A DNA stretch of 64,000 nucleotides, from assembly GCF_900112895.1 (NCBI RefSeq), contig NZ_FONL01000010.1, positions 1 to 64,000 on the forward strand. Direction: 5' to 3'. The translations under genes and the position numbers were made by a program. The notes under the pieces are model-generated. The model ran no database searches and was not told the DNA's origin. It saw only the letters and a program-made list of their open reading frames with translations. Numbering within the stretch: position 1 is the stretch's first letter; every line of letters starts with the position of its first letter. Positions 1-64,000 of the stretch are shown piece after piece. The DNA is from Succiniclasticum ruminis DSM 9236. Its GTDB lineage: Bacteria > Bacillota > Negativicutes > Acidaminococcales > Acidaminococcaceae.

Positions 1-49
1 TGAGAGCCAAATTACATGATGTACTTCCAAATATGGATTCCCGTTCTTA

Positions 50-310
50 TCAATAAATGGAGCAGCCTTTTCTATCTGGGCAAAACCAATCATCCAGGTC
101 GGTTCTCATATAACACTTACCACCGGCTATATTCTTTATTTCACTGCTGTCCAGTTCATAGTCGGCCAGTTCCGCCAGATACGTTTCCGCTTCCTCTTTT
201 GTCAGCTCATAACCGCCGGTCTTTGCCAGCGCAATCAGTTCATCGGCAGTTTTGCACTGCATGGCTTTTTCAATCATTTCTTTTGTGATTTCGTTTTTGT
301 TGATTGGCAT
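50..310 (-). CDS. Nif11-type leader peptide (RiPP-like precursor)
   Basis: This 86-aa protein has a helical N-terminal leader typical of the Nif11 family (about residues 5-55, rich in Glu, Ala and Lys) followed by the double-glycine motif IAGG at residues 61-64. The remaining 22 residues would be the core peptide, with Cys at 66, 77 and 83. In the family, leaders of this type are cut after Gly-Gly by C39-type transporters, and the cores are matured by various enzymes. No maturase or exporter is visible in this flank; they may lie left of the window. The start is set by a purine-rich GGGGG Shine-Dalgarno 8 nt upstream. The product, if any, is unknown. Confidence 0.7.
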   Translation of the reverse strand: MPINKNEITKEMIEKAMQCKTADELIALAKTGGYELTKEEAETYLAELADYELDSSEIKNIAGGKCYMRTDLDDWFCPDRKGCSIY

Positions 311-592
311 ACTATATCCCCCTTTTTAATAAAAATTCAATGGGTATCCATTTTATATTATTTATTATAAACGAAACACGAAAAACAAGCAACATTTGTT
401 GAGATAAACAACAATTTGTCAGTTATACGATACTCCATTTTCGTCGTATCGTATAACTAATAAAAATCTACATAATTCATTAATCTTAGTCACACAAATC
501 ACGATTTGTACGTGTTATACATTTGCGTTTTCAGTCAGTCATAATGCCCTTTACAAAGAGTATAATTAAGTCTGTTGTTTGACAATATGTGT
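311..592. other. Divergent intergenic region with palindromes
   Basis: This non-coding, AT-rich stretch separates the minus-strand Nif11 gene from the plus-strand Sel1 ORF. It holds a perfect 13-bp inverted repeat (421-433 and 446-458), a shorter palindrome ACAAAT-N4-ATTTGT (494-509), and related ATTTGTTG/CAACAAT half-sites near 393-418. A TATAAT box lies at 561-566 and a TTGACA hexamer at 579-584. The palindromes look like operator sites for a regulator controlling one or both genes. Confidence 0.45.
421..458. repeat. Perfect 13-bp inverted repeat
   Basis: The arms AGTTATACGATAC (421-433) and GTATCGTATAACT (446-458) are exact reverse complements around a 12-nt loop. There is no U-tract as in a classical terminator. 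The position between two divergent genes favours a protein-binding operator, though an RNA hairpin is possible. Confidence 0.6.
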
Positions 593-702
593 AAAAGTGC
601 GGCTCTATCAAAGCAGAAGAAGTAATACCGGCGATGGCGCATCGGTATCTCGCACTTTTCGGCACCGGCGACAGAGTTTAGTTCAGCCTTCTCTGCCGTC
701 AG
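590..702 (+). ncRNA. Candidate structured 5' leader of the Sel1 ORF
   Basis: An outer stem AAAAGTGCG (593-601)/CGCACTTTT (651-659) encloses an inner stem ATACCG (625-630)/CGGTAT (643-648). A further stem forms from GACAGAG (670-676) and CTCTGCCGTC (691-700). The outer stem ends in a short U run, so it could act as an attenuator or riboswitch expression platform. I could not match it to a known riboswitch class. The call rests on base pairing seen by eye only. Confidence 0.3.
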
Positions 703-732
703 TGCTATAAACATCGGGGGAAGGTATTTTCT

Positions 733-1062
733 ATGGAATATAGTTTTAATAAACCTAGAAATGAGTTTGAAAAACTGTTAAAGCGTGCAATAAAGGGTGA
801 AGCAAAAGCGCAATTCCTGGTTGGGGATTGTTATTATAGAGGTGACGGTGTCGAAAAAGATATTGCTTCAGCGCTTAATTGGTATCGCAAATCCGCTTTA
901 CAAGAATATCCCGAGGCGCTATGTATGCTGGGTAAATGTTATGATTATGGATACGGAGTGAGATTTAATCAAAGAGAAATTTTATTTATTTTTGCCAAAA
1001 CATGCCTTTCTCATAACTTAAATTATGGGTGTTTCTCTCAATTAATTTTTAAAATGAACTGA
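733..1062 (+). CDS. Short Sel1-repeat protein, probably truncated
   Basis: The first about 75 of 109 residues contain two Sel1-like (TPR-like) repeats, with the signatures AKAQFLVGDCYYRGDGV and PEALCMLGKCYDYGYGV. Sel1 proteins are protein-interaction scaffolds and usually have many repeats. Here the third repeat does not follow: the reading frame continues into an unrelated Phe/Ile-rich tail of about 33 residues and stops. This looks like a truncated or rearranged family member. There is no signal peptide. The start follows a GGGGGAAGG Shine-Dalgarno. A small hairpin follows the stop. Confidence 0.5.
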   Translation: MEYSFNKPRNEFEKLLKRAIKGEAKAQFLVGDCYYRGDGVEKDIASALNWYRKSALQEYPEALCMLGKCYDYGYGVRFNQREILFIFAKTCLSHNLNYGCFSQLIFKMN

Positions 1063-1078
1063 GGTTAACTGCCTCAGT
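1058..1078 (+). terminator. Hairpin at the stop of the Sel1 ORF
   Basis: ACTGAGG (1058-1064) and CCTCAGT (1072-1078) form a perfect 7-bp stem over a 7-nt loop, immediately at the ORF stop codon. No U-tract follows, so it may be a weak or factor-dependent terminator or a 3' stabilising hairpin. Confidence 0.35.
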
Positions 1079-1411
1079 CACCTGCTCCCCGTTTGGAATC
1101 AATCGGTTCTCATTTCTGCGTCCCGCTTTCCGCAATATTTTGAGACAAATTAAATAACCTGTGATATAATAATAGTAATATATATTTAAAGACATAAGGG
1201 GCTATAACAAAATAGCCCCATTAGCCCCTCGAGTTGCCTGTTGCTAGTTATAGCATGTTTTTTAAAAAGGGAAGGTACTATTGTAGTAAAATATCCCGGC
1301 AAAGCTGGGAGGATTTGCGATTTCTTGCAGCCAGTATGTCAATCTGCTTGCAAAATCGAGAAAATTTTCTTGAAATAATTTGCGAAAATTTTAGAGAGGC
1401 AGGTCAATTTT
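1063..1411 (+). promoter_or_regulatory. Autotransporter upstream region: promoter and leader hairpin
   Basis: This 349-bp gap has a TATAAT box at 1165-1170, preceded by TG to make an extended -10 (TGATATAAT), with a poor -35-like TTGAGA at 1140-1145. Downstream, GGGGCTA (1198-1204) and TAGCCCC (1213-1219) form a 7-bp hairpin in the transcribed leader, possibly an attenuator. A purine-rich AGAGAGG site precedes the autotransporter start at 1412. Nothing else recognisable is seen. Confidence 0.45.
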
Positions 1412-4400
1412 ATGAAACACATATCGAAACGAAGAGAATACTATACCGCGCTGTCCCGCAAGATTGCGGTGGGGCTGGCCTCCGGCCTGCTCTTTGTGGG
1501 GATTGGACAGTACCCGTCCATCGCGCTGGCTCATCCTGATTCCTCCACCACCGGCACATACAGCGCTACCGGAGACGTATCTGGCGGGATGTATACCGTA
1601 AATCCAGGGCTGCCTGTCACCACCGAGGCCGCCGGCGGCGCCGCTGTCAATCCGGACAAAATGGCGGTTTCTGTCACCAACAGTACCCTGACGGTGAACG
1701 GTGTACTGAATAACAGCGGCTACGGCGGCTATTCCCACCGCGACGCTCTTGCTGCTGCGGCGGCCGCGCAGAACAGCCTCGTATTGAACGGCACCATCCA
1801 GGTTACCGCCGACGACGATAATCTGTACGGTGCTTTCGGCGGCTTTGCCTATGCCGGACTGACGAATGCTCCTGTCGGTAGCAACGGCGTGCTTCGTGCA
1901 GAAGCGTCAGGCAATACCGTCACGGGTACGGGTGCAGACTCTACATTCCGTTTCGTCACCGATTTCAGCAAGGTGACCATCCCGGAAGTTACTGAGTACA
2001 GCCCGGGAACCATTTCCCCAGAAGCCGGCCTGGAACTTAAATCGGCTCTTATGGGCGGTTACGCCGCGACTTCGGTGATGAGCACCGAGGGCGCAGCGGG
2101 GAAACGGAATGCGCAGTCCGTTCGTGCGTCGGCCATAGCCGATAACAATACGGTAACGTTTTCCACGCTGAACCTGCAGCCGGTAGTTGAGGTCACGGGG
2201 CAGGACGGCTCTCAGGGGCAGGCTATTGAGTACCGCAGTATGGTGACGGCGGGCGGTGGCCAGGCTATGGCCCTGAATAACGCCAGGGGCAGTTATGTGG
2301 ACCACAGCGATACAAACATTGCCTCCGCCGATGGTAATACATTCACCGTCGGCACGCTGAATCTGGAAGAAACTGTCCAATCTGTTAGTGCCGAGCTGGA
2401 GCAGACCACCACGCTGAGCGGCGGCGACGCGCTGGCCCGATATCAGTCTCCCTCTTCCATGGAGAAGCTGAAAAGCGAAGATCCCCAGAAGAATGGTAAG
2501 GTGAGCATAATCACCGAGAGTTACCAGAATACTACATACAGCAATATCATCAATACGGCTACCGCAGACAACAATACGGAAACGCTGGACGCTATCATTC
2601 TTGGTGGCAAACTCAATACTGACGACCAAGGCCAGGCAGCTACTGACATTGAGGCCGAGGGAGAGTTGGAAGTAAGGGCCGGTCATGCGGAAGCTATTGT
2701 CTTCCTGAATGACAAGGACTCGAAGCTGGACGGTCTTGATAATAGCGCCCAGGCCAATGGCAACACCCTGACCGTCAGGAAGGTGGAACAGAATATCGAG
2801 CAGAGTACCAAGCAGGATGAACAAGGAACTGTCGTCCAGGCCTCCACTGTGACCATGATGCTGCATGGCGGCAATGCCCGGACAGAGATGACGCAAAATG
2901 GTACGAGCAACGTAAATTGGAAGAATGTCAGGAGCTCCGCTGCGGCGAACAGCAACACGATCACGCTGGAAGACATCAGTTCCAACGTGACGGAAAGCTC
3001 CCTGACCGGTGGCGCGGCTACTTCGGATATCTTGCTCATGGAGGGCAAGGGCGCCATGGAGGCGACTGTCGCTTCCAACACGGCCTCGGCTTCCGGAAAC
3101 ACGGCACAGATGGGCCTCTACGCGCCGGTGAATATGGGATTGGGCTGCGTCGTCAGCGGTGGTGTGGCTGACGTCTCCGTAGCGGCTCAAAACAATTTCA
3201 ACAACAATGCCGACACGGACAACGGATTGACGATGACCGTGGAAAACATGAATGCCGATGCCAGCCACAATACTATCAAAGTGGTGGGGAATGTCGACAG
3301 CAGTGGTAACAACCAGTCTGCTGCTACGACTATCACCGCTAACGGCGGCTCGGCCACGGCAGGTCTGAGTTTCGTCGGCGCCACGACGAATACATACATA
3401 AGCCGGGATACGGCTTCCTGGCAAAACGGCGCGATTACAGCCAATAACAACAATGTGGATCTGACCACCGCATATACCTATACAGCGGCTGGATCGGGCG
3501 CCCTGCCAAAGGCTGCCCTTCCCACCTTTACAGCGATGGGCGGCAATGCCAGCGGCAGCCTGGGCAATATGAATACCAACGCCAATGTGACGTTGGGAAA
3601 TCTGCGCCTGGAGAGTACTGGCAACGCAATCACCATCAATAATAGCATAAACATTACCGGCGCGCCGAAGGGCCAACTGGATACGAGCTATACACTGACC
3701 GGCGGCGCGGCCTCTTTCGGAATCAACAATACAGCGCCGGTGCTGACGGATCCGGCGGATTCGAAGAAAACGCTGCCAGTTACTCCCCAACCCTTCAATA
3801 TCGACAGCGCTGCGCTCACCATCACCGCCAGCAGCAATACCATCAATGTAACGGAGACCATCACGGGCACGGCGGGTTCGGCATCTGGGGAGACGGCTGG
3901 TTCTACAACCGTGGATACCATCGAAGGCGGCAATGCATCCTTCACCTATTTGGACGACGTAAGCGCCAAATCCACGGTCAGCCTCATACCCACTATTGAG
4001 GTTACCGGTAATACGGCTACGGTCACAAGCACGGATACCAGCAATGGCGACGTCGCGTCCATCGAAGGGAGCACCTACTCCGGCGGTACGGCAGCTTCCA
4101 GCATCACCAGCGGCAAGGCTCCGGTATCAGGCGAAACGGCAGTCACCTATACGACAGACAACACAATAAAGTATGCCCCAACGATGACCGTCAGCGGCAA
4201 CACACTGACCCTCTCCAGTACCTTTGACGCCTCCGCCAGTACGGCCGGAGACGGGACTACGGTCGGCGTCATCAGCGGCGGCAAGGCGAACCTCGATATC
4301 GTCAATTATGGAAATAACACCACGTTTGATGTCAGCCCACGGGCAGATGTGACGGGCAACACGGCCCAGGTCACCCTGAGCAACACGGCAGCGAGCAGCA

Positions 4401-6418
4401 CCTTTACGGGGCTCGCCCGGGCTTATGGCGGCGCGGCTGAGATGACCGTTACAAACGGCTCTGCTGAATCAAGTTCCAAGGACAGCTCGGGATCCGAGAC
4501 AAAAACGCCGGCTTCCAAGCCTCAGGGTCTTTCCTTTACCGCTTCGCCGGTACTGAATGCCAGCGGTAATACACTGACGGTTCAGGATACGGCCAGCGAT
4601 GGAGCCAGTGTGTCAAAAGCTACTGGTATCACGGGCCTTTACGGTGGACGCTCTGCAATTAAGATTTCGGATCTTGGCACTGACACCAGGGCCCTTGCGC
4701 TTTCCTCTGCCAAATTGACCGCCGATAATAACACCGTTACCACGAACCGATCCACAGTGGATGTCTACGGTGGCCAGGCGGCTATCGAGACGGATGCCCC
4801 GCTCACCGCCACAAATCTCACGATGAGCGCCAGCGGCAACGAAGTGAACATCGACGGCGACTGCGCTAAAGACGTTTATGGCGGCAACGTTCTGCTTTCA
4901 TCCAATATAACGCTTGCGGGTATGATGACCCTCAGCACGGATAACAACACCGTGAACTTCAACGCCGGCAACGTGCTTGGCGTGCTCTACGGCGGCCTGA
5001 TCAATAATGCCGGGGCGCTAAGTGTCGGCAAAGGAAACACGCTGAACGTGAGAGGTACTGGGCTTACAGCGAAAAATATCGCGGCATTCAACACGGTGAA
5101 CTTCTATACATCTCCCGGTAATATAAAGGATAAGACTCTTCTGACATTAAACGGCGGGCAACAGACGGACCTGTCCGGGACCCAGATTAATACCACGATT
5201 CATAAAGATTCGGAATTCGCCATTGGGGATGTGGTACATCTTCTCGCTAACGATGCGACCATCAAGACCGATGCGGCTACAGTTATTACAAACCCGACAC
5301 AGGGCGCGGTAATAGAATACAAGGGCGCTGCAAGGTTGAGCGCTGACGGGAAGAGCATCGATTTTATTGGTACAGACCGCTCCCTCACCGAGCAGTCCAA
5401 GTCGCTGACGGAGACTCGGGCTGCCGCCGCAACCTTGCTGAATTCCGGTGCGGATTTCTTCGCCTCCGCCGGTATCACCAATGCGGTCGATGCAGCGGTA
5501 CATGAGGCCTTTGGCAATGACGCGGACGCATCGGCAGGCACACACTCAGGCGGCGCCTCATCTGATGGCAGCAACGCGGAAAGTGGAAACGGCGCTGCCG
5601 GTAAGGCGCAAGTGGTACGGGGCGGCATCTTCGCTCCTTTCGCGGCCATGGGCGGATCTGACATGCGGGCTAAATCCGGCTCCTACGTTGATACACAGGG
5701 ATGGAATATCAATGTGGGCTTCGCACGTGCCCTGAAGAACAAGAACGGCACTATGACTTTCGGCCCCATCGTGGAATATGGGTGGGGTAACTATACTTCC
5801 CATCTGGACGATGGCACCCGGGGCGATGGCGATACAAAATTCTTCGGAGCCGGTGTATTCCTGCGGCAGAACAATACAAACGGTCTCTGGTACGAAGGGA
5901 GCCTCCGGGGGGGCCATATGAAGAGCGATTACCGGGGCAACCTGAACCGCTTAGATGTGACTTACGATACCAGCAACAACTATTTCGCTGCCCACATGGG
6001 TATCGGTAAAGTGAACAAGGTTAGCGAAAAAGGAAGCTTAGACATTTACACGAAACTTTTCTACGCTTATCAGGGCAGCGCCGGAGCGGATTTGTCCACG
6101 GGAGAGCATTTTGACTTTGGCTCTGTTAACTCAGTCCGTTGGCGCGTTGGAGGCAAATACACGCATCAGGTCAGCAAGACGGGGAGTATGTACGCAGGCC
6201 TCGCTTACGAATACGAGTTCAAGGGCAGCGCTACGGCCACCTATCTGGGTATGAACACGCCCAGCCCGAGCATCAAAGGAGGCAGCGGTCTTCTGGAATT
6301 GGGATATAGGATGAAACCGGGCGCCAAGAGCCCGATGACCCTGGATTTCGGTCTGAATCTCTGGACAGGGAAGAGGAGGGGTATCGGCGGCGTCCTCAGC
6401 GCAAGCTGGAAGTTCTAA
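1412..6418 (+). CDS. Large type V autotransporter adhesin
   Basis: This 1668-aa protein has a signal peptide (positive n-region, hydrophobic stretch about 18-40, likely cleavage after SIALA). A very long Ser/Thr/Asn-rich passenger (about 45-1390) shows degenerate repeats of the type SGNTLT/ADNNTV followed by Gly-Gly, typical of a beta-helix. An autotransporter beta-barrel follows (about 1410-1668) and ends in Trp-Lys-Phe, the C-terminal Phe signal read by the BAM machinery. It is expected to sit in the outer membrane and display the passenger for adhesion or biofilm formation. This gene is the clearest sign that the host is a diderm. A strong terminator lies about 75 nt downstream, so it appears monocistronic. 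The ligand is unknown. Confidence 0.9.
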   Translation: MKHISKRREYYTALSRKIAVGLASGLLFVGIGQYPSIALAHPDSSTTGTYSATGDVSGGMYTVNPGLPVTTEAAGGAAVNPDKMAVSVTNSTLTVNGVLNNSGYGGYSHRDALAAAAAAQNSLVLNGTIQVTADDDNLYGAFGGFAYAGLTNAPVGSNGVLRAEASGNTVTGTGADSTFRFVTDFSKVTIPEVTEYSPGTISPEAGLELKSALMGGYAATSVMSTEGAAGKRNAQSVRASAIADNNTVTFSTLNLQPVVEVTGQDGSQGQAIEYRSMVTAGGGQAMALNNARGSYVDHSDTNIASADGNTFTVGTLNLEETVQSVSAELEQTTTLSGGDALARYQSPSSMEKLKSEDPQKNGKVSIITESYQNTTYSNIINTATADNNTETLDAIILGGKLNTDDQGQAATDIEAEGELEVRAGHAEAIVFLNDKDSKLDGLDNSAQANGNTLTVRKVEQNIEQSTKQDEQGTVVQASTVTMMLHGGNARTEMTQNGTSNVNWKNVRSSAAANSNTITLEDISSNVTESSLTGGAATSDILLMEGKGAMEATVASNTASASGNTAQMGLYAPVNMGLGCVVSGGVADVSVAAQNNFNNNADTDNGLTMTVENMNADASHNTIKVVGNVDSSGNNQSAATTITANGGSATAGLSFVGATTNTYISRDTASWQNGAITANNNNVDLTTAYTYTAAGSGALPKAALPTFTAMGGNASGSLGNMNTNANVTLGNLRLESTGNAITINNSINITGAPKGQLDTSYTLTGGAASFGINNTAPVLTDPADSKKTLPVTPQPFNIDSAALTITASSNTINVTETITGTAGSASGETAGSTTVDTIEGGNASFTYLDDVSAKSTVSLIPTIEVTGNTATVTSTDTSNGDVASIEGSTYSGGTAASSITSGKAPVSGETAVTYTTDNTIKYAPTMTVSGNTLTLSSTFDASASTAGDGTTVGVISGGKANLDIVNYGNNTTFDVSPRADVTGNTAQVTLSNTAASSTFTGLARAYGGAAEMTVTNGSAESSSKDSSGSETKTPASKPQGLSFTASPVLNASGNTLTVQDTASDGASVSKATGITGLYGGRSAIKISDLGTDTRALALSSAKLTADNNTVTTNRSTVDVYGGQAAIETDAPLTATNLTMSASGNEVNIDGDCAKDVYGGNVLLSSNITLAGMMTLSTDNNTVNFNAGNVLGVLYGGLINNAGALSVGKGNTLNVRGTGLTAKNIAAFNTVNFYTSPGNIKDKTLLTLNGGQQTDLSGTQINTTIHKDSEFAIGDVVHLLANDATIKTDAATVITNPTQGAVIEYKGAARLSADGKSIDFIGTDRSLTEQSKSLTETRAAAATLLNSGADFFASAGITNAVDAAVHEAFGNDADASAGTHSGGASSDGSNAESGNGAAGKAQVVRGGIFAPFAAMGGSDMRAKSGSYVDTQGWNINVGFARALKNKNGTMTFGPIVEYGWGNYTSHLDDGTRGDGDTKFFGAGVFLRQNNTNGLWYEGSLRGGHMKSDYRGNLNRLDVTYDTSNNYFAAHMGIGKVNKVSEKGSLDIYTKLFYAYQGSAGADLSTGEHFDFGSVNSVRWRVGGKYTHQVSKTGSMYAGLAYEYEFKGSATATYLGMNTPSPSIKGGSGLLELGYRMKPGAKSPMTLDFGLNLWTGKRRGIGGVLSASWKF

Positions 6419-6493
6419 GGAAAAAACTGCAACCGGCTTGGCGGAATAACGATAAACCGTACCATGTCACGAAGACAATACAATACTATTTTG

Positions 6494-6524
6494 AAACGCT
6501 GGCAGCTTCAAGTTGCCAGCGTTT
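6494..6524 (+). terminator. Rho-independent terminator after the autotransporter
   Basis: AAACGCTGGCA (6494-6504) and TGCCAGCGTTT (6514-6524) form a perfect 11-bp stem over a 9-nt loop, followed by ATTTCC. It is placed correctly to end the autotransporter transcript. Confidence 0.75.
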
Positions 6525-6721
6525 ATTTCCTGTCTGGTATATCCAGCATCTTTTCAGTCATGTCGGCGTTTTGAAAAGCGGAATCCCTCAGTTCCATCAA
6601 AAGGACTCTGATGAACTGTTCATGGCTAAACATAATCTCTTTGTATCGAAGGCAAAACATATTTGTTTTTAGAGATATCATTCATTACTTCAGCAATCGT
6701 TAACGGGGTTTCATATGCCAT
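6523..6721 (-). pseudogene. Remnant of a DUF262 (GmrSD-type) gene
   Basis: From an ATG at 6721, preceded by a GAGAGGG Shine-Dalgarno, the frame reads 31 residues beginning MAYETPLTIAEVMNDI and including LPSIQRDYV, then hits a TAG at 6628. This matches the usual N-terminus of DUF262 proteins (GmrS/DUF262 nucleotide-dependent restriction), in which the QRE/D-F/Y-V motif is normally followed by Trp. A second short open frame (6633-6523, 36 codons) continues out of frame. I read this as a truncated, decayed defence gene at the prophage edge. The family call rests on one short motif. Confidence 0.4.
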
Positions 6722-6802
6722 TTTAATATCCCTCTCTTTCAGCAAAAAAATTCAAATATGCCAAAATTATATATGTAATACTATTATAGCATATTAAAAG
6801 GA

Positions 6803-6856
6803 CAAAATAACCCCCTGCCCACCGCTAATCAACTTATTTTAGCGATAGACAGGGGT
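6803..6856 (-). terminator. Terminator of the recombinase operon
   Basis: On the minus strand the sequence forms a compound hairpin: CCCCTG with CAGGGG, and CGCTAA with TTAGCG inside it. It is followed by GTTATTTT. It lies about 60 nt past the stop of the last recombinase and would close that operon. Confidence 0.6.
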
Positions 6857-6914
6857 TTCATTTTTACGCATATAAATACTCGCCCTGGCCTCTGAAAACG
6901 TGCCACAGCCCGTT

Positions 6915-8546
6915 TTATGAGGTCGTTTTTTTCCGGGATGCCGTTCTTGTGCGGGATTTGACCAGATCACCCAGCGGAACCTCGATTTCCATGCCATCCC
7001 GGAAGATAACCGTCACCCTCTCCTCATCATTCACGACCATATGGTCCAGAAGGTTGCACCAGAGACGTTCGTCAAATTCGGTGACGGCATCTCCGAGATG
7101 GTCGATGGTAGCTTTGACGGATTCGAAATACAACCTCTTTGTTTGTCGTTTCTCTAACTCAATCTTGCATTCCTCATATTTCTTTAACGCATCATCATAC
7201 TCGTCCTCCAAGACTTTCCGCTTGGCTTCATATTCTGCCTTTTGCTCTGGGGAATATATCAGCGCGCCTTCAAGCCGTACTTCCTGCAAGGCCTTACGCT
7301 TATCATCATACTTATTCATCTTGGCTTCCAGTTCCTTAACGGCGAACAGTTCTTCATTGATGGCCATCAGGTTATCGGCCAACTCGTTTTTCCCACGCAG
7401 CCGTTCGTTCAGCGCGGTCAGGAAGAATCTCTGGAGCTCCTCCTTCGTGAACCATCCGGTCTCGCAGTATGTCTTTTTGTGGTATTTGTTACGGCACCGG
7501 AAGATTACTTTTCTGTATTTGTCATTGGAATGCCAGGTTGCCTCTGCAAACCAGTCACCGCAGCATCCGCACTTCACCTTGCAGGAATATGCGTCCTTCC
7601 CACGCCACATAAGCTTTGATCCTTTACGTTTCTGGCGTTCCGCCTGCACTGCGTCGAACATCTCCTTACTGACGATGGCCGGGTGGCTGTTTTCAATATA
7701 ATACTTGGGCAGTTCGCCTTTGTTCACCTTCTGCTTCTTCGTCAGGAAGTCCGGCACATACCGTTTCTGCAGAAGCGCGGAGCCCTTGTATTTCTCGTTG
7801 GTCAGGATGCTGCGAACCGTTCCGGTATGCCAGCGGGGACCGCCTGCCGGACTCTTCACCCCCATCCCTTCCAACCTGTGGCATATCTGGGCGAAGGTCA
7901 GCCCATCCAGATACCATTGGTAAATCAACCGGACAGTCTCCGCCTGCTCCTCGTTGATGACCGGCTTGTAGTCAGGCCCGGGGTCATAACCCAGAAAAAT
8001 CTTGTAAGGCATGTTGAACTTCCCCTCGGCCATGCGTTTCCGCCTGCCCCACTTGGTGTTCTCGGATATGGACCGGCTCTCTTCCTGGGCCAAGGAGGAC
8101 ATAATGGTGATGAGGAGTTCCCCCGAGGCGTCCAATGTTTTGATGCCCTCTTTCTCAAACTCCACCTCGACGCCTTTTTCTTTCAGCTTGCGAATCGTTG
8201 TCAGGCAGTCCACCGTGTTCCGAGCGAACCGGCTGATGGATTTTGTGAGGATCAGGTCGATTTTGCCGTCCATGGCATCGGCTATCATCTGCTTGAATCC
8301 CTCACGGTGCGCTGTGCTTGTACCACTGATGCCCTCGTCGGAATAAACCCCCACGAATTCCCAGTCCGGATTCCCTTTGATGTGTTCCGTATAATACTTT
8401 ACCTGCATCTCATAGCTGGTCTGCTGTTCCTCCAAATCCGTGGAGACACGCGCATACGCCGCCACCTTCCTGGCGATTTTCTTTCCGTCCGCTGTCGCCG
8501 TGAAAGGATTTATCGTCGCCGGTATCGTTTGCACAACAGGATTCAT
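6915..8546 (-). CDS. Large serine recombinase (site-specific, phage integration)
   Basis: This 543-aa enzyme has the resolvase/invertase catalytic domain (about 25-175) with the nucleophile motif AYARVSTD. A Recombinase domain follows (about 190-300), then a zinc-ribbon region with CGCC and later Cys residues (about 320-370), and a long coiled coil (about 395-480). This is the architecture of the large serine integrases that mediate phage or ICE integration. Its start overlaps the stop of the preceding recombinase by 4 nt (ATGA), behind a GGAAGGAGG Shine-Dalgarno, so the two are translationally coupled. Which of the pair integrates and which assists is not evident. Confidence 0.92.
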   Translation of the reverse strand: MNPVVQTIPATINPFTATADGKKIARKVAAYARVSTDLEEQQTSYEMQVKYYTEHIKGNPDWEFVGVYSDEGISGTSTAHREGFKQMIADAMDGKIDLILTKSISRFARNTVDCLTTIRKLKEKGVEVEFEKEGIKTLDASGELLITIMSSLAQEESRSISENTKWGRRKRMAEGKFNMPYKIFLGYDPGPDYKPVINEEQAETVRLIYQWYLDGLTFAQICHRLEGMGVKSPAGGPRWHTGTVRSILTNEKYKGSALLQKRYVPDFLTKKQKVNKGELPKYYIENSHPAIVSKEMFDAVQAERQKRKGSKLMWRGKDAYSCKVKCGCCGDWFAEATWHSNDKYRKVIFRCRNKYHKKTYCETGWFTKEELQRFFLTALNERLRGKNELADNLMAINEELFAVKELEAKMNKYDDKRKALQEVRLEGALIYSPEQKAEYEAKRKVLEDEYDDALKKYEECKIELEKRQTKRLYFESVKATIDHLGDAVTEFDERLWCNLLDHMVVNDEERVTVIFRDGMEIEVPLGDLVKSRTRTASRKKTTS

Positions 8547-9841
8547 GCGCCGAACCTCCTTCCCTTATATTGCCTGCTTCTTTCCGCCCTGCGTTCCGGT
8601 GTCCACCAATCCTTTCGGCAGACCGGTTCCCAGGTTTCATCTATTATCGTCCCATCCTTCATATGGAACACCAGCCGGTGCTGCTCCGGAATGACTATCT
8701 TCTCAACCTTAACCGTAAACACCGCCTCATCAAATTCTTCCAGTCCCAGCACCCTGCAGCAGACCGCCTTCAGCTTCCTTTCCGGCAGGTACTTACTGGG
8801 ACATTTCCCTCCCTTCCTCCGGGTGCTGCATATCCAGTCGACATAACCGTCCTTGCTGAACCGGCTGTACCACTTGCCACAGCTGCCGCATTGAATCTTA
8901 TGGGTGAAGCAGGTCATGCCCTTCCGTAACATGAAGCCCATCTTCGTCCGGTACGCCAGAACCTCCTGTACTTTATCGTAGGTTTCCCGGTCAACAATCC
9001 CGGCATGATGGTGTTTGACATAATACCGATCCCTCTGGCCGATATTATTGATAACCTTCTTGCTGATGCAATCTCTTACAAACACTTTCTGAAGAAGCAG
9101 GTCGCCGGCATAAAGGGGGTTGGAAAGAATCCGGCGGACCGTGACAGTGCTGAACTGTTTCCCACGCACCGTCAGCCGGCCCTCTTCCCGCAACCGTTTT
9201 GCAATGGCATAAACGGATTCCCCACGAAGAAGGCCTGCATACATTTGACGTATCACCTCTGCCTCTTCCGGCTCAATGACATACTGTCTGTCAACCCAGC
9301 GGTATCCGTATACGAACGTGCCGCCGCTGGTTTCACCGCGCTGATATTTTCTCCGGATGGCCCACTTGACATTATTCGAAATGGACACGCTCTCCTGCTC
9401 GGCAACGGCGGCGGTGACGGTCAGCAGGAACTCACCGCCCATTCCCGAAGTGTTGATATTTTCCTTTTCGAACCGTACCTCAATGCCGAGCCCTTTCAGT
9501 TCCCGGACGCTGTTGAGCAGGTCAACCGTGTTCCGTGCGAACCGGCTGATGGATTTCGTAAGGATGATATCGATCTTCTTTGCCCGGCAGTCTTCCATCA
9601 TCTGCAGGAACTGCTTCCGATGTTTTAAACTCGTCCCGGAAATCCCGTTGTCGGTGTAGATTCCTGCCAACTCCCATTCCGGGTTGTTCATAATGAGTTT
9701 TTCAAAATGAGCTGCCTGGGCCTCATAGCTGGATTCCTGGTCTTTCTTATCGGTAGATACCCTGGCATAGGCAGCCACCTTCTTTTTCTGTATTTGTGCC
9801 TCCAGCGGCTTGGTGGCTGGGATTATTTCAGCCCCGTTCAT
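8543..9841 (-). CDS. Second large serine recombinase
   Basis: This recombinase (about 432 aa from the chosen start) has the same catalytic signature AYARVSTDK, a Recombinase domain, and a zinc-ribbon segment with CGSCGKWY and a later CSTRRKGGKC. It is shorter than its neighbour because the long coiled coil is missing. The start at 9841 is preferred because a GGGAGGTGA Shine-Dalgarno lies just upstream; a longer reading frame reaches back to 9889. Tandem serine recombinases with a small upstream ORF are a recurring integration cassette in Firmicute prophages and conjugative elements. The two may act as a heteromeric pair. Confidence 0.9.
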   Translation of the reverse strand: MNGAEIIPATKPLEAQIQKKKVAAYARVSTDKKDQESSYEAQAAHFEKLIMNNPEWELAGIYTDNGISGTSLKHRKQFLQMMEDCRAKKIDIILTKSISRFARNTVDLLNSVRELKGLGIEVRFEKENINTSGMGGEFLLTVTAAVAEQESVSISNNVKWAIRRKYQRGETSGGTFVYGYRWVDRQYVIEPEEAEVIRQMYAGLLRGESVYAIAKRLREEGRLTVRGKQFSTVTVRRILSNPLYAGDLLLQKVFVRDCISKKVINNIGQRDRYYVKHHHAGIVDRETYDKVQEVLAYRTKMGFMLRKGMTCFTHKIQCGSCGKWYSRFSKDGYVDWICSTRRKGGKCPSKYLPERKLKAVCCRVLGLEEFDEAVFTVKVEKIVIPEQHRLVFHMKDGTIIDETWEPVCRKDWWTPERRAERSRQYKGRRFGA

Positions 9842-9885
9842 GATTTCACCTCCCATGGTATCTATCACTCTGAAGCCGCATATAG

Positions 9886-10035
9886 TCAAGTCATTACCGG
9901 AGTATACTTCTCGCGCATCAGCCTGTCCGCCGCATCGTACTCCTCCTGGGTGATGACGCCTTCTTTCAGCGATTTCCTGACTATGGCCATGGTGACGCTG
10001 TACATCATCTGGCTGTGAAAGGTCTCACGTTCCAT
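9886..10035 (-). CDS. Small SHOCT-like protein upstream of the recombinases
   Basis: The 49-aa product starts MERETFHSQM behind an AAGGAGGAC Shine-Dalgarno. Its C-terminus (VITQEEYDAADRLMREKY) resembles a SHOCT-type short helical module. It is the first gene of the three-gene integration operon. Small proteins in this position are common beside tandem serine recombinases and may assist directionality or oligomerisation, but that role is inference. The call as a real gene rests on the ribosome site and context. Confidence 0.6.
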   Translation of the reverse strand: MERETFHSQMMYSVTMAIVRKSLKEGVITQEEYDAADRLMREKYTPVMT

Positions 10036-10192
10036 ATGTCCGTCCTCCTTCAGAAAAATACCCCTCACTTAATAGCCGGGAAACAGGCCAAAAGTTAAGG
10101 TTATGTCGGAAATAATTCCGTTCTGTATTCCTATGCCCACATACAGCCAGTTTTTTTAGTGCCAGCCCATATTTTTTTGAGGAGTCCCAAAA

Positions 10193-10223
10193 TAAAAAAA
10201 TCCCGCAGGCATTCCCGCGGGAT
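10193..10223 (-). terminator. Terminator of the lysis operon
   Basis: ATCCCGC (10200-10206) pairs with GCGGGAT (10217-10223). Read on the minus strand the hairpin is followed by seven T residues. It lies 16 nt past the stop of the last lysis ORF. Confidence 0.8.
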
Positions 10224-10238
10224 GTGTAGTACAGAATA

Positions 10239-10670
10239 TTATGTTTTCCTTACCGCAAAATATACAGCGGCAGCAGCTATCACATATGCAATATTGCGCT
10301 GCCACCTACTGTGCCGGAGCCTTGACCGTTCCTCGGCTTCGTACTGCTGCAATAATCTGTTGGCATTCTGCAATGACTGCTCCTGCCCTTCCAGCGTCAG
10401 CTTCAATGCGCCCAGCTGCGCCTTGAGCATCTGTGACTGCTTTCCGGCTTCCGTCAATTGCGTCAGCGACGCCTCCAGTTGTTTTCTCAATGTCGCGGAC
10501 TCTGTCCTCTGCCTGTCGTTGATATTCCTCAACTCGGTCAAGTTCCTGTCTAACCTCTCCAGCTCCGTTTCCGTGATCTGGTACAGTTGCTCTGCCGAAC
10601 ATAAAGCCGGAATAAAAGATAAGCAGGCAACCAATAATGTGCAACACAATACCCTTACAATCCTGAACAT
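10239..10670 (-). CDS. Spanin-like protein: N-terminal lipoprotein-type signal, coiled coil, C-terminal TM
   Basis: The 143-aa product begins with a hydrophobic signal (about 1-25). Its LVAC (residues 13-16) fits a lipobox, and a normal signal-peptidase-I site near CSA is an alternative. A long amphipathic coiled coil (about 30-115) and a C-terminal membrane segment NIAYVIAAAAVYFAV follow. A lipidated N-terminus plus an inner-membrane C-terminus is the plan of unimolecular spanins, which fuse inner and outer membranes at lysis. It overlaps out of frame almost all of the ORF starting at 10674; the two start codons are 4 nt apart and share one Shine-Dalgarno. No homology is recognised; the role is inferred from topology and position after the endolysin. 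Confidence 0.6.
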   Translation of the reverse strand: MFRIVRVLCCTLLVACLSFIPALCSAEQLYQITETELERLDRNLTELRNINDRQRTESATLRKQLEASLTQLTEAGKQSQMLKAQLGALKLTLEGQEQSLQNANRLLQQYEAEERSRLRHSRWQRNIAYVIAAAAVYFAVRKT

Positions 10671-10674
10671 TCAT
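10306..10674 (-). CDS. i-spanin-like protein: N-terminal TM plus coiled coil, overlapping frame
   Basis: This 122-aa ORF has a short N-terminus, one membrane segment (about 8-27, HIIGCLLIFYSGFMFG) and a hydrophilic helical region predicted as coiled coil (about 38-105). That is the topology of Rz-type inner-membrane spanins. A GGGAGGG Shine-Dalgarno lies 7 nt before the ATG, the best spacing of the two overlapping starts. It lies just after the endolysin stop. The overlap with the 10670-10239 frame recalls Rz/Rz1 but is nearly complete. Either both frames are used or one is fortuitous; both read as plausible membrane proteins. Confidence 0.6.
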   Translation of the reverse strand: MNVQDCKGIVLHIIGCLLIFYSGFMFGRATVPDHGNGAGEVRQELDRVEEYQRQAEDRVRDIEKTTGGVADAIDGSRKAVTDAQGAAGRIEADAGRAGAVIAECQQIIAAVRSRGTVKAPAQ

Positions 10675-10688
10675 TTCACCGCCCTCCC

Positions 10689-11279
10689 TCACTCAAGCAA
10701 CCAATTGCCGTCGAACCACCGGTTTCCGACCTTCAGCCTGTCGGTGAACTGCCACATCTTGGCACCGGGCCAGTCACAGGAATGCGCCCATTGCGCGCAC
10801 CAGATGGGAGCGTACTCCGGCAGCAGGTTCGTGTAGATGCGGTTCTCCAACCAGTCCAGACTTGCGTAGAGACCGCTGTTATATCCGTGGCGGTTGCATT
10901 CGGTGATGAACTCGTTGCACATGGCGGTGATGGTCTGTGCCGATGGCATTCCATTGCGCTCCTTGTATCCGTCACCGTCTTCCATATCAAACCACACGCC
11001 CATCTCCAGCCGGCCCGGTGTCAGGCCGCTGGATTCCAGGATATGCATCATGTAAGATGCCTCCTCCCAGGCGCCCACCCTGTTCAGCGCATAACTGTAA
11101 TAGTAGACGCCAATCTTCAGCCCCGCCTCCAGCGCCTCATTGACATTCTTGTAGAACAGGGTATCCAGATGCCCGCGCCCGTAACCAAGCCGGATGATGG
11201 CAAACTCTATCCCGTTCTCCTTCACGGCCTTCCAGTCGATCCAGCCGTTGTTTTCCGATACATCAATTCCTTTTATCAT
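10689..11279 (-). CDS. GH25 endolysin (lysozyme-type muramidase)
   Basis: This 196-aa enzyme matches glycoside hydrolase family 25 along its whole length: N-terminal KGIDVSENNGWIDW, central VGVYYYS-like strand, and the acidic catalytic motif VWFDMEDGD at about 94-102. It would cut the glycan backbone of peptidoglycan at lysis. There is no signal peptide and no separate cell-wall-binding domain, so release through the holin is expected. It overlaps the holin stop by 1 nt, and the spanin-like ORFs follow directly. Confidence 0.92.
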   Translation of the reverse strand: MIKGIDVSENNGWIDWKAVKENGIEFAIIRLGYGRGHLDTLFYKNVNEALEAGLKIGVYYYSYALNRVGAWEEASYMMHILESSGLTPGRLEMGVWFDMEDGDGYKERNGMPSAQTITAMCNEFITECNRHGYNSGLYASLDWLENRIYTNLLPEYAPIWCAQWAHSCDWPGAKMWQFTDRLKVGNRWFDGNWLLE

Positions 11280-11779
11280 TATTTTCCCCTCCGTTGTAAT
11301 AACTCATACAGCCGGGCCATGCTCTTCACCCCGGCATCTCCCAGGTTCTCGATGATGGACAGCGCCTCGTTCATAGCAAGGTAGCCGCAAACAATCTGGA
11401 CGATCTGGGACGAACCCCCAGCGGCCATGCTCATCAGATCAAAGATGGCAGCCATCAGGAAGCAGATACAGTAAACGAACAGCTTGCTGACACCGCGTGT
11501 GCGCATCTCCGTGCTGTTTATCTTCCGTGCCTTCCGGGCGCTGTTGATGCCCTTCACGGCATCAAAAAAAGCAGGGGCCTCATTCCCCTGCTCCACCAGG
11601 TATGCGTAACTGATCGCTATCCATTTTGTCAGAATGTCCAGGTACAGCAGTACCCCGAACCCGATCATAAGGATGGAATATTTGTGCGTCACCAGACCCA
11701 GCACCGCTCCGGCAATCACCTTGATGTTTAGCATATCCCCCATCTTATCCAACACAGCGTGGACGATTTCCTTATCCAT
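11279..11779 (-). CDS. Phage holin (holin family 4-like)
   Basis: The 166-aa protein has several hydrophobic segments (about 18-36, 38-58, 100-122 and 125-145) separated by a Lys/Arg-rich loop, and resembles the toxin-secretion/phage-lysis holin family common in Firmicute prophages. It would form the inner-membrane lesion that releases the endolysin. It is tightly packed between the radical SAM gene (1-nt gap) and the endolysin gene (1-nt overlap), so all are co-transcribed. Confidence 0.85.
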   Translation of the reverse strand: MDKEIVHAVLDKMGDMLNIKVIAGAVLGLVTHKYSILMIGFGVLLYLDILTKWIAISYAYLVEQGNEAPAFFDAVKGINSARKARKINSTEMRTRGVSKLFVYCICFLMAAIFDLMSMAAGGSSQIVQIVCGYLAMNEALSIIENLGDAGVKSMARLYELLQRRGK

Positions 11780-11780
11780 A

Positions 11781-12911
11781 CTATCCTTCTCCTTTCCGGG
11801 CTTCTGCCCTTAAATCCCTGTATTCCGGTATCTCGCACTCCGTCAGTTTCTTCCGGTTCCGTAAGACGGATCCGTAAATCCGGCGGAGAACTTCACAATG
11901 CACATATTCCGTCCCATCTTCCGTAAACAGCCCTATCGGGCAGCGGTTCCTGCAGATGGATACCACAGGACAGCTGAAGCATTTCCGTGGTATCAGATCT
12001 TCCCACACCATTCGGTGCTTCTCCAACATCTCCTCGCAGGAATCATCAATAGAGGAAATGACCCTGCTGTCGTTATGGCACCGGACGATGCTCCCGTCGA
12101 ATTTGAATGACAGTGATATAACCCCGGGCGCACAGGGCGGAAACGGGGATGTTGTAAAATGTTCCCGCCTGAACAGGTCATCGCTGATAAACTTTTCCAC
12201 GAAAAAGTTGTACCGGTTCCCATACGGGTCGTTTCCTGCGATGATGTCGTCCGCCAGGGCATCAATCGCCCGTTCTATCTGCCCTTCCCGGAAGGTATAG
12301 ATGTCTTTTGGGATATCGGACAGCACATTGATAAGCCCCATATCCACGATGGTCTCCGGAAACAGTTCTTCGAGCATGGCAAACGCCCTGACCGGATCAT
12401 CGTTCAGGGCGTTGAACACAAAATTCACGGAACGCTTCTTGCATTCCAACAAGGCCTCAATGTTTTCTTTTGATGGGACTGCGTTCCGTACCGCCACCGG
12501 ATTTGGCGCATCGTAGGACATCGTGAACAGTACCCTGTGCCTGTTGCAGAAATCTGCAATCTCCTTTGTCAGAAGCAGCCCGTTCGAAAAGATTCGGTAC
12601 TGGCGTGGAAATATACCACGGGACTCAAACATCAATATGTATCGCTTAATCGTCTCCCAATACAAGAGCGGCTCCCCGCCCCAGAAGTAAATCCGGGAAA
12701 AGAAGCCGTTTTTCACAGACAGCCATTTCTTCAGGAACAGTATCACCTTCTCCGGCAGTTCGGAATCCGGCTGCTGGCAGAACGTGTTTTTTATGGGCGT
12801 CTGGGAACAGTGCCGGCATGTCATATTGCAGGCAGGGCCTAACAACAAAAAGACCGCAGACAAACCGTGCAGATATTCTGTTTCCCCAGTCCAAGGTTTA
12901 TTCACCGCCAC
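11781..12911 (-). CDS. Radical SAM/SPASM enzyme in the phage late operon
   Basis: From the chosen GTG the product is about 376 aa. It has the radical SAM cluster motif CNMTCRHC (Cys 28, 32, 35), a GGEP motif (78-81), and a complete SPASM domain: Cys 260, G-x4-C ending at 278, C-x2-C-x5-C-x3-C (311-324) and Cys 339. SPASM enzymes usually modify peptides (sactipeptide, GRRM or anSME type). The GTG at 12911 has a perfect GGAGGTGA Shine-Dalgarno 5 nt upstream, lying inside the 3' end of the adhesin gene, which it overlaps by 14 nt. Further in-frame starts upstream (ATG at 12959, 12956 and 12950) lack such a site. A peptide-modifying enzyme between tail and holin genes is unusual. The substrate is unknown; the upstream adhesin is the obvious candidate. 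Confidence 0.9.
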   Translation of the reverse strand: MAVNKPWTGETEYLHGLSAVFLLLGPACNMTCRHCSQTPIKNTFCQQPDSELPEKVILFLKKWLSVKNGFFSRIYFWGGEPLLYWETIKRYILMFESRGIFPRQYRIFSNGLLLTKEIADFCNRHRVLFTMSYDAPNPVAVRNAVPSKENIEALLECKKRSVNFVFNALNDDPVRAFAMLEELFPETIVDMGLINVLSDIPKDIYTFREGQIERAIDALADDIIAGNDPYGNRYNFFVEKFISDDLFRREHFTTSPFPPCAPGVISLSFKFDGSIVRCHNDSRVISSIDDSCEEMLEKHRMVWEDLIPRKCFSCPVVSICRNRCPIGLFTEDGTEYVHCEVLRRIYGSVLRNRKKLTECEIPEYRDLRAEARKGEG

Positions 12912-14223
12912 TGCCTTCACCTCCGGAACCTTCACCGCTTGAGCCTTCATACTCATCATAATACCCGACAATCTTGAATGTGGTATTGGCCGTCAATGCG
13001 CCTGAAGTCCAAGACTCTTTACTATGGATAGCCGTTTTATATGTGCTTCCCTGCGTGATTTTCAAATAGTATCTGTAACTGTTCTTGGTATCCGTAATCT
13101 TTATTGTGGTGTTGTACTTGATGGTCACGGAAGACGGCTTGGTCGCTGTTGCAGAAGAACCGGATGTGTTGGTATATGTAATGGTCGCTGTCGGTGTCCA
13201 CCCGTCAGCCGTCCATGTGAACGTAATCTTCGGTGTGATAGCCGTAGCCGCCGTTGCGCTGACAGTCGTGGCTGCAGTCACCGTTCCGCTGGAGCCGGAC
13301 AATGTACCCTTTGTATATCCCGTCGCAGCCGCCAGGCTTGCTGTCCAGGTCGTGCCGTATCCGACAGTAAAACTCTGTGCCGAAGAGGTAGACGTCTTCG
13401 TAACTTCCGAAGCAAACGTGCCGTCGGACTTTTTGTTTTTGTACTTCAGCGTTATGGTCTGATGGGAAGTGGCATTCAGTTTCAGCGTAAACGTCTTGTA
13501 TGTGGCAGAACCTGCAGATACCGTTGTAGCCGCTGTCACGGTACCGGAAGACCCGGGGGTTAACGCGCCTGCCGTCCACCCCGTCGCGCCGGCTATCGTA
13601 GCCGTCCATGTGGTCCCATGCCGGACTGTAAAGGACTGTGCGGAAGATGTGGAAGTCTTTGTGACCTCTGCCTCAAATCCGGTGTTGGCGGCGTTCCGGT
13701 TCTTGTATTTCAGCGTGATGGTCTGGTGGGTTGTCGCATTCAGTTTCAGCGTGTAGGTCTTCAGGCTTGCTGCACCTGCGGTAACTGTCACGTTTGCATT
13801 AGTCAGCGTACCACTGCTGCTGGGTGTCAATGAACCGGCGTTATACCCGGTAGCCCCAGCCACCGTTGCCGTCCAGGTAGTACCGTAAGGAAAATACTTG
13901 TTGCCGCTCGTCCAGGACGCCCCACCCGCCGTGACCGTGATTGTCTCGTTGGAAACAGCAGTAATGCCAAGCCGGATGAGGGATTTTGTCGCCAGCACAT
14001 ATTCCGTTCCGCCTTTTTCTATATGAACCGGGGTCCCGTAATCGTCATAAAACACTTGGGAATAGGTTGTCGGATATAAAGCAGCATACAGGTTCGTTCC
14101 ATCTACGGTCACCGGCAGATATGCAGAATTGTATACTTTCGCTTCCGCCGTGGTCGTATACAAATCACAGGTGTATGTGGTGCTTCCCTTTGTGACTTTC
14201 AGGGTGTGTGATGATTTGCTCAT
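12898..14223 (-). CDS. Repeat-rich phage tail adhesin with Gly-Ser-Glu tail
   Basis: The 441-aa protein has an N-terminal part (1-90) carrying VYNSAYLPVTVDG, then two closely similar units of about 85 residues and partial flanking copies (about 90-335). They share the motifs YKNxN/K, TSTSSAQSFTV and GTTWTA. These are beta-rich, Thr/Ser-rich and InlB-like. A further beta domain (about 335-420) precedes the C-terminal tail GSSGEGSGGEGSGGE, three tandem pentapeptides. Position after the tail tip and fibre genes indicates a receptor-binding or decoration protein. The tail codons also contain the Shine-Dalgarno of the downstream radical SAM gene. I do not recognise a named family. Confidence 0.75.
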   Translation of the reverse strand: MSKSSHTLKVTKGSTTYTCDLYTTTAEAKVYNSAYLPVTVDGTNLYAALYPTTYSQVFYDDYGTPVHIEKGGTEYVLATKSLIRLGITAVSNETITVTAGGASWTSGNKYFPYGTTWTATVAGATGYNAGSLTPSSSGTLTNANVTVTAGAASLKTYTLKLNATTHQTITLKYKNRNAANTGFEAEVTKTSTSSAQSFTVRHGTTWTATIAGATGWTAGALTPGSSGTVTAATTVSAGSATYKTFTLKLNATSHQTITLKYKNKKSDGTFASEVTKTSTSSAQSFTVGYGTTWTASLAAATGYTKGTLSGSSGTVTAATTVSATAATAITPKITFTWTADGWTPTATITYTNTSGSSATATKPSSVTIKYNTTIKITDTKNSYRYYLKITQGSTYKTAIHSKESWTSGALTANTTFKIVGYYDEYEGSSGEGSGGEGSGGE

Positions 14224-14234
14224 AATCCATCACC

Positions 14235-15158
14235 TCAGACAATCCATATCTTGCTCCCGTCGGGGAACTGAATTTTGCCGTCCGTTGTAAAAACAAAACT
14301 TTTACGGTTCGCAATCGTTCCGGCGTTTGTATGAATGTAGACCGTGCTGTCTGCCGTCAAGTGCAGATTTTCCGTATCGCCATTTAAGGTAATTGCTGAC
14401 ACCAGGCTCTTCGGGGATTCACCGGCGCCTATCACAACCGCACCACTGCTCTGGATGCCGAATCCGGTCCCATTGTTCGTGGTGGAGCTTGAAGGGAACA
14501 CAAAAAACGGGTTCGTCGTATGCACCGTTGCGTCTGCATCCGTTGCCTTTAACTGATACCGGAACGGAAGATTGATGCCGGTTCCCTGTGTACTCGCTGT
14601 CCCGCTCACATTTAATGTGAAGTTGGATGCCGTCGTTACCGCACCGCTGAATGTACCGCCGGCCAGGGGCATATAGGTGCTCCCGGTCACTGCGATGGTA
14701 ACCTTGTCGTTGGTTGCATCCGGTGTCAGCGTAATCGCATTGCCGGCTGCAAACGTAAGCGTGTCCTGTTTCGCATCTGCCTGAATGGTCGTACTCCCCA
14801 CCGTGACATTAGCAAAGGTGTTCTGGTTCACCTCCGCCCCTGTCGCAATACCATTCAGCTTCGTCTTATCCGTGTTGCTCATGAATCCGTTGCTGCTGGT
14901 GGTCGCGGCATCATGTACATGCCCGTCGATGGAAAAATATGTGGAGTCATGCCCATCCAGCTTATCTGCGTTCAGGTTAACGCACTTTGTCCCATTGGAT
15001 TTCGGTATGTTGCCGCTGGCATTTCCCGGTGACAGACCGCACAGCTTCAGGGCATTCACGATTTGGTCCTCGATGACCGCGCGTAGCTGTTCCCGCTGTT
15101 TCGCAGGAAACTCCGACAAATACTCGTCATCTGCCGGAAATGTGGAATCGTATGCCAT
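14235..15158 (-). CDS. Phage tail fibre protein
   Basis: This 307-aa protein begins with a short helical part (about 1-40), then shows the tail-fibre motif ADKLDGHDSTYFSIDGHVHD (about 64-83). Repeats rich in Asn, Thr and Gly follow, including NTDKTKLNGIATGAEVNQ and LAGGTFSGAV, typical of trimeric side or tail fibres. It would form part of the host-recognition device with the adhesin encoded 11 nt downstream. A terminator sits between it and the tail tip gene, so the adhesin-lysis group may have its own promoter or rely on read-through. Confidence 0.8.
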   Translation of the reverse strand: MAYDSTFPADDEYLSEFPAKQREQLRAVIEDQIVNALKLCGLSPGNASGNIPKSNGTKCVNLNADKLDGHDSTYFSIDGHVHDAATTSSNGFMSNTDKTKLNGIATGAEVNQNTFANVTVGSTTIQADAKQDTLTFAAGNAITLTPDATNDKVTIAVTGSTYMPLAGGTFSGAVTTASNFTLNVSGTASTQGTGINLPFRYQLKATDADATVHTTNPFFVFPSSSTTNNGTGFGIQSSGAVVIGAGESPKSLVSAITLNGDTENLHLTADSTVYIHTNAGTIANRKSFVFTTDGKIQFPDGSKIWIV

Positions 15159-15173
15159 TGTTATCCCTCCAAA

Positions 15174-15202
15174 TAAAAAAGGGACGCCATAAAACGCCCC
15201 TT
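15174..15202 (-). terminator. Terminator after the tail tip gene
   Basis: On the minus strand AAGGGGCG pairs with CGTCCCTT, followed by TTTTTATTT. The stem overlaps the stop codon of the tail tip gene ending at 15201. Confidence 0.75.
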
Positions 15203-18200
15203 AATACCCCTTTATTTTTATGTCTACCGTTCCCGCCACTGCGGTATTGCTTGTGTTGAACACCTTGATAACGCACTCGGTCTTCGTCCTGCTTATCACC
15301 CTGGCGTGAACCGTTTCACCGATGGCATTGGCCGTCACATTTGGGACGGCATAGAAAGTATGCCCGTACGGAACGGTAGTGCCAGCCGCCGCTATCGAAG
15401 CAGTGATGGCGATATCCGTGTCCGGCACATCGATGCTGATGAGCAGGTGGTTGACCTCCGGTGTCTTATTGGTATTTTTCGTAGCCAGTTTCACCCGGAA
15501 CTGAACGTACCTAAAACGCCGCTGCACCGGTTTGAACTCCGTCCAGTCCATCCAAATGCTGTTGTCAAGGGATGTACGGAACTCCAAAACCGCAGACACA
15601 TCCCCCGCATACATAACAGTCGAAACAAAGTACACGGAAATCTTCGCGGTAATGATGCTTCCGACATTGATCTTTGCCAGCGTGTAGGTGCCGCTTGCCG
15701 GATACTTCCCGGTCGAAGTGTTCAGTTTCAGTTTCAGTACCTGTGACCCGCCCAGGTCGGCAAACTTGGTCGTGGTATAGTCACTGAACCGGCCTCCCAC
15801 AGTCTGGAAGTTGATACTTGATTCGCCGAACTCCGTGTTGCTGTGCGTACCGCTCTGCCGGGCAAGTTCGTCAAAGGTCTGAATGACGTTCTTCGGCGGC
15901 AGGTTCTCCACGTTGACCCGCGAGGTCCGTGCGGCAGAACTTTTGAAACCGGCCTTGTTGATGGCCACGATATGGTACTGATAAAGCCTTTCAATATCCA
16001 CCGGGACGGTAAAGAAGTTGTTCGTCACCCCGGTCGCCACCAAGGCGCCGGTATCAAAACTGGAACCTTCCCGTATCTCGTACCCGGTCACATCGATGTC
16101 CGTGCTGACCGTCCAGTACAGTTCAACCATCTCGCCGTCCTGGTACGCCACAAAATTCGTGCAGTTCGTGGGTTCCACCGTACACCGCAGGCTGGCCGAC
16201 GTCTCATCCGAATAGAACCCCGCGCTGTTCAGCGTCCGGATCATGACATGGACGCTCTCCGTCTCTGTCAGGGTGTAGGTCGCATACAGTTCGTTGGTCA
16301 GCGGGATCTCCTCGGCGCTGTCCCAGTTATCCCCGACCTTCACCTGGTAACCCACAAGGTCACCGTCCGGGACGGCGTTCCATTGAATGTTCAGCTGGCT
16401 TCTATCCTTCGGGTTCTGCCGCAGCTGGATGACAGATACGGGCGTGGGCTCAAGGCCGAAGATGGCAGACACCTCCGCCGGGTACTGTGACTCGTTGCCC
16501 GCAATCGTCACCGCCTTAATCATCCACGAATACTGATGTTCCTCTTCAATCATCACTTCAAAAGTCGTACCGCTGACGCGCGGGGCGACCATACTCGCCG
16601 TGTTCCAGCTTGTGCCCTGCTTGATGATATAATAAGCAACATCGGTCTGGTTCACCGCATCCCAGGACAGCAGTACCGTGGTCTTGTTCACCGTGCTTTG
16701 CGCCGCCCGGAAATTGGTAACGTCCATCGGTTCTATCGTGATGGTAATGCTCGTGTTGGTTACGGCGGATTCAAACCCCGCCACCGTGACAGCCTTGACC
16801 ATGACATTGTATGTACCGGAGGCCGGCACCTGCCACTCAAAACGATTATCCTTGATATCCACTATCTCCGTCCCATTCGCCCAGGTATTGCCATACCGTA
16901 TCGAATAGTGGTCGATATCCTTGCCGGGGGAACGGGTGAACTTGATGACAGCCTTGCTCCGGTCCTTGGTACTCTGGGTTACCGTCAGATCCGTCACGGC
17001 ATCCGGTATCAGGTTCACTACCTTGGTCAGTCCCGTTGGGGCCTGTGAATAGACGTCAGCATTATTGATGGCGGAAATCCAGAATTTATAGGTTCCGCTC
17101 GATGCTACCTGGTAGGTGGTCTTCCGGGTCTTGGTCCTTGCGAACTGTGTGCCTGCCGCCCACGAGTTTCCCGCCCGCAGTTCATACTGGGAAAGGTCAC
17201 TGTCCGTTACGGCATCCCAGGTGAATTCCAGTACGCTCCGGTCCGTGGTCTGCTGTGTGACCGCAAAGCCTGTCACGTTCGACGGATACGGATAGATGGG
17301 AATCTGGCAGCTTGCCCCAGCTGACTGGTTGCCTGCATTGTCTACGGCAAACACCGTCACCGTGGGATTTGCTGTATTGGATACAATCGTGATGATATTG
17401 CTTGCCGTGGTATAGGTCTTGCCACCGGCAACAGAAACTTTATAGTTGCGGAAGTCGATGTCCGTATTCTCGTTCCAGGTCACCTCCGCCTTGGTACGGT
17501 CTGCCGGGTCAACCTTGTATGACAATCCCGTCACGGCCTTTGGCGGGACGTCCTGTCCGCAGGAAATAAGGCCGGTGGTAACACCCGTGCTTTGGGATAC
17601 CCCAAGAATCGTGACCACCTTGACATAGTAATCTGTCTTTGCCTTTACATTGAATTCGGCAAACGTGTTGGATGTCTCCGTAGCGTTGGTCCATTTTTTC
17701 TTGTCCGTAGAAATAAGTACCGTGTACCTGCCTCCGCCGCTGGCGCGTTTCCAGGAAACGCTCATCATGCCGTGCCGGACGCGGTTCTCGTCGGTATACT
17801 GGAACTGCTTTGCTGACAGCCCGGTAACATTTTTCGCATTCCCCACAGCCTTTGTTGCATACTGGATGGGCGGTATCTCGTAGTTCTCCTCGAACAGGGC
17901 CTCCGCATACTCGATGCAGGTGATCCTCCGCGTGAAGTCCTGCGCACGGGTAATCGATTTCACAACGAACGGCTTTGAACCGATGTTGGCAATAGCCAAA
18001 TCGAAAACATCCCCTGCCTGGGGCGGGTCGCTCTCTGAATAGTCCGATTCCAGACCGATGGTAGTCCACCCATTTGAACTCGTCTCGATGATGGTACACG
18101 GAATCGTGTACAGGTTGTCCTTTACCGTCCTGAACTGGATGCGGTAGCTTTTGGTCGTATCACTGATATAAACCGGCAGGACCATGGTCAGGTCATCCAC

Positions 18201-20456
18201 GCTTTCGATGCGTCCGCTGTTCGCCCACTTCGGTACGTCGTGCGACACAAGGATGACGTCCCCCACCGTACAGGCGATGGCATCGATACCGGCCTCGAAC
18301 GATACCGTCCGGAGCTGGTAGCGGTTACACATAAGATGATACTTGCCTTCCCGGTATGCCTGCTTATAGTCTGTTATGCCGTCCATGGTCAACTGGGCAG
18401 TCTTGGCATACCCGTCGCTGTCAAACGTGCTTCCGTAGATGGTCAGCACATCCCTTTGGTAATCAGCGTCGGCGTTGGTGAACGTGACCTCCACGCAGTT
18501 CGCCCGGTCGGCCACCTTCAGGAACTCCTCACTGAAAGAACCGGCGAGGATGTTGCCCATGTTGAACATCTGCACCGGTTGCTGCACATGGTCATAGATA
18601 CAGCCGTAGCGTGTCCCGAACCGCACCACCATGCCGCGCCCGATCGGCGCTATCCGCTGGTTGATGACCTCCAGCACCTCACCGCTGGTATTGATTTCAA
18701 TATTGACCGTCAGATCCTTTTCATTGCACCAGTTCGCCCAGGCAGCAAAATCCGAATAGCGGATGCGGTCTGCCGGAGCGCCCCGCACCTCATATTCCCA
18801 GTTCCCGGTGTTGATGTTCTTCAGCCGCCTTGCCTGATGCAACAGGTCGTAAGAGGCCCATGCCGGGTTGTCAGCCCGTTTCTTGACATAACTGCTCCCG
18901 TTCCACACATACACATAGGTGCGTTCCTTGAGGAACGACAGTGACGGGCTCCCGTTCAGCTGGTCGGTCGCCACCGCAGAGATGCCCAGAAGCGCTGTGC
19001 AAGGATAGGTAAAATCATCGTAGATAATGGAAGTGATGGCTGTAAGGTAGCAGGTAGAAGACGCCTGCGTATTCGTTTCCGCATACTGCCGGTAGGAAAC
19101 CTTTACACGCACTTCATATTCTCCGCTGGGAATATGGTTGACCGTGAACTGTTTCCGAAGGGCAGAATTCCGGGCAGCCGTGATAATACCGTTGCCGCTG
19201 CCGTTGCTTACGGTCAGAGTCGCCGTCTTATCGTTGCCGTTCTTAACGCTGCTGACCAGGCTGTCACTCCATTTGTCCGTGTCAACACGGAACGCCCCCA
19301 CGGTCACTACTTTGGAACCGATATCCTTTTTCCGTATCGTGCCGGAATAGGAACCTATGCTGATCCTAACGTTATAAAACCAGCTGCGGTACCCGTCCTC
19401 ATCGTCATCCCACAGGCATTGTATCTTCATAGTATATGAACCGGCGGCCACATTCTTCGCCAGCGTCACTCCATAGCTGTTGCTGGCCAGTTCCTTGAAC
19501 AGGTTAGTCCATGCGCCATAGGTAACATTGTCGTTTGCATCCGTGGTAACTTTCCGGTATTCGATGTCCAAGTTCACTGTAGCATTTTCCACTTTACCGC
19601 TGTCCGAAATGTGGCATAAGCCGTTCGGGAATTCTATCTCAAACCGCAATCCCCTTGTGTCTGTCCCGTTTGCCGTGTCAGTCACCCAGGTATTGTCCAG
19701 CTTGTAAGAAACATTCTTGGTAAAATATGTGTTGTTGAAATTGGTGATGACGCTCTGGTCATTCGTTCCCTTGCGAAGTTCAAAGTCCGCGTCATCAAAA
19801 TTCTCGATATCATTATCGTTCAGCTTGATGTCCGTGATGACAAGTTCCCCTTCCCCACAGGCCACAAGCCAGTTCAGGCATTCATCGTTGTCGTCGATAT
19901 CGACAAACTTGGCGATGGTCTGTCCGCCGCTTTTCACCTTGCCGTAGGTCAGGGCAATCGGGTTGTTCTGGCCTTCCATGGTCTGGACGCCAGCCCAGGA
20001 ATATGTAGCCTTGCTGTTCTCGGATTCATACCCGCCCAGGTCTGTCTTCTGACCGGAAAGCCTGCCGATAAGGGCAGAACCCAAAAACATGACAGCCGTA
20101 GCGGCTGCGTATGCACCCCAGGCACCTGCAGCAAACGCCTTGCCTAATCCGGCAAGCCAGCCACCGCTGGCGATGCCGAAGGACACCACGGACAGGGCGA
20201 TGGCTGCCACGATGCCGAGGATGGACTTGCCACCCTTTCCGCCTTTTTCGATGACCGGATATATCACCACGAAATCTTCATCCTTGATAACTGTGTTTTC
20301 ATCCACACTGTACCCGTTCACCGTGGCCTGCAGGTCAACGCCCTCTATTCTGTTTTCTGCCAGCAAATCCGCCAACGTGCCGCCAGCTTCGATATGCCGG
20401 ATTTCCCTTCCGTCCTGCGGCGAGAAAGGATTTTTAACGAGTACCAGAGTTACCAT
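15201..20456 (-). CDS. Tail tip attachment protein J (host specificity)
   Basis: At about 1750 residues this is the largest phage gene. It has an N-terminal ubiquitin-like part (FSPQDGREIRHIEAGGTL), a hydrophobic Gly/Ala-rich segment (about 80-130), and a lambda-J/TipJ core. A string of fibronectin type III domains follows, with recurring LSWDAV-, VTW- and KAVT-type motifs in the central and C-terminal half. J-type proteins form the tip of siphovirus tails and determine host range. The ATG at 20456 is preferred for its AGGTGATG Shine-Dalgarno; an alternative start reaches 20489. It overlaps the NlpC/P60 gene, as in lambda K-J. Confidence 0.9.
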   Translation of the reverse strand: MVTLVLVKNPFSPQDGREIRHIEAGGTLADLLAENRIEGVDLQATVNGYSVDENTVIKDEDFVVIYPVIEKGGKGGKSILGIVAAIALSVVSFGIASGGWLAGLGKAFAAGAWGAYAAATAVMFLGSALIGRLSGQKTDLGGYESENSKATYSWAGVQTMEGQNNPIALTYGKVKSGGQTIAKFVDIDDNDECLNWLVACGEGELVITDIKLNDNDIENFDDADFELRKGTNDQSVITNFNNTYFTKNVSYKLDNTWVTDTANGTDTRGLRFEIEFPNGLCHISDSGKVENATVNLDIEYRKVTTDANDNVTYGAWTNLFKELASNSYGVTLAKNVAAGSYTMKIQCLWDDDEDGYRSWFYNVRISIGSYSGTIRKKDIGSKVVTVGAFRVDTDKWSDSLVSSVKNGNDKTATLTVSNGSGNGIITAARNSALRKQFTVNHIPSGEYEVRVKVSYRQYAETNTQASSTCYLTAITSIIYDDFTYPCTALLGISAVATDQLNGSPSLSFLKERTYVYVWNGSSYVKKRADNPAWASYDLLHQARRLKNINTGNWEYEVRGAPADRIRYSDFAAWANWCNEKDLTVNIEINTSGEVLEVINQRIAPIGRGMVVRFGTRYGCIYDHVQQPVQMFNMGNILAGSFSEEFLKVADRANCVEVTFTNADADYQRDVLTIYGSTFDSDGYAKTAQLTMDGITDYKQAYREGKYHLMCNRYQLRTVSFEAGIDAIACTVGDVILVSHDVPKWANSGRIESVDDLTMVLPVYISDTTKSYRIQFRTVKDNLYTIPCTIIETSSNGWTTIGLESDYSESDPPQAGDVFDLAIANIGSKPFVVKSITRAQDFTRRITCIEYAEALFEENYEIPPIQYATKAVGNAKNVTGLSAKQFQYTDENRVRHGMMSVSWKRASGGGRYTVLISTDKKKWTNATETSNTFAEFNVKAKTDYYVKVVTILGVSQSTGVTTGLISCGQDVPPKAVTGLSYKVDPADRTKAEVTWNENTDIDFRNYKVSVAGGKTYTTASNIITIVSNTANPTVTVFAVDNAGNQSAGASCQIPIYPYPSNVTGFAVTQQTTDRSVLEFTWDAVTDSDLSQYELRAGNSWAAGTQFARTKTRKTTYQVASSGTYKFWISAINNADVYSQAPTGLTKVVNLIPDAVTDLTVTQSTKDRSKAVIKFTRSPGKDIDHYSIRYGNTWANGTEIVDIKDNRFEWQVPASGTYNVMVKAVTVAGFESAVTNTSITITIEPMDVTNFRAAQSTVNKTTVLLSWDAVNQTDVAYYIIKQGTSWNTASMVAPRVSGTTFEVMIEEEHQYSWMIKAVTIAGNESQYPAEVSAIFGLEPTPVSVIQLRQNPKDRSQLNIQWNAVPDGDLVGYQVKVGDNWDSAEEIPLTNELYATYTLTETESVHVMIRTLNSAGFYSDETSASLRCTVEPTNCTNFVAYQDGEMVELYWTVSTDIDVTGYEIREGSSFDTGALVATGVTNNFFTVPVDIERLYQYHIVAINKAGFKSSAARTSRVNVENLPPKNVIQTFDELARQSGTHSNTEFGESSINFQTVGGRFSDYTTTKFADLGGSQVLKLKLNTSTGKYPASGTYTLAKINVGSIITAKISVYFVSTVMYAGDVSAVLEFRTSLDNSIWMDWTEFKPVQRRFRYVQFRVKLATKNTNKTPEVNHLLISIDVPDTDIAITASIAAAGTTVPYGHTFYAVPNVTANAIGETVHARVISRTKTECVIKVFNTSNTAVAGTVDIKIKGY

Positions 20457-20859
20457 GTGCATCACCTGTATATTGATAAAACCCGACAATCACCCTGCGC
20501 CAGGCCGGGGATGATATCCTGTCTATGCAGACACCTATCCGTTCCCTTGCGTGGATGAACATCCCCCCGCCGATATAGACAGCCGTATGGTTGACGACCC
20601 CGTCCGGGCTGCCGAACCGGATGGCTACCAGGCAGGGCGCTGCCGGTTCCTTGATTTCTTTCCACGGATAGCCCCGGGTATTTCCTGTTATGAGTTGGTC
20701 TATCTTTTCCATATCTTTGTAATCCGCATCGTATTCCGGCACGTCGTATCCGTAGCGCCGGTACACTTCCCGGACGACGCCGTAGCAGTCCAGCCCTTGT
20801 TTTACATCCCGTCCGTGGTTGGCAAAGGGTGTCCCGATAAGGTCCGTAAAATCCATCAT
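20434..20859 (-). CDS. NlpC/P60 tail-tip peptidase (lambda K-like)
   Basis: The product, about 141 aa from the start at 20859, has the NlpC/P60 Cys in GLDCYGVVREVYRRYG and the His in VVNHTAVYIGGGMF. Such tail proteins cut the peptide stem of peptidoglycan during DNA entry or act in tail assembly. Unlike lambda K there is no separate N-terminal Mov34/JAMM domain. The start is chosen on an AAAGGGG site and the ATGA overlap with the upstream L-type gene. Confidence 0.88.
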   Translation of the reverse strand: MMDFTDLIGTPFANHGRDVKQGLDCYGVVREVYRRYGYDVPEYDADYKDMEKIDQLITGNTRGYPWKEIKEPAAPCLVAIRFGSPDGVVNHTAVYIGGGMFIHARERIGVCIDRISSPAWRRVIVGFYQYTGDAHGNSGTR

Positions 20860-21455
20860 GCATATACCCCTTTCTGGTCGATGCCCGGAAAACCTCCGAA
20901 GCGTGTACTGTTGCCATGCGACCGGCAATCCGCCAGCGTATGCTTGCAGGAACTCTTGCTGCCGTTATACCCACACCGGATTCCCTTGTAGGCGAACGGA
21001 CAGTTGTTCTTCATATACCGGTCCAATGGACGACGGGTGCGTGCGGAATAATCGTTGCCCAGCGTGAACTCGATCCACTGCTCGTTGACCTTGCAGGACA
21101 GCACCGTATAGTACTCCTCCAAGTCAGCGTTGCCGTTCAGGTTCTTGGAATTGACCACGCGGAGTATCACGAGCGTACCGACACCGCCGCCGCTGGCCTC
21201 CACATACCACTGCAGCCCCTGGGCCACGTTGTCGATCTTGAGGGTGACGTTCGGGTCGGATCCGTCACTGTCTTCGGATGTTTCCCCGATGTTGAACGGA
21301 AATGCCTGGTACAGCTGACCCTTCCAGGTCACGTCCTCGTTGTTGTAGCAGATATACACAGTGTTCTGCAGCCGGATCTCCAACAGGATAAGGAAACAAC
21401 TGTCAGTCGACAGTTTATTTTTTTCTGCCTTTGAAATCGCAGAGATGGAAAGCAT
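20856..21455 (-). CDS. Minor tail protein L
   Basis: The 199-aa protein matches lambda minor tail protein L. Its C-terminus has the conserved motif CPFAYKGIRCGYNG, then C-x3-HTLADC and FGGFPGI. In lambda the four Cys bind an iron-sulfur cluster; all appear present here. The protein connects the tail tip to the tube. It lies in the expected M-L-K-J order, 3 nt after the M-like gene. Confidence 0.9.
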   Translation of the reverse strand: MLSISAISKAEKNKLSTDSCFLILLEIRLQNTVYICYNNEDVTWKGQLYQAFPFNIGETSEDSDGSDPNVTLKIDNVAQGLQWYVEASGGGVGTLVILRVVNSKNLNGNADLEEYYTVLSCKVNEQWIEFTLGNDYSARTRRPLDRYMKNNCPFAYKGIRCGYNGSKSSCKHTLADCRSHGNSTRFGGFPGIDQKGVYA

Positions 21456-21458
21456 GTC

Positions 21459-21824
21459 TCACACCTCCGTCAGTTCAATCGACCCGGACCAGTAGTGCAG
21501 CGCCTCGTTCGTCCACTTGCCCACGTTCGTGATACGCACCTCCACCACTTCCGCGCCGCCCTGGTCATCCACGGAATCCGTGTTCGTCCAATTAAAAGAC
21601 CGTGCCGAGAACGACACGGTCTGTGATATAAAATTCATCAGGGTTATATACTGTTCCCTGGGAATATGGTGCCATTTCAGCGTCCACTTCCGCCGGCTCT
21701 TCGTGAATTTCCGTCTGGACTGCTGGGAACCGTCCTCGAACTTGCTGATGATGGAATTGTTCTCATATTCGCATTCAAACGGCCAGGCCGGTGGGTCTAT
21801 GGATGCCGGAAAATTAACTGCCAT
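21459..21824 (-). CDS. Minor tail protein M
   Basis: This 121-aa protein resembles lambda gpM (FECEYENNSIISKFEDG, RRKWTLKWHHIPREQY and FSARSFNW). It is part of the tail tip complex and sits between tape measure and L, the standard order. Its start overlaps the tape measure stop by one nucleotide. Confidence 0.85.
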   Translation of the reverse strand: MAVNFPASIDPPAWPFECEYENNSIISKFEDGSQQSRRKFTKSRRKWTLKWHHIPREQYITLMNFISQTVSFSARSFNWTNTDSVDDQGGAEVVEVRITNVGKWTNEALHYWSGSIELTEV

Positions 21825-24736
21825 CAGCTCATCGCCCCTTTCATCGTCGTCCGGATGCCCATCTTGTTCGTTGCAAAGGCATTCATCACGACGCTTACAA
21901 TGTAATTCTCTCCGTCAAAATTGGTCTCGGTCTGCTGTGCATCCATCTGCATCCCGCTCTCGTTGTAAAGATTGACGATGACATTCGGGATACCACCCAC
22001 AGCAGTCCCTCCGGCAGTTCCCGGGGAAACATATCCCCCCTGGGCAAAGCGTGATACCGCGCCGGTATTGATTGCGTTCAGCGTGGGAACACCGATTCTC
22101 CGTACCGCGTCCGCATTGATGACAAACTCCCCGTTGGAGAGCATTGCCGGAATGCTATCGCTTGTCGCTGTGCCGGGGCCGGTGATGAAACCGCCCTCTG
22201 CTTTTCCGGGTACCCTTGGGAACATCACGTTATGTCCCCCTATCGGGGTATTGACCATATTCCCGCCGCCCATCGGGAGTATCCAGCTAAGGAACTGGTT
22301 CACCACCTGCGCCGCCATGGTCTCCGCGATGCTCTTCACGATGGAATCCAGGAGGCCGTTCAACAGGTCCATGAACGCATCACCGAAGGATTTCTGGCCT
22401 GTCAGCACGTTCTTAAAGAAACTCTCGAAACTGCTTTGCGTATCCAGCACGATATCCGCCATGAGTTCCTTCGTGGTTTTGTGGGTCTGCAGCCAGTTGT
22501 CATAATACCGTTTCATGATGCCCTGCCGGGTGTTGTATGCGTTCAGCACTGCCGTGTTCTCTTCCGACAATGACTCCTGCAACCTTTCCATGGAATTGGC
22601 CTTGAACGCATCATCGATCTCCGCCAGGATGTCCTTGCACTGCGCATGGTACTGTACGATTTCATCTTCATACTGTTTCTCTGCCGCCGCAATATCCATG
22701 GCAGTCTGCTTCGCCAAAGAGAGTCTGCCGTCTGCGGTGATCTCATAGGCAGCACCGGTCTCCTCCAGGTTCTTGATGAACCGGGCGCGTTCCTCATCGG
22801 ACATCCCGATGTATTCCGTCTCGAACTGGAACCACCGTTTCCGTATCTCCTCGACCGCTTTCTCATGTTCTTTCTGCATCCCGTACACAGCCTTTTCCGC
22901 AGAAGTCATGTAGGCCGTCTGCAGGGAGTTGCTTTCCCTCACGGCCTCGTTTATCGTCTTCCGCATGGAGAACTCGTGTTCCAGGCTGTTCTGCAGTTTC
23001 TGCCTGCGTTTCAGTTCCTCTTTCTCCGAATCTTCTGCTTTTCCGGACGACCCCTTGCTTCCACCACCGCCTCCGCCACCGCCGGTATTGGCAAACATGT
23101 CCTTGAATTTGTCGGTATCTGTTTTATTTGATTCCGGTTTCGGGGTCGCCGGGTGTTTCCGTTCATAGGCGGCCTGCAGCATGGATATCTCGTCATCTTC
23201 CAGCACCTGCGTTTCCGTATAGGTATCGAAGGCGTCCTCGGCATCCATGTTGATGTCCCGCCGGTAAAACTTCCCGTCGTCGGCACGGCGGTACTGCTGG
23301 CCGTCGATGGAATAGATGTCACCGCCCGTGAGCCCCTGTTCCTGTGCCTGCTGCTGCTTGAACGCCACCAGCTTCTCAAAGGCGAACGCGATGGCAGCCG
23401 CCACGGCATACCATCCTCCTACCAGGGCCCACACGCTTTTGGTCAGTGAACCGACCGCCCCTTTGGCTGCAGCCGATGCCGTCACCATCTGTACCCCGGC
23501 AGCCTTTGCCGCCGCCCCGGTCGTGGCGATGGCCTGCACCTGTCCTGCCGCCGACATCTTTGCCTCGGCGTTCATCTTCCGGTACGCGGCCCGCATCTCC
23601 GCCTCGATCCTCGCAGAGGTCTCCGCGTACTTCATCTGGATTCGCATACAGGACTCGGTGATGGCTTTTTCCTTCTCCGCTTCCGTGATCTTACGGGCAG
23701 CCACTTCCTTGGCCATCAGCTGCTCTTCCTTTTTCTGTGCAGCCTTTAACATATTAAGCCGCCGGGTGATGGCAGCCTCCTGTGCCCTGGAGAGTGCCTC
23801 TACCTCTGCCGCAGCGGTCGCCGCCAAACCGGTCAGTCCTCCGGCTTTTGCTATGGCCTGAAGCACCTTGTAGGTCACGGCAAGCTGTGCAAGGCTCGTC
23901 CCAAGGGAAACGATTTCTTCCCTGTTCCCGGCGATAAGGCCGGCGGTATCCGCCAGCCCCTGTGTGATGGCCGGAAGATACTCCCCAACGATCGGGGCAA
24001 GAAGTGCACCGCCTGCCATGGTCAGTTGTTCCAACTGTGCTTCGGTCAGCTTCAACTGCCGGTTGATGTCCGACATCTGCTCCGGGTCAAGCCCGATACC
24101 CTTTATCTTCGCTGCATCCTCCGCCGCCTCGTTGTATTTCATCAGGGTCTCTGTCAGCGCCATGCCACGGACACCCAGGGTGTTCATGATGAACTCCTGC
24201 CCGTACCCGGCTTCCGATGCCGCCTGGTATCCCTGTGCCAGGTTCTTCAGCTGTTCGTTCAGGGGAAGGAGTTTTCCGTTCTGGTCGGTCAGCGACACCC
24301 CGAGGGAATCCAGAATGGCACGGGTCTTCTCTGCCTTCTCCCCGCTCCCGGTGATGGTGCTGTCCAGACGCATCATGGCGCCGGAAGCCGTGTCCACATC
24401 CCCTCCGGCCAGCTTCACCGTCCGGGAGAACATCTCTGCCTCGGCTGTAGATATCCGCAATTTCTCCGACAGGTCTTTTATACTGTCACCAGCAGAAACC
24501 GCACTTGAGATAAGGGCGGTCAGGCCGAAACCACCCCCGGCCAGCACCGCCGCCGTATTGAATTTTGTGATAAGAGAACTGACCTTGGAGGCCGTACCGG
24601 TAAGCGCCTCTTCAAACCCGGATACCGGGTCCCTGGAAAAGGTACGGTCGATATCCCTTTTCGCGGTTTTCAGTTCCTTGCGGAGACCGGAGCTGTCCGC
24701 CCCGATCTTCACCATCAATGCGGTCAATACTGACAT
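21824..24736 (-). CDS. Tail tape measure protein
   Basis: The 970-aa protein is largely helical. The N-terminal part resembles phage tape measure proteins (RKELKTAKRDIDRTFSRDP), hydrophobic segments follow (about 80-100 and 435-460), and a central coiled-coil region is rich in Lys, Glu and Gln (about 550-740). The C-terminal domain is lambda-H-like (GGFITGPGTATSDSIPA and SNGEFVINADAV). It sets tail length and is injected with the DNA. By family rule, a product of about 970 residues predicts a tail of roughly 145 nm; that is an estimate only. Confidence 0.92.
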   Translation of the reverse strand: MSVLTALMVKIGADSSGLRKELKTAKRDIDRTFSRDPVSGFEEALTGTASKVSSLITKFNTAAVLAGGGFGLTALISSAVSAGDSIKDLSEKLRISTAEAEMFSRTVKLAGGDVDTASGAMMRLDSTITGSGEKAEKTRAILDSLGVSLTDQNGKLLPLNEQLKNLAQGYQAASEAGYGQEFIMNTLGVRGMALTETLMKYNEAAEDAAKIKGIGLDPEQMSDINRQLKLTEAQLEQLTMAGGALLAPIVGEYLPAITQGLADTAGLIAGNREEIVSLGTSLAQLAVTYKVLQAIAKAGGLTGLAATAAAEVEALSRAQEAAITRRLNMLKAAQKKEEQLMAKEVAARKITEAEKEKAITESCMRIQMKYAETSARIEAEMRAAYRKMNAEAKMSAAGQVQAIATTGAAAKAAGVQMVTASAAAKGAVGSLTKSVWALVGGWYAVAAAIAFAFEKLVAFKQQQAQEQGLTGGDIYSIDGQQYRRADDGKFYRRDINMDAEDAFDTYTETQVLEDDEISMLQAAYERKHPATPKPESNKTDTDKFKDMFANTGGGGGGGGSKGSSGKAEDSEKEELKRRQKLQNSLEHEFSMRKTINEAVRESNSLQTAYMTSAEKAVYGMQKEHEKAVEEIRKRWFQFETEYIGMSDEERARFIKNLEETGAAYEITADGRLSLAKQTAMDIAAAEKQYEDEIVQYHAQCKDILAEIDDAFKANSMERLQESLSEENTAVLNAYNTRQGIMKRYYDNWLQTHKTTKELMADIVLDTQSSFESFFKNVLTGQKSFGDAFMDLLNGLLDSIVKSIAETMAAQVVNQFLSWILPMGGGNMVNTPIGGHNVMFPRVPGKAEGGFITGPGTATSDSIPAMLSNGEFVINADAVRRIGVPTLNAINTGAVSRFAQGGYVSPGTAGGTAVGGIPNVIVNLYNESGMQMDAQQTETNFDGENYIVSVVMNAFATNKMGIRTTMKGAMS

Positions 24737-24737
24737 G

Positions 24738-25058
24738 TCATTCTCTCCTTAATGCCCAGGCGAATTCCTGTTCCAACACCGCCCGGTCATGTTCCTTTTC
24801 CTGCCGGGCCTTCTCCTCTTTCTTTGCTTTCAGTTCTTCTTCCGTCATCCACAACGGGTCCACGATATCTTCCAGCGTAAGTTTTGAATCCCTTTTCAGA
24901 TACGGGGCAATCACAAACGACAAAAAATATGCAGTCCGGTAATCCTCCTCACGCCGCTGCCGGTTCACGGCTTCCAGCATGAGCAGGAATTCCCCGGGCT
25001 GCATCTCCTCGAACTCACGCGGTTTCAGTCCGATGGCGTAAGCCACCGGCTCTGCCAT
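24738..25058 (-). CDS. Tail assembly chaperone T-like reading frame
   Basis: This 106-aa frame lies between G and the tape measure gene. Its position equals the lambda T segment, which is made only as a G-T fusion by -1 frameshifting. The frame is -1 relative to the G-like gene and stays open upstream of its ATG, past the G stop, back to at least 25130. An independent start at 25058 is also possible. The sequence is helical and charged, ending in ALRRE. The chaperone would coat the tape measure protein before tube polymerisation. Confidence 0.7.
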   Translation of the reverse strand: MAEPVAYAIGLKPREFEEMQPGEFLLMLEAVNRQRREEDYRTAYFLSFVIAPYLKRDSKLTLEDIVDPLWMTEEELKAKKEEKARQEKEHDRAVLEQEFAWALRRE

Positions 25059-25081
25059 CCGCGCCCATTCCGCAAAACTCG

Positions 25082-25447
25082 TCAGGCCTTTTCCAGTACC
25101 TTCCGGATCTCTTCCCTTTTTGCCGCCGGCCCCTCCGTAAAAAGGTTGGTCGCATCGATCGCCGCCAGGATATGCGCGTTCAGCGTGTCCAGCGTCCCGC
25201 CGCTGTCGCAGTACCTCTCGATGAACCCGTAGGGGTCCTTGTCCTCCGGCTGCTTATCCTGCAGGCCGTACTTCACGCCAAGCTGTGTAAAGTGGATGGT
25301 CATCAGCCGGAGCCCCAGCGCCACGTTCGGTGTGAAAAGAAGGTTCAGCGAGAACCCCAGTTCCTGTTCCATCTCCTTCAGGCTGCGGATGTTGAACAGG
25401 AACTCACACTCACGGGCGCCGTTGTTGAACTTGATTGATTCCTTCAT
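25082..25447 (-). CDS. Tail assembly chaperone G-like
   Basis: The 121-aa protein shows the signature of siphovirus tail chaperones (SIKFNNGARECEFLFNIRSL, EMEQELGFSL) and lies between the major tail protein and tape measure, as lambda G does. It would be made both alone and as a longer G-T fusion (24738-25447) through ribosomal frameshifting near its C-terminus. Confidence 0.8.
   Translation of the reverse strand: MKESIKFNNGARECEFLFNIRSLKEMEQELGFSLNLLFTPNVALGLRLMTIHFTQLGVKYGLQDKQPEDKDPYGFIERYCDSGGTLDTLNAHILAAIDATNLFTEGPAAKREEIRKVLEKA
25088..25121 (-). other. Candidate -1 frameshift site of the tail chaperone
   Basis: Near the end of G the zero-frame codons GCA AAA AGG (25123-25115) and GAA AAG (25093-25088) offer runs where tRNAs could slip back one base into the open T frame. 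Neither is a perfect X-XXY-YYZ heptamer. The frame relationship (-1) and the open upstream T frame are seen directly; the slip point is inferred. Confidence 0.45.
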
Positions 25448-25450
25448 GTG

Positions 25451-25933
25451 TTAGTTGCCTCCTGCCGCCGTGATCTCGGAAATCTCACCGACGCCCTCCA
25501 TGGTCGCCTTAATGGTGGCGATGCCGTCATGGGGATTGTCGCGGGTGAACTCCGTGATATATGCCCAGCCAATCTGGTACGAGGCATCCGGATACACGAA
25601 CTTGGCGTGTACCTGCTTTCCTTCACGGAAACAGTGTTCCATAACCTGCGCCCCTTCGTCACTCATGATCTGCAGGCCGTCAAAGCTGGACTTCCAGCTC
25701 TTGAGTCCCGGCTTGTTGGCTGTCCATCCGCCGGAGCCCTTATGGGATGCGTCCAGGGAATTGGCGCTCATCTCGATGGTAGAGTTCCGCTGGCCGCCCA
25801 CCAGGGCGAACGCCTCTGTCGTTCCCGAGCCGCTCTTTCCGATATACAACAACACATCCTTGCCGGCTTCTGCGATATTGGTATCGGGATTCTCCGGCAG
25901 GTTCTGTAACTCTTGTGCCGTTAATCTGCTCAT
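25451..25933 (-). CDS. Major tail (tube) protein, TP901-1-like
   Basis: This 160-aa protein fits the phage major tail protein family (GKDVLLYIGKSGSGTTEAF, QRNSTIEMSANSLDASHKGSG) and occupies the tube-protein position between tail completion and chaperone genes. It would polymerise around the tape measure. The last 4 nt of the upstream DUF3168 gene overlap its start, indicating coupling. Confidence 0.9.
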   Translation of the reverse strand: MSRLTAQELQNLPENPDTNIAEAGKDVLLYIGKSGSGTTEAFALVGGQRNSTIEMSANSLDASHKGSGGWTANKPGLKSWKSSFDGLQIMSDEGAQVMEHCFREGKQVHAKFVYPDASYQIGWAYITEFTRDNPHDGIATIKATMEGVGEISEITAAGGN

Positions 25934-26343
25934 TGCTGCACCTTACCTTTCTGTAATGTAAAAATGACAGTCACCGTCCCGTGGTAGCCCGTCACGGATT
26001 CCGGCCAGGTCTCCACGGATTCCAGTTCCGTCCCGATTATGTGGTATCCCCCGATTTCCAAATCTGCCCCGTAGTAAGAAAACAGGACGCAGATGTCGTT
26101 CAGGATATCGTTCATCTCCTGTTTCTGGTTCCCGTCCGCCCAGACTTCAATCCCGGCGGTCGCCTGCCAGATGACTGCAGTCTTGTTTCCCACCGGCCGG
26201 AAGGTCATCGCGCCAAGGGTGATATACGGAAGTGCCGCCCTTTCCGGCACATCCCCATAAACATCACAGGTCTGGCCGTCTTTCAGCAGGGCGAACAGGG
26301 CTGTCCGCAGGGCGACCTGCGGTATGTCTTTTATCCGTATCAT
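25930..26343 (-). CDS. Tail terminator/completion protein (DUF3168)
   Basis: From the ATG at 26343 the product is about 137 aa and resembles DUF3168 head-tail connection proteins (ERAALPYITLGAMTFRPVG and AGIEVWADG). These proteins cap the tail tube before it joins the head. The start is chosen because it overlaps the gp10 gene stop by 4 nt; a longer frame to 26382 lies inside that gene. Confidence 0.8.
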   Translation of the reverse strand: MIRIKDIPQVALRTALFALLKDGQTCDVYGDVPERAALPYITLGAMTFRPVGNKTAVIWQATAGIEVWADGNQKQEMNDILNDICVLFSYYGADLEIGGYHIIGTELESVETWPESVTGYHGTVTVIFTLQKGKVQQ

Positions 26344-26792
26344 TTCAATGCATCCTCCATGTTCCTTACGATGTTCGGCCATTCATTGTCCGCCGCTTTC
26401 TTTAAAAACGGCTTCGGTTTCATCTTCCCTGACTTCAGGACGCCACGGTAATACCGTACCTTCCCTTTCCAGGTGAACTTCAGCACCTTCCCTTTCCGGG
26501 AGTAGGTCAGCCTGTTGTCCGTGCCATATTCCACCAGGGCGGAATGGGGAGCCGTGGAGGTGACAAGACCTTCCCGGCCATCCCCCACCACCGAACTTTT
26601 GATGCCCTTACGCAGTTTCCCCGTAGGACCTTTCGGGGCGGCCTGCACCGCCCTGTCCCTGACGGCTTTTGTTCCATCGGCGATGACCTTGCGGATCTTC
26701 TTCTGCTTTTCGGCATCATATTTATCGATGTCACGGATGGCAGTGGAGATGACCGAACCCATGTTGACCTTGATCGTGAACATCCCGCTCAT
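26340..26792 (-). CDS. HK97 gp10-like head-tail protein
   Basis: The 150-aa basic protein resembles the HK97 gp10 neck/tail-completion family (KVIADGTKAVRDRAVQAAPKG, GKLRKGIKSS and HSALVEYGT). It belongs to the head-tail joining set and is overlapped at both ends by 4 nt, typical of this compact operon. Confidence 0.88.
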   Translation of the reverse strand: MSGMFTIKVNMGSVISTAIRDIDKYDAEKQKKIRKVIADGTKAVRDRAVQAAPKGPTGKLRKGIKSSVVGDGREGLVTSTAPHSALVEYGTDNRLTYSRKGKVLKFTWKGKVRYYRGVLKSGKMKPKPFLKKAADNEWPNIVRNMEDALK

Positions 26793-27103
26793 GGCCTGAC
26801 CTCCTGTGTGGTAAGCACATAGACGGAAGGGTTCCCACGATCTACATCGATGACCTCATAGGTATGGTCTCCATCCTGAACCCTCCAGCCTTTTTCAACC
26901 GCACGGGGACGGATGCGGATGCCCTGGGTGACCAGCACCGCCGCCCCGTCGTCCGCCACCACCCCGGTGGAGACACGTTGCTGCAGGAACTCCGCCCATA
27001 CCTTTCCGTCATCCGTGAAGGTAACCGGCGCGCCCAGCCCGATATCCGTGCCGAGGGTCTTTTTCAGCACCGTGACCCGGTGCCGGAATTTGGAAATGTC
27101 CAT
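26789..27103 (-). CDS. Head closure protein (SPP1 gp16-like)
   Basis: This 104-aa protein matches head-tail adaptor or stopper proteins (FRHRVTVLKK, DDGKVWAEF, RIRPRAVEKGWRVQDGD and YEVIDVD). It would seal the connector after packaging. It follows the connector gene by 3 nt. Confidence 0.85.
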   Translation of the reverse strand: MDISKFRHRVTVLKKTLGTDIGLGAPVTFTDDGKVWAEFLQQRVSTGVVADDGAAVLVTQGIRIRPRAVEKGWRVQDGDHTYEVIDVDRGNPSVYVLTTQEVRP

Positions 27104-27106
27104 ATC

Positions 27107-27403
27107 TTAAAACCCCTCCTTCCGCACTCCGAACAACAGGGAGCGGAGGGTCAGGGTCAGGGCGTGATGGTCCGCTTCCTCCCGGTGTTCGTACAGATAA
27201 GCTGTCGCATACAGAACTGCGGTCTTCGCCGTATCCCCAAGAGACGCAAAATCTTCTGCATCTTCTATCCGGGCCACATCCATGCACAGTTTTTCTGCCG
27301 ACTGGGACAGGCCTGTAATCAGGCCGTCCTCCTCGTCAGTATCTACCCGCAGGTAGTTCTTCGCTTCTTCCAGTTCCAGAAGCATGACCATCACCCTTTC
27401 CAT
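27107..27403 (-). CDS. Head-tail connector (HK97 gp6-like)
   Basis: The up to 98-aa protein has the phage connector motif LEEAKNYLRVDTDEEDGLI and LYATAYLYEHREEAD, typical of gp6/YqbG-like adaptors that ring the portal. The ATG at the capsid stop is used here; an internal ATG at 27385, with an AAAGGGTG site, is an equally good start. Confidence 0.85.
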   Translation of the reverse strand: MERVMVMLLELEEAKNYLRVDTDEEDGLITGLSQSAEKLCMDVARIEDAEDFASLGDTAKTAVLYATAYLYEHREEADHHALTLTLRSLLFGVRKEGF

Positions 27404-28575
27404 CAGGCCTGGACCTTCAATACCTGTACAGCTTCCGGAAGGATCAACAGGCCGTCCACACGTTCCTTCATCACATAGCCGACCATGCCGTTACCGGCGA
27501 ACAGTTCCTTCAACACCTGCAGGCTGCGCTGGCCACGGTCACCGATGTTGTAGTAGCTGAAATCACCGAATGCCAGCGCCACATTACCCGCCGCCAGCTT
27601 CGGTGCGTACTGGGAGGTACGGATGGCATACCCAAGGATACGGTCCGGCTCCCCGCCCTGAAGGGAAGGCTGCCACAGGTAGTTCCCATTCTCGTCCTTC
27701 AGCTTGCGAAGCACTGCCAGGGTGCTGTCGTTGGTGATGAAGGATGCTTTTTTGCGGTACGGGCGTTTCAGCTTGTAAATCAGGTCGATGACATCATCGG
27801 CTTCGATTTCCACCGTGTCGATGGTCACGCCGACCTGGGCATCCGCAAAGAGACCGGTCGGTTTGCCATCGCCATCCCCGTTCAGGAAGGCATCTTCCTC
27901 CGCGTTGGCAATTGCCTTGCCAAACTGCGCGATGATATAGTCTTCCAACTGGAAAGCATTGTCCGCCAACAGTTCCTCTGTAATCTTGATGGCCACATGC
28001 AACTTGTGGGCGTCAAGCAGTTTCTGGTCGAAGGTCGCATCGCCGAAGGTCAGCGCGCCACCCTCTTCGACCCATAATGCTGCTGGCTTGGTTGCCGCGA
28101 TGTTAATCTTGCGCTCCCCGCTGGTACGGATGGTTGTCGCCAGCCCGCGCAGGACATTTTCCTCATCCAGCACATCCACCAAGCGCTTGTCATATTCGTC
28201 AGGCACCAGGTAGCCGCCCGCTTCATCGATGCCCTCCTGCAGTACGTTTGATACTTCGCGGAACTTGGTACGGATTGCCGTAAACATCGCCTTGCGATAT
28301 TCATCGGAAGCCGTGCCGGTCTTTGCAGGCTGTCCCGGATTTCCTACCAAGGGTTTGCCGGAAGGCATGGCCAGCTTCTTTTCCATCTCGCCCTGCTTTT
28401 CCAGACGGTCGATGGTCTTGCCCATCTCGGCGATGTCGGCCTCCATCTTTTCATAGGTCTCCGCGTCAGCGGCAGTCATTTTGCCGTCCTTATCGGTGTG
28501 GTCTTCCAAAAACTTCTTCGTAGCTTCCCACAGTTTCGCACGTTTTTCCATCAGTTCAGTAACATTCATAGCCAT
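27403..28575 (-). CDS. Major capsid protein, HK97 fold
   Basis: This 390-aa protein carries an N-terminal coiled-coil scaffold-like delta domain (about 1-75). The HK97-fold body starts near 90, with motifs including GYLVPDEYDKRLVDVLDEENVL, AILADNAFQLEDYI-type and the C-terminal GFVMKERVDGLLILPEAVQVLK-like end, given here in approximate form. The delta domain would be removed by the neighbouring ClpP-type protease during maturation. The ATG follows an AAGGAGGAA site. Confidence 0.93.
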   Translation of the reverse strand: MAMNVTELMEKRAKLWEATKKFLEDHTDKDGKMTAADAETYEKMEADIAEMGKTIDRLEKQGEMEKKLAMPSGKPLVGNPGQPAKTGTASDEYRKAMFTAIRTKFREVSNVLQEGIDEAGGYLVPDEYDKRLVDVLDEENVLRGLATTIRTSGERKINIAATKPAALWVEEGGALTFGDATFDQKLLDAHKLHVAIKITEELLADNAFQLEDYIIAQFGKAIANAEEDAFLNGDGDGKPTGLFADAQVGVTIDTVEIEADDVIDLIYKLKRPYRKKASFITNDSTLAVLRKLKDENGNYLWQPSLQGGEPDRILGYAIRTSQYAPKLAAGNVALAFGDFSYYNIGDRGQRSLQVLKELFAGNGMVGYVMKERVDGLLILPEAVQVLKVQA

Positions 28576-28588
28576 TGTTTCTTCCTCC

Positions 28589-29290
28589 TTAATGACTCAA
28601 TAAAAAAAGCCGCTTCTTCAGCGGTTCCACGGAAACCCGCGTATCGGGTTCCGATTCAGGTTTGTTAAACTTGCACAGAAATGAATTCATCACCATGATC
28701 TTGGAAAACAGCACCGCAGCCGGCGCCTCCTGTTTCCCTTCCCCGTCCGTGTACAGGATGTCGTCCGCAAATCCTAATTCCACCGCCTTTTTGGCATTGA
28801 ACCAGGTTTCTGCATCCATCATGTGGGCAATCTTCGTCCGGGGCTGGCCCGTCTTCAGCTCGTAGGCATTGATGATGCTTTCCTTGATCTCATCCAGCAT
28901 ATCTATGGCCTGCTGCATGACCTTCTTGTCGCCCATGGCAACGGTAATGGGGTTGTGGATCATCATCATGGCCACCGGGGACATGGAAACCTTGTTCCCT
29001 GCCATGGCGATGACCGATGCGGCAGAAGCCGCGATGCCGTCGATACGGACATCCACATTGCCGGGATACTCCATCAGCATATTATAAATTTGCGCTGCGG
29101 CGAACACATCCCCGCCCGGCGAATTGATCCATACCGTGATGTCCCCTTCGCAGCTTTGCAACTCCTCACGAAAAAGACCCGGTGTGACTTCATCGCCAAA
29201 CCAGGTCTCATCGGAAATCTGCCCGTTCAGTACAAGGGTGCGGCTGCCGGTATCCTCGTTCCTCACCCAGTTCCAGAATTTCTTTTTCAA
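28589..29290 (-). CDS. ClpP-type head maturation protease (S14)
   Basis: The 233-aa protein has the ClpP fold signature: INSPGGDVFAAAQIYNML, nucleophile Ser in GIAASAASVIAMAG, His in MMMIHNP, and an acidic residue in the following MDAETWF/GFADDI region. It would process the capsid delta domain. It overlaps the portal stop by 4 nt. The last codons include a terminator hairpin. Confidence 0.92.
   Translation of the reverse strand: MKKKFWNWVRNEDTGSRTLVLNGQISDETWFGDEVTPGLFREELQSCEGDITVWINSPGGDVFAAAQIYNMLMEYPGNVDVRIDGIAASAASVIAMAGNKVSMSPVAMMMIHNPITVAMGDKKVMQQAIDMLDEIKESIINAYELKTGQPRTKIAHMMDAETWFNAKKAVELGFADDILYTDGEGKQEAPAAVLFSKIMVMNSFLCKFNKPESEPDTRVSVEPLKKRLFLLSH
28602..28626 (-). terminator. Terminator-like hairpin at the protease stop
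   Basis: On the minus strand AACCGCT-GAAG-AAGCGG is followed by CTTTTTTTATT. It lies inside the last codons of the protease gene and just before the capsid gene, where it may set relative expression or reinforce an independent capsid transcript. Confidence 0.6.
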
Positions 29291-30555
29291 TCGTTGTTAC
29301 CTCCGTTCTGTATCGCTTGCTGTTTATTGGCAAACAGCCCCGCGTCTTTCAGCTTGGTCATGTTGCCATTGATTAGGTACAGGTTTCCGCCTTCCTCCTC
29401 GGATATCGGGTTCAAATTTTCCATTTCCCGGATGTCGTTGGCGGAAAGCCAGCCGTTCTGCCGGCCTATCGCATAACCGTTCATCCGGCTCTGGTAATCA
29501 CCGCGCAAGAGGCCGTCCACATTAAACTTGATAAAGTAATGCTGCTTTTCACCGGGGAGCAGTAACGCTTTGTGCATCGCCTGTTCCCAGCGGATGACCC
29601 AGGGGTTCAGCGTGTACTTCACAAATTCCAGGGACTGCTGCTCGATGTTGGAGAAGCTGGATTTGTCCAAATCGCCCACCATGTGAGGAGGCACCCGGAA
29701 GATTCGGGCAATCTCATCGATCTGGAATTTCCGTGTCTCCAGGAACTGCGCGTCGTTGGGCGGAACCGACATGGGTTTGTAGGTCATGCCCTCTTCCAGC
29801 ACCGCCACGTTGTGGCTGTTCTTTCCGCTAAATTGTGCGTGCCAGCTTTGCCGTAACTTTTCCGGGTCTTTCACCACACCGGGATGTTCCAACAACCCGC
29901 TGGGCGTCGCCCCGTTGGCGAAGAACGTGGACCCGAACTCCTCCGCCGCCATGGAAACGCCGATGGCGTTCTTTGCCATAGCGATAGGGGAATAGCCTAT
30001 AAGGCCGTCATATCCCAGGCCGGGAATATGCAGCACCTGGTCTGGCCGGAGCTTCACTTCCTCATACCGCTGCTTGCCACCGAACTCGTCCAGGTAGCGG
30101 GTGTAGGTGTAGACAAGCTGTTCTCCCTCGTCCCGCTGGACGTCCATCCGGTCGGGCATCAGCGGATACAGCCATTTCACCCTGCCATATCCGTCCCGGA
30201 TGATCTGGGCATAGGCATTGCCGTATAAAAGCAAATGCCCCATGAGGGTCTCCCGGAAGATGAAGCTGGTCATCTCTGGGTTCGGCTCGTCATGGAGCAG
30301 CGGGTATAATGGATGGTCGGCGACCATCTCTTTTCCTTTGTCTTTGTAGCGGTACACATGCAGTGGCAGCCCCGCGATGGATTCCGCCAGGATGCGGACA
30401 CAGGCATACACCGCCGTGACTTGCATGGCGGTTCGCTGGTTCACCGTCTGCCCTGCCGCGCTCCGTCCAAAGTAGTACTGCAGGGTGCCGGATAATTCGT
30501 TTTTAGGTTTATCACGGGAATGGATAAACTTTTCAAAAAAGCGGAGTATTTTCAT
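29287..30555 (-). CDS. Portal protein, HK97 family
   Basis: This 422-aa protein matches siphovirus portal proteins (TAMQVTAVYACVRILAESIA, LPLHVYRY, ETLMGHLLLYGNAYAQIIRD and FRVPPHMVGDL). The dodecameric portal is the DNA gate of the capsid. Unusually, the gene is separated from the large terminase by an inserted PLD-nuclease gene. Confidence 0.93.
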   Translation of the reverse strand: MKILRFFEKFIHSRDKPKNELSGTLQYYFGRSAAGQTVNQRTAMQVTAVYACVRILAESIAGLPLHVYRYKDKGKEMVADHPLYPLLHDEPNPEMTSFIFRETLMGHLLLYGNAYAQIIRDGYGRVKWLYPLMPDRMDVQRDEGEQLVYTYTRYLDEFGGKQRYEEVKLRPDQVLHIPGLGYDGLIGYSPIAMAKNAIGVSMAAEEFGSTFFANGATPSGLLEHPGVVKDPEKLRQSWHAQFSGKNSHNVAVLEEGMTYKPMSVPPNDAQFLETRKFQIDEIARIFRVPPHMVGDLDKSSFSNIEQQSLEFVKYTLNPWVIRWEQAMHKALLLPGEKQHYFIKFNVDGLLRGDYQSRMNGYAIGRQNGWLSANDIREMENLNPISEEEGGNLYLINGNMTKLKDAGLFANKQQAIQNGGNND

Positions 30556-30571
30556 GATTCCTCCTTAACCC

Positions 30572-31018
30572 TTACAAAGCAACCTTAAGATATTTACTTA
30601 AGGCGTTCAGATAAAAATCATATGCTGTCCTACTGTGAACCCCAATAGTCTGTTCAAACCATCCGCTACTTCCAAAATTAGCCGATGACAGCCAAACGGT
30701 CTGAGGTTCAATCAATACAATTTTTGCGTGTACATCCGGTTTTAAGTAAATTTTCAATGACGGATATATCGCTTTAAGTTGCATCGCTTTCTTTCTAAAT
30801 TTTTCATGAGCGATAATGGTTACATTTTCGGAACGCTTGTCCAGTATCTTTTGGATATAATCAATGTCAGGCAAAGTGTATGTGCAAATGATTACTTTGC
30901 CGGATATGTTACCAATTTGGCTGAGTCTTGTATTCCAAGTCGATGCAGATTCGGAAACATACAACTTTGCATCATTCAGCCTGACAGCTAGTCCACCGCC
31001 ATCTGTTTTAAAGGGCAT
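30572..31018 (-). CDS. Small PLD-superfamily nuclease-like protein inserted between terminase and portal
   Basis: From the ATG at 31018 (AGGAGG site) the product is about 148 aa. It carries one phospholipase D-type motif, HAK near residue 104 followed by SSANFGSSGW, the HxK-N arrangement of BfiI/NgoFVII-like nucleases, which work as dimers. The gene is more AT-rich than its neighbours and interrupts the normally adjacent terL-portal pair, so it looks like a late acquisition (moron). It may be a nuclease acting in DNA processing, exclusion or defence; function is inference. Confidence 0.7.
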   Translation of the reverse strand: MPFKTDGGGLAVRLNDAKLYVSESASTWNTRLSQIGNISGKVIICTYTLPDIDYIQKILDKRSENVTIIAHEKFRKKAMQLKAIYPSLKIYLKPDVHAKIVLIEPQTVWLSSANFGSSGWFEQTIGVHSRTAYDFYLNALSKYLKVAL

Positions 31019-31052
31019 TTTCATCCTCCTCTTATCCAATAAACTGTATTGT

Positions 31053-32657
31053 TTACAACATCAGTATCCCCCTGCCATCATACACACTCTCGCCGCTTTC
31101 ATTTCCGCAACGGATCGCCCGGTCCAAAGCCATGACCGTGGCCACCACCCCGTCAATCTTTTCCGTAGATTTTTCCTTGTCCGGCTTGATGTTCCCGGCC
31201 GGGTCCGTCTTGATGAAGATGTTGTCCATCATCCACCGCAGAACTGGTTGCCCGCCATGGGCGATTCTCTGCTCCAGCGTCAGCTTCATCAGTTCCTTGG
31301 TCGGCGGGCTCATATCCTTAAAACCCTGCCCGAAAGGAACCACGGTGAAGCCCATTCCCTCCAGGTTCTGCACCATCTGCACAGCGCCCCAGCGGTCAAA
31401 TGCGATTTCCCGTATGTGATACCTCTCACCCAGGCTTTCTATGAATTTTTCTATATAGCCGTAATGCACCACATTACCTTCCGTGGTCTTCAGGAATCCC
31501 TGCCGTTCCCACACATCGTAGGGAACATGGTCACGGCGCACCCGAAGTTCCAGGTTCTCTTCCGGTATCCAGAAGAAGGAAAGAACCTGGAATTTGTCAT
31601 CTTCGTCCAATGGCGGAAATACCAGCACGAAGGCCGTGATGTCCGTGGTACTGGACAGGTCCAAGCCGCCGTAACAGATGCGCCCCTCCAGCTCATCCGC
31701 ATCCACCGGGAACGAGCAGGCATCCCACTTGTCCATAGGCATCCAGCGGATGCTCTGCTTCACCCATTGGTTCAGCCGGAGCTGGCGGAATGCGTTCTCC
31801 TCTCCGGGGTTCTGCCTTGCGGAGTTGAACGCATCCTTCACCTTGTCGATGGACACCGTGATGCCCAGAGACGGGTTCGCTTTCTTCCACACCTTCGGGT
31901 CTGACCAGTCCTCGCTTTCATCCGCACCATAGATGACAGGATAGAAGGTCTGGTCTATCTTCCGGCCTTCCAATATGTCCTTCGCTTTTTGGTGCGTCTC
32001 GTAACAGATGCTGTGTGTGTCAGTGCCGGCCGTGGTAATCAAAAAGTACAAAGGCTGCATCCGGGCATCGCCGGAGCCCTTCGTCATAACGTCAAACAGT
32101 TTCCGGTTCGGCTGGGTATGCAGCTCATCGAAGATGACCCCGCTCACGTTGAACCCATGCTTGGAATAAGCATCTGCCGACAGGACCTGATAAAAACTGT
32201 TAGTAGGAAGATAAATCAGCCGCTTCTGCGATGCCAGTATCTTCACCCGTTTGTTCAATGACGGACACATCCGTACCATATCGGCGGCGACCTCAAACAC
32301 GATGGAGGCCTGCTGGCGGTCAGCCGCGCAGCCGTAGACCTCTGCCCGTTCTTCCCCATCACCGCAGCATAACAGCAGTGCGACCGCTGCAGCCAGTTCG
32401 CTCTTGCCCTGTTTCTTGGGTATCTCAATATAGGCAGTCGTGAACTGGCGGTAGCCGTCCTGTTTCAGAATACCAAAGATGTCGCGGATGATGCGTTCCT
32501 GCCAGTCGATGAGTTCAAACGGCTTGCCGGCCCATGTGCCCTTGGTGTGTTTCAGGCACTGTATGAACTGCACCGCATAATCCGCGTGGGCCTTGCTGTA
32601 CTTCGACCCCTTCGCCATGAACTTTGTCGGTTTGTATCCCCTCAGCTTCCGCATCAT
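31053..32657 (-). CDS. terL: Terminase large subunit
   Basis: The product, about 534 aa from the chosen start, has an N-terminal ATPase with Walker A-like PKKQGKSE, Walker B GVIFDELHT, and a C-terminal RNase H-like nuclease starting at YGGLDLSSTTD. It translocates and cuts phage DNA at the portal. The frame extends to 32702, but that would read through a terminator hairpin, so the ATG near 32657 is used. The small subunit gene is not adjacent but 7 kb away. Confidence 0.93.
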   Translation of the reverse strand: MMRKLRGYKPTKFMAKGSKYSKAHADYAVQFIQCLKHTKGTWAGKPFELIDWQERIIRDIFGILKQDGYRQFTTAYIEIPKKQGKSELAAAVALLLCCGDGEERAEVYGCAADRQQASIVFEVAADMVRMCPSLNKRVKILASQKRLIYLPTNSFYQVLSADAYSKHGFNVSGVIFDELHTQPNRKLFDVMTKGSGDARMQPLYFLITTAGTDTHSICYETHQKAKDILEGRKIDQTFYPVIYGADESEDWSDPKVWKKANPSLGITVSIDKVKDAFNSARQNPGEENAFRQLRLNQWVKQSIRWMPMDKWDACSFPVDADELEGRICYGGLDLSSTTDITAFVLVFPPLDEDDKFQVLSFFWIPEENLELRVRRDHVPYDVWERQGFLKTTEGNVVHYGYIEKFIESLGERYHIREIAFDRWGAVQMVQNLEGMGFTVVPFGQGFKDMSPPTKELMKLTLEQRIAHGGQPVLRWMMDNIFIKTDPAGNIKPDKEKSTEKIDGVVATVMALDRAIRCGNESGESVYDGRGILML

Positions 32658-32675
32658 CCCCAACTCCCAACTAAA

Positions 32676-32708
32676 AAAGGACCTCCTTCCGGAAGTCCTC
32701 ATTTTTAT
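32676..32708 (-). terminator. Terminator just upstream of terL
   Basis: AGGACTTCC and GGAGGTCCT form a near-perfect stem, with TTTTT after it on the minus strand and T-rich sequence also on the plus side. It sits between the DUF5049 gene and terL and implies that terL is partly uncoupled from upstream transcription. Confidence 0.65.
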
Positions 32709-32711
32709 TTT

Positions 32712-33107
32712 TTACAGCAAATCTATCAGAATTTCCAATTCGTGTTCTAACCGTTCCAGCTCCTGTTGAATGCATTTCATCCGGAATCCGTTCCGGCACT
32801 GACGTCCTTCCCGCTGCAGGCTGGTGATTTCCGCCTTCCGGCGGAGGATGATGCTTTCCACATCGTCCTCGCCTTCCATCACGATGGCGTAGTCCTTTTC
32901 AAACCGGGTCTTCGCGGCTTCCCGCCTGGACTTCTCATCCCCGTGCAGGATGAAGTTCACATATTCGCCCTTGTTCTCTTCGATGAAGATCACCATCTCG
33001 TAGAATCCCATCTTCAGCCCGATGCGCTGCACCATACAGGTGTCGAACATATTTGTCTTGCCCGTATCCCGGACCTTCAGAATCTGCTCCCGTACCTTAT
33101 CTGTCAT
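32712..33107 (-). CDS. DUF5049-like phage protein
   Basis: The 131-aa protein begins with the DUF5049 motif VREQILKVRDTGKTNMFD and GFYEMVIFIEEN, followed by a helical, probably coiled-coil C-terminal half (about 60-131). DUF5049 proteins recur near terminase genes of Firmicute phages; their function is unknown. It overlaps the DUF4314 gene by 11 nt, showing one transcript. Confidence 0.7.
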   Translation of the reverse strand: MTDKVREQILKVRDTGKTNMFDTCMVQRIGLKMGFYEMVIFIEENKGEYVNFILHGDEKSRREAAKTRFEKDYAIVMEGEDDVESIILRRKAEITSLQREGRQCRNGFRMKCIQQELERLEHELEILIDLL

Positions 33108-33486
33108 CGCTGCACACCTCCCAGCCCATCAGAAGTTTCATGTACACGTTAGTGTACCGCTGTTTCTCGCTGCCGTCGCTCCCTATCATCGCGTCGAAGA
33201 AAAAATCCATCGCGGCTTTCCGGCTGTCCCAGATCTTCTCCTCACCGTAGCAGATGGTCTTGACCGTCTTCAGCTTCTGCACCACATCCTCACCGTACAC
33301 TACGTTGAGGCCGGAACCGTTGTCCCACCGCATCAGCAGGCTGCCCGTATCGTCAACCCCGATGACCGTGCCTTTGGTGCCCGGAGGCGGGGCCTGCCGG
33401 TCATCCATGCTGACCAGCTCGACCCGCGTCCCTTTCGGAAATTCGTTTCTGATCTGCTTTACTGTCTCTCTGCTCGGGAACATCAT
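33097..33486 (-). CDS. DUF4314-like phage protein
   Basis: This 129-aa protein has an SH3-like beta domain at the N-terminus (RVELVSMDDRQAPPPGTKGT and LLMRWDNGSGLNVVYGED), typical of DUF4314, and a helical C-terminal part. No catalytic motif is visible. It is a conserved accessory gene of Firmicute siphoviruses placed in the terL-upstream operon. Confidence 0.65.
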   Translation of the reverse strand: MMFPSRETVKQIRNEFPKGTRVELVSMDDRQAPPPGTKGTVIGVDDTGSLLMRWDNGSGLNVVYGEDVVQKLKTVKTICYGEEKIWDSRKAAMDFFFDAMIGSDGSEKQRYTNVYMKLLMGWEVCSDDR

Positions 33487-33487
33487 C

Positions 33488-34192
33488 TTAAGCCTCCTGT
33501 TCTGCCGTTTCGGCCTTTTCTTCTTCCGGCGTGCGGAATGCGGAGGAACCTTCCAGCCTCTCTAAAAGCCGTTTGCGGGTCTCCTTGTATTCCGCTCCGA
33601 TGAATCCCAAACGAAGAAGGAAGCACCGGAATGCGTATTTCTCATTCGGTACTTCCTTCTCTTTTGCCGTTATCCGTTTTGCGTTTTTTGCCATCCGGCA
33701 GAGCGCCGTGATGAAGTGCATGACCGCCAAGCTCTCCCCGCTCCCAAGCATTCGCTTGAACCAGGGGAACACCACCCTGTCTTCCGTGAGAACCACGATG
33801 GGGTCTTCGCAATCCAGCGCCTTCCTGATCAGGCCTGCCTTGCTGGCGATAATCTTTTCGAGGTTGTCGACCTGCGTTTCCGTGAAGTCTTCCCTCGGCA
33901 TCGTCAGCGTCCAGGAATCCGTGGTCATCTCTTCCTCTGCTTCGCTTTCTTTTTCTTCCGCCGGCTCCGGCATCTCGATTTCGAATCCCTGTTCCCAGAG
34001 GGCTGCCGCCAGGGTCTTCATCCCGGCTTCGTCTTCCGTTGTGATGCTGCCGTCGCGTTCCACCGCGTAATTCCCCACCGTGTAGGTGAAGGCCGGTGCG
34101 CCGTTGTACTTCGCAGCCTGCCCGGTAACCCCGGCGATGGCCTTTACCAAGTTCTTTCTGTCCTTGCCCTGTGCGTTTGTCTTTGCGTTCAT
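33488..34192 (-). CDS. Hypothetical phage protein (virulence-protein-like)
   Basis: The 234-aa protein has an N-terminal half with KNLVKAIAGVTGQAAKYNG and FTYTVGNYAVERDG, then a Glu-rich linker (about 80-95) and a C-terminal helical domain with MPREDFTETQVDNLEKIIASKA. Similar proteins in Firmicute phages are often labelled virulence proteins without evidence. It is first in the operon that runs to DUF4314 and DUF5049, behind a recognisable promoter. Confidence 0.6.
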   Translation of the reverse strand: MNAKTNAQGKDRKNLVKAIAGVTGQAAKYNGAPAFTYTVGNYAVERDGSITTEDEAGMKTLAAALWEQGFEIEMPEPAEEKESEAEEEMTTDSWTLTMPREDFTETQVDNLEKIIASKAGLIRKALDCEDPIVVLTEDRVVFPWFKRMLGSGESLAVMHFITALCRMAKNAKRITAKEKEVPNEKYAFRCFLLRLGFIGAEYKETRKRLLERLEGSSAFRTPEEEKAETAEQEA

Positions 34193-34225
34193 CTCTGTGA
34201 ACCTCCTTCTTTTTAGGTTACTGTA

Positions 34226-34254
34226 TATATCACTCTAAACGCACATAAAGTCAA
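34226..34254 (-). promoter_or_regulatory. Promoter of the 34192 operon
   Basis: The -35 TTGACT (34254-34249) and -10 GATATA (34231-34226) are separated by 17 nt. The spacer and flanks (AGAGTGATATATACA) are almost identical to the promoter at 34849-34821, which points to a shared regulator or recent duplication. Confidence 0.65.
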
Positions 34255-34447
34255 GTTATATTTTGTGATTATTAGATATATTTTTAATGTTATTTGAGAT
34301 AAATAATAGGAGTGATTTGTATCTCAGAATTTTGTAAAAGTCAACTCATTTTTTAAGGATCTACGCTGATTTTTGACGGGAATCCGTATCTCTGATTCCA
34401 GAAATAGTCAAGTTGTATTTTTAGATTTCTTAAAAAATAATTGCACT

Positions 34448-34470
34448 AAAAAAGGAGCCTTTCGGCTCCT
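34448..34470 (-). terminator. Terminator after the 34489 gene
   Basis: AGGAGCC (34453-34459) and GGCTCCT (34464-34470) form a 7-bp stem, followed on the minus strand by a run of T residues. Confidence 0.8.
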
Positions 34471-34488
34471 CTGTGTTTTCTGTTCTGC

Positions 34489-34782
34489 TTATGCGTTCAT
34501 CGCCCATGCAATCGCATGTCCGCCATCCTCGAAAACCTCCTGGCTCATGGCGACCAGGTTCAGACGGCATTCGATTTCGTCCAGCCCGGTCTCTTCCGGA
34601 GTATCAACGAACTCGTAAACGCCTGCGATAAATCCTTTCCATCCCCGGTCGGTGACCAAAACCCTGTCACCCATCTTCAACACCGCACCAACCAGGGCGC
34701 TGACCTTCATGCCAAGGTCTTCCAGCGTGGTGGTTTTCGGCAGGCGGTAGTGGGCCGCCTTGTTTTCTTTGTATTCGTTCAT
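34489..34782 (-). CDS. Hypothetical phage protein
   Basis: The 97-aa protein is not recognised. It contains a beta-rich middle part (RVLVTDRGWKGFIAGVYEFVD) resembling an SH3-like small domain and a C-terminal amphipathic segment ending AIAWAMNA. It is monocistronic, with its own promoter at 34849-34821 and terminator at 34470-34448. This is unusual within the otherwise long operons and suggests independent, perhaps early or lysogenic, expression. Confidence 0.55.
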   Translation of the reverse strand: MNEYKENKAAHYRLPKTTTLEDLGMKVSALVGAVLKMGDRVLVTDRGWKGFIAGVYEFVDTPEETGLDEIECRLNLVAMSQEVFEDGGHAIAWAMNA

Positions 34783-34820
34783 GTTCCTTACCTCCCTGTG
34801 CGTTTTCTTTGGTTAGTGTA

Positions 34821-34849
34821 TATATCACTCTGAAGGCACAGAAAGTCAA
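34821..34849 (-). promoter_or_regulatory. Promoter of the 34782 gene
   Basis: TTGACT (34849-34844) and GATATA (34826-34821) are 17 nt apart. The element matches the promoter at 34254-34226 over about 35 of 40 positions by eye, including the conserved spacer end AGAGT. Confidence 0.65.
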
Positions 34850-34850
34850 G

Positions 34851-35117
34851 TCATTTCTTCAAAATATTATTACTATCGTCAATCATCTTCAGTTTTTCAT
34901 TCCGGCTCATAGTGTGCTTAATATGCCACTCCCGGCTCAAGGCTTCATGTTTAGTATCAAAGGCTTCCGCATAAACCAATCGGCAGGGCCCCCGGGAACG
35001 CGTGTACTTCGCCCCCTCCCCTGCGTTATGGGACGCCAGCCGTTTTTCCAGATCATCAGTGAAACCCGTATATAAAGATTTATCCGCACACTCTAACATA
35101 TATACGTAAAAAGCCAT
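34851..35117 (-). CDS. GIY-YIG family endonuclease
   Basis: This 88-aa protein is a minimal GIY-YIG domain: YVYMLECADKSLYTGFTDD contains the two signature tripeptides in variant form (Y-V-Y and Y-T-G), followed by RLASHNAGEGAKYTRSRGP with the conserved Arg and the YAE-F and EAL-RE region. It is like the YhbQ/UPF0213 group. It could be a stand-alone homing-type nuclease near the methyltransferase genes or a repair-like nuclease. The C-terminal end overlaps the promoter of the next gene. Confidence 0.82.
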   Translation of the reverse strand: MAFYVYMLECADKSLYTGFTDDLEKRLASHNAGEGAKYTRSRGPCRLVYAEAFDTKHEALSREWHIKHTMSRNEKLKMIDDSNNILKK

Positions 35118-35170
35118 TGCACAGTTCCCCTGTTCTGTTTTGGTGATATTATACCACCCGGCTGGAATAA

Positions 35171-35200
35171 GTAAAAGGGCAGCCTGAACTGCCCTTTTAC
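35171..35200 (-). terminator. Strong bidirectional-type terminator
   Basis: GTAAAAGGGCAG (35171-35182) and CTGCCCTTTTAC (35189-35200) are perfect 12-bp arms with a 6-nt loop. The arms supply U-rich flanks on both strands. It ends the methyltransferase transcript. Confidence 0.82.
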
Positions 35201-35219
35201 ACAGTTTCCTTATTTCCCG

Positions 35220-36965
35220 TTAAGTCTCTCCGCAATAATACGCAATGCCCGCCAGCACGAAGAACACGCATGGCAGCGCCACTCCGTTACCCCACATCTT
35301 GTATTCCGCCGAATCGGTATGCGGGTTCTTCAACCATTTGATGACCTGGTTCCGGGTACGTGCCTTCTTGGCAGTTCCCATCACTCGCCTATGCGTCTCG
35401 AACACATCCATCCAGAAGCGGATTTCCTCATCGGTCGGCTCCGGTGTTTCCAAATTAGCACACCACCAGTCCGGAAATCCCTGGAGCCTGGCGCATTCCG
35501 TCGGCGTCAGTCTGCGGACTGCATACCTGAAGTTTATCAATGGGGGATCCTTGTAATCGGTAGCCACCAGCGACCCCACCTTCTCCTTTGCTGCATTTGT
35601 GAAGAACGATGCCTTCGTGGAACAGTAAGTCACCTTTTCCGAGGAGCCCTGGATAGCGACTACTGCTATACCGCCCTGGTTGCTCCCCGGCATGTTCCCG
35701 CCTCTGTCAACGGTCCGGCAGGTGTCGCTTTCATAGGCATGGTTCCGCATGTTCTGCGTCCCGTCTGATGATTGGCGCACGTCAAAGGTCTTCACGGTCT
35801 CCACTACAGCAATTCCACCCTGGTTGCAGGTCGGATTGCCACCGTTGGCATCCAGCGTCCGGGAAGTTTCCGCGTCATAAAACCCGGATTTTGGGTTGTC
35901 CGATTTCATGGAGTTACTGTCCTTGGAACAGATACCGAAAGTGTCATGCTCCACCACAAAAGGCTGGTTGTTCCCTCCAGTTCCGTAAGTGGACAGCACG
36001 GTAGGCGCTGTTTCCACAGGTCCGGTATATCGGGTATCCTGGCTGTGGTTCTCGTACACAGCGGCAGGAACCACCCCGGCACGGAGCGTAGGAGCCGTTT
36101 CAGCCTCATAGCCGATGTTCCCGGCTTTCGCAGAGTGTTCCGTACAGAATCCCGCCGACATCACAACCGGCGGGTGATGTGCTTCAGCGCGGAGTGTGCA
36201 GGTGACGTCCTCCGTCACGCTCATGACCACACCGCCCTGGTCGTTCAGGCAGATAGTTCCGCCTGTCTCTCCAGCGCTGCCTTCAACACGGCAGGTAGTT
36301 CTTTGCCACGCGCGGAAGCCCTCTGCAGAATACCCAGACAAGCCTTCCGACTCAAATAATATTTTTCCGGCACAGTGGCCAGTAAGATGTCCGACAAGAT
36401 AGATGCGTTTTCTGCGCTGGGGCACGCCCCAAGCGTCTGCGTCGAGGACGCGCCAGGCAACGGAGAACCCATCACCCAGGATGCACCCTGCCGGCTCCCA
36501 TTTCGCAGATCCAGGTACTGAAACCGAACCGCCGCAGATGCCGCAGATTTCCTCGAGGACTTTCTGGAAGTCGTCCCCTCCGTGGCTGGAAAAGGCTCCG
36601 GGTACATTTTCCCAAACAATGAACCTTGGATATATTCCATTGGTCTTCTCCCTCATTTCCTTAATGATACGAATGGCCTGATGGAACAGGCCGGACTGAC
36701 TGCCTTCCAGTCCTGCCCGTTTTCCGGCGATAGAAAGGTCGGTGCAAGGGCTGCCGAAGGTGATGATGTCCACCGGTTCCAGTTCACCGCCATCCAATGT
36801 ATTTACATCGCCATAGTGCTTGACGAACGGCAGGCGTTTGGTTGTAACCCGTATCGGGAAAGGTTCAATTTCACTTTGCCACACGGGCTTGATTCCCGCC
36901 AGGATTCCACCCAGCGGAAAGCCTCCGCTCCCGTCAAACAGACTCCCCAGCGTCAGTGTTCCCAT
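35220..36965 (-). CDS. DNA (cytosine-5) methyltransferase
   Basis: The product is about 581 aa from the ATG at 36965 (GGAGG site, 6-nt spacer). Motif I is LGSLFDGSGGFPLGG, motif IV has the catalytic Cys in FGSPCTDLS (Cys 74), and motif VI is WENVPG. A long central target-recognition region (about 225-430) contains internal repeats ending in NQGGIAVV. The C-terminal part has RRLTPTECARLQGFP and the late NQVIKW motif. It would make 5-methylcytosine in phage and host DNA and could protect against restriction. It overlaps the N4/N6 methyltransferase gene by 32 nt. Note the McrBC locus at 60-63.7 kb. Confidence 0.93.
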   Translation of the reverse strand: MGTLTLGSLFDGSGGFPLGGILAGIKPVWQSEIEPFPIRVTTKRLPFVKHYGDVNTLDGGELEPVDIITFGSPCTDLSIAGKRAGLEGSQSGLFHQAIRIIKEMREKTNGIYPRFIVWENVPGAFSSHGGDDFQKVLEEICGICGGSVSVPGSAKWEPAGCILGDGFSVAWRVLDADAWGVPQRRKRIYLVGHLTGHCAGKILFESEGLSGYSAEGFRAWQRTTCRVEGSAGETGGTICLNDQGGVVMSVTEDVTCTLRAEAHHPPVVMSAGFCTEHSAKAGNIGYEAETAPTLRAGVVPAAVYENHSQDTRYTGPVETAPTVLSTYGTGGNNQPFVVEHDTFGICSKDSNSMKSDNPKSGFYDAETSRTLDANGGNPTCNQGGIAVVETVKTFDVRQSSDGTQNMRNHAYESDTCRTVDRGGNMPGSNQGGIAVVAIQGSSEKVTYCSTKASFFTNAAKEKVGSLVATDYKDPPLINFRYAVRRLTPTECARLQGFPDWWCANLETPEPTDEEIRFWMDVFETHRRVMGTAKKARTRNQVIKWLKNPHTDSAEYKMWGNGVALPCVFFVLAGIAYYCGET

Positions 36966-38193
36966 CCTTAACCTCCAATTCGTCATACCGGTAGGTCAAG
37001 CCATCCCGGACGACTTCTACATTTTCGGAACTGCCCACCTGCTCGATGTACCGTTTCACTATCACATCGCAGAATTTTTCGTCCAGCTCTATGGTGTAGC
37101 AAATCCGGTCGGTCTGCTCACAGGCAATGAGCGTAGAACCGCTGCCACCGAACGGATCCAAGACATTAAAGTTGGACATGCTGGAATTCAGGATCGGATA
37201 CGCCAACAGCGGCACCGGCTTCATGGTCGGATGATCCGCATTCTTCTTCGGTTTGTCAAACTCCCAAATTGTTGATTCTTTTCGTCCTGTGTACCATTCA
37301 TGTTTGCCGGTTTTCTTCCAGCCGAACAGGATGGGTTCGTGCTTCCACTGATACGGAGACCTGCCCAAAACGAGGCTTTGCTTGACCCAGATGCAGGTTC
37401 CGGACAAATAAAAACCCGCATCGCTAAAAGCTTTGCGGAAGTTGAGTCCCTCTGTATCTGCGTGGAACACATAGATGCTGGCATTGTCCGTCATCACCTG
37501 TTCCATATTTGTAAAGGCCGCCAACAGGAACTGATAAAAGTCATCGTTGTTCATGTTGTCGTTCTTGATTTTTCCGGCGGTGCCTTCGTAGTTGACGTTG
37601 TACGGAGGGTCGGTCACCACCAGGTTCGCCCTGTGACCACACATCAATGCGTCATAAGATTTCTCGTCCGTGCTGTCCCCGCAGTACAGCCGGTGCCGGC
37701 CTAATTTCCACAGGTCGCCACGCCGGGTCATGCAGGGTTTCTTCAGTTCTGCGTCAACATCAAAATCATCATCCTTGACGCCATTTTTTATATCGTCTTT
37801 AAACAGATCATCCAATTCCGCTGCCTCAAAGCCGGTAAGCGACACATCAAAGTCCGCTGCCTGCAAATCGTAAATCAGTGCCTGCAACTTTCCTTTGTCC
37901 CAATCGCCGCTGATTTTGTTCAACGCTACGTTGAGCGCCTTTTCCTTTTCCGGTGGGAAGTCCACTACTACACAGTCCAATTCAGTAATGCCCAAGTCGC
38001 GCAGCACTTTCCAGCGTTGGTGGCCTCCAACGATGTTCCCTGTCTGTTTGTTCCAAATCACCGGCTCCACGTAACCGAATTCCTGAATACTGCGTTTCAG
38101 CTTTTCATACTCCGGGTCACCCGGCTGCAAGTCCTTCCTTGGGTTATAGTCCGCCGGGATAAGCTCGTCCAGCTTTTTTGTGATGATTTCCAT
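36934..38193 (-). CDS. ParB-domain N4/N6 DNA methyltransferase
   Basis: This 419-aa fusion starts with a ParB/sulfiredoxin-like domain (about 1-100; GGHQR at 56-60), followed by an amino-methyltransferase. The latter has motif IV DPPY (195-198) and the SAM-binding FGGSGST motif near 350, followed by IELDEKFCDVIVKRY. This order (catalytic motif before SAM motif) is the beta class, acting on adenine N6 or cytosine N4. It forms a coupled pair with the C5 methyltransferase. The ParB part may bind DNA or nucleotide. Confidence 0.92.
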   Translation of the reverse strand: MEIITKKLDELIPADYNPRKDLQPGDPEYEKLKRSIQEFGYVEPVIWNKQTGNIVGGHQRWKVLRDLGITELDCVVVDFPPEKEKALNVALNKISGDWDKGKLQALIYDLQAADFDVSLTGFEAAELDDLFKDDIKNGVKDDDFDVDAELKKPCMTRRGDLWKLGRHRLYCGDSTDEKSYDALMCGHRANLVVTDPPYNVNYEGTAGKIKNDNMNNDDFYQFLLAAFTNMEQVMTDNASIYVFHADTEGLNFRKAFSDAGFYLSGTCIWVKQSLVLGRSPYQWKHEPILFGWKKTGKHEWYTGRKESTIWEFDKPKKNADHPTMKPVPLLAYPILNSSMSNFNVLDPFGGSGSTLIACEQTDRICYTIELDEKFCDVIVKRYIEQVGSSENVEVVRDGLTYRYDELEVKDGNTDAGESV

Positions 38194-38229
38194 CCTGCCT
38201 CCTTCTCGGCAGGAGTGGTCACCCGCCGA

Positions 38230-38622
38230 CTAATATGTAATAGTTTTAATTCGCAATCCGTACTTTTCCGCAAGCCGAACCATCGATGCCGTTCCCCGGC
38301 TTTTCCCGTCCCAGAATGCAACGAGCATCCCGTCACGTTCTGTGGCATATTCCGCCATCTTCCGGTTGCGGATAGGCCCCGCGGCCTTCCCGTATGCCAA
38401 CCAGTCAGCCGGAAACCGTTTCACCGGAATCCCATGCTCCGTTGCGTAATGTTCGCCCAGGGCATCCGCCCCACGGCAGCATCCCGATACGATTTGCACT
38501 TCGGAAAATGTGTATTTTTCCAGAACCGCGTCCAGGGTTTGCGACAGGAGTGCATAGTCTGTGAAATCCCGTCCTCCCGCCACGATGATCCTGACCTGTT
38601 TACCAAATAATGTAGTAGTCAT
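38230..38622 (-). CDS. DUF2493/SLOG-family nucleotide-binding protein
   Basis: The product, about 130 aa from the ATG at 38622 (AAAAGGAGG site), has a Rossmann-like core. It starts with RIIVAGGRDFTDY, then SGCCRGADALGEHYA and the terminal FWDGKSRGTASMVRLA, the classical DUF2493/YspA pattern of the SLOG superfamily. These proteins bind nucleotides or derivatives and occur in phages and in defence or signalling contexts. Its role here is unknown; it lies in the operon between the two ParB-domain genes. Confidence 0.85.
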   Translation of the reverse strand: MTTTLFGKQVRIIVAGGRDFTDYALLSQTLDAVLEKYTFSEVQIVSGCCRGADALGEHYATEHGIPVKRFPADWLAYGKAAGPIRNRKMAEYATERDGMLVAFWDGKSRGTASMVRLAEKYGLRIKTITY

Positions 38623-38707
38623 GTGTATGCCCTCCTTTTCCGGGTCAGACACATATTCCCGTACTATCCGGTAAATAGCAAGTCAGTTTTCAAGTATACT
38701 TTCTGTG

Positions 38708-39601
38708 TCACTGGTTCCGTATGGCTACCACAACAAGCACCGTGTGGCCTTTCTCGAGCAAAAGCTGCCGCGTCTCCCGGATGGTGATGCCTGTCGTGAT
38801 GATGTCATCAAACAGGATGACGTTCGGTTCCACGGGGTCGCGGTTCAGGATGAACTCCGGCTCGATGCGGCTCCGGTTCTTTGTCAGTACCACATCCTCA
38901 TAAAACTGGATGCCCAGTTCCTCTTCCGCCAACTTGCATATCTCGGTAGCGAAGTGGAAACCCGTCTGGTGCCGTCTCCGTGGGGTTGTACATAAACACC
39001 AGCGATTTCGGGCAAGGTTGTCACCCAGGCTGCGTTCCAGGTAGTCCGCAAGGTTGAAGGCGAACGGCCGTACCGCACTCGGGTCAGCCTTGATCTCTTC
39101 CAGCGGCCTGCCTTTCTTCCCCGTCGCGAAAAACGTGGTATAAAAAAAGCCGGCCTTTTCCCGCGTCACTATGTGCTGTTTCATGTCGCACAGCTTTGCG
39201 GAAACTTTCCAGCTTTCCCGTTTCGTGTATTCATTTGGATTTTCGAAGCCGAATTGGCTCATATCAAGACTGATGTCATCCAGTTCTGCCGCCAACAGGT
39301 CGTTCAGCCACAGGGAATCTTCCCCGGCTTTGTTGTCTGCCAGCCGATACGCCTTCGCCTGTTCCGGCGTCAGGTTCCTTGCGTAGATGACCGGGACTGT
39401 CGGAAGCCCCAGCTTCTTTGCCGCCCGATAACGGGTGTGGCCGGCAAGGATGATGCCGTGGTCGTCACAGACGATAGGCTGGAGGAAACCGAACTCCCGG
39501 ATACTCTCCGCCACCTTATCCACCGATTTGGTGTTGTCCCTGGGATTGTTCCCATACGGATATATCGTCCCTATTGGCACCTGTTGCATCTGCTGTGCCA
39601 T
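38708..39601 (-). CDS. ParB-like domain fused to phosphoribosyltransferase
   Basis: The 297-aa protein starts with a ParB-like domain (about 1-105; NNPRDN, IILAGHTRYRAAKKLG and YRLADNKAGEDS). A middle linker (about 105-200) and a type I phosphoribosyltransferase domain follow, with the PRPP-binding loop VILFDDIITTG (about 263-273). PRTases transfer ribose-5-phosphate to bases; ParB domains can hydrolyse CTP or ATP. The combination suggests nucleotide or base metabolism linked to DNA, or a sensor. It overlaps the next upstream small gene. Function is inference; both domain calls rest on clear motifs. Confidence 0.82.
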   Translation of the reverse strand: MAQQMQQVPIGTIYPYGNNPRDNTKSVDKVAESIREFGFLQPIVCDDHGIILAGHTRYRAAKKLGLPTVPVIYARNLTPEQAKAYRLADNKAGEDSLWLNDLLAAELDDISLDMSQFGFENPNEYTKRESWKVSAKLCDMKQHIVTREKAGFFYTTFFATGKKGRPLEEIKADPSAVRPFAFNLADYLERSLGDNLARNRWCLCTTPRRRHQTGFHFATEICKLAEEELGIQFYEDVVLTKNRSRIEPEFILNRDPVEPNVILFDDIITTGITIRETRQLLLEKGHTVLVVVAIRNQ

Positions 39602-39762
39602 GTGTGTACCTCTCTTTGTTCTTTTCGAAGCAGCCGCTGCAGCCCTTTTTCCGCTTCAGCCACATTGCCTTTGACGGCCTGCCCTTTCAAAGTTCTGTAC
39701 TGTTGTGGCGTCAGATATTTTTTGCACAGCTTCAGCTGATGCATAAACTCATACACGTTCAT
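39571..39762 (-). CDS. Small hypothetical phage protein
   Basis: From the ATG at 39762 (ATGA overlap with the small terminase stop) the 63-aa product begins MNVYEFMHQLKLCKKYLTPQ and is basic and helical. It resembles small proteins next to terminase genes of Firmicute phages; no function is known. It overlaps the ParB-PRTase start by 31 nt. Confidence 0.6.
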   Translation of the reverse strand: MNVYEFMHQLKLCKKYLTPQQYRTLKGQAVKGNVAEAEKGLQRLLRKEQREVHTWHSRCNRCQ

Positions 39763-40316
39763 CCCATACGCCCCTTCCTGGCCATCAGCAGTTTTTCCAT
39801 CAAATCGTCCTGTGGACTTTCCCCGCCATACTCGCTGGCGCAGTTCTCTTTCACGATTTGGAATATCTCCATCCAAATCCGGTTCGCCTGGGATTTGTAG
39901 TCCTCCCCCATGGCCACGAACGGGCTTCTCTGCGCCTTGCCCGTTGTGGGATGCTTCGCAAGGTGACCAAATTCCGTCACCGCTGCCTCACACTGCATCC
40001 ACCGGGCATAACTCATGGAATACATTTCTAAAAGCTGCTTTGAAATTAAAGAGGAGCAACCCCTTTCATGGAGCCACTCCCACGCTTCTTTATATATTTC
40101 ATCCGCCTGCAGCGGTTTTCCGTCTTTTTGTACCGCCGACAACATTTCGGAAGGCTTCGGCATCTCCTGCCCTTCCAGCTCGGCTGCGTTATCAAAATTT
40201 ATGACCGTGATGGTGCGTTTACCAGGGTTGCCTTCCATAATCTTGTCCGCCAGCGGCTTTTTCTTCGCCCCGGCACCTGGCCTGGCACCTCCACGGTTCG
40301 TTCCGTCCTTCGCCAA
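39759..40316 (-). CDS. terS: Terminase small subunit (P27-like)
   Basis: The 185-aa protein begins GGARPGAGAKKKPLADKIMEGNPGKR (signature given in part) and continues with helical DNA-binding parts, including SPFVAMGEDYKSQANRIWMEI. This matches the P27 family of small terminases used by HK97-like phages. It recognises the packaging site. It sits directly after an HNH endonuclease gene, as usual for this phage type, but 7 kb from terL. Confidence 0.85.
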   Translation of the reverse strand: MAKDGTNRGGARPGAGAKKKPLADKIMEGNPGKRTITVINFDNAAELEGQEMPKPSEMLSAVQKDGKPLQADEIYKEAWEWLHERGCSSLISKQLLEMYSMSYARWMQCEAAVTEFGHLAKHPTTGKAQRSPFVAMGEDYKSQANRIWMEIFQIVKENCASEYGGESPQDDLMEKLLMARKGRMG

Positions 40317-40439
40317 ATTTCATCAACTCCTGTTCCTGGGACCTATTACCCTGTTTGATTCTGCGTTTTTGTTTACGCGACCCCCCGCCCGGTCTGATTT
40401 CCAGCCTCCCTTGAGGTCAGGAACCCCCCTGGGGTGCGT

Positions 40440-40820
40440 TTAAATGCCCGAGCATTTGCCCCGGTACTTACGGAACCTGTCTCCCATCTCCACGCTTATC
40501 CTGGAGTGGCAGGGTTTGCACAGCGCCATAAGGTTCTCCTCGTCGTTCGTACCACCGTGACCCAGGGGAAGGATGTGGTGGACCTCCGTCGCCACGGTCA
40601 GCCTGCCTTCCTTCCTGCACTGCTCACACAGAGGGTGTGCGGCAAGGAACCTGGCACGGATCTTCTGCCATGCGCTGCCGTACCTCCTCTTCGCCACAGG
40701 GTCACGGCCATACTTCTCGTAGCGCCTGCTCTCCAGCTTCCTGTGCTCCTCGCAGTACCGTTCATCCGTCAGTCGCGGGCAGCCTGGGTACCGGCACGGG
40801 TGCTTCGGCTTCCTCGGCAT
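40440..40820 (-). CDS. HNH endonuclease (packaging-associated)
   Basis: The product, about 126 aa from the ATG at 40820 (GGAGGT site, 8-nt spacer), has zinc-ligand pairs (CRYPGCPRLTDERYCEEH and CEQCRKEGR) and the HNH core ATEVHHILPLGHGGTNDEENL with a closing CKPCHSR. In HK97-like phages an HNH protein next to terS works with the terminase in cutting at cos. The neighbourhood fits that role. Confidence 0.9.
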   Translation of the reverse strand: MPRKPKHPCRYPGCPRLTDERYCEEHRKLESRRYEKYGRDPVAKRRYGSAWQKIRARFLAAHPLCEQCRKEGRLTVATEVHHILPLGHGGTNDEENLMALCKPCHSRISVEMGDRFRKYRGKCSGI

Positions 40821-40840
40821 CCCCATCACCTCCGGGCATA

Positions 40841-40876
40841 GAAAAAGCCCACGGAAGATTCGCTCTCCCGCGGGCC
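40841..40876 (-). terminator. Terminator upstream of the HNH gene
   Basis: On the minus strand GCCCGCGGGA pairs with TCCGTGGGC (one bulge), followed by TTTTTC. The hairpin overlaps the leader of the HNH gene and would separate it from the dyad-rich region. Confidence 0.55.
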
Positions 40877-40936
40877 GCTCCATATTCTCATACTTTTGTC
40901 ATTATAATTATATCACAAACCCTGTGTGCAAATCTC

Positions 40937-40998
40937 TGCAAAAAGGTGAAAGGTTTCATTTTTTTCTAAAACTCATCACCATTTTGCACCTTTTTGCA
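40937..40998. repeat. 12-bp inverted repeat pair
   Basis: TGCAAAAAGGTG (40937-40948) and CACCTTTTTGCA (40987-40998) are perfect inverted copies 38 nt apart. Confidence 0.7.
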
Positions 40999-41065
40999 CA
41001 CTGCGAAACATGGTCTGTTTCCCATCACCAACTGTGCCAGGAACTGTCAGAAGCAAAAGTGCTTC

Positions 41066-41217
41066 AAACCCAGTAACCACGGGCTTATGTCATACTTTGA
41101 CAGTGCTATCCTTAACTTTTACTATAGGGATTTTTTATTTTTCCCCTATAAAAGTTATATATAAGAGTGTCAGACAGTGACATAAGTAGTGCCAAACCCT
41201 AGATGGTTACTGGCTTT
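41066..41217. repeat. Nested 150-bp inverted repeat (MITE- or cos-like)
   Basis: The outer arms AAACCCAGTAACCA (41066-41079) and TGGTTACTGGCTTT (41204-41217) match at 13 of 14 positions. Inside, CTTATGTCA (41084-41092) pairs with TGACATAAG (41178-41186). In the centre, AACTTTTACTATAGGGA (41114-41130) pairs imperfectly with TCCCCTATAAAAGTT (41142-41156). Confidence 0.65.
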
Positions 41218-41252
41218 GACACAGTTTCATAAATTGATTCGTGCGACATATT

Positions 41253-41272
41253 ATGACAGTCTATGCTGTCAT
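41253..41272. repeat. Palindrome of the ATGACAG/CTGTCAT type
   Basis: ATGACAG (41253-41259) and CTGTCAT (41266-41272) are perfect 7-bp arms around 6 nt. The same TGACA motif recurs within the larger dyad to the left, suggesting multiple sites for one DNA-binding protein. Confidence 0.55.
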
Positions 41273-41312
41273 ACTTAAATATAGTGTTTTAGCCTGCCTG
41301 TTTCTTGTAGCA

Positions 41313-41345
41313 ACAAAAAACGCCCGCCTCGTTTCCGGAGCGGGC
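41313..41345 (-). terminator. Terminator of the cargo operon
   Basis: GCCCGCCTC and GAGCGGGC (41322-41345) form a GC-rich stem with one bulge; read on the minus strand it is followed by GTTTTTTG. It lies about 235 nt past the stop of the last cargo gene and insulates the operon from the packaging genes. Confidence 0.7.
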
Positions 41346-41580
41346 ATCTTGTCACCTATTATTTTTTCGCTTTCCTCGCGGCTTTCTTTGTGAATTACTC
41401 TTGTGTTATATCACCTGAATAAGAAGGTCATATTTAACCGCAAAGGTTTGAATGTATTTAAGAAAAGACTCCCCACACTAGAAAGGAACATTAAACACCA
41501 AACTCTCAGGCAAATCACCAACAAAATCTTACACAACATCCACAAATTATGGAAAATCCTGTCCAACATTTTGATTCTCC

Positions 41581-42189
41581 TTACACGCTTTTAAATGTAT
41601 CAAAAAATTTATTGTTTTCTTCCATCATCTGCCTGTATTCGGTTATCAAATTATAGAAGGTAGCCCGTTTCAGTCCTGTTTTTTCCAAGAAATCCTTGGA
41701 TGCTATCTTTCCATTTTCCCACTGTTCATATAACTCTGCCCAGTTTTCGGGGAACTCTATGCGGCTTCTCCCCGCGTTTGATTTCCTGTTTTCAGGCATC
41801 TTCACAATCCGTTTCCCAGCCTGCGCCAGGATCGATTGCTGTATCGTCTGCAGGATTGCCTGATTTAACGGTTCTGATACACCCCATATGTATGTCGTCT
41901 TAAAATCATATATGAGCAGGATACGGGGCTTCTTTATAAACCAATCCAACTGCGTGACAACCTCGGCTTCATTCAGACCTAACGACGCGGGATTGGTTAT
42001 GATGCACACATCATCTTCCTGCAGCATGTCCTTCAACTTTTCCAACTCTGCAAAACTCCGCCGTGGCTCACGACTGATATAAATCTCGCGATGCTTATAA
42101 AACACGCCTATGCTCTGCAACACATACTGCAGTTCTTCTATCCTGTCTTCCTGTTTCGCGTAAAGATATATATTTCCTATCCTGTTCAT
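41581..42189 (-). CDS. Resolvase-fold protein without catalytic Ser, with C-terminal HTH
   Basis: The 202-aa product starts at 42189 with a GGTGGTGATTTG leader, 13 nt after the stop of the large PLD/ATPase gene. Its N-terminal part (about 1-100) follows the resolvase fold, but the nucleophile motif is replaced by YLYAKQEDR, with no Ser in the active position. The C-terminal part (about 145-195) resembles the resolvase/Hin HTH (GKIASKDFLEKTGLKRATFYNLI). It is thus likely a DNA-binding regulator or a dead recombinase rather than an active one. It is the third gene of the cargo operon. Confidence 0.65.
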   Translation of the reverse strand: MNRIGNIYLYAKQEDRIEELQYVLQSIGVFYKHREIYISREPRRSFAELEKLKDMLQEDDVCIITNPASLGLNEAEVVTQLDWFIKKPRILLIYDFKTTYIWGVSEPLNQAILQTIQQSILAQAGKRIVKMPENRKSNAGRSRIEFPENWAELYEQWENGKIASKDFLEKTGLKRATFYNLITEYRQMMEENNKFFDTFKSV

Positions 42190-42202
42190 CAAATCACCAC
42201 CT

Positions 42203-45200
42203 TTATGAAAGCAGGTTCTTGATTTTGGCACGCAAGCCCGTATCAAACTTAAAGCCTAAAAAATACTCCAGTTCCATACGGTCAAACCGTATCTTTGCAC
42301 AATTCGTATCCGGTATTATGGTCGCACAAAGCTCGTTGGGAAGGGAATTTGCCCACTTCGTGCACAGTTTTTCACCTATGTTTTTATCCAGACAAATTAT
42401 AACAAATTTTTCCTCAACCTTAAACATCTTTCTATTAGACCGATAAAGATCCTTTATTTCGTCCAATGCCTCTTCATAAGTAGGACGCGAATTATCACCA
42501 TAATCCTCATCCCATGATAACACCTTCATATATTTTGGAACTTCATACCCATACTGACGAATAATATCCAAAATAATTTCCGAAGACCGTTTCATCAGTT
42601 CCGGAGAATATGTATCAGACAAATCTTTGCTTGTGTCAATCTTATCTAGTTCGTCAATCACATAAGGAAGCATCATAGACAGATATTTCCGATAAAACGC
42701 GTTTCCCATCCTATGAATGATATGACCGCCTAATGTCTCATATTCCCTGCGAATCTGTTTACTGGGGAACTTAATATTATAAGTCAGGAAAATCATCCGT
42801 TTACGGAGTTCTTTTTTAGGAGACGGATTATCATTACTGGCAAAGATAACCAACGGCTGGTTTTCGCGCATATGTTCTTCGCAACTTTGCGGGGACTTAA
42901 TCATTTTACCAAATGAACTGACAAAATATTTATCTACTTCGTCAACAAAAATAGGAATACATTGATGAGACTCCTGGTAAGCAGCTAAATGGTCTCCTTT
43001 TGATACCGTTTTAGTACCCAATTGCTCATATTTATATCCGTTAACTTCTTTTCCCGTCATCATCTTTAATCCCAGTCTTACCATAAATGTTTTCCCGCCG
43101 TCAGCTTTTGAATTTAAAAGCATGTACAGCGGAAGGGCTGATAATCCTTCAATTTTCTTGACTTTAGCCCTGCAACGGAATATGGCATTAAAAACAGAAG
43201 AAAACATGGCGTTCAATAGTTTAAAATGATTGTGCTGTGCCGGCAAGATATTTCTAACCGGAACAAAACTCTTATAGTTTTCAAATGCCCCCAGCAAAAG
43301 CGATATATCCGTTTTCACTTCGTCATCAGAAGGGGACAAGTCTAATTCCTCATTACCAATGAAAACTTTATGAGCGCCGTAATCTATATTCATTCGGGGA
43401 TAACCTTCAGATATCTGTTCCACTGTAACTTTTTTCAAACGGCACGTTTCTTCATTTACAAGAATTTTGTTTATCGTTTTAGCCGTAATTACTACATAGC
43501 CGTCTTTATTTTCCTTTAGCCTGGTGTTCTTTAAACATTCCTTGTACAGCGGTTCAAACTCTTCCATATCCTTATTGTAATTTACAATAGTTAACTTTGT
43601 TTCTGGATTATCAACTTTTTGAACAACAATCGCAGTATCCACATATTTCGTTGCCTCTTCAATAATGGGATTCTCTTTAAGAGAAACTGGATCATTTTCA
43701 TTCATAACCGCAGTATCTTCCTGTACGTTGGCATCTAAAACCACAGAAGAAGATAAGCTCTGTATTGTCTTAAAATCCTGTAAAACCATCTCATAAAATT
43801 CGTTATCGTCACAGAACGGATAATCTTCAATATGATGGTTCACATTCCATGCCGAGCCGGACAAATTAGCAGAAGGAAAAATAACGCGGGTGCGACCATC
43901 ATCTGCTTTCAATAAATAAATCTTCCTGTGGTCACACAGAAATTTAGGACATTTAATGTTTACCTCGCCTTCGATAACACGTTTCGCAAATTCCTGATTA
44001 TTACAAGCCAGTCGTTTCACGTTATGAGCGGACGCCAATATATATGCCATTTGTTCTGTAAGGGATTTATTAATCTTTTCACTCAAAAATTCGGCACCGA
44101 CCACGATATCCACAGTTTTAAATTTACTGCTCAATCTGGCTGCAAAGTTAAAATCAAACGAAAATGTAATTACCTTCAAATCTGTGTATTCGCCTTCAAA
44201 TAGATCCAAAGGATCTTGAAACAGCATCTCTTTAAAGTTCATGGAATAACATCTTGCCTTAAATCTATCTGTTCCTGCGCACACAAATAAAATTTTCTCA
44301 CACGTAAACGTGTGCGGAAATTTTTCTTTTATTACTTCAGCAACCTCAGTCAGATTTTTACAATTTTCAAACTCAACAACTTCCGTAAGATGAATATCCT
44401 TATTGTAATCCGTGACCACGAAGTCTGTATCCTGGTTAGAAATATTTGGTAACGCATTCCAGTTCCAAACCCCAATCGCAGAATCAACATCTGGACCGTT
44501 CTTCCAGAACAAGCTTTTACGGTTTTCGAAGTATTTAGGTTTATTAGGGTCAAACATAAAAATCCTGATTTCCCCATTAACTATATCAGCAATGCGATTA
44601 ATCCATCTTTTTTCAGCAAAATGGTCTTGTTTCACCTGCCCAATAGATATATGCTGAAATTTGTTTTCGACAATATTTTCTTCATCGTCAGCGTAATTCG
44701 CCAAATCTCTATAGTGGTCTAACTCGGACTGTATTGCTGTAATGTTTTTGTCTTTACTTTCTAATTCTGCTTGTAATTGAACAATCTCATCATTAGTTGC
44801 ATTATATTTTGTTTCTACAGCAGTCAAGGTTTGTTCTTTTTCTCTAATGACTTCTTCTAATTCATTTATTCTATTATTTGCCTTAACTAATTCCTCCTTA
44901 ATTTCACTAATAGCGTTAGTTGTATTCGAAAACTTCACTTTTGGCTGTATCAAAAGCACGTCTTTAAAAAGTTTAATATAATCCTTGCTCCTAGTATCAT
45001 TGGTAAGTTTAAAATACAAATCTACATTCTCGTTAAAAACACTTATCGGAATTGTTTTTAAAAGGGCTTCGTTTTTTGACAACCCTTCATCTTCAAGTTT
45101 TTTACTATATACATTAATCTCTCTTAACCATTTCCGAACCACCTCTGTCATAAAACGATTGATGAAAGGTTTTTCTATGTTATTTATTACTAGTGTAATC

Positions 45201-45355
45201 GTATCCTTATCCGATAACTTTGCAGCACGGAATCCTGGTCGTATATGAGCAAACTCTTTAGAGTTTTGTTCAAAACATTTACGTATCTCAGAAAGATCTA
45301 TTTGCTTGCATAAATATTTGATTTCCTCTTTTGTTAAACTAGTAAGTACTATCAT
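42203..45355 (-). CDS. Large PLD-nuclease/ATPase cargo protein
   Basis: This 1050-aa protein has an N-terminal uncharacterised domain (1-140), a coiled coil (about 150-215), and a PLD-type nuclease region (about 230-530). The latter has HRK at 476-478 and SANLSG at 495-500, the HxK-N pattern of BfiI/NgoFVII-like nucleases. A C-terminal P-loop ATPase follows: Walker A-like SKADGGKT (749-756), Walker B PIFVDE (801-806), sensor-like ASNDN (839-843) and basic KKELRKRM. This recalls AAA+/SF3-type motors. The AT-rich gene lies between two other cargo genes and has no typical phage function. A nuclease joined to a motor suggests an anti-phage or DNA-processing effector; no named defence family is recognised. 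Confidence 0.75.
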   Translation of the reverse strand: MIVLTSLTKEEIKYLCKQIDLSEIRKCFEQNSKEFAHIRPGFRAAKLSDKDTITLVINNIEKPFINRFMTEVVRKWLREINVYSKKLEDEGLSKNEALLKTIPISVFNENVDLYFKLTNDTRSKDYIKLFKDVLLIQPKVKFSNTTNAISEIKEELVKANNRINELEEVIREKEQTLTAVETKYNATNDEIVQLQAELESKDKNITAIQSELDHYRDLANYADDEENIVENKFQHISIGQVKQDHFAEKRWINRIADIVNGEIRIFMFDPNKPKYFENRKSLFWKNGPDVDSAIGVWNWNALPNISNQDTDFVVTDYNKDIHLTEVVEFENCKNLTEVAEVIKEKFPHTFTCEKILFVCAGTDRFKARCYSMNFKEMLFQDPLDLFEGEYTDLKVITFSFDFNFAARLSSKFKTVDIVVGAEFLSEKINKSLTEQMAYILASAHNVKRLACNNQEFAKRVIEGEVNIKCPKFLCDHRKIYLLKADDGRTRVIFPSANLSGSAWNVNHHIEDYPFCDDNEFYEMVLQDFKTIQSLSSSVVLDANVQEDTAVMNENDPVSLKENPIIEEATKYVDTAIVVQKVDNPETKLTIVNYNKDMEEFEPLYKECLKNTRLKENKDGYVVITAKTINKILVNEETCRLKKVTVEQISEGYPRMNIDYGAHKVFIGNEELDLSPSDDEVKTDISLLLGAFENYKSFVPVRNILPAQHNHFKLLNAMFSSVFNAIFRCRAKVKKIEGLSALPLYMLLNSKADGGKTFMVRLGLKMMTGKEVNGYKYEQLGTKTVSKGDHLAAYQESHQCIPIFVDEVDKYFVSSFGKMIKSPQSCEEHMRENQPLVIFASNDNPSPKKELRKRMIFLTYNIKFPSKQIRREYETLGGHIIHRMGNAFYRKYLSMMLPYVIDELDKIDTSKDLSDTYSPELMKRSSEIILDIIRQYGYEVPKYMKVLSWDEDYGDNSRPTYEEALDEIKDLYRSNRKMFKVEEKFVIICLDKNIGEKLCTKWANSLPNELCATIIPDTNCAKIRFDRMELEYFLGFKFDTGLRAKIKNLLS

Positions 45356-45403
45356 TTATTAAACCCCTTTCGATTCATTTTTAGAAAAGAAAAAAAGTAA
45401 AAC

Positions 45404-47026
45404 TCATTTTATCAACTTATTTAAATTAGTAATTCTCATGAATTCTGGTTTTCGCATTTGTTTTAACAATGCAATACTGATTTCTTGATTGTTAATCAAA
45501 GCCATAATTTTATGATATGTTTGAAGGTAACCGTTCCTCTTTAACAGTCTTATGCCGTAATACGCCCACATAGGAATAGGAACCATCTGCCCACAAATAC
45601 AATTCGTTAACGACTTTGCTAACTCTTTATCTTCAATTTCAATTCTTTGCCCCTTAACGTGTGCTTTGATATGAAAAGCAATTCCCGATTCAATGATTAA
45701 ATACATCTCATTTGTGTTAGTTTTGTAAGGAATTGCGGTTAACGCACTTCTAATCGGTTCATAACGAAACGTCCGGTTTAAACTCCCAATATATAACTCC
45801 ATTTTGCTGTTCGCAATTACTGAAAAATCGGACTTAAAGATATCCTCTGTTACTTTATCCCATGGGGTTATTACATGATTTGGCCGTTCAATTTGTATTT
45901 CGTATGAAAAGTTTGGCCTAATAATAAACCTATCCTGAAAAACGGCTTCCCTTCCAACATATTTCCTGTCAACAGAAAGAATTGATGGCGTTTTCCCAAC
46001 ATAAATCTCAGTAGTATAACCACCTGAACGGTTTCTATGCAAGTCAACAGGTGCTGTCGCAAATTCTTTATACAGATACACATTTGGGCTGCTATTGCCG
46101 CTTGAAACAGAACAAACAACAGAAGAATTATTTTTAACAGGAATAAAAAATTCTTGAACCACTACCGGTGGCCATAACGGAATTAACTCAGGTTGTTTTT
46201 CTAATAACACTACCCCAAAAAACCTGTTAAAATAGTCGCTAACGGCCAAAAAACGAGCTTTGTTATCTAAATCTACGTTGATTTCAAATACATACACCTT
46301 GTAAGCGTTATTTTTTAAGTACAGTTTTCCTATCTCTGTACATTTTATTTCTTTATGAGGCGGAATGCCAATCTTTGTCACAAGATAGTAGGTGCGTTGT
46401 GTCGAAATACAGTCCCCTCTGCGGATTTTTTTCCCGCCGGTTTCTTCAAAAGAAAATATAGCGCCACCAACGCCAAAACCATCCGCAAAACCTGCCCATT
46501 GTTTTGAAAACAATCGCATTGAAGAAGTACCGCTAATTTCAATACTATAGTTTCTAGTATTTTTAGGAACAAAATTTACAGGTATCAGTGTGAGCCGGTC
46601 TTCAAAAAAGTTGCTCGAATCTATTCTTTTGGCGATTTTAGTATTGTTATCACCAATAATATTAACTATCAACTTTTGCGTTTCCGCTTGCATGAGAAGA
46701 TGTCTGCCTATGGCAGGGAACCCTATATTTAATTGCAGGTTACCGCTGACAACACCAGTTAAATATAACGACAGTCCAACCCGTTGGTACAGGCTTAATT
46801 TAGCATGACCGTCTACCCTTTTGTCACATTCAGGCGTTTGATCTGTTTTGACTTTATGATAAAAGTGATTAGGTTGGTTACCACCTTTTGATCTAAAATA
46901 AACAATCTCGCCGCATTCAGGACAGCGAAAACGTGACAATTTATTAGGAATGTACTTTCCATAAAAATCATCAGCACAAACCTCTATTTCTGTCCCAATC
47001 GCATACCTGTCAACTGCGTATCTCAC
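45404..47026 (-). CDS. Zinc-ribbon protein of the cargo operon
   Basis: The 540-aa protein has an N-terminal zinc-binding segment (about 31-75) of the CoiA type: CPECGEIVYFRSKGG, HFYH, then C-x8-H. The rest is beta-rich, with no catalytic motif I can identify, and a short CICGQM pair near 478. It is the first gene of the cargo operon, 48 nt before the PLD/ATPase gene. The CoiA-like finger occurs in competence and defence proteins. It may recognise DNA or a trigger for the large nuclease/ATPase; this is inference. Confidence 0.65.
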   Translation of the reverse strand: MRYAVDRYAIGTEIEVCADDFYGKYIPNKLSRFRCPECGEIVYFRSKGGNQPNHFYHKVKTDQTPECDKRVDGHAKLSLYQRVGLSLYLTGVVSGNLQLNIGFPAIGRHLLMQAETQKLIVNIIGDNNTKIAKRIDSSNFFEDRLTLIPVNFVPKNTRNYSIEISGTSSMRLFSKQWAGFADGFGVGGAIFSFEETGGKKIRRGDCISTQRTYYLVTKIGIPPHKEIKCTEIGKLYLKNNAYKVYVFEINVDLDNKARFLAVSDYFNRFFGVVLLEKQPELIPLWPPVVVQEFFIPVKNNSSVVCSVSSGNSSPNVYLYKEFATAPVDLHRNRSGGYTTEIYVGKTPSILSVDRKYVGREAVFQDRFIIRPNFSYEIQIERPNHVITPWDKVTEDIFKSDFSVIANSKMELYIGSLNRTFRYEPIRSALTAIPYKTNTNEMYLIIESGIAFHIKAHVKGQRIEIEDKELAKSLTNCICGQMVPIPMWAYYGIRLLKRNGYLQTYHKIMALINNQEISIALLKQMRKPEFMRITNLNKLIK

Positions 47027-47151
47027 GTTCCGATCCTCCGGTATTGGATTATCTTTATGCTTATATTTGAATATAAAGCGTTATAACATTTTATCAAATT
47101 GGTTCCGACATTTTTGCTTAAACATGACTTTTTCTATTCGCAAGTATTTAT

Positions 47152-47418
47152 CTAATCTTTAACAGCTGTATCTCTCTTCTTCCGTCGGCTCCAACGCCGG
47201 TATTCCAACATTACGCAGAAATACAAAAACGCAATGATGGACACCATCGCCACCAGGAATGCCAGCTCATCCAGTTCCTTGAACACGACGGCGGCCTGCA
47301 TCAGTACATTGCTCCTGTCCGAGAATTCGTAGATATACACTTGTCCCGCCATACCTGTTATCATGCCTATCAGGCCGGCAACCAATCCTGTCTTGCAATA
47401 ACGCAATTTACGAAACAT
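47152..47418 (-). CDS. Small two-TM membrane protein
   Basis: The 88-aa protein has hydrophobic segments at about 11-30 and 50-70, with a short acidic loop between and a basic tail (RRWSRRKKRD). The ATG follows an AGGAG site. It is not recognised; its place between the ArpU-like regulator and the cargo operon is compatible with a moron or superinfection-exclusion membrane protein, but nothing proves this. Confidence 0.6.
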   Translation of the reverse strand: MFRKLRYCKTGLVAGLIGMITGMAGQVYIYEFSDRSNVLMQAAVVFKELDELAFLVAMVSIIAFLYFCVMLEYRRWSRRKKRDTAVKD

Positions 47419-47478
47419 GATGAATCTCCTGTCCTTATATTGCTATTATACCAAAAAACGCTATCACAAAAAAGAAAA

Positions 47479-47503
47479 ATGCCCGGGGCAATAACCCGGG
47501 CAT
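47479..47503 (-). terminator. Terminator of the early operon
   Basis: ATGCCCGGG (47479-47487) and CCCGGGCAT (47495-47503) form a perfect 9-bp stem followed on the minus strand by TTTTTC. It follows the ArpU-like regulator and ends the replication transcript. Confidence 0.85.
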
Positions 47504-47515
47504 GACTCAATACTT

Positions 47516-47926
47516 TTATTCCTTTTCCCCGTCCAAATACTCTATCGCCTTGTCATGGATGTAATGCACGTTCCGGAGCCTGTACCCCATGGTGACAGCG
47601 ATTTCTTCCCATTTGCGGAAATTCAGGTACCGTAGTTCAAGTACTGTGCGGTAATCAACATTAGGAATGGATTCTATCGTTTTCCTCAATTCCCGCTTCA
47701 GATCGACCAAGCTGTCGATGTCTGCATTGATCTCGTTTTGCAGGTCCACTATTTTGCAGATGGTTTCTTCCCTTTTATGGACATCACGGGTACCGCTGAC
47801 AGGCTCGTTCCCGAACGTCGTGGTAGCCTTTGTGGCCAATGCGTTCAGGGCTTCCATCTGTTCCAGTTTGTTATCAATGCGCACATCTATGTAATAGGCC
47901 TGCTTCAATAATTCTACTGCTCCCAT
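47516..47926 (-). CDS. DUF1492/ArpU-like late regulator
   Basis: This 136-aa protein is helical throughout and ends with a sigma-region-4-like HTH (LRYLNFRKWEEIAVTMGYRLRNVHYIHDKAIEYL, cited in part). DUF1492/ArpU-type proteins switch on late genes in Firmicute phages. Its position at the end of the early module, before the packaging genes, fits. A terminator follows directly. Confidence 0.75.
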   Translation of the reverse strand: MGAVELLKQAYYIDVRIDNKLEQMEALNALATKATTTFGNEPVSGTRDVHKREETICKIVDLQNEINADIDSLVDLKRELRKTIESIPNVDYRTVLELRYLNFRKWEEIAVTMGYRLRNVHYIHDKAIEYLDGEKE

Positions 47927-48126
47927 ATTCTCTCATCCTCCTTCTGCAATGCCGCTGCCAACACCTCCGGCTTCAAGTCTGTGATGGCGGAAAAGTCACC
48001 GGACAGTATCCAGGCTATGATCTTTGCCTTTTCCGGGTTTGTTTTAGCCGTCCCCGTTTCCTTCCGGTAATCCTGCACAGCTTGTATGATGATGGCATTC
48101 GCCAGTCTTTCATAGGGGTCTAACAT
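47914..48126 (-). CDS. Small hypothetical phage protein
   Basis: The 70-aa protein begins MLDPYERLANAIIIQAVQDY and is helical, with a motif KAKIIAWILSGDFSAITDLK resembling small phage proteins that accompany ArpU-like genes. It is located 1 nt after the SNF2 gene and overlaps the ArpU-like gene by 13 nt. Function is unknown. Confidence 0.6.
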   Translation of the reverse strand: MLDPYERLANAIIIQAVQDYRKETGTAKTNPEKAKIIAWILSGDFSAITDLKPEVLAAALQKEDERIWEQ

Positions 48127-48127
48127 A

Positions 48128-49480
48128 TCATACCTCCAGCACCGCTTTCACGGCGTCAATCAGTGCGGCCTGCGTCTCATCCTTCCGGTTCAATGCAGCC
48201 ATCACTTGTTCATCCATGGTATCTTCCGTCAGGATATGGTGGATGACCACCGGTTCCTTCTGCCCCTGCCGCCACAGGCGTGCGTTGGTCTGCTGGTAGA
48301 GTTCCAGGCTCCAGGTCAGCCCAAACCAGATAAGCGTGCAGCCACCATACTGAAGGTTCAACCCATGCCCGGCAGATGCAGGATGGATGACTGCCACGGG
48401 AATCTTCCCTCCGTTCCAGTCAGTAATATCCCGCGCGGTCTTCAGTTCACGGACATCGAACCGCTTACGGATCCGAGCCAGGTCATGCCGGAACCAGTAA
48501 CACACCAGGATGGGTTTTCCGTTTGCGGCTTCTATCAGATCTTCCAACGCATCCAGTTTCCGGTCATGTATGTGATGCTCATTATGCTCTGCGTCATAGA
48601 TTGCACCGTTTGCCATCTGCAGCAGCTTGTTGGTCAGCGCTGCTGCGTTCATGGCATCAATCTCTTCATCGCCCAGGGAAAGCACCATCTGTTTGCGGAA
48701 CTCTTCATACATCCCCCGTTCCCTGTCGGACAGTTTCACCTTCACCTCGTTATGGATGCAGGCAGGGAGGTCCAGGTAATCCTCCGCTTTCATGGAGATG
48801 GTGATGTCCGAGATGGCGTTATAGATCTGTTCCTCTGCGCCCGGGCGGAGTTTGTAAGTGAACACCACCTGGGCATTCCGCTTATCCGGCAAAAAATACC
48901 GGTCACGGTAACGGCTGATATATCTTCCCAGCCGGGCTCCGTAGTCCAGTATCTTAAATTCTGCAAACAAATCCATGAGGCCGTTGCTAGACGGGGTACC
49001 GGTAAGGCCGACAATCCTTGACACCAGGCTCCTTACCGACATAAGGCTGCGGAAGCGTTTTGCCTGATGGTTCTTGAACGATGACAGTTCATCGATTACA
49101 ACCATGTCAAAGTCAAAGGGTATCCCGCTTTCCTCCACCAGCCACTGCACGTTCTCCCGGTTGATGATGTAAATATCAGCCTTTGCCCGTAATGCGGCCA
49201 GCCTCTCATCCTTAGAACCAATAGCCACAGCATACGTCAGCCCTTCCAGATGATCCCACTTCTCTATCTCCGCAGGCCAGGTGTCCCTGCCGACACGCAA
49301 CGGGGCTATGACAAGAACCCTGCCCACTTCAAAACGTTCATATATAAGTTCCTTAATGGCTGTCAGGGTGATAACAGTCTTGCCTCAACCCAAGCCCATA
49401 TCCAGAAATACCGCCGCAATAGCGCGGTTCACAATATAATCAATCGCATACTGCTGGTAACCATGTGGTACGAACTTCAT
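48128..49480 (-). pseudogene. SNF2-type helicase interrupted in its P-loop
   Basis: The full frame (451 codons) runs from an ATG at 49480 to 48128, but codon 32 is TGA (49387-49385). The reading before and after is DMGLG-stop-GKTVITLTAI, so the stop lies in motif I. Deleting the six bases TTGAGG would restore GLGKT. The rest looks intact: VIDELSSFKNHQAKRF (DEAH-like box), RIVGLTGTPSSNG, and the C-terminal HPASAGHGLNLQ and NARLWRQGQKEPVVIHHI motifs. It is a common replication-module helicase in Firmicute phages, next to VRR-NUC. An internal start at 49327 would give a 399-aa protein without the ATP-binding motif. Confidence 0.8.
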
Positions 49481-49764
49481 CAGGCATCACCTCCAATCTT
49501 CTGTAACACTTCTTCTATCTGATCTGTTCCGTCCACCACAAACACCTGGAAACCCAGCCGCCGGAGCTGGCTGATACGCCTTATCTGCAGCGGCCTTGGC
49601 TTCCTTCCGGGCGCCTTTACTTCCACAAACGCAGCCTTGCCCCCAGGCATCAGTACCAGGCGGTCGGGTACACCGGCACAGCCGGGAGAGATGAACTTCA
49701 GCGCCACCCCTCCCAATCGTGACGTCATTCTGACTAACTTCTGTTCAATCCGCTTCTCTTCCAT
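49480..49764 (-). CDS. VRR-NUC domain nuclease
   Basis: The 94-aa protein from the ATG at 49764 is a stand-alone VRR-NUC domain: SPGCAGVPDRLVLMPGGKAA (catalytic Asp in PDR) and FVEVKAPGRKPRPLQ (E-x-K), ending with a beta strand VFVVDG. VRR-NUC proteins are PD-(D/E)xK structure-specific nucleases commonly paired with SNF2 helicases in phages. It overlaps the primase gene start side and the helicase gene by 1 nt. Confidence 0.9.
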   Translation of the reverse strand: MEEKRIEQKLVRMTSRLGGVALKFISPGCAGVPDRLVLMPGGKAAFVEVKAPGRKPRPLQIRRISQLRRLGFQVFVVDGTDQIEEVLQKIGGDA

Positions 49765-51985
49765 CAAGGAACTCCTCCACACGCAGGCGTAGTCCCAGGA
49801 TGAACCGCCCTTTCATGTTCCGGTACTTCTCGAACCCGGCGTTCTGCAGCGCCGCATAGAAATCGGAAGTGCTTCGGGCGTATTCACCCATGCGCATACA
49901 GTAATTCCGGTACTGCGTATACAGGTTACCGGACCGTTCCTGGTACCTCTTGTCCACATCACAGCAGTCTTCAATGAAATGTCCCAGCCAGTTGTTGCTG
50001 TCGCGGTACTCGTGGATAGCATCCTCAACAATCCGGGGTCGGGCTATGTGGAACTTGTCCTTTATGATGGCCTGCGCGCCTTCGATGATCCATGCAAGGA
50101 TGGCGGGACCGGCCTTTTCAACCAGGTAGTCCCCGTAGTTCTTGATGTCATCCCTGCCCTCTATCTTTGCCAGGAACGGTATCACTATAAGCCGCCGCCA
50201 TGTGCCGGGGTCGTTCGCACCCACCCTGGGAAGGTAGTTACTGTACAGCACCAGCGTATGGGTCGGTGTGAAGTAAAACGGATCCTTGTATTTCTTCTCT
50301 GCGTAGATGTCATCGGTACTGCAAAGCTGTTTGATGTTGCTGGTATTGAGCCTCTGCCCTTCTTCCAGCTCGGCTGCAATCAGCAACCGCTTCCCCTTTG
50401 CCTCCGCAAGCTCCGGTTTCACGTTCCGCTTGCAGCCGACCGTCAGCGTATCCGCCGACATCTTCCCGGCATAGGTGCCAAGGACATAGGCGATGGTGTT
50501 CCAAAAGGTTGACTTCCCGTTCCTCCCGTCGCCGTAGGCGATGATGAAGGCCTCCACATACACCTTTCCGATAGCCGCAAGTCCTGCGATGCGCTGGACG
50601 TAATCTACCAGTTCCCGGTCCCCACGGAAGAAGATGTCCAAGGCTTCCATCCAGGTATCCATCCCATCATAACCGGGTGATACATTGGTAATCTTGGTGA
50701 TATAGTCCCCCGCCTGGTGTTCCCGGATGCCGTCCAGCCCGTCCGGCAGATAATAGGTGCCTTCCGGTGTATTCAGAAGGAAGCCGTCCCTGTCCAGTTC
50801 TCTCTCACTGATAGTGAGCATCGGCGTCGCGGCGACCAGGCAGGACTTGAGATACTTCGTGTCCCTGCGGGTGATGACGAACTGATGATACTGGACGGCA
50901 TTCCTGTATGCGTCATAGGCCTTGCGCTGGTTATCGTCCATCAGCTGCATGGCCTTCGTCTTGCTGTTGGTCAGGAGGATGGTGGCGGCACCCTGGTCGG
51001 CGATGACCGTCCACGCCTTTGCCATCATGTCCTCCGCTTCCTTCATCTGCCTGTCCGTCAGTTCCTGGCAGGCGCCCAATGCAAGTTCCCTGGATTCGTC
51101 CCAGTTCTTACCGTTATAGCGGATGAAACCGGTCGCCGGGGAATATCGCAGTTCATCCCGGAACTCCCTTGCCAGCACACGCGCCTGCCCCACATCGGAG
51201 TAATCAGCGGGTTTCAGCGTGAACTCCGCGTTGAACACTTCCGGCGGGATGTACCCCGGCTGGCTTGTCACCTTCCTGCCGAACTTCACGGCGCTCTTCC
51301 ATATCTTGTTCAGTTCCTCATCGTCCAACGGAGGGTTGCATTTTGATGCCTGCTCCATAAAGGCCTGATACGCCTCCGGTGTGTCACCCAGCCGTTTGAT
51401 GATGCGTCCGGCAAAATGTGACATGGTGGCATTACGCCTGCCTTCCGGGATGCCTGACTCCACAGGTTGCATCAGCTGGTCGATGGTCTTTTCCCCATCG
51501 ACCCAGACCACTTCCGTCTGGTCTGAACCATAGATGAACCGTGCGGCATCCATGGCATTATCGTCAAAGAAGGGGTACTGGAACAGTATCTCCTGCTTGA
51601 TGCGTACATACTCTTCCGGATCGGTGCATTCCGTTATCGGGAAATACACATGGAACCTGGGCCGGGCTGATTTGCCTTCCTTCGGTTTCCCATGGTTCCT
51701 GGAAAAGAAGAACGCCATCTGCACATCCGGGAATGCCTTCTTCACTTTGGCAGGCGTCACCCATTCCGTGGGTTCCTCGGTATGGTCGTTATCGCAGTCC
51801 ATGACGAGGCAGTCCGCAACCAGGAAATTGTCGTTGCTGCGGTAGCTGTTCTTAAAGGCGGCGCAGACATGGTCTTTCTGCACGGCCTGCCGGAAACCGT
51901 CAGCATCCGTGATTTCGTGCCTGTGCGGGTACAGGCAGTTCTTCTCCCTGCCTGTGCAGTCCGCTGAATAAATCGTTAACTTCAT
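49745..51985 (-). CDS. Phage primase/helicase (D5/P4 type)
   Basis: The product, about 746 aa from the ATG at 51985 (GGAGGAAG site), has a TOPRIM-like/AEP N-terminal part (VMDCDNDHTEEPTEWV) and a linker. A D5_N and SF3-type helicase domain follow: Walker A GDGRNGKST (about residue 490) and downstream SNYLPRVGANDPGTWRRL. It would unwind and prime phage DNA. It is followed by VRR-NUC and preceded by the polymerase gene. Confidence 0.92.
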   Translation of the reverse strand: MKLTIYSADCTGREKNCLYPHRHEITDADGFRQAVQKDHVCAAFKNSYRSNDNFLVADCLVMDCDNDHTEEPTEWVTPAKVKKAFPDVQMAFFFSRNHGKPKEGKSARPRFHVYFPITECTDPEEYVRIKQEILFQYPFFDDNAMDAARFIYGSDQTEVVWVDGEKTIDQLMQPVESGIPEGRRNATMSHFAGRIIKRLGDTPEAYQAFMEQASKCNPPLDDEELNKIWKSAVKFGRKVTSQPGYIPPEVFNAEFTLKPADYSDVGQARVLAREFRDELRYSPATGFIRYNGKNWDESRELALGACQELTDRQMKEAEDMMAKAWTVIADQGAATILLTNSKTKAMQLMDDNQRKAYDAYRNAVQYHQFVITRRDTKYLKSCLVAATPMLTISERELDRDGFLLNTPEGTYYLPDGLDGIREHQAGDYITKITNVSPGYDGMDTWMEALDIFFRGDRELVDYVQRIAGLAAIGKVYVEAFIIAYGDGRNGKSTFWNTIAYVLGTYAGKMSADTLTVGCKRNVKPELAEAKGKRLLIAAELEEGQRLNTSNIKQLCSTDDIYAEKKYKDPFYFTPTHTLVLYSNYLPRVGANDPGTWRRLIVIPFLAKIEGRDDIKNYGDYLVEKAGPAILAWIIEGAQAIIKDKFHIARPRIVEDAIHEYRDSNNWLGHFIEDCCDVDKRYQERSGNLYTQYRNYCMRMGEYARSTSDFYAALQNAGFEKYRNMKGRFILGLRLRVEEFLDGREAD

Positions 51986-52088
51986 AACTTCCTCCGTTTC
52001 ATATAACCGGTAACCGTTTCGTGGCTGTGATGGGAATGAAATCATCCCCTACTTAACAACCACGAAAGGGCTTAATAATTAAGGGTGT

Positions 52089-54026
52089 CTAATCTTTTTT
52101 ATAGAAGTTGCATTCGTAACCGTCAGCATTCAGAATCAGGCCTTCCGCCCATACCGGCGTCTCTGCCATAATGGCGCAGACCTCTGCCACGGAAGAAACT
52201 TCGTCCGGCACTTCCAGCACCACCTCGTCGTGAATATGCATAACAATCTTGTACCCTTTATGGGACAGCCGCCGCATCGCTTCCACCAGCAGATCGCGTG
52301 CCGTGGCCTGCACGATGTTCTCCACGAACTTCGGGCCATATGATTCCAGGCGCATCCATTTCCTTTGTTCACCGATGCCTTCATAGGTGATGGAATCCCC
52401 ACCGAATTTGTTTACACCGATACGGGGTTTCACGTATGCCAGCCTGCGGCCGGACGGCAGCCGGATAAAGAGTATCCCTTTCTCATAGGTAATCTTCACC
52501 CTGCCGCACTGTTGTGGTTCACGGGTGATGACACACTGTTTCACCGCCCGGTCTACTTCCCACCAGAACCGGTAGATGTGGGGACTGGCCTTCCGCCATT
52601 TTTCTACGATGACGGGCAGTTCTTCTTCGGTCAGTCCCATGTTCAGCGCCCCCATATTGGTCAGGGCTCCGACCGACCCACCATAGCCAAGCGCCAGTTC
52701 GGCAATCTTTCCCTTCTGCCGGAGATGGCTGTTGACCCCGTGCTTTTCCACGGGTACATGGAACATGGCAGACGCGCTGGCGCAGTAAATGTCGCCATTA
52801 TTGGCAAACACTTTCTGCCGCCAGGTTTCCCCTGCCAGCCAGGCGATGACCCTTGCCTCGATAGCGGAAAAGTCAGCAACAATGAAACGGCATCCCGGTT
52901 TAGGTACAAATGCGGTACGGATCAACTGTTTCAACACATCCGACGGTGAATCGTACAAAACTTCCAGGGCCTCAAAATTACCAGTACGTACCAGTCCCCT
53001 TGCCTCCGCCAAATCTGACAGATGGTTCTGGGGCAGGTTCTGCACCTGTATCAGCCGGCCTGCAAACCGCCCTGTCCGGTTGGCCCCATAAAACTGGATC
53101 AACCCCCTTGCCCTGTTATCCTTGCCGACAACTTTTTCCATAGCTTCATATTTCTTCACGCTTGACCGCGCCAGTTCCAACCGCAGGCACAAAGCTTCAC
53201 GAACACCCCCGGCCGTTTCCTTTATCTTTACCGCTACCTCTTCCTTGGCCAGCGACTCCATCTCTACGCCCTGCGAAGCCAGCCATTCCTTCATCTGTAT
53301 CGGCGAGTTTGGGTTTTCCAGGCCGGTGATGGCCTGTGCCCGCTGCAGGGCATATTTTTTGAACTGTTCGTTGCACAGGATAGCGTTCTTAACCAGCACC
53401 ATATCCAGTTCGATGCCGGTATCGTTAATCCGCTGATCCAGCCAGTAGTTCCGCCATTCATCTGCAGAAACCAGGAAAGCAGACATCCGCTTCTTGATTG
53501 CGAGTTCCACCTCCACATCGCGCAGATTATATGACTTAAACCTCTCCCACTTATCAGGTGCATTAATGGGGAGATTACGGGTACGGAGACCGTTCGCCTG
53601 TGTCGGAGCGCACGGCCTGCAGAAATATTTAATCAGTTCCTTGCCTTCCTGCAGTTTCTGCTTCTCCAGCCCCAGTACGGCACCAACACCTTCCAAAGAC
53701 AGCGGCAGCCCTAGGGTCGCCGCCCACACCATGGAGCAGCACCAGCCTACCGGTGACAGGTAGATACCCAGGTACCGGGACAGGCAGACACGCTCAAAGG
53801 CAGCATTGAACGCCCATTTGATGACATCTGGGTCTGACAGGGCGGTAATGACTTCCTTTGGGATTGTTTCACCGGTGGCCAGATCAACCACTTGCGGCTC
53901 TTCCCCATCCACGGAATAGCCGAAGAGCAGGATGGTGAAATCCGGGTCCTCCGTGTAGCGGTAAACGCCACAGTCGGCAAGGTCCGTGCCGCTGTACGTT
54001 TCAATATCAATACTGATTGATTTCAT
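52089..54026 (-). CDS. Family A DNA polymerase
   Basis: The product, about 645 aa, has an N-terminal 3'-5' exonuclease (DIETYSGTDL; later NAAFERVCLSRYL and LRDVEVELAIKKRM). The polymerase domain has motif A VADFSAIEARVIAWLAGE, motif B HLRQKGKIAELALGYGG and motif C MHIHDEVVLEVP. There is no 5'-3' exonuclease domain. It would replicate the phage genome. The second ATG (54026) has the better spacing to the GGAGG site; the first is 3 nt before. Confidence 0.94.
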   Translation of the reverse strand: MKSISIDIETYSGTDLADCGVYRYTEDPDFTILLFGYSVDGEEPQVVDLATGETIPKEVITALSDPDVIKWAFNAAFERVCLSRYLGIYLSPVGWCCSMVWAATLGLPLSLEGVGAVLGLEKQKLQEGKELIKYFCRPCAPTQANGLRTRNLPINAPDKWERFKSYNLRDVEVELAIKKRMSAFLVSADEWRNYWLDQRINDTGIELDMVLVKNAILCNEQFKKYALQRAQAITGLENPNSPIQMKEWLASQGVEMESLAKEEVAVKIKETAGGVREALCLRLELARSSVKKYEAMEKVVGKDNRARGLIQFYGANRTGRFAGRLIQVQNLPQNHLSDLAEARGLVRTGNFEALEVLYDSPSDVLKQLIRTAFVPKPGCRFIVADFSAIEARVIAWLAGETWRQKVFANNGDIYCASASAMFHVPVEKHGVNSHLRQKGKIAELALGYGGSVGALTNMGALNMGLTEEELPVIVEKWRKASPHIYRFWWEVDRAVKQCVITREPQQCGRVKITYEKGILFIRLPSGRRLAYVKPRIGVNKFGGDSITYEGIGEQRKWMRLESYGPKFVENIVQATARDLLVEAMRRLSHKGYKIVMHIHDEVVLEVPDEVSSVAEVCAIMAETPVWAEGLILNADGYECNFYKKD

Positions 54027-54079
54027 CATTCCTCCGAATACAAAAGGGCGACGGCCATTGCCGCCGCCCCGTTTATGTG

Positions 54080-54619
54080 TTAATTCAGGAAGTCATCATC
54101 GTCCAGGGAACTGAAGTCGTCTTTCGCATTGGAACGGCCGCCCAGCGGCTCACCATCTGCAATCTTCTGGATATTGCCCAACCCACAGGCGATGCCCTTG
54201 TTGCCGTTCGTGTTGTATGCGTAGAAATTGATGCTGACGCGGGCATAGCAACCGGAATAAACTTCTTCCCGGTCCAGGATGGGGTTCACTGCACGGTCAA
54301 CGATTTGCGGTGCGGTTGTGCTGTTGGCGTTGACGAAGTAAGCGTTTTTGTACACTTCGTCATCTCGTTCGGTATCGCCGTCACGCAAGGGCAGTTTCAG
54401 AGCGGCCTTGTTGGGCTTCTTCCCGCCGAACTTGGCGATGCCTTCCTCGATGGCTGCGTCCACAGCTGCATTGATTTTCTTAACAGTTTCCTTATCACTC
54501 TTCGGGATAATCAGGGAGACAGAGTATTTCGGTTTCGAATCATTGATGGAAACAGAATCCCACACATGTGCGTAGCTTAAACGAACTTTACCGGTTACAA
54601 CTTTGGTAGTATTTGCCAT
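54080..54619 (-). CDS. DUF2815 single-strand-binding-like protein
   Basis: This 179-aa protein matches the DUF2815 family found beside phage polymerases (KVRLSYAHVWDSVSINDSKP, YSVSLIIPKSDKETVKKI, INFYAYNTNGNKGIACGLG). The acidic C-terminus DDDDFLN resembles the tail by which SSB proteins recruit partners. It likely coats single-stranded DNA during replication or recombination. Confidence 0.85.
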   Translation of the reverse strand: MANTTKVVTGKVRLSYAHVWDSVSINDSKPKYSVSLIIPKSDKETVKKINAAVDAAIEEGIAKFGGKKPNKAALKLPLRDGDTERDDEVYKNAYFVNANSTTAPQIVDRAVNPILDREEVYSGCYARVSINFYAYNTNGNKGIACGLGNIQKIADGEPLGGRSNAKDDFSSLDDDDFLN

Positions 54620-55750
54620 TTATTTTTCCTCCTTAAAATCAGCTTTAACGTTATTTACAGTAATCGCCGGACGCTTGTCCCCGACCGGTACCAGCGTCGG
54701 TTTGCCGGGCGGTTTTACAATGTATGCGCCCAGAATCTCACTAAATTTCTTTTTGCCCATCAGGCGTTCCATTTCGCCCAGATTGATCAGGGCCTTGCGA
54801 TAGATGTCGCGGTAGCCGTTTTCTTCAGCGGCCTTTGCCACTGCTTCTTCGTCCGCATACCTTCGGATAGACCTGCCTTCTACCAGCTTAAAACCGTCCC
54901 AATGTTTCCCGTGGTTGACCGCCGCGTCCAGAGCATAGGCCTGAAGGTCGTTCGCCCACTTAACCAAGTCCGACAGCCGTGGCAGCAGGGTTTCAATCTC
55001 CTCGTCCGTCAACAGCGGAGGCAGGCCGAACTCTTCACGTGCCAGCTTAAGGTTCTCTTCCGCCCTGGCACGGCAACGGTCTGCGGCTTTGCAGAACAAG
55101 CACCAGGAACCGGGATGGTACTTGCCTTCCCCGGCAAAGGCCAATTCCGCTTTGGGCCGGAGTTCCGTCTCCGCCCAGGCCATAAGCTCCTCCACCGTCA
55201 TGGTCGCCGTGGAAACGTTGTCCCGCCTGGGCTGAAAGATTGTCATATGGACGGTTTTTACATCATACAGACAGCCGAACTGCTGGATTGCACCCAATGC
55301 GTAGAGGCGCATCTGGCTATTTCCTTCGGCTTCCACCAGCACCCCTGCCCCATATTTCAGATCCATGATATGCAAGGTGTCGCCGCCGATGATGATGCAG
55401 TCACCGGTGCCGAAGCCATCAGGCACCCAGTTGGAAAAGTCCAGCCTGGTCTCCACCATCACCGTCGGCTCTGCCCCGGCTTTCCTCATCTCCGACATCT
55501 GCTCCAGGATGAATGCGGCGTAGTCATCGGTCGCCTGATTCATGACCTCATCTTCAAACTCGGACACAGGGCGTTTGCAGAAGTACCGGAGCGCCCGTTT
55601 GATCTTGTATTCAGCCAACGCATGCGCCGCCGTTCCCTCTGCCGCTGCCGTAGTCTCCTTATCGGCAAAGGTCGCTTCCAGCCGTGCGGACGGCGGACAT
55701 GACAGCCAGCGTTTGGATCCGGATGCCGTCAATAAAGCGTGTCTGCTCAT
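54620..55750 (-). CDS. DUF2800 Cas4/RecB-like nuclease
   Basis: The 376-aa protein is a DUF2800 family member related to PD-(D/E)xK nucleases: ERT-like VETRLDFSNWVPDGFGTGDCIII, the active-site strand HIMDLKYGAG (D-x-K), and QMRLYALGA. A Cys cluster (CLFCKAADRC) suggests an Fe-S or zinc site as in Cas4. It lies directly after DUF2815 in a module comparable to phage recombination (exonuclease plus SSB). Confidence 0.88.
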   Translation of the reverse strand: MSRHALLTASGSKRWLSCPPSARLEATFADKETTAAAEGTAAHALAEYKIKRALRYFCKRPVSEFEDEVMNQATDDYAAFILEQMSEMRKAGAEPTVMVETRLDFSNWVPDGFGTGDCIIIGGDTLHIMDLKYGAGVLVEAEGNSQMRLYALGAIQQFGCLYDVKTVHMTIFQPRRDNVSTATMTVEELMAWAETELRPKAELAFAGEGKYHPGSWCLFCKAADRCRARAEENLKLAREEFGLPPLLTDEEIETLLPRLSDLVKWANDLQAYALDAAVNHGKHWDGFKLVEGRSIRRYADEEAVAKAAEENGYRDIYRKALINLGEMERLMGKKKFSEILGAYIVKPPGKPTLVPVGDKRPAITVNNVKADFKEEK

Positions 55751-56025
55751 TTCAGCACCTCGGCTTCCGCCAGCAGGGCCGCATATTCCGTCGGGTCAAC
55801 TTCTGACAGCTTTGCCGCACCATGTTTCTGCAACAGCGCTTTCACCTCTGCCGTGTGCCCCAGACGAGATTTGTCTGCCAGTACCGCCCGAACCTTTTCC
55901 AACGGAACCGCTTCAGCCGGTACCGTCGTTTCCGGTTTTCCGCCGGATACCGCTTTGGATAAGGCGAGCAGTGCGTTTCCGCACCTGGCCAGTTCTGCCG
56001 CCAGTTCTTTCATATCAGCCTCCAT
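55747..56025 (-). CDS. Small helical phage protein
   Basis: The 92-aa protein has an N-terminal helix (MKELAAELARCGNALLALSK) and a C-terminal helical part resembling a small SAP/rho-N-type fold (LGHTAEVKALLQKHGAAKLSEVD). Proteins like this precede DUF2800 genes in Firmicute phages and are of unknown function. It overlaps the DUF2800 gene by 4 nt and the preceding gene by 11 nt. Confidence 0.65.
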   Translation of the reverse strand: MEADMKELAAELARCGNALLALSKAVSGGKPETTVPAEAVPLEKVRAVLADKSRLGHTAEVKALLQKHGAAKLSEVDPTEYAALLAEAEVLK

Positions 56026-56209
56026 CCTGCGTTCCCCCTTTCACAATCTCAACCTGTTCAACCTCGTCCGCTGGGGCCAGAACCAGGATCTTCTGCTCTA
56101 CCCCGAACAGCCACCGGAGTACCTTCTCCCGCAGGCAGACCGGCTTCATGTTGATGATGCTGTCTGCCGGCGGGGTCTTGGCGATGGTAATCTTCAAATT
56201 TCCATTCAT
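56015..56209 (-). CDS. Small hypothetical phage protein
   Basis: The 64-aa ORF begins MNGNLKITIAKTPPADS and contains no recognised domain. It overlaps the downstream gene by 11 nt, and its start lies 80 nt past the sigma-like gene. It probably is a genuine early gene because of the close packing. Confidence 0.5.
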   Translation of the reverse strand: MNGNLKITIAKTPPADSIINMKPVCLREKVLRWLFGVEQKILVLAPADEVEQVEIVKGGTQDGG

Positions 56210-56290
56210 CGTGGCTACCTCACTTTCCGGAAACCATTATGTTTCAGTCTCCTACTAGGTAGCCTTTAGAAGGGTCAAAAGTTTAGGTTC

Positions 56291-56776
56291 TCAGAAAATA
56301 TTTTTTATTTTTTTCTTTGCCGTTTCCAACCGCTGGCTGATTGCGCTCTTGGTAACGCCCTGGGCAGCTGCGTATTCGGTTACGCTGACACCGTCCAGGT
56401 AGACGGCAATCACCGCATCCGCCTGTAACGGGGGAAGCATTGTCCTTACCTTCTCCCTGACTTCTTCCTCTTCCCAGCGCTTTTCTTCCTCGGCGAAATG
56501 GTCATAGCCGTCGTTGATGCCCAGTCCGTTGTTGTAATCCTTCTCCCCCGGATCGTCCCTGGTTTCCGGATTGCCCCAATGGCGATGGTGCTTGTGCCAG
56601 CTGTTGTAGTCCGGTCTGTTGAACTGTACGTCGAAGGCTTCCTGCACCTTCTTTTCCTTTTCTTCCTGCATCGCGCCGATTACACTAATACCGAGACTTA
56701 CCGTCAGCTGCGCCATTTCTTCTTCGTTGATTTCCAGATACTGCGCCTTGTTTTCGTACACAACTTTTAATCTCAT
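56291..56776 (-). CDS. Sigma-70 region-4-like regulator
   Basis: The product, about 161 aa from the ATG at 56776 (AACGGAGGACG site), has an N-terminal part with KNAQYLEIN-like and VQEAFDVQF motifs and a hydrophilic centre. The C-terminal HTH is like sigma region 4 (VSVTEYAAAQGVTKSAISQRL). It may be an early regulator or sigma-like factor for phage promoters. It is first in the early operon and follows a long leader. Confidence 0.75.
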   Translation of the reverse strand: MRLKVVYENKAQYLEINEEEMAQLTVSLGISVIGAMQEEKEKKVQEAFDVQFNRPDYNSWHKHHRHWGNPETRDDPGEKDYNNGLGINDGYDHFAEEEKRWEEEEVREKVRTMLPPLQADAVIAVYLDGVSVTEYAAAQGVTKSAISQRLETAKKKIKNIF

Positions 56777-57256
56777 TAAAACGTCCTCCGTTCGTTTGGA
56801 ACGGAGGACTCTCGTCTGTACAGCGATAAATGGCATTAGTAACCTAACCGCAGTCCTGTCGGGGAACCCCCCGTTCCAGAAATGCAGCGTTTCTGCTCAA
56901 CGAATCGCTGTTACGATATGTTTTTGTGACCGCTACCAGGTGTGAGCCATCGTTGATCAGGTGATGCACCTTGTAGCGGGTTCCCTGCGTAGGGATGTGT
57001 TTTGCTGTTCAGCTTAAATCATTGGGTCTTTAGTAATATCTGCCGTCCTGCTTAACCCGGGAACTTTCACAGGGCGGTATGCTTTATCCGAAGGATTAAC
57101 CTTCTTCACTCATAGAATACGACATAAATTAGTATTGCCATCCTACTCTTGGAGTCGGGTCAAAAACGGCTGAAAACAGGCAAAAAAATAACCGTACCGA
57201 GGTTTTTAGCCTCGATACGGTAAAAAATCCGACTCGCTGGGTAGGATTGGTCAATA
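56777..57256. other. Early-module leader with nested dyad
   Basis: No gene is seen here apart from a longer reading of the sigma-like gene to 56836. The left part (56840-57140) is unremarkable, with GC-rich runs and no clear promoter. The right part has an inverted repeat of about 25 nt (about 57144-57168 and 57227-57252) enclosing the ImmA gene terminator. The region separates the phage early operon from the ImmA gene and may hold the phage end or control sites. Confidence 0.35.
57191..57221 (-). terminator. Terminator of the ImmA/HTH gene
   Basis: ACCGTACCGAGG (57191-57202) pairs with CCTCGATACGGT (57210-57221) with one mismatch, flanked by T-rich sequence on both strands. Read on the minus strand it is followed by TATTTTTTTG. 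Confidence 0.85.
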
Positions 57257-59140
57257 TTAAATTATAAAAACATTATGGTTATTGAGAAATTTTTTAATGG
57301 AAGCCATTGATTGTCCTGACATAGTCTGCAATGCCACGTCTATCCAGATATGGTCTTTATTTCTATACAACAGCTCACAGGGTGAATATTGAAAGATATG
57401 GCTACTCAATTTATATGGTAGTTTCATTCCCAAACAGATAAGCGCCAGGGATTCAACCGCAGGGTCGTTTTTGCCGTTGATAATGCGGCTGACTACGTCA
57501 GGGTGCATTCCAATATTTATTGCCAGCTCTTTATAACTCAACCCGCTGTCCTTATATGCTTTCTGAAGGCAATCTACATAATCAGTTGAAAAAGATTTAT
57601 ACAGATTGGCATACCGATACACCTGCTCTTCCAGGATTTTCTTCTGACGTTCCGGTGGTGAAAACTGCAGTCCATCCGTATACGCAATGTTAAGGATGAC
57701 TCTCGCATCTTTGTCTTTGTTCAGGTAACAGACGGTGTAATATTCATTATCGTCACAGCCTTCAACGGTCATATCAAACGCAAGACAGCATTCGTCCATA
57801 TGGTTCCGGGCATAATCCGTAAGGACGGTCATGCCCGTTTCATCGATGCAAACATATTTACCAAATGCCAGTACAAGATGGGAATCAACATAAAGATACG
57901 TGCCGTCCGATACTATTTCCTTTAGTTTCGGATTGCTTACTAACTGCCGCGCCAGGTCTTCTGCTCCGATGGTGAATGTCTGGTTTGGTTTCAGGGAACC
58001 TTTTTTAAAGCGATGCGTTGCCACATAATGGTCATCAACCCAGTTAAAGGCACCTATCGCTTCTTCACAACCTGCATCCACCATACGGATTTTAGCAGCA
58101 AGCCTGGATACATGAAAATCAATGGCAAGGGCGTCAATGACAGGCTGAATAATATCAATGAGGTCTGTCTTGCCGGTTCTTTCCCGGTACTCCCGAATCC
58201 ATTTTATGGCCCTTGTCTTAAACGCGCCCATCGGCATCTGAATTCTTGGGGTCAGGGAATTTGCCTGCCGTTCCATTATGTCGACCGCATGGCTGTCACG
58301 TCCTTTAACACCACCGACAACCCTGCAGCCAATCATACTGACATCATTATTACAGAGCCGGTCCAGTTCAAATGCTTTCCTGTGAAAATCCCAATGAACG
58401 CACTCATGAATAATAGTGTTGTTGACCTTACCAAGATTATAGAGGAAATATGTCTGCGGATCCACAAGAATTGTCCGTGCCGGAACATGAATCGTTTCCA
58501 TTTCACCGGTATCATCATTATACAATTCGGCATCGCAGTCCCGGAAATAAACCTGCCCGAATATGCTGCAGTCTTCGGTAATGGATCTTTGGACAACGGT
58601 CAGTCCCATGCTTTTGGCGACTTCTATAGGATCAATATATCCGGGCTGGGCAAGTCCTTTCGGATAATGCCGTTTCAGAAAATCCATTGCTGCCTGTTCA
58701 CATTCGTCCCTGTAAATTACCGGAACTAGACTATCATACAGTTTCCTCTTGTATTTATCCTTTGAATTATAAATGTCGATACCATTAACAGAGAAATCGG
58801 CCAAGTCCTTATCCAAATCACCCGTACAGCGAAGTACAAACCATTGCTGCGGAAATTCAACATTATCGTAATGGTGGTCACCTTCGCAGACTTTGACATG
58901 CGCTTCAACACGGATATCAAAGCCAACCTTGCTGCCCGGAAGGTCATAGGCATCAACACGCAATACCTTCGTATCATAAAGTTCAACATCGCCTACTCTT
59001 CGTATTCTGCGTAACCGCAGGCGAAGGCGGTCAAAATCGTTATTTCTTGCATTTTCAACATGGGCTGCCAAAGAGTTGAAAATTGCATTGTCAAACCGTT
59101 TGGAAACGTATTCTTGAAATGAAAGATTACTTTTTGTCAT
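57257..59140 (-). CDS. Large ImmA/IrrE metallopeptidase with C-terminal HTH
   Basis: This 627-aa protein has an extended N-terminal beta-rich domain (about 1-150), an ImmA-type zinc peptidase core with HECVH at 245-249, and a C-terminal XRE-like HTH (about 535-590; LSYKELAINIGMHPDVVSRII). ImmA peptidases usually cleave partner repressors of phages and ICEs, and in most systems the HTH repressor is a separate protein. Here both are in one chain, so it may be a self-contained lysogeny or stress regulator. It has its own extended -10 promoter and terminator. Whether it belongs to the prophage is uncertain. Confidence 0.75.
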   Translation of the reverse strand: MTKSNLSFQEYVSKRFDNAIFNSLAAHVENARNNDFDRLRLRLRRIRRVGDVELYDTKVLRVDAYDLPGSKVGFDIRVEAHVKVCEGDHHYDNVEFPQQWFVLRCTGDLDKDLADFSVNGIDIYNSKDKYKRKLYDSLVPVIYRDECEQAAMDFLKRHYPKGLAQPGYIDPIEVAKSMGLTVVQRSITEDCSIFGQVYFRDCDAELYNDDTGEMETIHVPARTILVDPQTYFLYNLGKVNNTIIHECVHWDFHRKAFELDRLCNNDVSMIGCRVVGGVKGRDSHAVDIMERQANSLTPRIQMPMGAFKTRAIKWIREYRERTGKTDLIDIIQPVIDALAIDFHVSRLAAKIRMVDAGCEEAIGAFNWVDDHYVATHRFKKGSLKPNQTFTIGAEDLARQLVSNPKLKEIVSDGTYLYVDSHLVLAFGKYVCIDETGMTVLTDYARNHMDECCLAFDMTVEGCDDNEYYTVCYLNKDKDARVILNIAYTDGLQFSPPERQKKILEEQVYRYANLYKSFSTDYVDCLQKAYKDSGLSYKELAINIGMHPDVVSRIINGKNDPAVESLALICLGMKLPYKLSSHIFQYSPCELLYRNKDHIWIDVALQTMSGQSMASIKKFLNNHNVFII

Positions 59141-59192
59141 CCATACCTCCCATCAAAAAAGAAAATTGTAATAGAACAAACATTCTACTATA

Positions 59193-59198
59193 ATTATA
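59193..59198 (-). promoter_or_regulatory. -10 element of the ImmA gene
   Basis: The minus strand reads TGATATAAT, an extended -10, about 55 nt upstream of the ATG and GGGAGG Shine-Dalgarno. No good -35 is visible. Confidence 0.5.
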
Positions 59199-59289
59199 TC
59201 ATATTGGCTATTCAGATGAAAGTTATCCACAGAAAACAGAAGAATGTAAATGTAATAAGAACTTGTAGTTTTGATAGGCCATTTTTTGT

Positions 59290-59295
59290 TATAAT
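59290..59295 (+). promoter_or_regulatory. -10 element of the DNA glycosylase gene
   Basis: TGTTATAAT gives an extended -10 with TATAAT at 59290-59295, 30 nt before the ATG. A TTGATA lies too close upstream (13-nt spacer) to be a normal -35. Confidence 0.55.
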
Positions 59296-59324
59296 GTAAA
59301 AAAGTGCGACAGGAGAACACCACT

Positions 59325-59972
59325 ATGGCAGAAGTGCAAATCCTTAATTCCCAGCACCCCGCCATCCAGTATCTCTGCAAAAAGGACAAGAGGCTGGCAA
59401 AGCTGATAGATATGGTTGGCGAAATTGAATACAGAACCCAGCCTGACTGCTTCGCCCGGTTGGTACGCTCCATCATCAATCAAATGCTGTCCAACAAAGC
59501 CGCCCATGTCATCGGCGGCAGGGTTGCCGCTCTTTGTGGTGGATCCATAACGCCGGAGAATCTTTTGAAACTTGACAGGGAACAATTACGGGGTGCCGGT
59601 CTTTCATATGCGAAAGCCGATAATGTTTTGGGCATAGCAAAAGCCGCTACAGACGGCAGCCTCGACTTCTCCAACTTCCCTACAATGTCGGATGATGAAG
59701 TGATGAAGGAACTGACGCACCTGCGCGGCATCGGTACCTGGTCAGCAAAGATGTTTTTAATTTTTACACTGAATCGGATGGATGTCCTTCCCTACGAGGA
59801 TGTGGCCTTTCTGCAGACATACGCATGGTTATACAAAACGAAAGATTTGCAGCCGGCGTCCATTATAAAACGATGCAAAAAATGGAAACCATACAGCTCC
59901 ATCGCTGCCCGGTATTTCTACTACGCTTTGGATATGGGATTTACCAAGAAAGCGTTTCATTTTATGAAGTAA
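59325..59972 (+). CDS. HhH-GPD DNA-3-methyladenine glycosylase (AlkA-like)
   Basis: The 215-aa enzyme has the HhH-GPD fold: FARLVRSIINQMLSNKAA, the hairpin LTHLRGIGTWSAKMFLIF, and catalytic Asp in YEDVAFLQ, as in AlkA. It excises alkylated bases from DNA. The ATG at 59325 follows an AGGAGA site; a GTG 21 nt upstream is less likely. It is the only plus-strand gene in this part of the window and is probably host chromosomal. Confidence 0.9.
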   Translation: MAEVQILNSQHPAIQYLCKKDKRLAKLIDMVGEIEYRTQPDCFARLVRSIINQMLSNKAAHVIGGRVAALCGGSITPENLLKLDREQLRGAGLSYAKADNVLGIAKAATDGSLDFSNFPTMSDDEVMKELTHLRGIGTWSAKMFLIFTLNRMDVLPYEDVAFLQTYAWLYKTKDLQPASIIKRCKKWKPYSSIAARYFYYALDMGFTKKAFHFMK

Positions 59973-60003
59973 GTTGCTCCCCCCAGAATCAGTTGTGTCA
60001 TAG

Positions 60004-61449
60004 TTACAAATCAAGGCCTTCAGGATTCAGTTTCATTTCAGCTAAATATAATCGGAATGCCATCTGAGCAGGAATCAGTCTGACCTGAATTCTTTGTAGG
60101 TCTAAATTGTCTAACATTTGTAAAGACACTGCACCCTTATTAATCACCCTATCTCCATCGGTAGGCATTAGAAAGCAGTTCCTAACGTACGCAAACTGAT
60201 GATCCTTTATGAACTTTTGATAGGCAAGTTGATATAAATACTGTTTTGTGACTGATTCAATACCAGGGTGTGCCCTTGGTTGAACGCCTGGCTCAAGCAA
60301 AGCATTATAATACTTTGCGTCAAATATAACGAAAATCTTCTTGTCGTCCTTTTCCACAATAGTTATCAAGTCTGGTATAAGTGTATCTACAGAAGTCTTT
60401 CCCGTTATAGTCCATAAAGGCCTCTCTATTAAATCTATTAGTTTCGAGCTTGGATAATATTCTGGTCTTAAGGGAACCGGTAACCGCAAAGATGATAAGG
60501 GAGCATCTAGTTTGTTGTCCAATATATCCGCACATACCCTCTCCCAAACAAGGCTAAAACTATTAGTGCCAAACATAGACAAACAATCTGTATCATACAA
60601 ACTCCCACTATGAGCAATGTAAGCATAAATAGTTTTAAGCAGGATTTGTTTTCGTGTATTGAACTGAATGTTCAGCTCTTTTTCGATTCTGCTTAAAATA
60701 TAGTCTCTATCGCCAAAATCATCTAAGAGCTCATCCGAAAGATTAACTTCTGTAATTTCAAATATTTCCAACAAATCAGCTTGACGAAGTTCTTTTGATG
60801 CAGTAGTCAAAATGCATTCATGCAGTCGCTTAAAGTAATCGTAATTATCTTCAATACGCTTTTTTGTCTGCAGATCAATATAATATGGTCGATTATCACT
60901 CAAAAACATAAACGTCTCGTTTATGGTTTTATCCCAAAGTATTTCTCCTGATCCATTGTGTTGTACAATATCTTCAGTATTTGTATAGGAACCATTTTCA
61001 TAGTAATCGGTCAGAAAAAACAAAAGCACCGCCAAAAGATTAAATGCATGATCCACGCTTGAGTTATTAAACACTCTAACGATTTGTTCTTTTTTATTAA
61101 ACTTTTGAAGAACCTTTATAATCTGGTGAAGCTCTTTCTTCGGTTCGGAATTATGAAGCAAATACTTGGGATAACACTTTAAAACACGACCAGCCACTGT
61201 AATAACCCCAACAAAGGTTAATACATACAAGTATTCGTCTTCACCGGTTTCAACATCAGCAACCTCAATATCTTCTTCAAGAAGTTCCGACATACTTCTT
61301 TGCGTGTCGGTAGCTCTTACAGCTTTAAAAACACCAAATTCTTTTAGCTTTCGGATTATAGGGACAACCTTTTCTTCAGAACATTCAAATATTGCACAAA
61401 GTTCCCTTTGCGAATATCTTTTTTGCTCACGTAGAAACTTAGAAATCAT
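60004..61449 (-). CDS. mcrC: McrC subunit of a type IV restriction system
   Basis: The 481-aa protein resembles McrC: an N-terminal region (about 1-150), then a C-terminal PD-(D/E)xK nuclease with the Asp in LIPDLITIVEKDDKK and the FDAKYY strand, followed by QLYQLAYQKF. In McrBC the McrC subunit supplies the cleavage and stimulates the GTPase of McrB. Its start overlaps the McrB stop by 4 nt (ATGA), so the pair is coupled. Confidence 0.88.
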   Translation of the reverse strand: MISKFLREQKRYSQRELCAIFECSEEKVVPIIRKLKEFGVFKAVRATDTQRSMSELLEEDIEVADVETGEDEYLYVLTFVGVITVAGRVLKCYPKYLLHNSEPKKELHQIIKVLQKFNKKEQIVRVFNNSSVDHAFNLLAVLLFFLTDYYENGSYTNTEDIVQHNGSGEILWDKTINETFMFLSDNRPYYIDLQTKKRIEDNYDYFKRLHECILTTASKELRQADLLEIFEITEVNLSDELLDDFGDRDYILSRIEKELNIQFNTRKQILLKTIYAYIAHSGSLYDTDCLSMFGTNSFSLVWERVCADILDNKLDAPLSSLRLPVPLRPEYYPSSKLIDLIERPLWTITGKTSVDTLIPDLITIVEKDDKKIFVIFDAKYYNALLEPGVQPRAHPGIESVTKQYLYQLAYQKFIKDHQFAYVRNCFLMPTDGDRVINKGAVSLQMLDNLDLQRIQVRLIPAQMAFRLYLAEMKLNPEGLDL

Positions 61450-63674
61450 TGTTTCTCCCTTTCATCAGGTATAGTCGCATTGACAGCAGAACTAATTTCT
61501 GTGCAGAAAGCAAATATACCCTTTGTTTCAAATGCCCTGCAAACTTCTGAGTATTTAGTCGAATCCACATCTTCAGCAAACAAGGAGGAACGCTTTTGCT
61601 TTCCTGCATCATCAAACAAATACATTAGAACTTTGTTTTTGAAAGCATTGATAAAAATCTCTGGTATTATTTCAGAATCCTGTGGAACAACTTTACGCGA
61701 GAGGAAGTACGGCCCGAGTAGTTTGTCTTCATTGATTCTAAAACTACTTAGGCATTCATTAATTGCCCTTCTAAAACTATTCCATTCAACAATACGAGCA
61801 TTGTCGTTTTTCCCTAGGGTTACTGTCTTACCGGCAATCCCGCCCTCTCCATCATTGATTCCTATATAAGTAAAATCCCATCTCCGCTTGAATGCTGTAT
61901 CCATAGGGAATACACCCTGATCCGCACTATTCATCGTTGCCCACAAAAACATATTGTTTGGAATGCGTATTTTACTGAAATCTTCTTTATCACCCCCGAG
62001 TTCTTTCGCGAGGTATTTTTTCATATCTTCTGTCGCCTGAATCGGATACTCACTGACATTATCGTCATCTCTATCGAGTAACTGAAAAATATCACCAAAA
62101 ACCGCTGCAACATTCGCACGATTGATTTCTTCAATAATGAGCAGAAATGGACGAACGTTAGCCGTTCTGCCATTTCTCAGGGCGTTTACATAAACACGCA
62201 TGAAGGGACCGGGTACATACTCATAAGTAATCACATCACCAGCAGGTACCGGTTTATATGTGCCAACAAAATTTGCATATGCATAATCCGGATGGAACGT
62301 TACACGCTCATAATCAGCCTCATTATTTTCACCTAACAATTTTATTCGCTCAGAATTTAGCAAATAACTCTTTCCAGTGCCAGGAGCGCCAAACAAAATC
62401 CTGTTAAGCTCGAAGTCCGTTTTTAGATTTGTCTTATAAACTACAGTACTTTGATCCGTCATACTGTTTTGGATTCCTTCTGTTGATAAAGCATCAAAAT
62501 ATTTTTTATATAAAAACAGACGATTTGCCCCTTTTGTCAATTCATAGCAGGTAGTCAACTGACCCTCCGACTCTGGCAGTTTTTCTCCATCAGTAAACTT
62601 CATTTTCCAAGAGCCCCGCCTACAATGCGCCATGTGTTCAGAATCATCATAGAAATATGGACTTATAGCGTCTACCATAGCTATAAGTTTTTCACCATCC
62701 ATAACGACAAATATATCGGTATTAGCTGCTTCATAGAATCTTTTCATTTCACCCGCTTTTCGAGAAGCGGTTTTTTTATCCATGCTTGGGTATAGAGAAG
62801 CAAGCTTCGTGGCTAATTCTTTTTTGTCAATAGAACCATTCTTAAGGTACTCAACTAAATCATCCGTTTCGTTCCATCCAATAGCCACAAGTCCTTTGCT
62901 ACGCCATTCATCAGCATAATTTCCTGAATCATCCGAGGAGCCTAACCTATAGAAATGTCTAACATTGCCAAACATTTTATAACACACCTCACCAAAATGA
63001 GGAGCTGGCAATTCTGTATGTTTACGAATGAGATTTAGCTGACCGTTCTTGACGTATTGTTTGTCTTCAGGCTTTATACCAAAGGCAAGGAGGTAATGAT
63101 CAATCCAGGAGGAAACATACCAACTGACAAATTTGTCTGGGAAAATCATATGAAAATATTTTTGAACCCACGCAAAACCAGAAATTTTTCCCATTATTTC
63201 GTTCAGAGATTTGTCCAAGGCAGCATATTCCTCAATAGATACAAGATTACTTTTACCAATTAAATCGCATCCAGCAATCACTGAATCTCTAATCTGCTTG
63301 CCTAGCCTCAGAGCATCCTCCTCCGAAAGCACTTCTGGACTAGAGGGAGCACCAGTTACCCACTGATTGTCTTCCTGTCGCTGAAATAGTCCATATTTAA
63401 AAGAGGACCCTCCTGATATACTGCCAAAATAACTTTTAATCTTAGAATCGAATTCAAGATAATAGCAGAGGCTTGTATTATCTCCTTCTACAGACAGAAA
63501 CATACTTCTCAAAAGCTCTGCATCAGGCAATGCTTTCAATTGCTCAGGACCAAATCTTTCTTGAAATGACTTGTACGCCTGTTGTATATCTTCTATTGAT
63601 GCCGAAAAGGAAAAGTGAGTTAATTTTATATAATTTCTTACTGTTTCTGCTGCTTTTACATACAAGTCTTCCAT
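61446..63674 (-). CDS. mcrB: McrB-like GTPase with EVE-like reader domain
   Basis: From the ATG at 63674 (GAGAGGGGAA site) the product is 742 aa. Residues about 1-240 form an uncharacterised N-terminal part. Residues about 255-360 look like an EVE/PUA-type domain (KGLVAIGWNE, FVVMDGEKLIAMVDAISPYF). The AAA+ motor has Walker A GAPGTGKS (429-436), IIEEINRAN (about 513-521) and the McrB motif MNSADQGVFPMDTAFKRRW (about 581-599). It would bind modified DNA, translocate with GTP, and cut together with McrC. An upstream extension of the frame to 63821 has no ribosome site. Confidence 0.88.
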   Translation of the reverse strand: MEDLYVKAAETVRNYIKLTHFSFSASIEDIQQAYKSFQERFGPEQLKALPDAELLRSMFLSVEGDNTSLCYYLEFDSKIKSYFGSISGGSSFKYGLFQRQEDNQWVTGAPSSPEVLSEEDALRLGKQIRDSVIAGCDLIGKSNLVSIEEYAALDKSLNEIMGKISGFAWVQKYFHMIFPDKFVSWYVSSWIDHYLLAFGIKPEDKQYVKNGQLNLIRKHTELPAPHFGEVCYKMFGNVRHFYRLGSSDDSGNYADEWRSKGLVAIGWNETDDLVEYLKNGSIDKKELATKLASLYPSMDKKTASRKAGEMKRFYEAANTDIFVVMDGEKLIAMVDAISPYFYDDSEHMAHCRRGSWKMKFTDGEKLPESEGQLTTCYELTKGANRLFLYKKYFDALSTEGIQNSMTDQSTVVYKTNLKTDFELNRILFGAPGTGKSYLLNSERIKLLGENNEADYERVTFHPDYAYANFVGTYKPVPAGDVITYEYVPGPFMRVYVNALRNGRTANVRPFLLIIEEINRANVAAVFGDIFQLLDRDDDNVSEYPIQATEDMKKYLAKELGGDKEDFSKIRIPNNMFLWATMNSADQGVFPMDTAFKRRWDFTYIGINDGEGGIAGKTVTLGKNDNARIVEWNSFRRAINECLSSFRINEDKLLGPYFLSRKVVPQDSEIIPEIFINAFKNKVLMYLFDDAGKQKRSSLFAEDVDSTKYSEVCRAFETKGIFAFCTEISSAVNATIPDEREKQ

Positions 63675-63690
63675 AAATAATTCCCCTCTC

Positions 63691-63927
63691 TTATAATTTG
63701 ATAATCCAGTCTGTGTTATGATCAAAGTCCCCATAGAAATCAAACCAATCCTTTTTAAAGCTATCCTTTTTAAAGAACCAGAATGTCTGCGAATTACACA
63801 TCTGTTTGCATATATCACCAATTAGACTGGCACTTCTAATAGAAACGCTTGATAGAGTAATAACATTGCCATTAGTATTAAGTTTAAATAAAGGAGTTTG
63901 ATTCATTATTTTAAGCCAATCAGACAT
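63691..63927 (-). CDS. Small protein upstream of mcrB
   Basis: The 78-aa ORF starts MSDWLKIMNQTPLFKL behind a GAGAAGGAAT site, stops 16 nt before mcrB, and is rich in Phe, Trp and Asp at its C-terminus (WFDFYGDFDHNTDW). No domain is recognised. It may be an accessory or regulatory member of the McrBC operon or the end of a chance frame; the spacing favours a genuine gene. Confidence 0.5.
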   Translation of the reverse strand: MSDWLKIMNQTPLFKLNTNGNVITLSSVSIRSASLIGDICKQMCNSQTFWFFKKDSFKKDWFDFYGDFDHNTDWIIKL

Positions 63928-64000
63928 ATTCCTTCTCGCCCGGGTAAGCGCAGGAAGATCTTCTCCTGCATGACGACTTTGTAGTATACATGCACAGCAA
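63928..64000. other. Window end, upstream of the mcrB operon
   Basis: The last 73 bases hold the ribosome site of the 63927 gene and a small palindrome GAAGATCTTC (within 63956-63965). No gene is identifiable before the window ends. Confidence 0.3.

Follow-up and report, generated by a model that had tools for sequence, protein, structure and literature searches.

The window, which comprises the whole analysed stretch of 64,000 nucleotides from Succiniclasticum ruminis DSM 9236, carries late phage genes including those for a lambda-type J, minor tail protein L, terminase, a holin and a GH25 lysin. On the minus strand, the late operon was found to run in the order J, 307-aa fibre, 441-aa adhesin, radical SAM gene, holin and GH25 lysin. 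The lambda-type central tail tip protein J (TipJ; 15201..20489, minus strand) was matched by phrog_31 (E=1.7e-164) and by NF040662 at 169.5 bits against a cut-off of 140, and the 307-aa tail fibre located upstream of the adhesin (14235..15158, minus strand) was matched by phrog_7389, a tail fiber family (E=2.6e-14). The adhesin or fibre-tip protein (12898..14223, minus strand), a beta-rich protein of 441 aa and the substrate proposed in this study, was matched by no Pfam family above its cut-off. The holin (11279..11779, minus strand, start ATG 11779) scored 48.6 bits with Pfam Phage_holin_4_1, and the GH25 endolysin (10689..11279, minus strand) matched Pfam Glyco_hydro_25 (E=6.4e-31). The radical SAM/SPASM gene itself (11781..12911, minus strand) overlaps the adhesin gene by 14 nt (12898-12911) and is separated from the holin gene by 1 nt, as the first-pass annotation had described. 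Its assignment of the gene to late phage DNA was likewise borne out by the terminase, J, L, holin and lysin genes around it, and by the IMG/VR phages L002-L004, which keep the enzyme gene at 94-95% identity with the same holin adjoining and, in L002-L003, with the same adhesin beside it.

The minus-strand frame of the enzyme was revealed by ORF analysis to be open over 11781-12971 when counted from the first TTG. The best start was GTG 12911, which has a GGAGG 8 nt upstream within the last codons of the adhesin and leaves 27 residues ahead of the first core Cys, compared with 25 in the nearest relative, L233; the coordinates originally assigned to the gene were thus right, and the product has 376 aa. 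In this numbering, the core CX3CX2C motif corresponds to C28, C32 and C35, and GGEP to residues 78-81. The SPASM motif, CX9-15GX4C - CX2CX5CX3C - C, is present in full as C260-X12-G273-X4-C278, C311-X2-C314-X5-C320-X3-C324 and C339. All ten Cys residues (three core and seven SPASM) and GGEP were invariant in an alignment of 26 sequences (A5). The maturase motifs noticed on first reading were confirmed without exception.

Profile searches placed the enzyme in the radical SAM superfamily (Pfam Radical_SAM, E=5.7e-11, 43.3 bits against a cut-off of 29.5), and it scored 26.1 bits with the NCBIfam SPASM model TIGR04085, 0.9 bits short of the cut-off of 27, which was passed by its relatives L233 (36.2 bits), L009, L012 and L018. 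It also matched phrog_1802 (E=9.9e-27), a family of radical SAM domain-containing proteins in the category other, as did the relatives L223 (1.9e-36) and L012 (7.6e-65). Among the matches listed, no NCBIfam equivalog came near its cut-off for the window enzyme or for six relatives. An AlphaFold2 model (pLDDT 80.2, pTM 0.81) superposed over nearly its whole length on CteB, ChlB and anSMEcpe (Z 21.6-22.4, rmsd about 4). The gene is present as a single copy in the host assembly, where three other radical SAM matches were weak (E 4e-7 to 9e-4). The window gene is an intact radical SAM enzyme with a complete SPASM motif and, since its dN/dS was 0.08-0.18 relative to L002-L004 of IMG/VR, is under purifying selection.

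Viperin models also matched the enzyme (NCBIfam, 42.6 bits; PADLOC pVip, 44.2 bits), which would suit a phage-borne viperin-like gene, or another anti-phage or moron gene, with no connection to the tail. The NCBIfam match, however, covered the radical SAM core only (residues 25-138) and fell far below the 180-bit cut-off of its model, NF038283, and the enzyme has a full SPASM domain. Moreover, the gene lies between adhesin and holin, and its relatives lie beside tail fibres. We therefore regard such a role as very improbable.

The adhesin contains a single Cys (residue 19), and its C-terminal tail, YYDEYEGSSGEGSGGEGSGGE, is of a Glu/Ser/Gly type without Cys; the codons of this tail and the stop (12898..12963, minus strand) also supply the enzyme's Shine-Dalgarno sequence GGAGG. 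The structural model of the adhesin was good for residues 80-330 only, with a C-terminus of pLDDT under 50. Its weak matches to pilus adhesins (PitA, Z 9.3, rmsd 10.3; TIE, Z 8.7, rmsd 6.2) hint only at beta-rich Ig-like repeats in the modelled protein.

The adhesin shares its N-terminal domain with a protein of L346 and its C-terminal domain with a protein of L233. The enzyme of L233, a 6.7-kb contig with a G+C content of 26%, shares 55% identity with that of the window, and the gene just upstream encodes a 593-aa protein that is 35% identical to the adhesin over 443 columns and ends in YYESSSEASQGEGSFSEGEGGGF; the identity over the C-terminal domain and tail was 48%. In L346, the enzyme is 36% identical, and a 171-aa protein ending in DDSCSVDSSGCGGEGG 5 nt before the enzyme resembled the N-terminal domain of the adhesin in a single comparison (E=3e-5). 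In three lineages, so far the only ones of the window type, the enzyme is therefore directly preceded by a tip protein that has an acidic Ser/Gly tail, and one of these tails, that of L346, contains two Cys. In both the window and L233, the last Gly codons of the tail double as the ribosome-binding site. From the sequence, this site could explain part of the likeness between the two Gly-rich tails, not all of which need then reflect selection on the protein.

No relative of the adhesin was found among 50,697 phage records, and its last 132 residues recurred in only one of 59 genomes of the host's family, namely its own, and in three IMG/VR loci, of which one is an identical copy. Scans for further members with A3, L233 and A7 returned only L002-L004, L346 and distant relatives, and the L346 enzyme gave zero matches at E<=1e-8 in the phage records. 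The C-terminal domain of the adhesin was also considered as a homologue of the accessory protein described below, and the idea was dropped at an hhalign probability of 0.2.

A tail without Cys, shared by the window, L002, L003 and L233, would fit an enzyme that has become an idle relic after its substrate lost the Cys residues. Against this stand the dN/dS values given above, the retention of all ten Cys residues, and the presence of the same gene pair in L233, which has 26% G+C, and we consider a relic improbable. The Cys-free tail would also suit an enzyme that modifies something other than the adhesin tail, either a host surface protein, a host surface peptide having been named as a possible target in the first-pass annotation, or a further phage protein, for instance J with its 18 Cys and, among them, six Cys-X3-Asp/Glu spacings. 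The enzyme gene, however, overlaps that of the adhesin, and both genes are found together again in L233 (55% identity for the enzyme and 35% for the adhesin), in whose 6.7 kb no match to J was found. L346 also keeps the order of tip protein and then enzyme, and no [N/D]-Cys tract was found elsewhere in the host assembly. A target other than the tail is accordingly unlikely in our judgement, although it is the foremost of the alternatives considered here.

The features of the wider enzyme family were examined from two directions. In the tail-seeded test, a DNA pattern for NCNCNCNC was searched in viral contigs and returned at least 120 loci, in 92 of which the tract was in frame and <=30 aa from the stop, and was thus counted as a Cys tail (62 distinct tails, the 92 loci including near copies). 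The enzyme was found in 75 of these 92 loci, as against 2 of the 28 others (Fisher p=7e-13, among the at least 120 loci), and all 75 enzymes lay on the strand of the tail, 9-5386 nt downstream. Sixteen of the 17 Cys-tail loci devoid of the enzyme have <3 kb of downstream sequence. The profile used (A1) was built from the enzymes of the window, JWF, L011 and L012, and the tail pattern had recovered none of these. An earlier count at a looser E-value, limited to the first 80 loci, had given 50/60 versus 2/20.

In the enzyme-seeded test, viral contigs were scanned with A1, and 80 of the 558 matches were taken, yielding 77 new loci. Among the 56 of these with >=4.5 kb upstream, a Cys tail was located upstream on the same strand in 33, compared with 1/56 on the opposite strand and 1/54 on the downstream side; the background of such tails was 4/2506 ORFs in genome loci (L262-L311) and 1/354 in the window. 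A looser earlier count had given 37 of the 77 loci, many of which lack upstream DNA. Of the 56 loci, 23 had no Cys tail: either the rule applied to them misses other tail types, such as internal tracts like that of JWF (e.g., L193), or some of the enzymes have a different target. A Cys tail was likewise not found in L234, L247, L248 and L253. As an observation apart, two Sutterellaceae loci (L235:4707-11357 and L234:304-4612) carry tandem arrays of three to four radical SAM genes, and no Cys tail was flagged there.

Both tests showed that the enzyme and C-terminal Cys tails are associated family-wide, the proteins bearing NC tails being tail-fibre-like where examined (L050, L229). The neighbours are not always adhesin and holin; the constant partner is instead an upstream protein with a peculiar C-terminal tail, usually cysteine-rich and within about 5 kb. 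An accessory protein, detected at 138 loci by an iterated HMM, was also present in 65 of the at least 120 NC loci, and near the enzyme in 57 of the 77 enzyme-bearing NC loci, always on the same strand (57/57). It is not present in the window.

Individual loci illustrated this arrangement. In the phage records, the enzyme was matched in only three entries, those of Achromobacter phages JWF and 2-1, at 22.6% identity. The JWF gene occupies a similar setting: J and two fibre genes are followed by a 240-aa gene, by the enzyme and then by a small gene and the endolysin. The 483-aa tail fibre gp28 of this phage (L009:5664-7115) contains NCNCDCNCNCSC followed directly by a self-cleaving Hint domain, and its Cys tract may, judging from this order, turn into a new C-terminus after Hint cleavage. 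In L012 of IMG/VR, the enzyme lies downstream of three small fibre-like proteins ending in NCNCNCACNC, NCNCNCNC and NCNCACNC. Beside the NC-tail proteins and the enzyme of the same contig, three small genes (4973-5563, 7309-7947 and 9280-10256) are 2OG-Fe(II) oxygenase-like; the one at 7309-7947, the only one of the three to be scored, gave 26.5 bits with the Pfam 2OG-Fe(II) oxygenase model against a cut-off of 27, and their products might hydroxylate the same tails.

The association was also seen in the host's own family, that of Acidaminococcus. A [N/D]C[N/D]C[N/D]C tract occurred in 8 of 59 genomes, with at least 31 sites among the matches listed, while the backward control pattern occurred in 6 of 59 genomes with 7 matches in the same search. 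All eight tract-bearing genomes carry the phage enzyme, that of G019 having been missed in the family search at E<=1e-12 and found in other family data. The window's genome, the ninth to carry the enzyme, lacks a tract, and the remaining 50 have neither (p=4e-9). In the eight genomes, the tracts lie at prophage tail loci, several of which have two enzymes. Five family prophages (L223, L225, L226, L229 and L230) carry a cassette flanked by the genes for tail fibre and lysin. It comprises two SPASM enzymes, small CQxC-repeat proteins with NCNC tails, a Hint-like protein (24.9 bits, below the Pfam cut-off of 28.4) and the accessory protein. Prophage L224 of the same family is related to the window in minor tail protein L (60.6%), the next protein (45.4%) and J (43.7% over 652 aa). 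It carries an enzyme in the same region, with a 275-aa protein ending in NCNCNCDCDCTCDCSGGE two genes upstream of it. A substrate acting in trans was also sought for the window enzyme and rejected: a pattern search found no [N/D]C repeat anywhere in the host assembly, and the one Cys-rich tail among the window ORFs, that of 33716-34216, is on the other strand, far off and repeat-free.

In a maximum-likelihood tree of 96 enzymes (midpoint root, long branches), 68 phage and prophage enzymes including that of the window fell on one side of a branch with SH-aLRT support of 98, and two further radical SAM proteins encoded by the host fell on the other side together with many non-phage ones. The window enzyme was sister to that of L233 (100) within a 21-row group composed mostly of Acidaminococcaceae prophage enzymes (85), though long branches and midpoint rooting leave its finer placement unsure. 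The tree carries Cys labels that are noisy and follow a looser rule than the enzyme-seeded count, and six Cys-labelled rows lie outside the phage clade. The nearest relatives are phage or prophage genes beside tail fibres, and the family-wide evidence speaks against the possibility raised at the outset, that homologues occur mostly in host RiPP clusters. Given its position in the phage clade and beside tail genes, the window enzyme is a member of a phage tail-linked SPASM group, and the tail of the nearby fibre protein being devoid of Cys, it represents a Cys-free variant of this group.

Taken together, gene order, coupling and recurrence single out the C-terminal tail of the fibre-tip protein as the likeliest substrate, and we consider it fairly probable that this phage-borne SPASM maturase works on the tail of the protein encoded just upstream. 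The substrate in the window, the bond formed and its use are what we infer here. The conjecture that the phage enzyme modifies its own adhesin or a host surface peptide was therefore supported in part: C-terminal Asn-Cys tails on fibre-like proteins do co-occur with the enzyme, and the part concerning the window itself is weakened, as tail Cys, the best-supported substrate feature of the family, is missing there.

SPASM enzymes are established to abstract a peptide hydrogen by means of a 5'-deoxyadenosyl radical, with auxiliary clusters accepting the electron. In the proposed scheme, the adhesin and the enzyme would be co-translated from the late operon, coupled by the 14-nt overlap evident in the DNA. 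In the anaerobic host cell, the enzyme would recognise the adhesin and bind its flexible C-terminal tail, as the recurring order of tail and then enzyme suggests. Judging from the motifs and fold, the 5'-deoxyadenosyl radical would then take a hydrogen from tail residues and the auxiliary clusters would take the electron. In relatives with NC tails, the product would most likely be one or more thioethers from Cys sulfur to a carbon of the neighbouring Asn, Asp or Ser, presumably giving a stiff, protease-proof fibre end. In the window lineage, Cys has been lost from the tail, and modification might instead fall on the side chain of Ser, Glu or Tyr, which is the weakest step of the scheme. The finished tip would be incorporated into the virion ahead of cell lysis by holin and lysin.

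The proposed thioether is based on the fact that PapB and CteB, thioether maturases of ranthipeptides and SCIFF, are nearest by profile and fold, and that PapB links Cys to Asp, and to Glu once Asp has been replaced, according to PMC8172795. PapB was the top NCBIfam match of the window enzyme among the matches listed, and CteB (5wgg), which has the same radical SAM and SPASM fold, was the best structural match (Z 22.4). The scores nevertheless remained far from the respective cut-offs (PapB NF047865, 44.9 of 340 bits; SCIFF, 27.9 of 425). In the NC tails of the relatives, Cys adjoins Asn or Asp, donors and acceptors like those of PapB (PMC8172795). The link pattern would differ from that of PapB, which requires Cys-X3-Asp, a spacing absent from alternating NC; the adhesin, unlike a PapB-type substrate, has no Cys-X3-Asp/Glu either. 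Furthermore, CteB and PapB act on small Cys-rich precursors, whereas the substrate proposed here is a virion protein of 441 aa whose tail lacks Cys. No convincing small stand-alone precursor peptide was found beside the maturase. One candidate, a 49-aa frame at 10156-10305 with seven Cys near its start (CICDSCCRCIFC), overlaps a conserved gene of the lysis region, is present again in L004 and was not seen in L002; this frame is probably spurious.

A large protein substrate is not foreign to the class. QhpD, the maturase of quinohemoprotein amine dehydrogenase, is a SPASM enzyme acting on a large ribosomal protein instead of a small precursor, as proposed for the window enzyme, according to PMC8172795. 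The window enzyme scored only 36.5 bits of the QhpD cut-off of 453, and QhpD differs further in modifying a host enzyme subunit.

Anaerobic sulfatase maturases oxidise two residues, Cys and Ser, and these are just what the NC tails and the window tail offer. Conversion of Cys in the former or Ser in the latter to formylglycine, the aldehydes of which would let the fibre bind amines of the host surface, was weighed against the cross-linking reading. anSMEcpe, which acts on a protein side chain, shares the fold (Z 21.6) and the seven-Cys SPASM layout and was among the best structural matches, tied with CteB, and one phage JWF record calls its homologue an anaerobic sulfatase-maturating enzyme. 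With TIGR03942, however, the score of 32.5 bits fell short of the cut-off of 349. Sulfatase maturases have Asp after the Gx4C cysteine, where the window enzyme has His; at Cys-tail loci, 111 of the 133 enzymes carry Gln (81) or His (30) at this position, and Asp is outside the six commonest residues, which makes a sulfatase-type oxidation less likely. In addition, the motif of sulfatase substrates, [CS]x[PA]xR, was found in none of the adhesin, fibre, holin, lysin and 128-aa protein, and occurs once in J. We hold formylglycine formation to be distinctly improbable, hardly differing in this from the idle relic.

The location of the enzyme's relatives just downstream of fibre proteins with cysteine-rich ends suggests that such phages chemically finish their own fibre tips. 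Somewhat more tentatively, at a little under even confidence, we propose that a phage system of dedicated radical SAM enzymes is widespread and converts C-terminal fibre tails into RiPP-like virion tips with covalent cross-links; NC repeats would be the standard substrate, and the window branch would have moved to a Cys-free Glu/Ser/Gly tail and hence to a different reaction. PHROGs assigns no function to phrog_1802, and the link to C-terminal fibre tails was made in this analysis. No earlier account of radical enzymes modifying phage fibre tips was found in the literature searched, preprints and most subscription journals being outside its scope. Phage fibre tips decide which cells get infected. 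If the proposal is true, the receptor-binding end of many phages would not be the peptide encoded by the gene, and the modified tips would be overlooked when fibre structures are predicted, or fibres engineered, from sequence. It would also extend RiPP-type chemistry to large virion proteins and give a role to the function-less phrog_1802.

Several further features of the window were observed. Just outside the phage, on the other strand, lies a gene for a 1668-aa protein (1412-6418), for which no Pfam family was found at E<=1e-4 and whose end, in our reading, resembles an outer-membrane autotransporter. At one phage edge, two large serine recombinases are encoded in tandem with overlapping ends (6915-9889). 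Downstream of the holin and lysin, two genes of 128 and 143 aa overlap in different frames (10239-10692), the second having a lipoprotein-like start; relatives of the pair are located near the lysin in prophages of the host's family, and we take its arrangement to be like that of Rz/Rz1 spanins.
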